35,532 nucleotides of DNA from a virus: the IMG/VR virus record IMGVR_UViG_3300030109_004479, positions 1 to 35,532 of that record. One strand, 5' to 3'. Position 1 is the first letter of the stretch, and each line of letters opens with the position of its first letter. Position numbers and translations under genes: made by a program. The notes beneath the pieces were generated by a model. The model was given only the letters and a program-made list of their open reading frames with translations. It had not been told where the DNA came from and ran no database searches. This document shows, in pieces, positions 1 through 35,532 of the stretch.

Positions 1-1430
1 ATGATAGTGATATATATTTTGATTGCGATGACGGTTCTGGCGGGACAGAAACCTACTTCTTTTTAGATGGATCTCTTTCTGGCGGTAGTCCATATACAGT
101 TTTCCCAGACGACTCTATCTTAACCTTTGGTAGTGGTGGTGGTGACATGACTATTCACCATGATGGCACAGATTCAAAGATTCGTAATCAAACTGGTGAT
201 CTTTATATTACGCAGAACACTAACGATGGTGATATTATTTTTGAGTGTGATGACGGTAGTGGTGGTGTAACAACCTATTTACAACTAGATGGAGGTGGTG
301 CTTTAACCAGATCATACAGAGCATTCAGAGTACAAGATGATTACAAACTTCAAGTTGGATCTTCTGGAGATTTAGACATTAAACACACCTCTAGTAATTC
401 TTACATTGAAAACCACACAGGTCATTTATATGTAACTAACACAGCCGATGATTCTGATATTATTTTTAGAACTGATGACGGGTCAGGTGGTATAACTAAA
501 TATTTTCAATTAGATGGTGGTTTAGCTGACGGCACAAATGCTTACACAACTTTTCCTGACAACTCTAGAATAAGATTTGGAGATGGCCTTGATCTAGATA
601 TTCACCATGACGGGTCTAACAGTTACATAAACCAAACTGGTACTGGTAATTTATACATTCAGCAGACTGTTGATGGGGCTGATATGGTTTTTAAAAATGA
701 TGACGGCAGTGGTGCGTTACATGAGTATATGCGTTTAGATGGCGGTATGTATCACGTTGTCTTTTCTAAATCCACTCAACACGCAGACGGGGCTTATGGA
801 AAATTTGGAACTGGTGGCGACCTTCAATTATCACACAATGGAACTAACTCTTTTATAAAAAATACCAATGGAGATCTCTATATTGAAAACTCTGCGGATG
901 ACAAAGACATCATCTTTAAATGTGATGATGGTAGCGGTGGCACGACAACCTATTTCTCTTTAGACGGATCAGGCGCACCAAATCCAAGGACAACTTTTCC
1001 AGACAACTCAACACTTCAGCTTGGAACAGGCGGTGATTTACAAATATTTAATGATAGCGCAGATTCGTATATCCGTGAAAATACTCGTCACCTTTATATT
1101 CAAAACACTGCTAATGATTGTGATATTTATTTCCAATCAGACGACGGATCAGGCGGAACAGAAACCTACTTCTACTTAGATGGGTCAGTATCCAGTGGCA
1201 ATCCAGTTACTAAGTTCCCTGACAACTCTATACTAGCTTTAGGAACTAGCGGTGACTTCTACCATTACCATGATGGGACAGACTCTTACCATGCTAACTT
1301 CACTGGAGATTTCTACATAGATAACAATGCCAATGATAAGGATGTTATACTTAGATCTGATAATGGTTCTGGTGGACTTGCTGCTTATATCACTTTAGAT
1401 GGCTCTGCTGGAGATATTAAGTTTTCTAAA
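1..1430 (+). repeat. In-frame tandem protein repeats of the fibre (at least 7 units)
   Basis: The coding sequence repeats about every 190-210 bases with the cores DDGSGG and LDG and the segment TTFPDNS, and with diverged DNA. The copies have DDGSGG-type cores at the protein level preceded by FDC, FEC, FRT, FKN, FKC, FQS and LRS. The fourth copy (FKNDDGSGA) and the following segment are the most diverged. The array continues upstream of the window. Confidence 0.85.
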
Positions 1431-1811
1431 AACGTAGATGCCTCTAGCCAGAACATTGTTGCCTACTACTTAGAGGGAACATACAAGAGTTTCTTAATAG
1501 ATCACCCAACTCAAGAGGGTAAGAAGTTAAGGCATGGTTGTTTAGAGGGGCCAGAACACGGAGTTTACTTTAGGGGTAAGTCTTCAGATAACATTATAGA
1601 ATGTCCTGAATACTGGATGGGCCTAGTTGAAGAGGATTCTGTAACGGTACAGCTTACAGCTATTGGCCCCAATCAGAACATATATGTAGATCATATAGAC
1701 GAAAATGGTAATATCCATGTTGGAAGTAACACTGATGAGCCTTTGAACTACTATTACACTGTAAATGGTGAGCGAAAAGGGGATAAAGTAGTCGTTGTAG
1801 AAGACGCATAA
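1..1811 (+). CDS. Tail-fibre / structural repeat protein, 3' part (5' end outside window)
   Basis: The frame is already open at base 3 and runs to TAA at 1809-1811, giving 602 visible residues; the ATG at 147 is internal to a repeat and is not the start. The visible protein is mostly a tandem array of about 65-residue units. Each runs through GxGGDLxIxHDGTNSYI, a GDLYI segment, DIIFxxDDGSGG, YFxLDGS and TTFPDNS, and the DDGSGG core occurs seven times. After the array, the last ~130 residues form a different domain with IDHPTQEGKKLRHGCLEGPE and a conserved ECPEYW segment. Fibres of marine and cyanobacterial phages share both the repeat style and this C-terminal domain. The likely role is a trimeric, beta-rich fibre or appendage that contacts the host; the C-terminal domain may help assembly. 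Function is inferred from similarity of style, not from a search. Confidence 0.85.
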   Translation, partial: DSDIYFDCDDGSGGTETYFFLDGSLSGGSPYTVFPDDSILTFGSGGGDMTIHHDGTDSKIRNQTGDLYITQNTNDGDIIFECDDGSGGVTTYLQLDGGGALTRSYRAFRVQDDYKLQVGSSGDLDIKHTSSNSYIENHTGHLYVTNTADDSDIIFRTDDGSGGITKYFQLDGGLADGTNAYTTFPDNSRIRFGDGLDLDIHHDGSNSYINQTGTGNLYIQQTVDGADMVFKNDDGSGALHEYMRLDGGMYHVVFSKSTQHADGAYGKFGTGGDLQLSHNGTNSFIKNTNGDLYIENSADDKDIIFKCDDGSGGTTTYFSLDGSGAPNPRTTFPDNSTLQLGTGGDLQIFNDSADSYIRENTRHLYIQNTANDCDIYFQSDDGSGGTETYFYLDGSVSSGNPVTKFPDNSILALGTSGDFYHYHDGTDSYHANFTGDFYIDNNANDKDVILRSDNGSGGLAAYITLDGSAGDIKFSKNVDASSQNIVAYYLEGTYKSFLIDHPTQEGKKLRHGCLEGPEHGVYFRGKSSDNIIECPEYWMGLVEEDSVTVQLTAIGPNQNIYVDHIDENGNIHVGSNTDEPLNYYYTVNGERKGDKVVVVEDA

Positions 1812-1860
1812 AGTTACAAAAATCACTTGAATCTTAACGTATTCTACCTATTCTGTCGGT

Positions 1861-2070
1861 ATGGCCGAAGAAACAGTTAAAATTGAAATTCCGACACAAT
1901 TCGTACAAGTGATTTATCAAGCACTAGACATCGCTACAAAACAAGTAGGGTTGAATGGTGCTGAAGCTCTTGTCGTAGTTGCCAAGGAAATTGCTAAACA
2001 AACTGGAGAACAACCTCCTGCACCAGCAGAGGCTCCAGCCACAGAAACTACTGAAGAAAGCTCAGAATAA
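1861..2070 (+). CDS. Small acidic protein of unknown function
   Basis: This 69-residue protein starts at ATG 1861 after a 49-base gap behind the fibre gene. The first ~45 residues look like an amphipathic helical domain (IPTQFVQVIYQALDIA and AEALVVVAKEIAKQ-like stretches). The tail is rich in Pro, Ala, Thr and Glu and looks disordered. The stop overlaps the next start as TAATG, which suggests translational coupling. I do not recognise the family. Its place between fibre and lysis genes allows a small virion or tail-associated role, but nothing in the sequence fixes that. Confidence 0.65.
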   Translation: MAEETVKIEIPTQFVQVIYQALDIATKQVGLNGAEALVVVAKEIAKQTGEQPPAPAEAPATETTEESSE

Positions 2071-2300
2071 TGCCTGATTTAGACTTATCTGAAGGAGAGT
2101 TTAAGCCACATTGGATGTTTAATCCTGTCCCTGAAGCGGATGGAATTAACGAGGGAAAGAACGATACACGCACTGCCATCTCTTATGAGGACTATAAAGC
2201 CTTGAGAGCCAAGGGGTGGGAGACAGTGAGTGATGTGGCAGATAGCCACACAAATGACCCTGATCCAGAGCCTACCGAAGACGTAGTTTTGCCTGATTAA
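2070..2300 (+). CDS. Small acidic protein of unknown function
   Basis: This protein has 76 residues and its ATG overlaps the upstream stop (TAATG). It contains a segment EFKPHWMFNP near the N-terminus, an SYEDYKALRAKGWE segment in the middle, and an Asp/Glu/Pro-rich tail. No membrane segment or signal peptide is visible. Small proteins with this kind of K-A-L-x-x-x-G-W segment lie near the fibre and lysis genes of several phages, but I cannot assign a function. Coding status rests on the tight coupling and on codon use like its neighbours. Confidence 0.6.
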   Translation: MPDLDLSEGEFKPHWMFNPVPEADGINEGKNDTRTAISYEDYKALRAKGWETVSDVADSHTNDPDPEPTEDVVLPD

Positions 2301-2325
2301 TAGGGTTTTCAGCACCTTGATTGAG

Positions 2326-2350
2326 GCTACAAATATGCTATATTTTTAGC
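2326..2350 (+). promoter_or_regulatory. AU-rich hairpin directly before the first holin-like gene
   Basis: The arms 2326-2336 and 2340-2350 pair over 11 positions with one mismatch (C2330 opposite T2346) around a GCT loop. The hairpin ends three bases before ATG 2354. It could modulate translation of the holin-like gene, as structures near the lambda S start do. That role is inference. Confidence 0.4.
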
Positions 2351-2353
2351 TTC

Positions 2354-2527
2354 ATGAGTAATAGTGAAATAATAGCTAAAGGAGTTACAGGGGTAACTGG
2401 CTCTTTAATAGCAGTTACAATCCCATATGCTGAGGTTATTCAATGGGGGATTCAAGTTGTTGGAGGACTCTTAGGTATTACGGTAGCTATAATTACTTTA
2501 TACAATTTAATTAAGAAAAAGAAATGA
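2354..2527 (+). CDS. Small membrane protein, holin-like
   Basis: This protein has 57 residues. The sequence from about residue 8 to 52 is largely hydrophobic, with Gly and Val stretches that fit one long or two short membrane segments (VTGSLIAVTIPYAEVI, then WGIQVVGGLLGITVAIITLY). It ends in a basic cap, LIKKKK. I chose ATG 2354 over an in-frame TTG at 2321, because the extra eleven residues add nothing family-like and overlap a hairpin. The stop overlaps the next start (ATGA at 2524). The size, topology and position before a second holin-type gene and spanin genes suggest a holin or antiholin of the inner membrane. The exact family is not recognised. Confidence 0.65.
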   Translation: MSNSEIIAKGVTGVTGSLIAVTIPYAEVIQWGIQVVGGLLGITVAIITLYNLIKKKK

Positions 2528-2688
2528 ACAAACAAGCAATCTTAGGAATCATACGTCATATCCTTACTTTTGGTGGAGGTTTTATGACTCAGAATGGATT
2601 AGCTTCTGGTGAGGAAGTTACTACTGGTGTATCAGCAGCCGTTACTCTTGTGGGGGTTATATGGTCTATCTTGTCTAAGAAAAAGTGA
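2524..2688 (+). CDS. Putative holin (Pam3-gp28-like type)
   Basis: This 54-residue protein starts at ATG 2524, overlapping the upstream TGA by four bases. It reads IIRHILTFGGGFMTQNG, then a short acidic segment (SGEEVTTG), then a hydrophobic stretch, AAVTLVGVIWSILS, and a KKK end. This RHxLT-GGG…G plus VTLVGVxWS pattern is that of a small holin family annotated as Pam3-gp28-like in many phages. It would form lesions in the inner membrane at the time of lysis so that the amidase encoded downstream can reach the peptidoglycan. Two adjacent small membrane proteins may be a holin and an antiholin. It is translationally coupled on both sides. Confidence 0.75.
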   Translation: MNKQAILGIIRHILTFGGGFMTQNGLASGEEVTTGVSAAVTLVGVIWSILSKKK

Positions 2689-2879
2689 CTCATTTTTTCC
2701 GCATAATAGTATTAGCGTTAGAAGCTTACGTAAACTATACTAAAGGTAAGCAACGCAGATACATTTATGAACTGGAAGATAAAATTGATAAGCTTGCTGC
2801 TGATGGCAGTCCTGCTGCCAAGCTGCAAATTGAGAGACTTAGTGGGCGACTCAAGCTTGAACGAAACCGCAATATATGA
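2685..2879 (+). CDS. Candidate inner-membrane spanin (Rz-like)
   Basis: GTG at 2685 overlaps the upstream TGA (GTGA). The protein has 64 residues. The first ~15 residues (FFRIIVLALEAYV) could anchor it in the inner membrane. The rest is charged and strongly helical, including YIYELEDKIDKLAADG and a Leu/Arg-rich end that could form a coiled coil. A lipoprotein gene starts inside it in another frame, the classic Rz/Rz1 arrangement. It is shorter than usual i-spanins of 100 residues or more and its hydrophobic segment is modest, so the assignment depends mainly on context. Confidence 0.55.
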   Translation: MTHFFRIIVLALEAYVNYTKGKQRRYIYELEDKIDKLAADGSPAAKLQIERLSGRLKLERNRNI

Positions 2880-3012
2880 CCCACCTACAGTTACCCTTAT
2901 AAAAGGGTACGATTACCCCTTTAAAGAGGGCAACCTCATGGGCCGTGGACAGAAGTTCCATAGTGATTTTTCGTACAGACGTGCTATAATTATTGGTAAC
3001 AATAATAAATAG
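2767..3012 (+). CDS. Candidate outer-membrane spanin lipoprotein (Rz1-like)
   Basis: This 81-residue protein starts at ATG 2767 in a different frame inside the previous gene and overlaps it by 113 bases. It begins with a textbook lipoprotein signal: basic MNWKIK, a hydrophobic core, and the lipobox LPSC with Cys20. After cleavage about 61 residues would remain on the outer membrane. With the preceding membrane/coiled-coil protein it would form a spanin that disrupts the outer membrane in the final lysis step. The lipobox is seen directly; the spanin role follows from gene order and overlap. It implies a Gram-negative host. Confidence 0.7.
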   Translation: MNWKIKLISLLLMAVLLPSCKLRDLVGDSSLNETAIYDPPTVTLIKGYDYPFKEGNLMGRGQKFHSDFSYRRAIIIGNNNK

Positions 3013-3608
3013 TGGCACGAGAAAAAATAAAAAAAACCCTAAGCAGAGATGTGGATAATGAATACCCATTTCTACCTGAAGAGCTTCAACCCTATGATCT
3101 ACCTCGTAAGGCTATTATTGACGCAAAGAATCCAACAGAAATTCTTAGTGAAAATCGTGAAAACTTTGGTGTCTACGATCCAAGAGATTTCAAAAAAATG
3201 GTAAAGCGGTCAGGGTTTACTAAAAAAGAGCTTTTAAAAAGATTCAGAAAACCTAGTAGGCTAGCCTTAGATAAAGAATTTCGTCGTAAAGAAAGTATTC
3301 AAAAAATGTTAAACGAGTCTAATAGATCTCCATCTATAGACCTTATGAAAGCTTATAGCGAGGAACAGTTAAGGGGTCATGATGATAAACTTATGCACAG
3401 ACATGGTCAAAAGTTTGAAAGAGGGTTTTTAGAGATTCCCAAAGGAGCACTTAGTACTGATGAGTTTATAAAGAGGATGAGAGAGGATCGCCCTTCAATG
3501 TTCATGAGGCCATCCCCGTCGATGAAGGTTTTAAAGCCTGTAGAAGCTCCTTTAAGGAAAAAGCTGCTTAAAGAATACTTAGAGAAGAAAAAATCTAAAG
3601 GCGTTTAA
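3012..3608 (+). CDS. Basic protein of unknown function in the lysis cluster
   Basis: This 198-residue protein begins at GTG 3012, whose first base is the last base of the upstream TAG. It is rich in Lys, Arg and Glu and probably mostly helical, with a Pro-containing N-terminal part (YPFLPEELQPYDLP) and a basic C-terminal tail (LLKEYLEKKKSKG). There is no signal peptide, membrane segment or enzyme motif that I can see. It lies three bases before the amidase gene and is presumably co-transcribed with it. It could be a small structural or scaffolding protein as easily as a lysis accessory. Confidence 0.6.
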   Translation: MAREKIKKTLSRDVDNEYPFLPEELQPYDLPRKAIIDAKNPTEILSENRENFGVYDPRDFKKMVKRSGFTKKELLKRFRKPSRLALDKEFRRKESIQKMLNESNRSPSIDLMKAYSEEQLRGHDDKLMHRHGQKFERGFLEIPKGALSTDEFIKRMREDRPSMFMRPSPSMKVLKPVEAPLRKKLLKEYLEKKKSKGV

Positions 3609-3611
3609 AAA

Positions 3612-4166
3612 ATGATAGCAATCTGCGTAGGACACTCTCGACCAAATGATTCAGGAGCAGCCTCTGTAACTGGAGTCACTGAGTGGGATTACAACTCCCA
3701 ATTAGCTGATATGATCGGGGAAAATCTAAAGACTCCTCATAAGATTTACTCTACCTACAAGGGAACTAGTTACTGGAGTTCCATGAAATGGCTTGCTAAA
3801 ACTCTCCGTAATGATGCCGTCGAAGCAGCGGTTGAGCTTCATTTTAATGCCGCTACTCCTTCTGCTACAGGACATGAGTGGTTGTACTGGAAAACTTCTG
3901 AAAAGGGTAGACTTTTTGCTCGTGCTTTAAGAGATTCCTTTGAAGATTGTTTTCCTCAGTTACGTAGCAGAGGAATTAAAGATCGTAAAAAGGGAAGCAG
4001 AGGAGCTGGTTTTCTTAGGCTAACACACTGCCCAGCCGTTATAGCAGAACCATTTTTTGGCAGTAATAACGAAGATTGGGAACTTGCATTAAAAAGCATG
4101 GAAGGAATAGCCACTTCAATAGCAGGAGGGATTGAATTATATAAAGATCTTTCTGAAAGGTGGTAA
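3612..4166 (+). CDS. Endolysin: N-acetylmuramoyl-L-alanine amidase (Amidase_3 type)
   Basis: This is a 184-residue single-domain enzyme predicted to cut the amide bond between N-acetylmuramic acid and L-alanine in peptidoglycan. Zinc ligands expected in the Amidase_3 family are visible: His8 in ICVGHS, Glu24, and His77 in VELHFNA. The catalytic glutamate would be Glu146 in VIAEPFFGSN. There is no signal sequence or separate cell-wall binding domain, so export must rely on the holins encoded upstream. The length fits single-domain phage endolysins of Gram-negative hosts. It lies in a cluster with holin-like and spanin-like genes, which supports a lysis role. Confidence 0.9.
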   Translation: MIAICVGHSRPNDSGAASVTGVTEWDYNSQLADMIGENLKTPHKIYSTYKGTSYWSSMKWLAKTLRNDAVEAAVELHFNAATPSATGHEWLYWKTSEKGRLFARALRDSFEDCFPQLRSRGIKDRKKGSRGAGFLRLTHCPAVIAEPFFGSNNEDWELALKSMEGIATSIAGGIELYKDLSERW

Positions 4167-4167
4167 T

Positions 4168-4467
4168 GTGGGACTTCCTAAATCCATTGCTATTGCAGGA
4201 CACCGAATAAAGGTAGAAACTGTCCCTTTTGGAGATGATGATCCTCCTTACGGTTTATATTTTCACGACAAAAAAACTATTCAAATCAACGAAAAAATTA
4301 AAGGTAAAACTTTATTAGAAACTATAAGGCATGAAATGATGGAAGCTAGCTTACTCATAAGTGGAGTAGGCTGGTTAGAGTCATATGAACAAGAATCCGT
4401 TGTTCGGTGTATGGAAGAAATATTTTTTCCTGCATGGGAAACGTTTTTAAAAACATATAAAACATGA
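4168..4467 (+). CDS. Degenerate zinc-peptidase-like protein
   Basis: I take GTG 4168 as the start, one base after the amidase stop and preceded by AAAGGTGG, a good ribosome-binding site; an upstream TTG in the same frame would run back into the amidase gene. The 99-residue product starts with a beta-rich half containing YGLYFHDKKTIQINEK. A helix follows, TLLETIRHEMMEA, exactly where related small phage peptidase-like proteins have HExxH. Here the second His is replaced by Glu (His55, Glu56, Glu59), so the zinc site is probably altered or lost. The N-terminal segment is like ImmA/SprT-related small phage proteins. Activity is uncertain. The stop overlaps the next ATG (ATGA). Confidence 0.6.
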   Translation: MGLPKSIAIAGHRIKVETVPFGDDDPPYGLYFHDKKTIQINEKIKGKTLLETIRHEMMEASLLISGVGWLESYEQESVVRCMEEIFFPAWETFLKTYKT

Positions 4468-5006
4468 AAAATTTTGTTGAAGAAGATTCAGAAACAAAAG
4501 GAAGACTTTTAAGGTACAGAATAAAAGGAGTTGATATTGAATTAGCTCAAGATAGGTGTGATGAAATGGGTATTCTTCCTAATTCTTTTACTCGTGGAGT
4601 AGGAAGAATGGTTGGGTTCTTAGGAGAAATAGCAGTTAATAAATTTATACCAAAATCTAAATACGTAGGACATAAAGTATTTAAATACGATTTAGTAAAA
4701 GGCAAAAATAAAATAGAAGTAAAAAGTAAAAGTTGTGCTAGTTCTCCTAAAGAACATTATGTAGCGTCTGTTAACGCCCCCAAGAAATTTGACCCCGCAA
4801 ACGACACATATTTTTTTACTAGAGTGTCAAAAGATTTAAGATTTGTTTGGATAGTAGGGTGGATATCTAAAGATTCTTTTCTTAAAAAAGCTTCTTTTAA
4901 AAAGAAAAACGAAACTGATGAAGAGGGTTTTGTATATAGGGCATCAGGATACCACATAAAAATAAAAGATTTAAAGTTGCCTGAAACGTTTATTCGTAAG
5001 GACTAG
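4464..5006 (+). CDS. PD-(D/E)XK-like nuclease (putative)
   Basis: This 180-residue protein overlaps the previous gene by four bases. A helix GFLGEIAVNKF (Glu55) is followed by YDLVKGKNKIEVKSK, with Asp76 and the Glu85-x-Lys87 pair. This order (E helix, D, then ExK) is the core of PD-(D/E)XK endonucleases, and the second half may be a family-specific extension. It could trim phage DNA, resolve branched DNA or degrade host DNA. The catalytic residues are seen, but the particular family is not recognised. Its 3' end overlaps the convergent 92-aa gene by 17 bases. Confidence 0.6.
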   Translation: MKNFVEEDSETKGRLLRYRIKGVDIELAQDRCDEMGILPNSFTRGVGRMVGFLGEIAVNKFIPKSKYVGHKVFKYDLVKGKNKIEVKSKSCASSPKEHYVASVNAPKKFDPANDTYFFTRVSKDLRFVWIVGWISKDSFLKKASFKKKNETDEEGFVYRASGYHIKIKDLKLPETFIRKD

Positions 5007-5268
5007 TATCCTCATCGGGAGTATTAATATATAAAGGTACTCCCTCTCCTGCTACTCCTGCAACGTTAAACCAAAAGTACTCATCTGCGTCCTTTAGTGT
5101 CATCTCTTGAGCTAATACATCAATACATTTGTCTATGGAATAAACAGCTCTAGGAGGTTCATTTTCAAGTTCTAGCCCAATAAAAGCTTCATCTAAACCA
5201 TCAGCTAGAATTACAGAAGAATTTGGAGAGTGTAATTCTATAAAAGACTCTATTTGTTTTCTATCCAT
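4990..5268 (-). CDS. Small conserved phage protein of unknown function
   Basis: This 92-residue acidic protein is the last gene of the leftward operon, one base after the primase-helicase stop. It contains SPNSSVILADGLDEAFIGLE, AVYSIDKCIDVLAQE and a DADEYFWFNVAG segment. Small phage proteins with this ILADGxxEAFxG…VYxxDKCIxxL…EYFxFNVxG pattern are widespread beside replication genes and have no established function. The 3' end overlaps the convergent nuclease gene at 4990-5006, so the two transcription units meet without a free intergenic gap. Confidence 0.8.
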   Translation of the reverse strand: MDRKQIESFIELHSPNSSVILADGLDEAFIGLELENEPPRAVYSIDKCIDVLAQEMTLKDADEYFWFNVAGVAGEGVPLYINTPDEDTSPYE

Positions 5269-5269
5269 T

Positions 5270-7435
5270 TTAAAACGGGTCTACTCCTGTACTGTCTCCC
5301 AAGTCATACTTTTCGTCAAGGTCTATAACCCAGTACTTACCTCCTCCTTGCCCCATAGATCTTATAGGCCTTACAGTGTCATTTTTCTTGCTTACTTCTT
5401 CAAGACTATTCATACCTTTTCTAAGAACTTCAAATTGAGAAGATATTCCTAAATGTTTCCCGTCGTTTAATAGGAGCATTCGGGATTGCAACTCTATCAA
5501 AGTTCCAGTCCAGTAAGGTTCAACAACATCCATTTGTTCTCTACTGCGTTTACAAAACCAATCAAGCAACTCCGCTATACTGCTTCTACTTGAGTTGTCG
5601 TAAGAAGCGTCTGCAATAGCAGGATCTATATAACCTTTTACTCCGTATCTCGCATTGCCAAGCAATCTTTTGGGGATTTCCATCTCTATAATTTCTCTTA
5701 ACAAGTAAGGTAATTCCTCTGCTATCTTAGCCTCCAATTCATGGTTTGGAGGAAACTTACTAGAAGCATTTTTACTTACCGCAACAGCTAGTATTTTATC
5801 TGAATTACTAGAATCCATTGCAGGAATGACAGACAAACTATTTGCGTCGTTATTTGTTGTCATAAGTATTCGACCAGTCCAAGGAACAGTAACTGCGTTG
5901 CAATACTTAGCATTAACTTCTATTTTTGGATTAGCTATAATCCTTTTATTAATTTCTGTGGCTTTTCTTTGATCCTGTAAAGAGGAAGCACTTACGGTAT
6001 CATCAACAACCCAAAGAGCTTTAGCCGCTAACTCTTTATTAAAAGTTGTATTACCTGCAATATAATCACTAGCGTCTGCAAAGCCCCCTACTGAAGCTCC
6101 TATAATTTTATTAGACAACAAAGTTTTACCTTTGTTAGTCCCTCCTACTATAATAAAACACTGGCCTTGAGCTATAACTCGATATAACACTGATTCATAA
6201 AAACGTTTCCACCAAGCAAAGAAATAATCAATCCCTTCATCAAAAAGTTGTTCTATAAAATTCATTAAAAACTTACACTTATTAGGGTCTCTAATTTCTG
6301 AAGGTTGGATAGGCATCAGGTTTTGACTATTAAGTATTTTGTTTGAGTTAAACCTGACCACTCGTTCAGTGTGCCATATGCAGGGTGCAACTTCATGGAC
6401 TCTATTATTTTTAGCTATTGAAAGAAGCCCTGCATCTACCTCACTAATATTTTTATTAGGTTTTATAATTTTAGAAAACCCTCTGCTTTGAAGCTCTAGT
6501 GCCAAAAGCCTTTCTGAAATAGTTACAGGATGCCCTTCATCTAATGAATAGTAGCTGTTTCCTGAATACCAAAACTCTTCATCAAGTACGCTATACTTCT
6601 CTGCTTCGTATTCTTGGATAAATTTATCTCCTAATAAATCTCTCCAAGACATAAAACTTTTTGGAGCTCTTGTAGAGAAACACACCATACCATCCTCTAC
6701 AACCATACATCCTTCGCTGTCCTTAAAAGGGTCAACAAAAAACAGGGGGCCTCTAGCCTTTAGAGAAAAGTCTTCCTCCCAATACGAAAAATTTTCGTAC
6801 TTACTCCTAAGAGCTTCTTCTACTTTATCTAAAGGAATATTAGTGTCTCCAGAGGTAGGAGCTTTTTTCATTAAGCAGTTAAATAAAACAGGTTTATAAA
6901 CGCTTGGGTCTACAGGTTTCCCAACTTTTTGAACCTCTTCAAATAAATGAAAAACTTGAGCAGCTTCGTAAGAAGCTACATCAAGACCTGCAAAGCATCT
7001 TGAAACACCTAAAACTTTTCCAAGCTCCTTAGCAAACAAAGGGTATACCTCATGAGGAATAGCTAAACCTTCCTGTTCTTCAAAAGGGTAAAAGGTTCTT
7101 ATATAACCAGAAAATGTTTTGTGTATGTATTGAGGCAGCGTGTATTTTTTATCTATAGCTTCTAGTAGCTCAGGCATATACTCCCAATCAGGTGGAGCAT
7201 CATAGTCAATAGCCAACCCATAAGAAATATTAAGGAGGTTCTTACCTGATATCCTTTCTGAAGGGCAGTCCCCCTCTTGAAGAGTAATAAAATAAGAATC
7301 AGTCTTAGGGTCGCTACACCATTTTTTGTACTCAGGCTTAGACTTAAATTTAGGTACTGGGGGTAACTTGAGTTTACTAATGTCTTCAATCTTTTTTGTT
7401 TTTTTATCTCTTAGGTTTTTTATATATCTAAACAT
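5270..7435 (-). CDS. Primase-helicase: AEP-like primase region plus SF3/DUF5906 helicase
   Basis: This 721-residue protein probably primes and unwinds DNA for the phage polymerase. In the first ~170 residues, LAIDYDAP (Asp77, Asp79) resembles the metal-binding DxD of archaeo-eukaryotic primases, within a region that also has SGYIRTFYPF. Around residue 431 is Walker A GGTNKGKT, and around 473-480 is the Walker B ALWVVDDT; the segment VPWTGRILMTTNND further on fits the SF3 sensor motif. A winged-helix-like C-terminal part follows. The helicase type is the D5/DUF5906 class found in phage primase-helicases. It lies one base downstream of the polA stop, in the same operon. The helicase call is firm and the primase call is likely. 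Confidence 0.9.
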   Translation of the reverse strand: MFRYIKNLRDKKTKKIEDISKLKLPPVPKFKSKPEYKKWCSDPKTDSYFITLQEGDCPSERISGKNLLNISYGLAIDYDAPPDWEYMPELLEAIDKKYTLPQYIHKTFSGYIRTFYPFEEQEGLAIPHEVYPLFAKELGKVLGVSRCFAGLDVASYEAAQVFHLFEEVQKVGKPVDPSVYKPVLFNCLMKKAPTSGDTNIPLDKVEEALRSKYENFSYWEEDFSLKARGPLFFVDPFKDSEGCMVVEDGMVCFSTRAPKSFMSWRDLLGDKFIQEYEAEKYSVLDEEFWYSGNSYYSLDEGHPVTISERLLALELQSRGFSKIIKPNKNISEVDAGLLSIAKNNRVHEVAPCIWHTERVVRFNSNKILNSQNLMPIQPSEIRDPNKCKFLMNFIEQLFDEGIDYFFAWWKRFYESVLYRVIAQGQCFIIVGGTNKGKTLLSNKIIGASVGGFADASDYIAGNTTFNKELAAKALWVVDDTVSASSLQDQRKATEINKRIIANPKIEVNAKYCNAVTVPWTGRILMTTNNDANSLSVIPAMDSSNSDKILAVAVSKNASSKFPPNHELEAKIAEELPYLLREIIEMEIPKRLLGNARYGVKGYIDPAIADASYDNSSRSSIAELLDWFCKRSREQMDVVEPYWTGTLIELQSRMLLLNDGKHLGISSQFEVLRKGMNSLEEVSKKNDTVRPIRSMGQGGGKYWVIDLDEKYDLGDSTGVDPF

Positions 7436-7436
7436 C

Positions 7437-9230
7437 TTATTTTTCGTATCTTTCTACAACTTTACCTTCTGCATCCAAAGGAATATCTGGGATCCAAGAA
7501 GGAGGGGTTTTCATTATTTTTACTACATCTTTTAAAGCTTCCTCCGCTTCCTCTTCTTCTATTTCTATAACTACCTCATCGTGCACATGGCATATTATAT
7601 TAAGCCCTGTTTCTGCTATCCTAAGCATACAGTCACAAAACACATCTCTAGCCAAAGCCTGTGAAGCGTTTTCAGCCAATAAACCTCCGTAAAGTTTTAC
7701 GGCTCTTCGTGAAGAGTTTTTTACAACTGTTGCAAAATACTCTTTCCTTTGTATAGAAACATTCTTTTCAAGATCCTCTACTTCTGTAGTTCTTGAGTTT
7801 ATTCTTCCGTACTTTAATTCTCTTCCTGAAGGAAGAAGTATATTAAAATCATAAGGTGAACTCGCTACGTCTTTAAGTTCTTTAGTTAAAGATCTCCAGT
7901 AAGAAACGACCTTAAACATTTTTTCTCTGTACAAATCAACAGACGCTTTAGCCTCCTCCTCAGTCATCCCAGAAATTGAAGCAAACTTTCTGTAACCTAC
8001 TCCATACCCACAACCCAAAACCATTGTTTTAACTTTGTGTCTAATGTCAGGTTTAATGTCTTTTAAAGACCCTTTGCTACTTTCCCAAAGACCAAACTCA
8101 ATAGCAAAAACTTCGTAAATGTCATCAGCTTTTTTTATGTCTTCCAGTATGCTTTTAGATTTAGCTAACCAACACAAAGTTCTTACTTCAATTTGCGATA
8201 GGTCTACAACTACTAATTTTTTACCTTGAGGTGCTTTAATTAAATTTCTTAAATTGCACCCAAACAAATCTCCTCTTGGTAGGTTTTGTAAATTTAAGTT
8301 ACCACCAGAACCACTAAACCTCCCTGTTACAGAAGCTCCGAAATACATTATGTTTCCATAAAACCGCAAGTCAGGCATTGTCGCATACTCAAAACTTTCT
8401 AGCTTTCTTTTTACCGAATTGACTCTCCTGAAATTTCTAACAGATTCAATCCAGACATGCTTTTTACCGTGTTTCTTTATCCATTCGTTTGCTTCTTGAT
8501 TAGTCATAGCCATACTGTCGGGAGGCTCGACACCTGCTTTCCTGCATTCAGCATTAAAAGCTTTTCTAGATAATATTGGAGCGTTATCTATCCAAGGTAT
8601 TGTGTTTTCAACTTCAAATAAAAGCTTATTAATGTGGTCTTTTGATTCTTTAAGTAATTCTAAATCGATTGGGAGTCCTCTTTGAGAACACCTTCTGTTG
8701 AGCAAACTAATAGCTCTTTCAAAATCAGACCATTTAGGAGACAACTTATCCCACAACTGCAAACAATATTCACTGTCTAGTGTTGCATACTCAAGTACAT
8801 CTTTTTTAAATTCTTCACTCATAGATGACCAAGTTTTTCCTTTCATGGCATCTCTTGTTTCTTTACTCAGGTCTATCTTTAAAACTTCTTCTGAGGCTTT
8901 TTTTAATGATCTTGGGTACCCACAACAAACAGCCATATCCGCAGTGCAGTGCCACTCTTTAAAATCCACTGAATCCCACCACTTTTCCTTCACCCCATAA
9001 AAATATAATGTCTCGTCAAAAGATGCGTTGTGTGAAAGGACTCGCTGTCCCTCAAGCATAGACCAATCAAATTCTCTAGGATTACCTACAAAAACAAAAC
9101 CGTCGTCTCCTACTACGCTTATAAGATACGCATCAAAATCAGGATGAGAGAAATAACCTAAAGGCCCTAAAATCCTAATAGAGCAGCTTTTGTCATAATA
9201 TGACTCAAAATCTAGGGCATACGTATTCAT
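7437..9230 (-). CDS. polA: DNA polymerase I family A with 3'-5' exonuclease
   Basis: This 597-residue protein is the phage replicative polymerase. The DEDD exonuclease domain starts at once, with ALDFES (Asp7, Glu9), LSHNASFDE (around 75-83) and YATLDSEYCL. The polymerase motifs are motif A VVDLSQIEVR (Asp343), motif B RHKVKTMVLGCGYG (Arg397, Lys401) and motif C HVHDE (His550-Asp551-Glu552). I chose ATG 9230, because 16 extra residues back to 9278 would cover a strong hairpin and lie before the usual exonuclease start. There is no 5'-nuclease domain, as usual for phage enzymes of this length. It is transcribed with the helicases and nucleases around it. Confidence 0.97.
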   Translation of the reverse strand: MNTYALDFESYYDKSCSIRILGPLGYFSHPDFDAYLISVVGDDGFVFVGNPREFDWSMLEGQRVLSHNASFDETLYFYGVKEKWWDSVDFKEWHCTADMAVCCGYPRSLKKASEEVLKIDLSKETRDAMKGKTWSSMSEEFKKDVLEYATLDSEYCLQLWDKLSPKWSDFERAISLLNRRCSQRGLPIDLELLKESKDHINKLLFEVENTIPWIDNAPILSRKAFNAECRKAGVEPPDSMAMTNQEANEWIKKHGKKHVWIESVRNFRRVNSVKRKLESFEYATMPDLRFYGNIMYFGASVTGRFSGSGGNLNLQNLPRGDLFGCNLRNLIKAPQGKKLVVVDLSQIEVRTLCWLAKSKSILEDIKKADDIYEVFAIEFGLWESSKGSLKDIKPDIRHKVKTMVLGCGYGVGYRKFASISGMTEEEAKASVDLYREKMFKVVSYWRSLTKELKDVASSPYDFNILLPSGRELKYGRINSRTTEVEDLEKNVSIQRKEYFATVVKNSSRRAVKLYGGLLAENASQALARDVFCDCMLRIAETGLNIICHVHDEVVIEIEEEEAEEALKDVVKIMKTPPSWIPDIPLDAEGKVVERYEK

Positions 9231-9250
9231 AATTTTCTTAGGGTTAAAGT

Positions 9251-9285
9251 AGCCCTGATGACACCCCCACGACATCATCAGGGCT
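9251..9285. terminator. Perfect 11-bp hairpin upstream of polA
   Basis: AGCCCTGATGA at 9251-9261 pairs perfectly with 9275-9285 around a 13-base, C-rich loop. On the + strand the stem is followed by TTTT, like a weak intrinsic terminator against rightward transcription. On the - strand, where the operon is read, no U-tract follows the stem. There it may act as a processing site, a stability element or an attenuator before polA. Confidence 0.55.
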
Positions 9286-9336
9286 TTTGCTGAGGGAGGT
9301 ACTCCTACAAACCCCCCTCACTTGCTGAGTAGCAAA

Positions 9337-9666
9337 TTACTCTTTACTTGGAATACCCGATGATATTTCGGTAACGGTGTTCTTAGATGGTGGAACAACT
9401 TTTTTATCCATAGACTTATTAAAAAACTGCAAAAGAGTTGTTATCTTATCTTTTTCGTCTCTTAAAATATTAGCCTTATTTTCCAAGTCTTTTTCGATAT
9501 CAAGTAAGCTTTGGTAATGCTGTTCTATCACCTCATGTACCACTTCTTTCTTCTTAACTTCCATAGCTTTTTCAGCTACCTCTTTTATGTGAGCTTCCAT
9601 ATCTTCAGTTATTTGAACTGAGTTCACTTCATCATCGACTACAAATGGTGGTGCTTTTTCGTCCAT
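9337..9666 (-). CDS. Coiled-coil protein of unknown function
   Basis: This 109-residue acidic/basic protein has a long central helix from about residue 20 to 90 (heptad-like EVAEKAMEVKKKEVVHEVIE and LLDIEKDLENKANILRDEKD). The ends look disordered. An AGGAAG motif on the minus strand upstream of the ATG is a plausible ribosome-binding site. It lies between the 224-aa gene (4-base gap) and the polA leader hairpin, so it belongs to the replication operon. A structural or accessory role in the replisome is possible but not shown by any motif. Confidence 0.65.
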   Translation of the reverse strand: MDEKAPPFVVDDEVNSVQITEDMEAHIKEVAEKAMEVKKKEVVHEVIEQHYQSLLDIEKDLENKANILRDEKDKITTLLQFFNKSMDKKVVPPSKNTVTEISSGIPSKE

Positions 9667-9670
9667 ATTA

Positions 9671-10345
9671 TTAGCTTCCTAAAAGTTGACTGAAGGTTAT
9701 TGCTTCCTCAGGAGCATTCTCGCTCGTTGGTTTTAAGGTTGGTATAAACCAACTGTGCTGTCCCTTCGTAATTAGTTCTGTGCCAAAAGACCAAACTTTA
9801 GCAGCAATAGGCAACGCACTATTAAATAGCTGAAAAGTGTTTAGTTTTTTGTACGTAAACTTATATCCATCTTTACTAACGTTAATGACACCAAGAGCAT
9901 AATTAGTGTCTCCAATAGGATATTGGTAGATATCATCTTCAGAACCTTCTGGTTGAGGAATCAAAAGAGTAATATCTGCAAAGACAACCATCTTACCGTA
10001 TTCAGAATCATTTTCTACTTCTGACCTTTCAGCTTCACTCCACGCCATTCTAGGCATTTCATCACTGCCAAAAGGAACGTTTTCACGCCATCCTTTTTTA
10101 GTGTGTCCTATGATAACATCTACTCGGTCATCTTTTTCTAAAAGAACATCTGTTTTATCTATTACAATGCCTCCGATAGGCCCATCTATTTGACTCATTT
10201 TTTGAATCACGTTTAAACGTGGAACATCCACATCCTCTAAAGAAACAACAAAACCTCCATCGCCTGAAGCACACAACGCTGTGTCCTTACTAGCAACTAT
10301 TTCTGCACTTTCTTCTTTTTTACTTTTTTGCTTAACTGCACTCAT
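9671..10345 (-). CDS. Unknown protein in replication operon; possible ssDNA-binding protein
   Basis: The product has 224 residues. A Lys/Glu-rich N-terminus is followed by a beta-rich body with DVDVPRLNVIQKMS, VDVIIGHTKKGWRENVPFG and MVVFADITLLIPQP, and then FTYKKLNTFQLFNSALP. I see no catalytic motif. Comparable proteins with a PRL…Q start and conserved Trp or aromatic residues occur next to polymerase and Cas4-like nuclease genes, where single-strand binding or recombination mediator proteins are expected. An SSB role is only an inference from position and fold impression. The start has no Shine-Dalgarno; four TATAAAA repeats sit one base before the ATG. Confidence 0.75.
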   Translation of the reverse strand: MSAVKQKSKKEESAEIVASKDTALCASGDGGFVVSLEDVDVPRLNVIQKMSQIDGPIGGIVIDKTDVLLEKDDRVDVIIGHTKKGWRENVPFGSDEMPRMAWSEAERSEVENDSEYGKMVVFADITLLIPQPEGSEDDIYQYPIGDTNYALGVINVSKDGYKFTYKKLNTFQLFNSALPIAAKVWSFGTELITKGQHSWFIPTLKPTSENAPEEAITFSQLLGS

Positions 10346-10346
10346 G

Positions 10347-10374
10347 TTTTATATTTTATATTTTATATTTTATA
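10347..10374 (-). repeat. Four tandem TATAAAA units before the 224-aa gene
   Basis: TTTTATA is repeated exactly four times on the + strand (TATAAAA on the coding strand), ending one base before the start codon. The tract is an unstructured A/T leader and could hold promoter -10-like sequences or aid translation initiation without a Shine-Dalgarno. Copy number could vary by slippage. Confidence 0.8.
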
Positions 10375-10404
10375 TTTAGTTTCTAAGAACCTCTGTTCTT
10401 AAAA

Positions 10405-11529
10405 TTATTTTTCAGATAGTGTATACCTTTTTTCAGAAAAACTAATCACATCTTCTGACTCTAACTCATCAAGAAAGTCATGTGCTGCTTGCCCTTTCTC
10501 TCCGTCAGGAGCTTTTTTACTTACTTCTTTTGCTAGGGCACCTAATGGCATTCGCACAGTATCCATTATTTCTTCAGGAGATAAACTATATTTTTCTGCA
10601 ATCTCCATTAATTTTTTGTTATCTTTGCAAGATCTAGTAGAGCCCATTGATTTAAGCCTAAGAGTAGGGAACTCTTTTCCTGATTTAGCAACATCAACCG
10701 CTTTGGCTTTTATTCGTGTAGCCCAGTTACTTACAATCTTTGCCACAACCCATAACTGTTCTAGAACTTCAGGATCATCAGGATCTGATATGTCCACATC
10801 TTTATCAGGCAGCATAGAAAGCCGTTGAGCAACTTCTACAGCAATAGCCCCACAAGCAGGGCACCTATCTTCAAACATGCAAAACCTACAATTTACAGAG
10901 GGAGATAACTCATCTAGTTCGGGGGCTCCTGTATCCCACTTAGGGCGTACTTCTTGTCCTTTTAAAATAACATCATTAAGTTGTTTTGTTAGCCCTGCAA
11001 TGTCATCTCTAGTAAAAGTTTCGTGAAGAACTTCATTTCGTACAGGTATATAAAAAACAAATATAATTTCTTCTACCTCAGGAAAAGCTTGAAACGCACC
11101 TAAGGTATAGGCTTTCGCTTGCCAATTACTTCGTGGGGAGTCTATAACAGATATGCCTGTTTTGTAATCGGCCATTATGGCTTTATCACCCCTAACTAAA
11201 AACCTATCACAAGTTCCCCATGTAGATGTTTGACCCAAATCAACGGTTACTTGAATCTCGTTCATTTCTTCAAACTCAGATTCTCCAAAAATACTTTTAT
11301 TAAAATCGTCTTCGTCTTTTACTATCTGCTCATAAATTTCTAACTCTTCTTCATCGTGAAGAGCAGAGGGGTCTCTTACCTCTAGAGCTTCATGAATACG
11401 GGTGCCTTTTTCAGCAGCAGCGTTTGTGCCTGAAGTGCTTTTATATCCTGCACACCCTGCTACGTACTTTAAACTTGATGGACTAAACTCTGCGTGTCCT
11501 CTGCTTCCGTGGTCTGGTGTTTCAGTCAT
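10405..11529 (-). CDS. Cas4/DUF2800-type Fe-S PD-(D/E)XK exonuclease
   Basis: This 374-residue nuclease probably processes DNA ends during replication or recombination. Visible are the HAEFSPSSLKYVAGC start (Cys26), GTRIHEALE (His46), Asp108 in GTCDRFLV, and the nuclease core MADYKTG (Asp121, Lys123) with Gln137 in a following helix. Further on, Cys214-x2-Cys217-x5-Cys223 with Cys26 forms the four-cysteine pattern that holds an Fe-S cluster in Cas4 and AddB. The C-terminal 120 residues lack a recognised motif. DUF2800 proteins are common phage relatives. The start overlaps the helicase stop by eight bases, suggesting that nuclease and helicase are made and act together. Confidence 0.85.
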   Translation of the reverse strand: MTETPDHGSRGHAEFSPSSLKYVAGCAGYKSTSGTNAAAEKGTRIHEALEVRDPSALHDEEELEIYEQIVKDEDDFNKSIFGESEFEEMNEIQVTVDLGQTSTWGTCDRFLVRGDKAIMADYKTGISVIDSPRSNWQAKAYTLGAFQAFPEVEEIIFVFYIPVRNEVLHETFTRDDIAGLTKQLNDVILKGQEVRPKWDTGAPELDELSPSVNCRFCMFEDRCPACGAIAVEVAQRLSMLPDKDVDISDPDDPEVLEQLWVVAKIVSNWATRIKAKAVDVAKSGKEFPTLRLKSMGSTRSCKDNKKLMEIAEKYSLSPEEIMDTVRMPLGALAKEVSKKAPDGEKGQAAHDFLDELESEDVISFSEKRYTLSEK

Positions 11530-12835
11530 TTGATCCTGTATGTAATGTGTTTAAATTAGCTAGTTTAGCTTGAATAGATTTAACCACGGTTTCCTCAACA
11601 CTCCCCGCAGCAACCAATATCTTTTGTAAAGCATGGCTCTTGGCTCCGTTCCTATGTATTCTTCCTAACGCTTGCATATAATCTTTAGCTGAAAAGGTTG
11701 GACTAATTAAAGCAACTCTTGGGTAATCCCCCATAACGTCGTGCAAACTTAAGCCTGTCCCACCAGCGGCTATATTAACCACCAATACTCTTTCTTCGTC
11801 TAGAGAAAAATCATCTATTATTGCCTGTCTCCTATAAGGGTTCTGACCTCCTATGATGCTAGGGCACCCCAATTTATCTGTAAGGGCATCAGCGGTGTCC
11901 CTAAAATTTACAAAAATAACTACAGACTTGTCTTGGTCTTTTAAGTCTTCCGTCATTTCAACTATATCATGAACTTTTAAAGACTCAGCTAATTGTCTAG
12001 CTCTTAGTATATTTACAATATCAAACTCATTGTCAGTAACTGAACCATTTTCCAAGTACTCTGAAACTATAGAAGGAGTTACTCCATAATTTTCGTAAGC
12101 TTCTAATATTTTTTTGGAGTCTTTAAATTCTAAGTGTTCTACAAACACTCTATTCTCTTTAAACGAATCAGGGAAGTCTTCGATGGTTAACCTATAAGCA
12201 GCTCCTTGTTCACCGTACATTGTGCAGTGTACATCTTTCAATCGTTTCCTACTTAAAAGTTTCCATTTACCCCAATTGTCAACAGCGCATCCGTTGTCTT
12301 CCATCCATCCTTGCCAACTATTAGGTTTTTTATTTAAGTCATGCAACCGCAACATATACCCTAAAGCTCTCATTTCAGTAGGATCTTCTGCTGCGGTCGC
12401 AGACATAGCGTGAATTAAATGTCCGTGTTCTTCCGCTTGTTTCACAAGGCTTATTAGTAACTGAGCGTTCTGAGTCCATGCTCCTTTGCATTTATGAACC
12501 TCATCAAATATAACAAACGTAGGCTCTTCAAAAAGCCACTTCATTATTTTTTTCCCTTTCTTAGAAAGAAACGCAGTTTTACCTGTGCGTATTCTTTCGT
12601 AGTTCATAACGCAATCAGGCTCTACCCCCATATCTATCATTTCCCTATCCCACATAGGGATAACAGCTTTAGGGCAAATAACGGCTACACGCATACCCAA
12701 CTGTTTAGCTAAATATGCGGCAACCACTGTTTTGCCCGTTCCTACTTCGCTTGTATCAAGAGTGTGTTTCCCTTGTTTTAAGCTAGCTAGAAAATGATCT
12801 GCTGCTTTTTGTTGAGGAGTATATAAAGTTTTCAT
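11522..12835 (-). CDS. SF2 DNA helicase, SNF2-like
   Basis: This 437-residue ATPase has helicase motif I EVGTGKT (Lys35), motif II DEVH (residues 111-114), motif III SATAAED and, in the second RecA-like lobe, VNIAAGGTGLSLHDV and motif VI QALGRIHRNG. The compact SNF2-type core is typical of phage helicases that remodel DNA forks or assist recombination. No extra nuclease domain is visible. It overlaps the Fe-S nuclease gene downstream and lies 44 bases after the RuvC-like gene. Its AGGAAG ribosome-binding site lies in a hairpin that may control translation. Confidence 0.93.
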   Translation of the reverse strand: MKTLYTPQQKAADHFLASLKQGKHTLDTSEVGTGKTVVAAYLAKQLGMRVAVICPKAVIPMWDREMIDMGVEPDCVMNYERIRTGKTAFLSKKGKKIMKWLFEEPTFVIFDEVHKCKGAWTQNAQLLISLVKQAEEHGHLIHAMSATAAEDPTEMRALGYMLRLHDLNKKPNSWQGWMEDNGCAVDNWGKWKLLSRKRLKDVHCTMYGEQGAAYRLTIEDFPDSFKENRVFVEHLEFKDSKKILEAYENYGVTPSIVSEYLENGSVTDNEFDIVNILRARQLAESLKVHDIVEMTEDLKDQDKSVVIFVNFRDTADALTDKLGCPSIIGGQNPYRRQAIIDDFSLDEERVLVVNIAAGGTGLSLHDVMGDYPRVALISPTFSAKDYMQALGRIHRNGAKSHALQKILVAAGSVEETVVKSIQAKLANLNTLHTGSND

Positions 12836-12838
12836 TAA

Positions 12839-12858
12839 CTTCCTAATACTACAGGAAG
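12839..12858 (-). promoter_or_regulatory. Hairpin that pairs the helicase ribosome-binding site
   Basis: On the minus strand the leader reads CTTCCT, an 8-base loop, then AGGAAG, TTA and ATG. The six-base arms pair perfectly and the 3' arm is the only plausible Shine-Dalgarno. Folding would hide it. The sequence is seen directly; regulation is inferred. Confidence 0.5.
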
Positions 12859-12879
12859 ATAAACATGTCCAAACTTTTT

Positions 12880-13383
12880 TTAAGAAAAGTTAAATTCGTG
12901 TTTTTTTATATAATGAGCAATTAAAAAAGCGTCAACCATCCCATCGTGGGGGGTCTTGGCTCGTGGGCTTTTCAGCCATTTTTCTAAAGGCTCTATGGTA
13001 GAAGCTATCTTAAGAGCTTTTTGTTTAGATTGGCCTTTATTAAATGTTCCTAACATAGATCGTTGCCAGTCTCTAACCACTACGCACCGATGCCTCCACC
13101 CTTGAATTTCACACAAACCTAAAAGTTTACCAAAAGATAAAGCCATAGACCTTACCGCTTGAGAAGACCTTGCGTGTCGTAAAGGTTCTTCTATAGCTAT
13201 GAATAAATCTTTTGGCGATTCATCTAAACCTAATATCCATTGATATGTTTTATAAGTATCCACTTCTCTTTTTCCACACCTTTCCAATGTTTTCATTGGA
13301 GTTTTAGCTATGATATCTCCCGTGCGAGAAGAAAGTCCTACAAGGCCCCCATCTAAACCATTATCTATTCCGACAATTGTCAT
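12880..13383 (-). CDS. RuvC-like Holliday-junction resolvase
   Basis: This 167-residue protein has an RNase H-like/RuvC fold signature: IVGIDNGLDGG (Asp6) at the first strand, FIAIEEP (Glu65/Glu66) at the second acidic position, and HDGMVDAFLIA (Asp147, Asp151) at the end. These are the catalytic acids expected for two-metal cleavage of branched DNA. It would resolve junctions or branched concatemers before packaging. The length matches RuvC-family resolvases. The ATG overlaps the stop of the 81-aa gene (TAATG), so the two are probably coupled. Confidence 0.88.
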   Translation of the reverse strand: MTIVGIDNGLDGGLVGLSSRTGDIIAKTPMKTLERCGKREVDTYKTYQWILGLDESPKDLFIAIEEPLRHARSSQAVRSMALSFGKLLGLCEIQGWRHRCVVVRDWQRSMLGTFNKGQSKQKALKIASTIEPLEKWLKSPRAKTPHDGMVDAFLIAHYIKKHEFNFS

Positions 13384-13628
13384 TAACTTAAAATCTCAGA
13401 AGAAACAATTAACCCTCCATACTCATCGGCTGGGAGATATACATCAATGTTTTTTCTTAAACTTTGTAATAAAAAAATTTCATGAGCTGAAGTAGGAAAA
13501 ACTCTATAATACTTTCCAACTAAACAATCCTGTCTGAAATAAAAATCATTTCCTTTATTTTCTCTAACAAGAACTTTAGGGTTTTCTACCTTTTCTTTTT
13601 CTGGGAAAAATAATTTTTGTCCTTTCAT
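13383..13628 (-). CDS. Small protein of unknown function
   Basis: This 81-residue protein, probably mixed alpha/beta, has a basic start (MKGQKLFFPEKEKVEN) and a body with DFYFRQDCLVGKYYRVFP and YLPADEYGGLIVSSE. No catalytic motif, signal or membrane segment is visible. It overlaps the stop of the TerS-like gene and the start of the RuvC-like gene as TAATG on both sides, so it is co-translated in the replication operon. I do not recognise its family. Confidence 0.65.
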   Translation of the reverse strand: MKGQKLFFPEKEKVENPKVLVRENKGNDFYFRQDCLVGKYYRVFPTSAHEIFLLQSLRKNIDVYLPADEYGGLIVSSEILS

Positions 13629-14215
13629 TAATCTTCAGGATCAACATCTATAACTTTTTTAGGGTTTACTTTAACGGCTCCGTTTCCTAAATCAGCTTTA
13701 GTGTTATTTAAAATATTTATATCAATTTGTAATCCTTGGCCCGACCCTCCTTTGTTATCTATATTTAGATTACGCCTAATCAATTGATCTAGTTCACTTA
13801 ACTCTCTAATAGTTCTTGGCCCTCTTAAGTTTTTTAAATTATCTCTAAGAAGTTTAATAGCAGAAGCAGCTACATAGCTTTGGTATTTTTCAGCAGGGCT
13901 ATTCTTAGCTTCTGATATTTCTAGTATTGCTTTTTCTTCTTCTGCTCTAGCTTCTAGTTTTGCTAACTTGATTGCTTCGTGAGTCTTTTTATCTAAGTTT
14001 TCGTCTAGAGCAGTTTGCAAAGGATCAATATCATCAGGTTTTGGGTTTGCGCTATGTGAGTTTGTTTTGGGTTCTACGCCCTCTGCTCTTAACCACCTTC
14101 GTAAGGTAGATGTATTTATATCTAACTCTTTAGCAATATTTACCAACGTATAATCTTCGTTATACAATTCGATTGCTTTCTTTAGCAGTTTTGACTTTTT
14201 AGATCTCTTAGACAA
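13628..14215 (-). CDS. Helix-turn-helix protein, candidate small terminase subunit (TerS)
   Basis: This 195-residue protein starts at TTG 14215 with AAAGGG just upstream on the coding strand. Residues ~8-45 form a homeodomain-like HTH (AIELYNEDYTLVNIAKELDI followed by TLRRWLRAEG), typical of phage TerS or transposase-type DNA-binding domains. A long charged helix (~70-110) and a segment AIKLLRDNLKNLRGPRTIRE follow, which could oligomerise. It lies beside the TerL gene but on the opposite strand. TerS is the best guess; a transcription regulator of the divergent promoters is an alternative. Confidence 0.65.
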   Translation of the reverse strand: MSKRSKKSKLLKKAIELYNEDYTLVNIAKELDINTSTLRRWLRAEGVEPKTNSHSANPKPDDIDPLQTALDENLDKKTHEAIKLAKLEARAEEEKAILEISEAKNSPAEKYQSYVAASAIKLLRDNLKNLRGPRTIRELSELDQLIRRNLNIDNKGGSGQGLQIDINILNNTKADLGNGAVKVNPKKVIDVDPED

Positions 14216-14259
14216 TACCCTTTATATATACTAGAATTATATGTAAATATCAACTTACT
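14216..14259. promoter_or_regulatory. Divergent 44-base intergenic region with likely promoters
   Basis: Transcription diverges here: the replication operon runs left from 14215 and TerL runs right from 14260. The 44 bases are A/T-rich and contain TATATATAC and TATATGTAAA, both possible -10 elements. No convincing -35 fits inside the gap, so promoters would extend into the flanking genes or use a phage-specific factor. Confidence 0.35.
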
Positions 14260-16023
14260 ATGGCTAGTATTAACAAATTTGAACCTTACCTTGATTCTAA
14301 AACTCAAAAAATTTGCGTAGGGGGTTTATACATTCCACCAACAAATACACTTACTGCTTTATTATATGGTTTTGGTAAGCATAAAAATTTAAATGCTAAA
14401 GAGTATTATTTTTGGAGAGTCTGTGATGAGCTTTGGAACAACGATGAACTTCCTGAAAAACTTATGGTTAGGCATCCGTGGGCTACCTCTATGATTAAAG
14501 CAGCTCTTGGGAATAAATACTTAGCAGTGGGAGGTGCCGCTTCTTCTGGTAAATCACACACAATGGCTGCTTATGCTATTGTCTGTTGGTTAGCTGCGCC
14601 AAGGGATACACTGGTTCTTTTAACATCAACCACGTTACGGGAAGCACGAAAAAGGATATGGGGTTCAGTGATCACATTACTAAACGTTATAAATGGTGCA
14701 CCGTTCAGGATACGGGATTCAATAGGAAACGTAGCTTATATAAACGAAAAAGGAACCCTTATAGAAAAAGCAGGTCTTAGTTTAATAGCTTGCGAAAAAA
14801 GCAAAGAAAAGACAGCAGTTGGTAAATTTATAGGTATTAAACAAAAAAACGTGCTGGTGGTAGCTGACGAGCTTAGTGAACTTAGTGAAAGTATTTTACA
14901 AGCGGGCCTTACAAACCTATCTAAAAACCCAAGTTTTAAGCTTATTGGTATGAGTAACCCTGCTTCAAGGTACGATGCTTTTGGAGTTTGGGCACAGCCT
15001 GAAGACGGGTGGGACTCTGTTTCTATTGATGCAGACGAATGGAAAACAAAATACGGAGGGAGGTACTTGAGATTAGATGGAGAAAGATCCCCCAACATTA
15101 TAGCAGGAAAAACAATATATCCTTGGTTGCCTACAGAAGAAAAACTACAAGAAGACAGGGACTTACTAGGCCCTGATTCTAGAGGCTATAAACGAATGGT
15201 ATCTGCTATTTTCTTTGAAAATGACGAAGAAGAAACAATATACTCTGAATCAGGTATAAGTCGTTCAGGTTCAATGAACACCGTACAGTGGAAAGGGAAC
15301 CCTATACCGTGTGCAGGTCTTGACCCTGCTTTTAGTAATGGAGGAGATAGGTGTATTCTTTATACAGGGTTAGTTGGGTATGATTTAAGTGGTCAGTATG
15401 TGTGTGAACTAAAAGATTCTATCCCCCTTTTGGACGATGCCACCAACACAGCGGTGCCTCGTTCATACCAGATCGTGAAGATGTTACGGACGGAACTGGA
15501 GAAAAGGAAGATTGATCCTGCAAATCTGGCGGTGGACTCGACGGGTGCTGGGAATCCTTTTTGCGACATAATCGAAGCAGAAGGTCTTTTAAATATTTTA
15601 AGGGTATCATTCGGAGGTAAACCTTCTGAGAAAAGAGTGTCTGTCAATTCTAAATTAATTGGTACAGAGCTATATTCAAACAGGTGTAGTGAGTTGTGGT
15701 TTGCTGGTAAGGAGTTAATGAGGACAAAACAATTGTTTGGTATATCTAATGAACTGGCAAGTGAAATGACAGGCAGAAGGTTTGAAATGTACAAGTCAGG
15801 GTCTTTAAAAATGAAGATAGAATCAAAGCCTGAGTTTAAATCTCGCTTAGGAAAATCGCCAGACGTAGCGGATGCTGCTTTCCTTTGCATCGATGTTGCT
15901 CGCCAGAGATTAGGATTGGTTGCAGCCGAACCTCCTAATGCTCAAGGAGTAGCGCAATCAGGGTCTCAAAAAACTATTAAGAATCTTACGGGTATGTTAC
16001 GTGCTCAGGTTCTTGCAGATTAA
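14260..16023 (+). CDS. terL: Terminase large subunit (TerL)
   Basis: This 587-residue DNA-packaging motor has the ATPase Walker A GGAASSGKS (residues 91-99, Lys98), Walker B VLVVADE (Asp203-Glu204) and a coupling region with LIGMSNP. The C-terminal RNase H-like nuclease shows AGLDPAF (Asp355), LAVDSTGAG (Asp around 426) and a final acid in DVADAAFL (around 540). The length is typical of phage terminases. It would bind the portal and cut concatemeric DNA. No Shine-Dalgarno is visible before the ATG. It is oriented opposite to the adjacent TerS-like gene, and a structured intergenic region follows it. Confidence 0.95.
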   Translation: MASINKFEPYLDSKTQKICVGGLYIPPTNTLTALLYGFGKHKNLNAKEYYFWRVCDELWNNDELPEKLMVRHPWATSMIKAALGNKYLAVGGAASSGKSHTMAAYAIVCWLAAPRDTLVLLTSTTLREARKRIWGSVITLLNVINGAPFRIRDSIGNVAYINEKGTLIEKAGLSLIACEKSKEKTAVGKFIGIKQKNVLVVADELSELSESILQAGLTNLSKNPSFKLIGMSNPASRYDAFGVWAQPEDGWDSVSIDADEWKTKYGGRYLRLDGERSPNIIAGKTIYPWLPTEEKLQEDRDLLGPDSRGYKRMVSAIFFENDEEETIYSESGISRSGSMNTVQWKGNPIPCAGLDPAFSNGGDRCILYTGLVGYDLSGQYVCELKDSIPLLDDATNTAVPRSYQIVKMLRTELEKRKIDPANLAVDSTGAGNPFCDIIEAEGLLNILRVSFGGKPSEKRVSVNSKLIGTELYSNRCSELWFAGKELMRTKQLFGISNELASEMTGRRFEMYKSGSLKMKIESKPEFKSRLGKSPDVADAAFLCIDVARQRLGLVAAEPPNAQGVAQSGSQKTIKNLTGMLRAQVLAD

Positions 16024-16061
16024 ACTAGAGGGGGGAGGGGTATAAAGTTTATATTACACTG

Positions 16062-16109
16062 CTCACATTTTCTACTGTAATACAAAGTACACACAGTGGA
16101 AAGTGTGAG
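16062..16109 (+). other. Long 17-bp hairpin in the gap after terL
   Basis: CTCACATTTTCTACTGT (16062-16078) can pair with 16093-16109 over 17 positions, with two G-U wobbles in RNA, around a 14-base loop. It lies in the 198-base gap 16024-16221, which also holds a purine run GAGGGGGGAGGGG at the terL stop and the possible outer arms TAGAGG/CCTCTA (16026-16031 and 16142-16147). No U-tract follows, so it is not a standard terminator. It could be an RNA processing site, a small RNA or a DNA recognition site. Confidence 0.55.
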
Positions 16110-16156
16110 AGGATCTAAAGAGAGTTTATATATAGGGGGTACCTCTAAATGAACTT

Positions 16157-16184
16157 TTGACTTTATTTACTATGAATTTAAATT
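16157..16184 (+). promoter_or_regulatory. Candidate sigma-70-like promoter
   Basis: TTGACT at 16157-16162 and TAAATT at 16179-16184 are separated by 16 bases. They lie in the gap between terL and the 201-aa gene, with a predicted leader of about 30 bases before ATG 16222. The -35 is good and the -10 is weak in a very A/T-rich stretch where chance matches are common. Confidence 0.35.
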
Positions 16185-16221
16185 ATTAAGGTATTTTAAA
16201 TTTTACTAATATTTTTATAAC

Positions 16222-16827
16222 ATGGCTATATTTGACTTTCTTCGTCGCAGGAAAAAACTAAAAGAGGATCAAAAGCTTTCTCCTACTAAATACTTACAAG
16301 GCATGAAAGATAGCCCCATTGGGATGGGACAGCCTGAAGTTATAGGTAAAGGTTCTGATCCAGATATTGCCCCTTTAAGTGCTCCTCGTACAAGACTTGA
16401 CTCTATTAAACCCTTAAATATCCAAAAGCCTAAACAAGATGAAAGGGAATTTGATGTGGAACCTTATGGATTCCTTTGGAACAAAGACAAGGTTAAGCGA
16501 GATGTAAGAGCTGAAAAACCAAATGTAGATATTTTTAGGGATAGAATGATGTCTAGAAGGAATAAGAGGAAAAAAGATGCTCAAGCACGGTACGAAGAAC
16601 AAACAGCAGCTAGAAGTAAAAGAGCGGGAGCTAGAAAAGAAAGAACTCCTGAACAAAGGCAAAAAGAATATGATGAAGCGTTTAGTAGGCCCTTAGGAGA
16701 AAACACAATAATGGGAATAGCTTCTGCAAATATAGCGGGAAGGCAGCAAGCTATGATAGACAGGGCCGCTAAGAGACGAGAAGAAAAAAGAAAAAAAGAA
16801 GCAGCTAAAAATAATAATAATAAATAA
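16222..16827 (+). CDS. Basic protein of unknown function
   Basis: This 201-residue protein is rich in Lys and Arg and has a basic start, MAIFDFLRRRKKLKED. The middle contains EFDVEPYGFLWNKDKVKRD. The C-terminal 80 residues form a charged helix with many Arg, Lys and Glu, ending in an Asn-Lys tail encoded by AAT repeats. It could bind nucleic acid or act as a scaffold, but no motif proves this. It precedes the next gene by one base and lies between terL and the giant gene, where a virion protein would be expected. Confidence 0.65.
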   Translation: MAIFDFLRRRKKLKEDQKLSPTKYLQGMKDSPIGMGQPEVIGKGSDPDIAPLSAPRTRLDSIKPLNIQKPKQDEREFDVEPYGFLWNKDKVKRDVRAEKPNVDIFRDRMMSRRNKRKKDAQARYEEQTAARSKRAGARKERTPEQRQKEYDEAFSRPLGENTIMGIASANIAGRQQAMIDRAAKRREEKRKKEAAKNNNNK

Positions 16828-16828
16828 T

Positions 16829-18229
16829 ATGGGCCTCCAAGATTTAATTTCTACCCCGTTCGGTCAATCTATGTCTTCTAGACGTAGAACCGTTTCTCCA
16901 CGTTCTGCACGTTTTAGGAGTGCCGCAAGAAGAATAGGAGAGTTTACTCCAGAAGGCAGAAGGTTAAAGCTCCAAGGGGAGCTTATGAGAATGGATGAGC
17001 CTAACGTAGCTACTCCAGAATCTAACTCTTTGATGCAGCAAGGAGAACAACTTAAAGCTGCCTATGCTAGCGGAGCTTTTGAAGGAGCAAAAGATTTAGC
17101 TCCTTTGAAAAGACAATGGTTTTCTGACGTTAATGCTGCAAACTTATCTGCCCAAGATAAAGAGGGTATAAGGCGTATGTTTGTTGAGGATTTTGATAAA
17201 GCAGGAACTGCTGCTGACGCAGAACAAAAAAGAGTTTTAGATTTAAAGAATCAAGAGTTAGCCATAAAATCTACAGAGCAAAACTTACAAACTGGAAAGC
17301 AGCTCGGAGACCTTAGGGAAGTTGGTCTTAATAAAGCTCGAAGGGATTTTAAACAAGAAACAGAAGCTTTAGATCAAAGAGATGAAGTTCAAGATGCACT
17401 ACAAAAATTTAATAGAGCAATGCAAAAAATTGATGCAGATTTTGCTGCGGGCACTTTGGACGTGGGTCGACGAGAACGAGAAAGAAAGAAAGAAATAGCT
17501 GACCTTTCTATTATAGGGTCTAAGTATCGTTTGGATAACAATCAAGTAGGCGCAGTTAATGCTGCTTTGCAGGGAGCAGGAAGCGAACTTAGGTACGAAA
17601 GATTAAGATCAGATAAGAAAGAAGATCGTGAGTTTTCTAGAGAGGTTTCTACACAAAACTTTATTAATAGTACGGCTGCATCTATAGGGTATGTACCTGA
17701 CTTTGCTAAATCTCAACAAGCTCAGTTGAATGACGCACTAAATGCGGTTAAAACGTTTAGGGAAGGACAAGCATCTTTAGCTTCCAACGTTAAAATTACA
17801 GAAAGCATAAGTTCAGCAGTGACTGAATTGAAATCATCTATTCCTTTAGAATCAGACGATGTCCCTGATGAAAAAACCGCAGCTCAAGTAAAGCTTACAA
17901 GTTTATTATCTGGATTAGAAACGTACAGTAGTGTACTTCCTCCTTCTGCTAAATCTGAAATAGATAAAGAAGTCACAACGTTAAAGACTAAAATAAATAA
18001 TAAAGGATGGGTTAAAGTAGACCCTTCTACAAAAACAGAAGTCGTTGTTAAAGAACAATATTTATTGTTAGCTAATGACATACGAGCTACTGCGGATAAA
18101 CTTATATTTTTAAATGCAACTTCTGGTGTAAAAGAAAAAGGTCAGACAACCCCTGTTAATACAAGCGACTTAAATAATTTACAAGGAACGACTCCAAAAA
18201 AGAAAGCTCCAACTCCAGCTCCCAAATAA
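16829..18229 (+). CDS. Helical protein of unknown function, possible virion protein
   Basis: This 466-residue protein has an Arg/Ser-rich start (SSRRRTVSPRSARFRSAARR) and then long charged helices with coiled-coil character from ~100 to 320. The end is Pro/Lys/Ala-rich and disordered (TPKKKAPTPAPK). I see no enzyme or membrane motif. The gene ends six bases before the giant open reading frame, so the two are surely co-transcribed. It could be a partner of the giant protein in the virion, in the way that internal proteins of podoviruses are encoded side by side. This is inference. Confidence 0.65.
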   Translation: MGLQDLISTPFGQSMSSRRRTVSPRSARFRSAARRIGEFTPEGRRLKLQGELMRMDEPNVATPESNSLMQQGEQLKAAYASGAFEGAKDLAPLKRQWFSDVNAANLSAQDKEGIRRMFVEDFDKAGTAADAEQKRVLDLKNQELAIKSTEQNLQTGKQLGDLREVGLNKARRDFKQETEALDQRDEVQDALQKFNRAMQKIDADFAAGTLDVGRRERERKKEIADLSIIGSKYRLDNNQVGAVNAALQGAGSELRYERLRSDKKEDREFSREVSTQNFINSTAASIGYVPDFAKSQQAQLNDALNAVKTFREGQASLASNVKITESISSAVTELKSSIPLESDDVPDEKTAAQVKLTSLLSGLETYSSVLPPSAKSEIDKEVTTLKTKINNKGWVKVDPSTKTEVVVKEQYLLLANDIRATADKLIFLNATSGVKEKGQTTPVNTSDLNNLQGTTPKKKAPTPAPK

Positions 18230-18235
18230 AAACCA

Positions 18236-21200
18236 ATGGCTGAAAAAAACAATTTTTCTGACTTTCTCCCTTCTTCAAATAAAGATACTACAGGTAAGTC
18301 TTTACAGTGGGGGCCTAAACAAAAACTAAATACGTGGCAAGGAGGGTCTTATGATCAATATCTAGACTACGTTTTTGATTACACGGTAGATGCAATAGGC
18401 TCAGGGGACTTCGATCAAAATAGATTTGATGGAATAATGAGTGCTTCTTATGAAAAAGCTAAATCAATAGACCCAGAGAAGGCACAAAATTTCAACGATT
18501 ATAAAAGTTCACTATTTTCTGATGATGTTCCTTTTGAAAAAGAAGCTGCTTTATATGAAAAGTTAAACACTTTTAATCCTAATATCCATGACCAAGATAA
18601 AGTAAATTTTTTTAAAGCACACCATGTTGATCTTTATGGTGAAGATAAAGAAAACCAAACTCCTTTTTCTAAAAGAAAACCTGTAGGAGAAAATTTATCG
18701 CAAGAAGAACAAGTATACGCTGCGACTCGTGATCATTTTGATTCTTTAAAAAGAGAAGTCACGGGTGAGTTTTCTGAAAATAGGTTGCCTTTTTCTTCTT
18801 ACTATGATGAGGAAGGTAAAAGACAAGTTAGCGTTGCATCTACACAATTTCTTACAAGTAAATTTCCAAACTTTAAAAATGCTTTCAATAAAGCTTTAGA
18901 TAGTGGAGCTATTTCAAAAGGAGATTTATTACGCATAGCCCCGCAGTTGCAGTTTTACGGTGATTTCAAAAAGACAGTAGATGAAATACAAAGAACTAAT
19001 AAAAACGTAACAGCGGTACAAGATAAATTAGTAGAGCTGAGAACTGCGGCTAATAATATTAAAGAACAAGAGGGCTTTGATAGGGTAGGGCCTGACGATC
19101 TTTATGATTTTAGAGCGAGATTCAAAGGAGACTCGGAGCGCAGAAAGGTTATGAGTGAACTAGCCCAACAAAATGTTGAGGCTAGTAAAGCGTTATCTGC
19201 GATAGAAATTTTAGTTCGTTTAAACGATTTAGAGTTAAAAGAAAAAGCTGCTGTAGATGCAGTTACAGCTACAGATTATTTTGTTCCTGTTAAAGGTTTG
19301 TTTTCTGATGCTTTCAAAGCAAGTTTTAAACGCTCTGTAGGAGATAGGTTTGATACGGCTATTAATTATATTGGCTTGGGTAGTGGGCGAGAAAATATTT
19401 TTAGAAATAGGATGCCTTTAGATCCTCTAACTATCAATGCCGATAGATTAATTAGTAGGCTAAACCAAGAAGAGCGTGAGTTTTTAACAAACCCCAAAAA
19501 AATAGCGGATTCTTTAAGAGCCGCTGTACCTTCATTAAAGGATTCTTCTGATGAGGAGATACTAGATAGTATGTTTCATGTAGTGGGTTCTGCGTTAAAC
19601 AACTCAGGAGCTTTAAATTATTTTAAAGATGACAAACAAAGATATTTAAATATTAGGAAGTTCGCTGACTTTGGTATATCTGCCCACCCTCAGTTAATGC
19701 TAAACAGAAATGTGTTTGAAAAAGCTGTAGCCCAACACCCTGAGTTAGATGAGCAGGAAAAAAAGTTCTTAAAAGAATCAAGAAAAGATTATTTAAATAA
19801 TACTTATAATAATTCTGTTAGGTTAATTACAGAAGCAGGTAGGGGAGGTAGGCAAATATATAAAAGTTGGACGAAGTATCTTGAAGAAAACTTAAAAAGC
19901 TCAACAGATAAAAAGAAGTATGAAATACTCGACGACTTTTTAGCTGATGAAGATAACTATAGTGAGCTTGCTGCTTACGGGGAAGCCTCAATAAAAGGCA
20001 CTGTAGATGGAGGGCTCTCCGTAGTTTTTGGATTAGGGGCTCTTTTGGGCAGCGAAGGAGCTTATTACAATTATGAAAAAGCAAGACAACGGGTTAATAA
20101 AAGAAAAGAGCTAGCAGCTTTGTTTGGGGAAGATGGCAAAATTCTAGAAGCATTTAACATACTTCCTGAAGTGGGTGTTGATATTGCACTGACTGGAGGA
20201 ATTTCAGCGGTGATTAAAAAAGGAACCACAAAACTTTTAACGAAGCAACTTGCTTCAAAGGGGTACAAGATATCTTCAAACGCTGCTACGAGCAGAGCCT
20301 TAAGAGATGCTTTTTTAACTACAGATTCTAAACTTTTAAAAGATAAAGCCGCTCGTCTTATCCTTGATAAAGATGGGTTAGTTCCGTTAAAGGGATCGTC
20401 TACTAACGTTATAACAAAACTTGTTGATGATTTAACTGCAATATCAGGAGGTAAAACAAACAAGCTTACAGATTTAGGAAGAGTTGCTTTTAGTGTAGGA
20501 GCACCCGCAGGAGTTAGATCAGCAAGCATGTCTTATTACACTTACATGGATGCAATGCCTGACTCCATGACGTATGAGGAAAAGAGAGAAGCCGCTTTAG
20601 GGGGTGCTCTCTTTAGAGGTTTAATTACTGCTGGAATCACTATTGGCTTTTCTGTAGCAGGTAAAGGAAGTGTTGAATCCTTTGGTGCTAAAAGAATGAG
20701 AACCATTCACGATATTAAGGGGATTAGACACGCAAGAGCTAGTTATAAAGAGCTTATCAAAATGTCTTCTGCTACAGATAAAGCAGGAAATTCTTTATTA
20801 AATAGAATAGTAGCAGAGGTTGCGGCTAAAACAGGAAGAGAAGGTTTAAGCAAGTCTATTGCTCACGGACTTACTGGATTAGTCACAAAAAAAATACCAT
20901 CAGCTTTTAGAAAGTACGTGCTTCCTGAGAGTATAGAGGAGGGACTAGACGAGTTTTTAGGGAGCTTTGTTGATCAGAAAGTTTTAAATGAAAACATTTC
21001 TTTCGGAGACAGGATGGCTAATACAATACACGCTTCCGTCTTAGGAGGGTTTATGGGAGGAGGCATACCTGCAATAGCTACTTTAGCAGCCAAAGTTAAA
21101 AGTAAATTAAAGCTAGGCCCTGATGAGTCAGCAATAACAGAAGCAGTATATAGAGAAGCTGTTGATGAGGTTATAGCTGAAGCCGCAGAGATTAATGAAA

Positions 21201-24200
21201 AAGCAGCAGCACTGCGGGAGAATGGGGCTCCCCTGACAGCTGAAGTTTTAGAACAAAACAGGAGGCAGCTTCTTTCTGGTTTTGTTAAAGACCCTGTAGC
21301 ACCAGCAGGTTCTTTTAATATGACTACTACTGCCAATACTGTTATTGATGCAGATAGAGATCCTGAAGAAGTAGTAACGGTTTTAGCAGAAGACATTACA
21401 GGGATGTCTGAGATAGAAACAAAAGAAGGATCTAACTTATATCAAGTAGAGTATGTGCCTAAAGATGGTTCTGGAGAAGTTCGTGTAGCTTATACTAAAG
21501 ATGCTAGCGTAGCTAGAGTTAGTGTTAGGAAGAAAAAAGTAAATGATAGGCAGGAGTCTTCTCTTGTAGAAATAGTAGACTATCCTTTGATTCCAAATGT
21601 AACAGATCAAGCGGATCAATTAGCCAAGCAAGAAGGAATCCAATTAGCAGTAGATACTTTTGTAGATCAAAATAGGGTAAGCCTAAAAAATAATGACATA
21701 ACAGTAGTTACTGATCCGTCAGAGGATACACTGATACAATTAGGTTTAGATATAGATCCTGAATCTGAAAAATACCAGAGCATAACGGGCAATGAATATT
21801 TCGTTGATATTACCAATGAAGGAAAAGTTGTTTTGGTTTTAAACACAAACAACATAGCGGAAACATCTTCCTCTATTCCTAAAGCAAGAAGGTCTAAGTT
21901 TGTTAAAAGTTCTTTTGTCGAATCAATGGCTGCTGCTTTTGAATTAGTATCTAGCAGAAATAAATTTTTACTTTTAGATCAAGAATCTACAGGGACTCTC
22001 AGCCTTAAAGATTTCATAACCAGAGAAAGAACAGCAATCTATGAAGAGATGAGCCCTTACGAAAAAGACAGGGCTGCTTCTTTTGTTTTAGGGGAAGATC
22101 TTGTTGAGGGGTTAGAAAGTAAAGTAACAGATAAAGAAATTCTAGTTGCTGCCCACATTAATTCACTGGTTCAATTTGAATTATTGGGAGGTACTAAAGA
22201 AGTAGAAAAATCTGCATGGGGAGGTAAAGCACGAGGAGGAGCATTATCAAATTCAGTAAAAGAAAAACTCTTAGATATATTAGATTATTTAAGAGCTGCT
22301 GTTAAAACTGCACAAGATACTTTTAGACCAGTTATTAGAGAGTACATCAACAACATATCCGATAAGTTAACTTCAGAGTTTTTTACTGAATTAGAAAAGA
22401 TTACTCCTGAAGAGTTTAGTAAAATAATTGAAAACAACGAAGGCGTAGAGGGAGCTCAAGGGGAGCAAGGAGTAGAAGGTGTTGAAGGAGTAGAGTCTTT
22501 AGAAGACATACCAGTTGCCTCTCAAACATCTATACCTCAAGTAATAAACGTTTCTTCTGCACCTTCTCTAGATATCCCAATCGTAAAAAGTTTAGACTTT
22601 AACGTACCCCAACCTGAAAAGGCTGGCGTAGTTCACGGTCTTAACCAAGACACAGGGGATACTGTCGTCATCGAAGGACTGAGCATAGACGAAGCTCAGA
22701 CATATGTAGAAGGAGTATCTATAGTTAATAGCAATAACCCTGATTTAATAGAACCTACAAAAGTAAATAACTTATTACTTGAGGAAGGGTCAGATTATAA
22801 TTCTGATGCCAATACTAAAGTAGCTTTAGTTTCTTCAACTAATTCTGTAGCTGTAGATTTAAGTGATGTAAGAACCGATGACGATTTGTCTCCTTTAAGA
22901 GAAGCTATACTTCAAAACCCTTTATTTTCAAGGATGATACTAGAGGGAGAATTTGATGGGAACAACGTAGCTTTTGTTATTAAGATAAGACAAGGCCAAC
23001 CCCCTGTTTTATTGGCAGTTCCAAAGTCTGTTGATTTTAGCAGAAACTTAACAGAAGAAGATATAGTAGCTCTTAAAGAAGCTGATCCTGTAGGAGTCAG
23101 AATAGGAAGACTGTCTGATCCTGTTAAAGAAAAAATAGCTTCACACATAGAACAATTAGCGGATAAAGGTTTAGGTATTCGTCTTTTGGATGGGCTGCCT
23201 GTATCAAACGTTAACCCCGAAGTCCAAGACCAAACAGATTTAGATGTTCAGTTATCTTCTATATCTTCTCCAGAAGAAGTTGTTGAGCCTACAAAAGAAG
23301 GCGTAGCCGACATAGATCCTGATGAAGCTGAAGAGGCTCCCGACATAAAAGATAAAGCTATCAAAAAACAATCTCGTTTAGCAGATAAAATCTTACGCTC
23401 TGTAAAGAGGAGATTATTAAGAGAAGGAACTCAAGCTTACGAAAGTAATGGAGAGCCTTATGTCGCTTGGTACGACTCTGCTAGAAAAGCTATAGGTATT
23501 AATTCTGAAATGGTGAAAGATTTGCTAGCGCAGAACAAACCAGCTGCTGGTAAAGCTATAATAAATCTAGCTATTGATGAAGAATTAATTCATCAAATAT
23601 CTTGGGAAACTTTAACATACAAAGAAAGACAGAACGCCATAGAAGAACTTGTCAACGCTGACAAGTTAGGAGCTAACGCTCTTATCAGAATGGCTAAAGA
23701 ATACAATGAGCCTATAAAAGGGTACCCCGTTGAAAAAGTAATAACGTATTTACGTATGGGTCAGCCTGAGTATTTAGACTTACCCGAAGGTGTAGAAATA
23801 AATAATAAGAACAGAGCTATTAAAGAAAGCTTAGAAGAATATTTATTTGAAGAGCTTGTAAGAAAACATGTTTCTTTGGTTAGTAGACGAGGCTCTACAG
23901 AAACTGATTTTGATTGGCTGAGGATTAAAAAAAACCAAGGAATACTATCTTTGTATAAAAAATACATAGAGAACTTTTTGATGGGTAGGATTAGATCTAA
24001 AAACCAGCTCAACAAAGATTCTAAGATGGGGCCTTATTTTGAAATAGCTGTTAACAAAATAGCTAGTGAGTTTAAAGCAGCTAGACAAGGATTCCGTAGG
24101 AAACCTGACCCTACACAATTAGATGATTTAGATATAGACTTAGGAGTCTATGGAAAACAAAACACTTTAATAGGTAATGAGATAAACACAGTCGCTCCAG

Positions 24201-27200
24201 AAGAAGAAGAGCGAGAGGAGTGGATGTCAGAAATAGACCCTGAAGAAGTAAAGAGAAACGTTGTTGTTGGCAAGACTGTAGGTACAAGAAGTCCTTCTGC
24301 AAAAGGAACAGAAGGTCAGGGGGCTGACCCAAACAATCAGGTAGATCTAGCATCTTTAAGATTAAACCCTGAAGCGTACAAAAAGAATGCACTTGTTCTT
24401 TTAAATTTCCCTATAGTTGCAAAAGAATTTTCAGGAGATCCTTTACTAGGAAAAGTAAGGAAGGCTAAAAATCCTGTAGACAAAGCAGAGATTAAAAAAG
24501 AAGAAGCTATACAAGACATAGCACAATCTAAAAAGAAACTTGTAAGCGATTTAATAAGTTTTAAAGTAAAAGAAAAATCAGATCAACTTAAACCTGAGAG
24601 AAAAGAAAAAGCTGACGAAGCAAGACAATCTTTTAAAGATTCTGAGAAAGCTTCAAATAAACTGAACTCAGATGTTAAGAGATTAAGGACTTCTCTTACA
24701 CGAGCTAAGAAAAATTTAAGAGCTTCTATTAGGAAAGAAGTTAAAAATATAAATTCTGAAATAAGGAAAGCTTCTGCTGTAGGCAACAGTGATAGAGCAA
24801 AAGCTTTAGAAGAACAAAAAGCAGAGATTGAGTCTGTGCTTTTAGAAGAAAGTAAACCAGCTATTCTTATTGAGGAATTAAATTCTAAAATAGAAGATTT
24901 ATTACGCAAAGGAGCCAGACTAAAAGGCAATGTTAGATCAGCTAAAACTGTTATGAACAGTGCTCTTAAAGAGTATAGCAAACCTAAAGTCCTTAGATCT
25001 GAAATAAAAATATCCTCTGCGAAGGCAGTAGACATTATTGAAGAGTTGGCTCAAGATATTAAAGACGGAAAGCCTGTTAGGGTAGGAGCTAAAAGTTTAA
25101 TTGTTAAGCTAGAAGCAATTAAGAAAAAAGAAAATCAACTCACTAAGTTTAGTGCAGACCTTAAAACTAAAACAGATAGACTGTCCTCTAAGCTAAAAGC
25201 TTTAGCAAAAGCTGAAAGATCTTATCCGATAGAACAAGCAGACAAAATTTATTCTTCTTTAAATGATGTAGCTACTAAGAACTTAGGCATCCTTATAAGG
25301 ATGTTCCCTCAAGACTTGAGAGTGTTCGCTTCTCTTTGGTATGATGGTGCAAACTTAATAGCCAACAGGTTTGCTGATGCTTACAATATTTCTTTGGAAC
25401 AATCATCAGCCATACTAGCTGTTAATAGCCCACAAAAAGACTGGTATATGAACGTCGCTTTAGCAGAACGGACAATGCATATATACACTGCTCGTCAGGG
25501 ATATGTTTTTGATTCATCTATGGCTAATAACTTTTTAAAAAGAGCGGGAGAGCCAGAATTAAAAACAGATAAAAATGGTAATTCTTATTACGAAGGCAAC
25601 GCAACTCCTGTATATGATGACGAAGGAAACCACGCAACAGACAGCGAGGGCATACTTCAATTTAATAATTGGGACAGCCAGAAAGCTAAAGACAAAAGAG
25701 ACAAAGAAGCTAAGATATTAAATCTTGGATTAAGAGGTAAAGCACTTAAAGACATACAACCTATATCTTTTAATTTTAAAGGTAAAAAAGTTTCTTACAG
25801 CAAAGAAGCACTGCAAGCTCGATTTGTAAGGATGTTCTCTGAAGCTACAGCAAACACATCTTTTAGAGACCCTAAGACTTTTAATGTTATCAGACCTGAT
25901 GGAGCTATCTTAGATAGACCTACTTTATCAGACAAAGGTAAACCTCGTTCTATAGCGTGGGGTAGTTACTCTACTATAGAAAAGTCGATTAGAATACTAG
26001 AAGCTCCTCAAGATCAAGAGATGGAGTCTGTATCTAAAGAACTGGGGCTCATGCATAAAGTCCGTTCTTTTTACAATAACATCGCAGACCCTTCAAATTC
26101 TTCGGGTCATGTTACTATGGACACACACGCCATAGCTGCTCTTTTACTAAAACCTGTCAGTGGAAATAGCACTGAGGTTACTCAGAACTTTGGTGGTAAG
26201 GGAACATCATCTGATGCTACTTTGGGGTTGAGTGGATTGTACCCTGCTTTTGCTGAAGCATATAGATCAGTAGCTTTCCAAAACGATTTGTCGGGAGCTA
26301 ACTATTTAGTTAGAGAAGTTCAATCAATAACATGGGAAGCGGTCAGACAATTGTTCCCACCTAAATGGAAGAGCAATAAAAACCACGTAAGGGTAGTAGC
26401 AGAAATATGGAATGACTATGAACTAGGAGATATTACTTTTGAAGAAGCTCAAGAAGATATAATAAAGTTTGTTCAGACTTCTAAGGCGAAAGGTATGCCT
26501 GAAGAAGAAGCGTTATCTGTAAGCGAAACGATAGACTCCGCTAACCTCAAAAGAGGTATAGGTGTAGGAAGACCTGACTGGGGGCAAGCTGCTCCATTGA
26601 CAGTTAAAAAAGGTATAGAAAAACCAAAACAATTTAGTTCTATATCTTGGCAAAACTTAGACGCTAAATACAAAAAATTAGCTAACACTAAAAACGTACA
26701 AAAACACGCAGATCAATTATTTAATTTATTGAGAGAAGCTTCCGACCAAGCAGAGAAAAGAATACCAAATTCATTTACTTTTCAAGCTCCTGATTTTAGA
26801 TCGGGTGGTATTGAAAGAGATATTGAAGTTGTAAAAAATCCAAAAGGAGATGATTTACTTAAAGGAGAAAACAAATTAAGCAGAGATTTCATACTAACAC
26901 CCGCCAACAAATATGCATTTACTCCTTCTCCTTCTATATATGTTTCAAGAGCGTTAGGGCTTCAAGAGTTTCTTCTTGTATCTGAAGTGATAAAAGAAGA
27001 TGGCTCTCTATTAGTTACAATCAGAAGTGGTACAACAGAACCTTATTATCTTTCAGGAGCAGGACTAGAAACTGCAAGGAGATTCTATGGGGAAGAAGCA
27101 GAAATAGTTTTTGATGTGGGGGAGGATTCTTATAACGAATCTCTAGCTGAACAAATAAAAGACTTGTCTCCAGTTAGATACGAAGGGGGGAGTGTAATGC

Positions 27201-30200
27201 CTTTAACTTTGAGGCTTGCACCACTTCAGGATGATCTTAAATATGAAGAAGTTCCTGTTGATGACGACTTAAATAGGTTAGCTCAAGTAGAAAACACATT
27301 GCGTGATCCCTACGATCACGCATCAAGATACGACGAGCATGGTTCAGCTATGGTTTCTGTAGATGACAAATTAAATACAAATATAAGAAACATTTTAGAA
27401 ACCGTAGTTAATACTAAAAATGTTAAAACTGGGGAGCCTACTATATTTAAAGAAATGGCTCAGACTTTACTCGAAACTTTTTCCGACGATCTTTTAAATG
27501 TCCGAGTTAGGAGATCTGATAAAGATCATTCTTACTCAAGTCCTGCTCGTGGGATTTTCTTAGCCAACCAAGAGACACTTAATGTTCCTTCTGATTACCC
27601 AAACGCTATAAAAGAAAGTGTTACACAAAAATTAGAAACACTTACAGTTAAAGAATGGTTGCACTCAAAATTCAAACACCCAATAGATGCGATACTAAAT
27701 TGGGACGGAATAAAAAAAGGGTTAGAATATGAAAACGATAATTACTCTGCGCTCGATGAAACCCCTGACATAAATGATTACGGAGATTATTCTGATCTTT
27801 CAGACGAACAAAAAATTATTCTTGAAAGGTTTGTAAAATATTATGCAGGGGATAGAGAAAGTACTGATAAGGATCATCTTAACTTTAAAAAGAAACCTGA
27901 ACTTCAAAAAATTATTAGCTGGAATAATGTTGAAGATTTTACTAGCTCTGAATTTTTTCTTAATGAAGGCAAAAATTTTGCAGCTGATAAAACAAAAGTA
28001 AAAACAACAGCCAAGTTTATATTAAAAGGTGTGACCCCATCAACTGTAATCCATGAGATTATGCACCAAGCTACCCAAAGGCAGTTTGATAAATTTATTG
28101 AAAGTAAACTCCCAAGAAAAGACTTAGATAAAAAAGCATTAAAGAATGGGTATAAAAAAGTATCCGAAGATCAGAACACACCTCAGCCTATACGGGATAT
28201 ACTCAAGCTTTACTTAACAGCAATAGATTACGGAGACACTTATCTCTTAAAAAAATCAAACTTTGGTTTTGATGCGCCATCTAAAAGAACTACTTATGCT
28301 ACGTCGGCTATGAGTAACTATAATCCTACTTCCAAATCTACTTTTTATGGGTTAGGAAATATAGACGAGTTTGTTGCAGAGGCTTTTTCTAATATTGAGT
28401 TTCAAGAATGGTTAATGTCTATTCGTGACCCTGAGGCTGATGCAAAAGGAGAGAGCAAAAGTCTTTGGGATAAGTTTGTTGATCTTATAACAAATCTTAT
28501 TAACAATTTTAGATTAAACCCAGATTATGTCTCTTCAAGAGGAGTTCCTATTCGAGAGTCTCTTCTGAGCTCAACAGTAAAAGCTGCCTTAGAAGTAGCT
28601 TCAATGAATAGGTATGTTGATCCTGAGCTATACACAGCAGAGCAATGGGCTACTACGTCGGGGGCCAAAGCAGCAATAAAAGAAGCAAAGGCATTAAAAG
28701 CACAGAAAAAGGTTAAGTCACCAAATCCTCAGAGAGTTGCTGACGCTGATCCTAAGTATGGCATTTTACGTATAGAAGCGTTGGGGTTAAACAAACCCCA
28801 TGCTACAAGAGAGTTCTTAGATAAGAACTATAATTTAAAACAAGAAAGCAGTCAAAACACTCAACGGCCTAATACGGTTGAAACATATAGAAACTTGTGG
28901 GATTTCATCGAGGGAACAGCTGAAGAAACATATAATAGAGAAGCTGCTGAGGATATAGTTAGAGGTAAATCATTTAAAGACTACACGTTTAACATTTTGG
29001 ATTGGGGTTCAGGAAAAGGTTTAGGATCTCCCGCTCTAGAAGAACTTTCTAAAAATAGTTATGTACGTAAGGGAGGAAAGATGGGAGGAGAATGGGGAAC
29101 AGATTTTGCATTTAATTCTTTGGAACCTTATTTCCAAGATGCAGAAGGATCTGTTGCTCCTACTCTTAAAAAGAACCCGCCCGCTGAGTCTCAAGATTTT
29201 ATTATAAACAACGTAGTTATGAACGTTGTCACGGCTGACGAAAGAGTTGAGATTTTAAAAGACATTTATAAATCTTTAAAAGAAGGAGGCAAGGCAATAG
29301 TAACTGCTCGTAGTGTACTTGATGTATTTAATACTAAAGGTCTTACAGTGGTAGGCCCTGCTGAAATCGTAACTAAAAATAGTTTTCAAAAAGGTTTCAA
29401 CAGTGAAAGTCTTAATGCTTTTGTTAAAGAAGTTTTGCCAGAAGCTATAGTAAATATTAAAGGATCAAAAACTTTTGATGTAAGAATTAACCCAGAAGCT
29501 GTTTTAATTGAAAAGCCTTTTGCGGCTGGTGCAGATGTGGCTTCGGATTCGGAACAGGGACTACAGTACTCGAAAATTCGTTCAGGAGATTTGCGTAATA
29601 AAAGGCAAACTATTTACAGTGTTCAGAAAGAAGCCGAAGCATCAGCAGAATATTTTACTCCAAAGAAGTTACAAGAACTTAGGAAATTAATTGAAAGCAA
29701 TGTACCCCCTGAAATTATTAAAGGAGCTTCTTTAACTTCCTACACAAATACATTTAGGCTTGGAGGGCATGTAGAACTTGAAAGATATATAAGAAACAAT
29801 TTTTCAGGAGAAGACGCTATTAAGGCTATAGAAAAAATTACAGGTAAACCTAACTCATCTAAGACTCCTCCTCTTAGAAAACCGTACACGACCATTCGTC
29901 AGATAGGTGGAAAATCTTTTAAAGATTTTATGCAGAACTTTTTTACCCCTTATTTAAATGGTAAAGCTGATTCTAAGATTATAAAACTTATAGAAGATAA
30001 TGTTCCTGAAAACATTATTAAAGAAGCTAAAGAAGTTGAGCCTCCAAGGAAAGTTGATCTTGTTGTAAAAGGAAATTGGACAGGCGAAGAAGCTGTACAA
30101 GCAGTAGAAAAAATTACAGGTAAACCTAACTCTTTAAAACCAACTACCCTTAAAGCTAGACAAGAACCCAGATCTTTAGGTGGAGAATCTTTAAAGAATT

Positions 30201-33200
30201 TTCTTAGGAATTATATGGTTCCTTATTTAAGTGAGTTCGGTGGTGACTTGGAGTCTGATAAGGATCTTAAACAATTTACTAAAATCAGAGGAGACGAAAC
30301 CTTCTCTGAAATGAATGCATCTAGACAAGAAGCAACAGCCAAGGCTGATGATGCAATTAAAAAAGCTTCGTTCGGCATGGATGTAGAAAGGATCATGGCA
30401 TTATTTGGGCCTAAAATGTACGACGCTAAACTGGCTAAAGTTCTTGTAAAAGAATCAGCTCAAAACTCTTATGATGCTCTTAAAGATTTATTTGAAATTG
30501 ACCCAAATTTAAAACCTGAAATTGAATACGGTTCTTGGACATACGGCAATAGCGAAATAGATAAAGAAAGAGCTTGGAAATGGGGGCAGATTATCAAAGG
30601 AAGAAAATATGGAGAGGTAGCAGTACCTGAAGAATTAATTGAAGACTCAATTAAGGCATTAGAAAAAGGCAAAGCATTTGGTGATAGTCAATGGTTTTAC
30701 GTCAGGGATAATGGAATAGGAATGAATCCTGAGATTATAAATAATGCTTTCTTTACTTTGGGTGGAAGTTACAAACAATCTAAAAAATCATCAGGAGGTT
30801 TTGGTCTTGCTAAAATTCAAATGCTGCACTCAGCGGAAGAAGTTTTTATAAAAACAGTTAGGGACGGAGTTCAGACAACTGTTCGTGTAGACCACGACAC
30901 CTTGATGCAACAAAAAGATTTTGATATGGTAACTACAGAGGTACCAGAGGGAACCCCCTCAGGTACGCAAGTCTGGTTGAAGTATCCAAAAGAAATAGAT
31001 GGTCAAGCAGTTGATATGAAACAGTATGAGTATTTGCCAGACCAAAACATTTATGATGAAAACTTTGAAATAAAAATTAATAATGATGGTGAACAATCAT
31101 CGACCTTAAATATAAATACTTTTGATCAAGATCATGGGTTTGAAAAAACTGTTGTAAAAACACCTACTGCTGACGTCACAATTCGTGCTTTAAAAGTAGG
31201 CAAGTACGACAAGGATGGGAATAAGATATACAGTTTATCTTCAAAAGAATCTCCTTGGGGCAAGTCTTATGATAATAGCACTATTAAAATATTTTCTAAT
31301 GGTTTACTTCAATTTGAAAGGAAAACCCCCAACGTTGAACCCAATGATCATTTTGGGGACAAACTGCCTTATCATTTCATAGTAGACATTAATTCTAATG
31401 CAGACACTGCTAGCCTTGATTATCCTTTCAACAACAACAGAGAGGGTTTCTCTCCTCAATGGACAGGCAAAAGTACTTCAGAACCTACTCATCCTATTCA
31501 AAAAGTTATAGATGACGTTGTAAACAAATACAGAAAAGAATACCGTGAGCTCACTTTTTCACAAGAGTTTGATATTATAAAAGGTATAGATGGGGCTGAC
31601 CCTAAACCAAGTGTTCCTGTTGTGTACAACAATATGAACTTTGATTTAAACAGTGACGAGTTATCGCTAATGAATGATATATCTAAAATTATTTTTGATA
31701 TATCAGATGATCTCTTGGATGTATATAAACATGATTATTTTAATAATGAAAACAGTCTTCGTAGTAGGAACTACGTTGAAAGAGCTTTAAAAAATAATGA
31801 GAAAGTTGAGCATGAAAAAGATCCTTCTAAGAATGATAAAGCAATATCCTACCACTACGGGGCAGCCCTATCAAAAAATTGGGGAGGTGTAAATACATCT
31901 AAAGAACCTAATTTAATTTTAGTAAACCCTGTTTATTCATCTACTTTGTTTGATAAAGAAGGAGACATCAGAAGTGATATAGGTATAGAAGGGTTTGCAG
32001 ATTACATTACAGATATTATTTTCCACGAAGTAAATCACGTAAGTCAGAATAACGAAAACGCTGGATTTACTTATGCTTTCTCTGCCATCAAAGGATATAA
32101 ATCTATGCTTGATCCTATCTTTCAAGACAGTAGGCAAAGAATATCTGAACTAATACAAAACAATTATGACACCATCAAAAGAATTAGACAAAAATTTGTT
32201 AAGGGAAGCACTAAATTTCTTGACGCAGAAATACAAGGAAACGGGTTCATTGACTCGGTCAATGAATCTGACGATGTACGTGGCAGAGAAGTACGGAGCC
32301 AAAGGGAAGCTATTGAAGAAAACTTTGGAAAAAACTTCCCCCATGATGAAATCCAAGTCACCGACAGAGGTGTTACTTTACTTGAAGCGTTTAGCAAAAG
32401 AACCTTCAAAGCAGACGAAGTAAATAACGATCCACCTATACAGCGTACACGGATCAGTGCACAGCCAGAAAATAATTGGTCATCCCTTGCAGGTAAACAA
32501 GTAGGAGGTTTATATATTTCTTCTGAAGCTATTGAAGACGGTTACTCTATTCTGGAGAAACCTTCTAACAAAGTGAAGAAAGAACAATATGAACAAGCCA
32601 AGCTTAGATTAGAAGCACACTTAGAAGAAGAAAGAATAAACGCAGAGTCAGAAAACGACAACTACGTACCTTTTTCATATGATCTTGTTTCGATTGAAAA
32701 AGATCAGGTTCGATTCATGTTAATGTCTGATCTTAAAGAAGCTCATCCTTTTGTTGTAGAATCTTTAAGAGTACCACACAGTGCAGACGGAGACATACAA
32801 GAAGGTCGTATAGGAAACGCTATCTTCCACAGGATGGAAACTATTTTAGGTCAACGCCATCCTCTTTACAACTACCACAAAACTATCACCGATCTTGAGT
32901 CTTCTTTAGGACTACTGGGGTCACCAAGTGGATCAGAAAGAGTATGGAAAGATCAGATCGAAAGTACAGGTTTGCGTTACGAAGATTTACTTAAAGAACA
33001 CCAGATTATAAAAGATAAGTTTTTCCCTGATGACCAAAGAACTAAGATCCACACGAAAGATCCTACGGAAGCTCCTGAGTATTTAGAAGCTACTGAATCA
33101 TGGAATATGCTCACTGACATATTGAGAGCGGATATACCTGTAATGGAGGATTCAAGGGGAGTTAAATACTTACAGCGTTTATTGTACAGATCGAAGGCAC

Positions 33201-35532
33201 ACCCTGAATGGAAAAAAGGGGGCAAGTACTGGAGTCTTTTCTTTGGGCCTAACGAAAGAAAGTTAAGAAGATACATAGAAAGATCTAACTTCTTTAAATC
33301 TACTATTGGAAATAAAGTTTTAGCTTACAAGAACACAACAGATGAATTACTTAATTCTGTTTATGTGCAAGCAGGTAAAGAGATACCTTCTCAGGTCATC
33401 ATGGATGCTACTGGATCAACTGATTTAAATGCTCCCGAAGAAATACTTGCACAGATTCAAGAAGATTATCTTAACGAACTGGATGGCGTAAACACGAATG
33501 AAGAGTTAACGGCTGAAGAGAAAGAAAAAGCATTCTTAGATGCATTTAATAATCGAGAGGCTGCTAAATCTAAAGCGAGAACAGAAGCTATTAAAGCAGC
33601 TAAAAGAAAGCAAAACCAATCTATAGCAATAATAAGAAATGATTCTCCAGAATTGGCAGACCATATAGTTTCTTTAAGAAAGTTAGCTGACACTTTATCT
33701 TCTGAGGTAGCTGACATAATTTCATTCACGGCTCCTGATCTTAAACTTAGAATAGGTGCTGGTCTCCAATTGTATTTAACAAAACAATACAGAATATTTA
33801 CCTACAAGAAAGGCGAGTGGGCTAATGAGTTCTTAAATAAAGAGGTACACAAAGATGCAAGAGACTTAGCCTTAGATTACTTTGCAACACATTGGAAAGC
33901 TCAAAGAGTTGAGCACCTTATAAAAGAAGGGGGCCTTACAAAAGAAAGGGCAAACATCGAAGCTCAGGCAGAGCTAGAGTCTAATGATGACTTGGCTCAA
34001 CAAGCATTGGAAGAGTTCTTAAAAAGCTACGAAGGTGACTACGGTGTAGATAGTTTTAAGAGGAGGGGCAATTTACCTGAGGGAATGAGAGCTGCTCTTG
34101 GAGAGTTTAAAGAAGAATCTAACTTAGATATCTTATACAGAACAGTAATAAATCTTGGAGGGTTGGCTTCTAAACTAGCTCTTAAAGATCGTATTGTTAG
34201 TGAAGGAATAAAAGCAGGGTGGTTAGTAACTCAAGAAAAGATAGCTGAGGAAACCGCTAGAGCTAAGAAGTTTGACAGACCTAATCCATATAAAGATTAT
34301 GAAGAGGTCAGCAAAACTACATCTTCGGATAGCGATGTTGCTGAAGTTGCGGGCTCTGAAGGAACCACAAAATTAGGAGCTTTTAAAGTTAAGTTTAATC
34401 CTGATGGTACCGCCAAAGAAGCACCAACAAGAAAACCACCAAACACTGATCCTTTAATTAATTACAGAGTTAAAACAGAAGACGGTTCTGTCGAGGAAAA
34501 AGGTAATTTGTTAGCGCATCCTGAAGTGGCTAGCTACATAAGGTCTATACTTAATCCTGAAAAAGCAAAAGATTTAAACTTTGCTGAACAAGCAGAGAAT
34601 ATATTAGCTCAGATATCTGGATTGAGTCTTGTATCTAAAACAGCGGGTTCGGTACCCTTTTATGAGAGACAGGTTCTAGGCTCTTTCTTATTCTTAAGTC
34701 AAAACGGGTTACCCGCAAGTGAGATAGCAGGTTATATCCCACAACTTGGTTCAGAAATTAAAAGGCAAGTGTTCCCTTCAGGAGTATTTAATAAGAGAAG
34801 TTATACTCAAAACGATTCTGCCGACAGGGGCAGCATGGGTTATTACGCACAGCTCTCTACTTTAGGAGTTCTAGACGGTGGTGTTAATTATGCGTTGTTG
34901 CGAGATTTGTTAGGGGGAAGTAAAGGCTTTTCCATATCAAGAGAACGTGATGCCGAAGATATTCAATTAGAAATTGATAACTTACAAGACCCATCCAGAG
35001 CAGAAAAGTTTAAAAGCAAGTTGTTCCCAGAAGGAAGTGTACAAGAAAAGACTTTGTTAAAGGCAGCTGGCATGATCGCAGGTACTGGAAGTATCGCTTC
35101 CAAGAAGGCGCAAGCTTTGGTTTTAGCATTAGATAACGCTATGAAAATCGTTGCTTTTGAATATGAAAAGCAAACTATCTTAGCCGCTAGACAAGACTCA
35201 ATAGAGGCTAATAGAAATGACATGTACAAAGACATGACCAATGCAGAGGTTGATGCCCTTGCAGGTGATATCATTTTGAAAACGCAACAGTCTAGAAGTC
35301 AAAGTGCTCCTATCGTAAAGTTCTTTGCAGAGTTTCCTGTGGTCAGAGTCATCACGGCTCCGTTTGCTAGGTTCATAGGTGAGAACCCAAGACTGATGAC
35401 TAATATTCCACGTCAGGCAAGAGCCGAACAGAAAAGTGAGAACCCTATCATACAGGCAAGAGGTAAACGAAGAGCCAACGGATTTATAGGAACAAACTTT
35501 GTTTTGTATATGGCAATTCCAAAACTTGTTCA
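18236..35532 (+). CDS. Giant multidomain phage protein (polyvalent type), 3' end outside window
   Basis: ATG 18236 opens a frame of 5,765 codons without a stop up to the window end; I read it codon by codon. Approximate residues: 1-580 unrecognised helical; 587-952 glycine-rich hydrophobic stretches with PESIEEGLDEF at ~898; 1403-1420 collagen-like GVEG repeats; 2083-2322 long coiled coil; 2360-2640 HhH-glycosylase-like module; 3273-3382 HEIMH zincin; 3535-3760 methyltransferase; 3818-3998 duplicated module; 4070-4250 GHKL ATPase; 4597-4601 HEVNH zincin; C-terminal LYLTKQYRIF (~5180) and PFARFIGENP (~5709). Enzymes strung together in one giant protein near terL fit phage polyvalent proteins, thought to be packaged and injected with DNA. 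No Shine-Dalgarno precedes the start. The role is inferred; the open frame and motifs are direct. Confidence 0.92.
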   Translation, partial: MAEKNNFSDFLPSSNKDTTGKSLQWGPKQKLNTWQGGSYDQYLDYVFDYTVDAIGSGDFDQNRFDGIMSASYEKAKSIDPEKAQNFNDYKSSLFSDDVPFEKEAALYEKLNTFNPNIHDQDKVNFFKAHHVDLYGEDKENQTPFSKRKPVGENLSQEEQVYAATRDHFDSLKREVTGEFSENRLPFSSYYDEEGKRQVSVASTQFLTSKFPNFKNAFNKALDSGAISKGDLLRIAPQLQFYGDFKKTVDEIQRTNKNVTAVQDKLVELRTAANNIKEQEGFDRVGPDDLYDFRARFKGDSERRKVMSELAQQNVEASKALSAIEILVRLNDLELKEKAAVDAVTATDYFVPVKGLFSDAFKASFKRSVGDRFDTAINYIGLGSGRENIFRNRMPLDPLTINADRLISRLNQEEREFLTNPKKIADSLRAAVPSLKDSSDEEILDSMFHVVGSALNNSGALNYFKDDKQRYLNIRKFADFGISAHPQLMLNRNVFEKAVAQHPELDEQEKKFLKESRKDYLNNTYNNSVRLITEAGRGGRQIYKSWTKYLEENLKSSTDKKKYEILDDFLADEDNYSELAAYGEASIKGTVDGGLSVVFGLGALLGSEGAYYNYEKARQRVNKRKELAALFGEDGKILEAFNILPEVGVDIALTGGISAVIKKGTTKLLTKQLASKGYKISSNAATSRALRDAFLTTDSKLLKDKAARLILDKDGLVPLKGSSTNVITKLVDDLTAISGGKTNKLTDLGRVAFSVGAPAGVRSASMSYYTYMDAMPDSMTYEEKREAALGGALFRGLITAGITIGFSVAGKGSVESFGAKRMRTIHDIKGIRHARASYKELIKMSSATDKAGNSLLNRIVAEVAAKTGREGLSKSIAHGLTGLVTKKIPSAFRKYVLPESIEEGLDEFLGSFVDQKVLNENISFGDRMANTIHASVLGGFMGGGIPAIATLAAKVKSKLKLGPDESAITEAVYREAVDEVIAEAAEINEKAAALRENGAPLTAEVLEQNRRQLLSGFVKDPVAPAGSFNMTTTANTVIDADRDPEEVVTVLAEDITGMSEIETKEGSNLYQVEYVPKDGSGEVRVAYTKDASVARVSVRKKKVNDRQESSLVEIVDYPLIPNVTDQADQLAKQEGIQLAVDTFVDQNRVSLKNNDITVVTDPSEDTLIQLGLDIDPESEKYQSITGNEYFVDITNEGKVVLVLNTNNIAETSSSIPKARRSKFVKSSFVESMAAAFELVSSRNKFLLLDQESTGTLSLKDFITRERTAIYEEMSPYEKDRAASFVLGEDLVEGLESKVTDKEILVAAHINSLVQFELLGGTKEVEKSAWGGKARGGALSNSVKEKLLDILDYLRAAVKTAQDTFRPVIREYINNISDKLTSEFFTELEKITPEEFSKIIENNEGVEGAQGEQGVEGVEGVESLEDIPVASQTSIPQVINVSSAPSLDIPIVKSLDFNVPQPEKAGVVHGLNQDTGDTVVIEGLSIDEAQTYVEGVSIVNSNNPDLIEPTKVNNLLLEEGSDYNSDANTKVALVSSTNSVAVDLSDVRTDDDLSPLREAILQNPLFSRMILEGEFDGNNVAFVIKIRQGQPPVLLAVPKSVDFSRNLTEEDIVALKEADPVGVRIGRLSDPVKEKIASHIEQLADKGLGIRLLDGLPVSNVNPEVQDQTDLDVQLSSISSPEEVVEPTKEGVADIDPDEAEEAPDIKDKAIKKQSRLADKILRSVKRRLLREGTQAYESNGEPYVAWYDSARKAIGINSEMVKDLLAQNKPAAGKAIINLAIDEELIHQISWETLTYKERQNAIEELVNADKLGANALIRMAKEYNEPIKGYPVEKVITYLRMGQPEYLDLPEGVEINNKNRAIKESLEEYLFEELVRKHVSLVSRRGSTETDFDWLRIKKNQGILSLYKKYIENFLMGRIRSKNQLNKDSKMGPYFEIAVNKIASEFKAARQGFRRKPDPTQLDDLDIDLGVYGKQNTLIGNEINTVAPEEEEREEWMSEIDPEEVKRNVVVGKTVGTRSPSAKGTEGQGADPNNQVDLASLRLNPEAYKKNALVLLNFPIVAKEFSGDPLLGKVRKAKNPVDKAEIKKEEAIQDIAQSKKKLVSDLISFKVKEKSDQLKPERKEKADEARQSFKDSEKASNKLNSDVKRLRTSLTRAKKNLRASIRKEVKNINSEIRKASAVGNSDRAKALEEQKAEIESVLLEESKPAILIEELNSKIEDLLRKGARLKGNVRSAKTVMNSALKEYSKPKVLRSEIKISSAKAVDIIEELAQDIKDGKPVRVGAKSLIVKLEAIKKKENQLTKFSADLKTKTDRLSSKLKALAKAERSYPIEQADKIYSSLNDVATKNLGILIRMFPQDLRVFASLWYDGANLIANRFADAYNISLEQSSAILAVNSPQKDWYMNVALAERTMHIYTARQGYVFDSSMANNFLKRAGEPELKTDKNGNSYYEGNATPVYDDEGNHATDSEGILQFNNWDSQKAKDKRDKEAKILNLGLRGKALKDIQPISFNFKGKKVSYSKEALQARFVRMFSEATANTSFRDPKTFNVIRPDGAILDRPTLSDKGKPRSIAWGSYSTIEKSIRILEAPQDQEMESVSKELGLMHKVRSFYNNIADPSNSSGHVTMDTHAIAALLLKPVSGNSTEVTQNFGGKGTSSDATLGLSGLYPAFAEAYRSVAFQNDLSGANYLVREVQSITWEAVRQLFPPKWKSNKNHVRVVAEIWNDYELGDITFEEAQEDIIKFVQTSKAKGMPEEEALSVSETIDSANLKRGIGVGRPDWGQAAPLTVKKGIEKPKQFSSISWQNLDAKYKKLANTKNVQKHADQLFNLLREASDQAEKRIPNSFTFQAPDFRSGGIERDIEVVKNPKGDDLLKGENKLSRDFILTPANKYAFTPSPSIYVSRALGLQEFLLVSEVIKEDGSLLVTIRSGTTEPYYLSGAGLETARRFYGEEAEIVFDVGEDSYNESLAEQIKDLSPVRYEGGSVMPLTLRLAPLQDDLKYEEVPVDDDLNRLAQVENTLRDPYDHASRYDEHGSAMVSVDDKLNTNIRNILETVVNTKNVKTGEPTIFKEMAQTLLETFSDDLLNVRVRRSDKDHSYSSPARGIFLANQETLNVPSDYPNAIKESVTQKLETLTVKEWLHSKFKHPIDAILNWDGIKKGLEYENDNYSALDETPDINDYGDYSDLSDEQKIILERFVKYYAGDRESTDKDHLNFKKKPELQKIISWNNVEDFTSSEFFLNEGKNFAADKTKVKTTAKFILKGVTPSTVIHEIMHQATQRQFDKFIESKLPRKDLDKKALKNGYKKVSEDQNTPQPIRDILKLYLTAIDYGDTYLLKKSNFGFDAPSKRTTYATSAMSNYNPTSKSTFYGLGNIDEFVAEAFSNIEFQEWLMSIRDPEADAKGESKSLWDKFVDLITNLINNFRLNPDYVSSRGVPIRESLLSSTVKAALEVASMNRYVDPELYTAEQWATTSGAKAAIKEAKALKAQKKVKSPNPQRVADADPKYGILRIEALGLNKPHATREFLDKNYNLKQESSQNTQRPNTVETYRNLWDFIEGTAEETYNREAAEDIVRGKSFKDYTFNILDWGSGKGLGSPALEELSKNSYVRKGGKMGGEWGTDFAFNSLEPYFQDAEGSVAPTLKKNPPAESQDFIINNVVMNVVTADERVEILKDIYKSLKEGGKAIVTARSVLDVFNTKGLTVVGPAEIVTKNSFQKGFNSESLNAFVKEVLPEAIVNIKGSKTFDVRINPEAVLIEKPFAAGADVASDSEQGLQYSKIRSGDLRNKRQTIYSVQKEAEASAEYFTPKKLQELRKLIESNVPPEIIKGASLTSYTNTFRLGGHVELERYIRNNFSGEDAIKAIEKITGKPNSSKTPPLRKPYTTIRQIGGKSFKDFMQNFFTPYLNGKADSKIIKLIEDNVPENIIKEAKEVEPPRKVDLVVKGNWTGEEAVQAVEKITGKPNSLKPTTLKARQEPRSLGGESLKNFLRNYMVPYLSEFGGDLESDKDLKQFTKIRGDETFSEMNASRQEATAKADDAIKKASFGMDVERIMALFGPKMYDAKLAKVLVKESAQNSYDALKDLFEIDPNLKPEIEYGSWTYGNSEIDKERAWKWGQIIKGRKYGEVAVPEELIEDSIKALEKGKAFGDSQWFYVRDNGIGMNPEIINNAFFTLGGSYKQSKKSSGGFGLAKIQMLHSAEEVFIKTVRDGVQTTVRVDHDTLMQQKDFDMVTTEVPEGTPSGTQVWLKYPKEIDGQAVDMKQYEYLPDQNIYDENFEIKINNDGEQSSTLNINTFDQDHGFEKTVVKTPTADVTIRALKVGKYDKDGNKIYSLSSKESPWGKSYDNSTIKIFSNGLLQFERKTPNVEPNDHFGDKLPYHFIVDINSNADTASLDYPFNNNREGFSPQWTGKSTSEPTHPIQKVIDDVVNKYRKEYRELTFSQEFDIIKGIDGADPKPSVPVVYNNMNFDLNSDELSLMNDISKIIFDISDDLLDVYKHDYFNNENSLRSRNYVERALKNNEKVEHEKDPSKNDKAISYHYGAALSKNWGGVNTSKEPNLILVNPVYSSTLFDKEGDIRSDIGIEGFADYITDIIFHEVNHVSQNNENAGFTYAFSAIKGYKSMLDPIFQDSRQRISELIQNNYDTIKRIRQKFVKGSTKFLDAEIQGNGFIDSVNESDDVRGREVRSQREAIEENFGKNFPHDEIQVTDRGVTLLEAFSKRTFKADEVNNDPPIQRTRISAQPENNWSSLAGKQVGGLYISSEAIEDGYSILEKPSNKVKKEQYEQAKLRLEAHLEEERINAESENDNYVPFSYDLVSIEKDQVRFMLMSDLKEAHPFVVESLRVPHSADGDIQEGRIGNAIFHRMETILGQRHPLYNYHKTITDLESSLGLLGSPSGSERVWKDQIESTGLRYEDLLKEHQIIKDKFFPDDQRTKIHTKDPTEAPEYLEATESWNMLTDILRADIPVMEDSRGVKYLQRLLYRSKAHPEWKKGGKYWSLFFGPNERKLRRYIERSNFFKSTIGNKVLAYKNTTDELLNSVYVQAGKEIPSQVIMDATGSTDLNAPEEILAQIQEDYLNELDGVNTNEELTAEEKEKAFLDAFNNREAAKSKARTEAIKAAKRKQNQSIAIIRNDSPELADHIVSLRKLADTLSSEVADIISFTAPDLKLRIGAGLQLYLTKQYRIFTYKKGEWANEFLNKEVHKDARDLALDYFATHWKAQRVEHLIKEGGLTKERANIEAQAELESNDDLAQQALEEFLKSYEGDYGVDSFKRRGNLPEGMRAALGEFKEESNLDILYRTVINLGGLASKLALKDRIVSEGIKAGWLVTQEKIAEETARAKKFDRPNPYKDYEEVSKTTSSDSDVAEVAGSEGTTKLGAFKVKFNPDGTAKEAPTRKPPNTDPLINYRVKTEDGSVEEKGNLLAHPEVASYIRSILNPEKAKDLNFAEQAENILAQISGLSLVSKTAGSVPFYERQVLGSFLFLSQNGLPASEIAGYIPQLGSEIKRQVFPSGVFNKRSYTQNDSADRGSMGYYAQLSTLGVLDGGVNYALLRDLLGGSKGFSISRERDAEDIQLEIDNLQDPSRAEKFKSKLFPEGSVQEKTLLKAAGMIAGTGSIASKKAQALVLALDNAMKIVAFEYEKQTILAARQDSIEANRNDMYKDMTNAEVDALAGDIILKTQQSRSQSAPIVKFFAEFPVVRVITAPFARFIGENPRLMTNIPRQARAEQKSENPIIQARGKRRANGFIGTNFVLYMAIPKLV
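19994..21094 (+). other. Giant protein: glycine-rich hydrophobic segments and EEGLDE motif
   Basis: Residues 587-952 hold several Gly/Ala-rich hydrophobic stretches, including GLSVVFGLGALLGSEGAYY, ALGGALFRGLITAGITIGF and VLGGFMGGGIPAIATLAA. They surround PESIEEGLDEFLGS. The same combination of glycine-zipper helices beside an acidic EExxDE helix is frequent in very large phage proteins. It may be membrane-active and help translocation into the cell. I recognise the pattern, not a named domain. Confidence 0.5.
25310..26200 (+). other. Giant protein: HhH-GPD (DNA glycosylase)-like module
   Basis: The first part (residues ~2360-2415) contains WYDGANLIANRFADAY and LAVNSPQKDWYMN. About 200 residues later come KVRSFYNNI (Lys2608) and VTMDTHAIAALLL (Asp2629). 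This order resembles the endonuclease III/HhH-GPD superfamily, where a helix-hairpin-helix region is followed by the VDTHV motif whose Asp is catalytic. Related stand-alone phage domains of unknown function share the SPQxxW and DTHA motifs. Glycosylase activity is a hypothesis. Confidence 0.5.
28030..28440 (+). other. Giant protein: first zincin metallopeptidase domain
   Basis: STVIHEIMHQATQ holds a canonical HExxH motif (His3273, Glu3274, His3277). About 100 residues later GNIDEFVAEAFSN supplies a glutamate (Glu3378 or Glu3382) as the likely third zinc ligand, as in gluzincin-type phage peptidase domains. It could cleave host proteins or process the giant protein itself. Confidence 0.75.
28838..29515 (+). 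other. Giant protein: class I SAM-dependent methyltransferase domain
   Basis: FNILDWGSGKGLGSPAL is motif I of Rossmann-fold methyltransferases (Asp3589, Gly-rich loop). It is followed by YFQDAEG, the motif IV-like strand DFIINNVVMNVV, a helix ERVEILKDIYKSL and KEGGKAIVTAR (motif VI-like). There is no DPPY or NPPY amino-methyltransferase motif, so the substrate may not be DNA. Confidence 0.75.
29687..30229 (+). repeat. Giant protein: two tandem copies of a ~90-residue module
   Basis: Copy 1 is residues 3818-3909 and copy 2 is 3918-3998. Both run LIExNVPxxIIK, an EDAIKAIEKITGKPNS or EEAVQAVEKITGKPNS segment, then GGxSxKxF and PYL. The DNA encoding EKITGKPN is nearly identical in the two copies, which suggests a recent or conserved internal duplication. 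The function is unknown; the module may bind DNA or the linker of the ATPase that follows. Confidence 0.8.
30400..32060 (+). other. Giant protein: GHKL ATPase followed by second zincin motif
   Basis: The ATPase has VKESAQNSYDAL (N box, Glu4073 and Asn4077), VRDNGIGMN (G1 box, Asp4158), SGGFGLAK (G2 box from 4187) and SGTQVWLKYP (G3 region, ~4243). These are the Bergerat-fold motifs of Hsp90, MutL and histidine kinases. About 350 residues later, DIIFHEVNHVSQ carries HExxH (His4597, His4601), with no proven third ligand. The two parts appear to form a unit that could couple ATP binding to proteolysis. Confidence 0.75.

Follow-up and report, generated by a model that had tools for sequence, protein, structure and literature searches.

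The window analysed here (35,532 nucleotides, bases 1-35532 of a 67,291-b IMG/VR virus record) ends inside a single plus-strand gene, whose product is most likely a podovirus-type ejection protein, the largest in a set of three, grown into a carrier of polyvalent payload. Polyvalent proteins are large multidomain chains, often longer than 2,000 aa, in which unrelated activities are joined (Iyer et al. 2017, PMC5512222). The protein described here, referred to below as the giant, resembles this class in its size and multidomain composition (about 6,088 aa, with DUF7178, a putative methyltransferase, a GHKL ATPase and two HExxH zincins), as well as in its late gene neighbours, since it comes directly after the terminase large subunit (TerL) and its two small companions, with tail fibres downstream. 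The injected multi-enzyme payload proposed in the original prediction has good, though indirect, support from this late position after TerL, from a Cys-free triad of genes as in N4, P22 and JC1, from hydrophobic stretches near the ends of the chain and from multi-enzyme polyvalent homologues.

Extent, continuity and selection of the giant frame

From ATG 18236 to 35530 on the plus strand, the frame runs through 5,765 codons without a stop, as had been noted before (residues 1-5765 at 18236..35532, continuing past the window); at the base composition of the window, such a stop-free run would arise by chance with a probability of about 10^-185. Exactly at the window end, the record carries a fixed-size scaffold gap of ten N (positions 35533-35542), and a literal reading through it leads to a stop at 35549-35551. 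When the contig was extended for the stop codon, as the original prediction had advised, a second frame (35545-36510) was found to be open for 321 residues from the gap edge up to a stop codon at 36508-36510, a stretch that lines up with the C-terminal ends of homologous proteins. For this reason 35551 was rejected as the true terminus, and the stop at this position was taken to be a product of the fixed 10-N placeholder. The sister record IMGVR_UViG_3300030376_006284 (72,657 b), in which the locus is free of N, contains the same gene as one stop-free frame of 6,085 aa, with two bases at the site of the ten N. Thus the full length in our record should be about 6,088 aa, with the end at record position 36510; because ten N stand where the sister has two bases, naive gene calling would cut the giant short at 35551. 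The predicted size of more than 5,765 residues was therefore an understatement.

The comparison of the two copies revealed 272 synonymous and 134 nonsynonymous codon differences for residues 1-4000, and 67 synonymous and 8 nonsynonymous differences for residues 4800-5765, which indicates that the gene is under purifying selection along its whole length. The probability that the long frame arose through misassembly, or consists of distinct genes fused together, is negligible. The scaffold gap at the window end could point in this direction, as could an in-frame TAG within the DUF7178 region of a relative, G003 (IMGVR_UViG_3300031834_000006, giant of 4,733 codons including the TAG). Against it stand the gapless frames of the independent sister (6,085 aa), of G002 (IMGVR_UViG_3300042371_001308, 4,972 aa in one frame) and of G004 (5,508 aa), together with the selection over the full length. 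The artefact named earlier as a possible refutation was hence not what we found, and the frame is real, continuous and selected. The TAG of G003 (L018:8784-8786) reads NN*DGH in the place of NNEDGH in the near-identical G002, and may be a nonsense mutation, a sequencing error or a site of readthrough.

The giant is the longest phage protein found in this analysis, a rank that sets it beside the finds made here rather than beside all known phage proteins. The view that its size is exceptional even for polyvalent proteins holds to this extent, but has to be tempered by the 5,508-aa polyvalent frame of G004, the 4,515-aa protein of JC1 (PMC9144972) and a tape measure protein of 5,002 aa (PMC10770324).

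The giant is the third gene of a late operon

The replication genes (primase, DNA polymerase, exonuclease, helicase and resolvase) are located on the minus strand at 5.3-13.6 kb. The late block on the plus strand is opened by TerL (14260..16023; phrog_2 terminase, E=1.6e-11), followed by a gene for a 201-aa protein (16222..16827), a gene for a 466-aa protein (16829..18229), the giant, more late genes and large tail-fibre genes. TerL adjoins the giant, just upstream, also in the distant relatives G002 and G003 (55% identity). The 201-aa, 466-aa and about 6,088-aa products make up a small-medium-giant set in which the giant is third; this last-and-largest position recurs in most related loci. 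The 201-aa protein is a candidate small ejection protein (the slot of T7 gp14 and N4 gp52) and the 466-aa protein a candidate medium, or tunnel, ejection protein (the slot of T7 gp15 and N4 gp51). The former had no family match and the latter neither a family match nor a phage tblastn match; homology of the two to the gp14 and gp15 families was not detectable, and neither has a strong hydrophobic segment. The candidate portal and capsid proteins (737 and 439 aa) and the 466-aa protein had no match among 50,697 phage records. Shared with G003 are the polymerase (50%), the helicase (52%), the 737-aa protein (47%) and the 439-aa protein (62%).

Two further features of the record were noticed. Tail-fibre-like frames overrun both record ends (window 3-1811 and record 55003-67291) and have PHROG families 13518 and 8745 in common, which suggests a circularly permuted genome cut inside the fibre region. 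After the giant, the late block is interrupted by a small minus-strand island at record 36.6-40 kb (38279-39448 and neighbours), which includes a phrog_1362 gene.

Among known systems, T7 gp14-15-16 and P22 gp7-20-16 resemble the set in gene order and in the lengths of their small (about 200 aa) and medium (450-750 aa) proteins, and they are Cys-free except for one residue in T7 gp14. Their gp16-like members have 609-1,337 aa (PMC8954989), whereas the window slot is 4-10 times longer and contains enzymes. N4 gp50, the ejected virion RNA polymerase, is likewise Cys-free and encoded last in a cassette of three genes (150-644-3,500 aa); hydrophobic stretches lie close to its two termini, and it has a zincin-class domain (PMC5512222). 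The window giant differs from it in being 1.7 times longer and in its payload, consisting of the putative GHKL, methyltransferase, zincin and DUF7178 units, with no RNA polymerase family match in Pfam, PHROGs and NCBIfam scans. The Lessievirus 'DarB-like' polyvalent proteins JC1 gp69 and BcepIL02 gp70 are also third genes of small-medium-giant Cys-free triads (196-510-4,515 aa and 234-530-4,667 aa, respectively), and they too take up about a quarter of the genome. They gave no tblastn match to the window protein, and unlike it they contain, according to PMC9144972, a HepA/SNF2-like helicase region and LPD38. The JC1 giant has been seen in purified virions (PMC9144972). The Rhodobacteraceae phage LS06-2018-MD07 (LS06 below) repeats the Cys-free triad (186-632-3,102 aa), its 186-aa protein being annotated as 'internal virion protein'. 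Its giant (WBK39883.1) shares DUF7178 (38%), the methyltransferase (30%) and a HExxH zincin with ours, but has half the length, another domain order, a weak ART-PolyVal match and no GHKL.

It is very unlikely that the giant is a tail tape measure protein to which enzyme domains have been added, and not an ejection protein of a short-tailed phage. Tape measures offer a precedent for both the size and the fused enzymes, as in the 5,002-aa protein of Thermus phage P23-45 (PMC10770324); they are also ejected and can be free of Cys, as is P1 Sit (1,140 aa, 0 Cys). However, the giant follows directly on TerL and a pair of small Cys-free genes and does not lie amid tail tube genes, it has no family match to tape-measure or tail-tube proteins, and DUF7178 giants occupy the same triad as podovirus ejection proteins.

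Absence of cysteine from the giant and its two partners

There is no Cys in the 5,765 residues of the giant within the window, in the 321 residues after the gap or in the 6,085 residues of the sister protein, and the 201-aa and 466-aa neighbours are Cys-free in both records (the sister copy of the former has 196 aa). In the same phage, Cys amounts to 1.57% of the replication proteins and TerL, and to 0.49% of the other late proteins. The ejection proteins of well-studied phages have the same property: no Cys was found in N4 gp50 (3,500 aa), gp51 and gp52, in T7 gp15 and gp16 (with one in gp14), in P22 gp7, gp20 and gp16, in JC1 gp67, gp68 and gp69 (4,515 aa) or in BcepIL02 gp68, gp69 and gp70 (4,667 aa). 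Mass spectrometry of purified virions detected all three JC1 proteins, through 7, 9 and 51 peptides, respectively (PMC9144972).

Across the DUF7178 giants of at least 1,500 aa we counted 57 Cys per 131,680 residues. The gene directly before the giant was Cys-free in all 23 related loci tested (12,326 residues), compared with 16 of the 62 other ORFs there (p=1e-10). In most unrelated loci (L044, L021, L029, L053, L065, L076 and others) a small and a medium gene ahead of the giant were Cys-free, possibly a general mark of ejectosome operons. The absence of Cys is not exclusive to ejection proteins, being found also in those 16 ORFs, in the P22 scaffold, in the tape measure-like Sit of P1 and in some capsid proteins. 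P1 DarB, which is injected via a contractile tail, has nine Cys. In the open-access literature we found no discussion of cysteine in ejection proteins, and the residue goes unmentioned in two recent accounts of these proteins.

Hydrophobic ends and the DUF7178 core

The hydropathy scan indicated three TM-like stretches in the N-terminal region, at residues 642, 787 and 933 (residues 640-955, 20153..21100), and one at residue 5693; all four peaks barely exceed the threshold. In 14 related giants, 23 of the 25 hydrophobic peaks fell within the first 21% or the last 16% of the chain, as in N4 gp50. The stretch at 5693 belongs to a conserved C-terminal block (residues 5050-5765 onward, 33383..35532), which hhalign aligned with the C-terminus of G002 and G003 (probability 98.7, E 1.4e-16). 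A resemblance of the C-terminus after the gap to LPD38 was seen by eye, and was rejected as it had no HMM or hhalign support. The giant matched neither of the named domain models of the polyvalent class: PF18818 (MPTase-PolyVal) gave no match at E<=1, and for LPD38 there was none either with PF18857 or with hhalign. A peptidoglycan hydrolase was recognisable neither in the giant nor in its 201- and 466-aa partners, and PADLOC, NCBIfam and solved-structure searches on the giant returned nothing decisive.

The DUF7178 domain (PF23802; residues ~2330-2755, 25223..26500) behaves as a hub, being common to hundreds of phage proteins, with more than 589 matches in viral contigs. All of the 14 giants that were scanned contained it; further domains among them are LPD38 (seven giants), ART-PolyVal (three), InPase, GNAT, glucosaminidase or RadC. 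In bacterial genomes it is rare: one scan, covering about 85,000 species, confirmed 19 loci. Two DUF7178 loci (L119 and L125) are in contigs binned as archaeal (uncultured archaeon isolate LFW-28), which may represent an archaeal virus or a mis-binned phage; the LPD38 query also matched Methanosarcina virus MetMV with 50% identity. An alignment of 35 sequences revealed the invariant motifs SPQ..W..N and K(V)R.F.NNI....(V)T.DTH. The glycosylase-like module of the original prediction corresponds to this domain. With the AF2 model of the domain (pLDDT 81), the top nine PDB matches in Foldseek were all Qng1/DUF2419 queuosine glycosylase (E 0.1-0.7, TM 0.2-0.28), and this model-based comparison is at most suggestive of a glycosylase-like fold. 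Despite a motif resemblance to endonuclease III, hhalign of DUF7178 against 13 HhH proteins gave nothing above the reversed control.

Putative enzymes of the payload

The giant contains two HExxH motifs, in agreement with the two zincins predicted earlier, where 0.05 would be expected by chance; both zincins are assigned at the level of the motif. Zincin 1 (residues 3200-3450, 27833..28585) has HEIMHQ at 3273, followed by a DEFVAEAFSN motif as a candidate third ligand, and a similar motif, HEFTHATRRQ, is present in the LS06 giant. Zincin 2 (residues 4500-4700, 31733..32335) has HEVNH at 4597. A variant of the ejection explanation is that the giant is a polyprotein, cut by its own zincins into separate virion proteins, so that no 6,000-aa chain would exist in the virion; we regard this as possible but rather doubtful. 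The zincin is the commonest domain of polyvalent proteins and has been proposed to serve in their processing (PMC5512222), and both HExxH sites are retained in the sister. On the other hand, the N4 virion RNA polymerase also bears a zincin and, as quoted in PMC5512222, enters the virion without being cut, and no cleavage site was identifiable in the giant.

The predicted methyltransferase gained support through its homologue. Residues 3514-3784 (28775..29587), with the motifs ILDWGSGKG and FIINNVVMNVV of a putative class I methyltransferase, match the LS06 'methyltransferase' (tblastn E=5e-20), which itself matches Methyltransf_23 (E=1e-10). A part of this domain in the suggested protection of DNA was not supported. 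C5-cytosine methylation is ruled out because the giant contains no cysteine, and the domain is not like a classic N6-adenine or N4-cytosine DNA methylase because its motif IV is NNVVMNVV and not [DN]PP[YF]; judged from these motifs, a DNA methylase of the usual kinds is unlikely. The giant, in which neither a helicase nor an N6 methylase match was found, is also unlike the P1 DarB-type antirestriction protein, a combination of N6-adenine methylase and SNF2 helicase.

The GHKL ATPase, the third predicted enzyme, was recovered at residues 4065-4400 (30428..31435) with a HATPase_c_3 match of 27.9 bits, above the Pfam cut-off of 25, and a weak PHROG RIIA match (0.076). The alignment of the window and sister alleles shows an N-box (KESAQNSYDA), G1 (DNGIGM), G2 (SGGFGLAK) and G3 (SGT) that are invariant in both, so the region has the complete site and, by its motifs, qualifies as a member of the GHKL ATPase superfamily. 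In T4 rIIA, a phage GHKL ATPase is likewise followed by a fast-varying region; rIIA has been assigned to counter-defence and its C-terminus is highly variable (PMC7824862). The window domain differs from it in being embedded in a giant late protein with a zincin after it, and the comparison should be read as a functional parallel and not as a family placement.

Phage proteins produced inside the cell can likewise contain GHKL-type domains such as that of rIIA (PMC7824862), which would suit a multi-domain intracellular enzyme that is produced after infection for host takeover and never packaged. We consider this very improbable, given the late strand, the co-directional Cys-free triad, the lack of Cys in the giant itself and the terminal hydrophobic regions, all of which argue for the ejection protein.

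Probable exchange of cassettes within a conserved frame

The GHKL ATPase and zincin 2 together form a variable cassette (residues 4013-4721, 30272..32398) that shares 51% identity with the sister allele (40-57% per 100-residue bin), while the two proteins are 90-100% identical outside it. The edges of this patch are abrupt, and recombination may therefore be the cause of the divergence. All catalytic motifs of the cassette are retained in both alleles despite the 51% identity. Scans of viral contigs for relatives of the cassette or of its GHKL core recovered the sister alone, and the AF2 model of the cassette, built from the two sequences, had a pLDDT of 34. The GHKL-zincin unit is the part most likely to be engaged in an arms race.

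A similar picture emerged from G002 and G003, whose giants are syntenic with ours and mostly 90-100% identical to each other. An additional ADP-ribosyltransferase (ART)-like unit, about 240 residues long, is present in one of them, and a second unit has been replaced; both units adjoin the repeated linker RxSRAxxTPQxD...TATAQRMVDAAAKAAGY. The sites of gain, loss or replacement are at residues ~2600-2870 and 3480-3700 (L017/L018). In a ruler, such a difference between near-identical relatives would change the tail length, which further argues against a tape measure. Homology of the window giant to these two is limited to a central block (~2010-2790) and the C-terminal block (from ~5110), and the payload in between is unrelated, with ADP-ribosyltransferases in G002 and G003 and the methyltransferase and GHKL units here. 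The homologous giants carry domains of the polyvalent class (ART-PolyVal, InPase, GNAT, SLT and LPD38), and the single G004 frame joins SLT, InPase, GNAT, DUF7178, ART-PolyVal and LPD38. Taken at the sequence level, this distribution fits a conserved chassis, composed of the ends and the DUF7178 block, with an exchangeable middle payload.

Proposed mode of action and significance

If N4 and T7 are taken as models, the two smaller proteins of the proposed ejection system (201 and 466 aa) would provide the outer-membrane and periplasmic parts of a channel (PMC12633501, PMC8954989). The head would hold the chain of about 6,088 aa until infection begins, when the chain would be threaded through the tail and this channel in an at least partly unfolded state. 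The hydrophobic regions towards its N-terminus (640-955) and C-terminus (~5690) may enter the inner membrane, and the middle with its enzymes (DUF7178, zincin 1, the methyltransferase, and the GHKL ATPase with zincin 2) would then regain its fold in the cytoplasm, where it would act on targets of the host. We propose that Cys is absent because the chain passes the oxidising periplasm, where a chain free of Cys could not be trapped by disulfides.

The polyvalent class was already known; new here are the size, the GHKL-zincin payload, the visible swapping of cassettes and the Cys-free signature shared with proven virion proteins. The main text of the survey of polyvalent proteins (PMC5512222) makes no mention of a GHKL ATPase coupled to a metallopeptidase. 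More generally, we give an even chance to the proposal that the last ejectosome protein of some podoviruses is an exchangeable multi-enzyme delivery chassis, with fixed membrane-entry ends and a DUF7178 core, kept Cys-free for the periplasm, in which the payload is swapped in frame; the middle would then hold GHKL-metallopeptidase, methyltransferase or ADP-ribosyltransferase units exchanged between close relatives. In that case, injected phage proteins could be predicted from nothing but the sequence, wherever a series of Cys-free late genes closes with a giant.

If the ejection explanation is true, the giant would rank with the longest phage proteins on record, and a single chain of this length would have to be threaded via a channel tens of angstroms wide. 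The swapped cassettes would reveal the fastest-evolving parts of the payload, here a GHKL ATPase coupled to a metallopeptidase. The Cys-free triad, checked on N4, T7, P22 and JC1, may serve as a simple sequence mark leading to injected proteins in uncultured phages, and thus to candidate counter-defence effectors.
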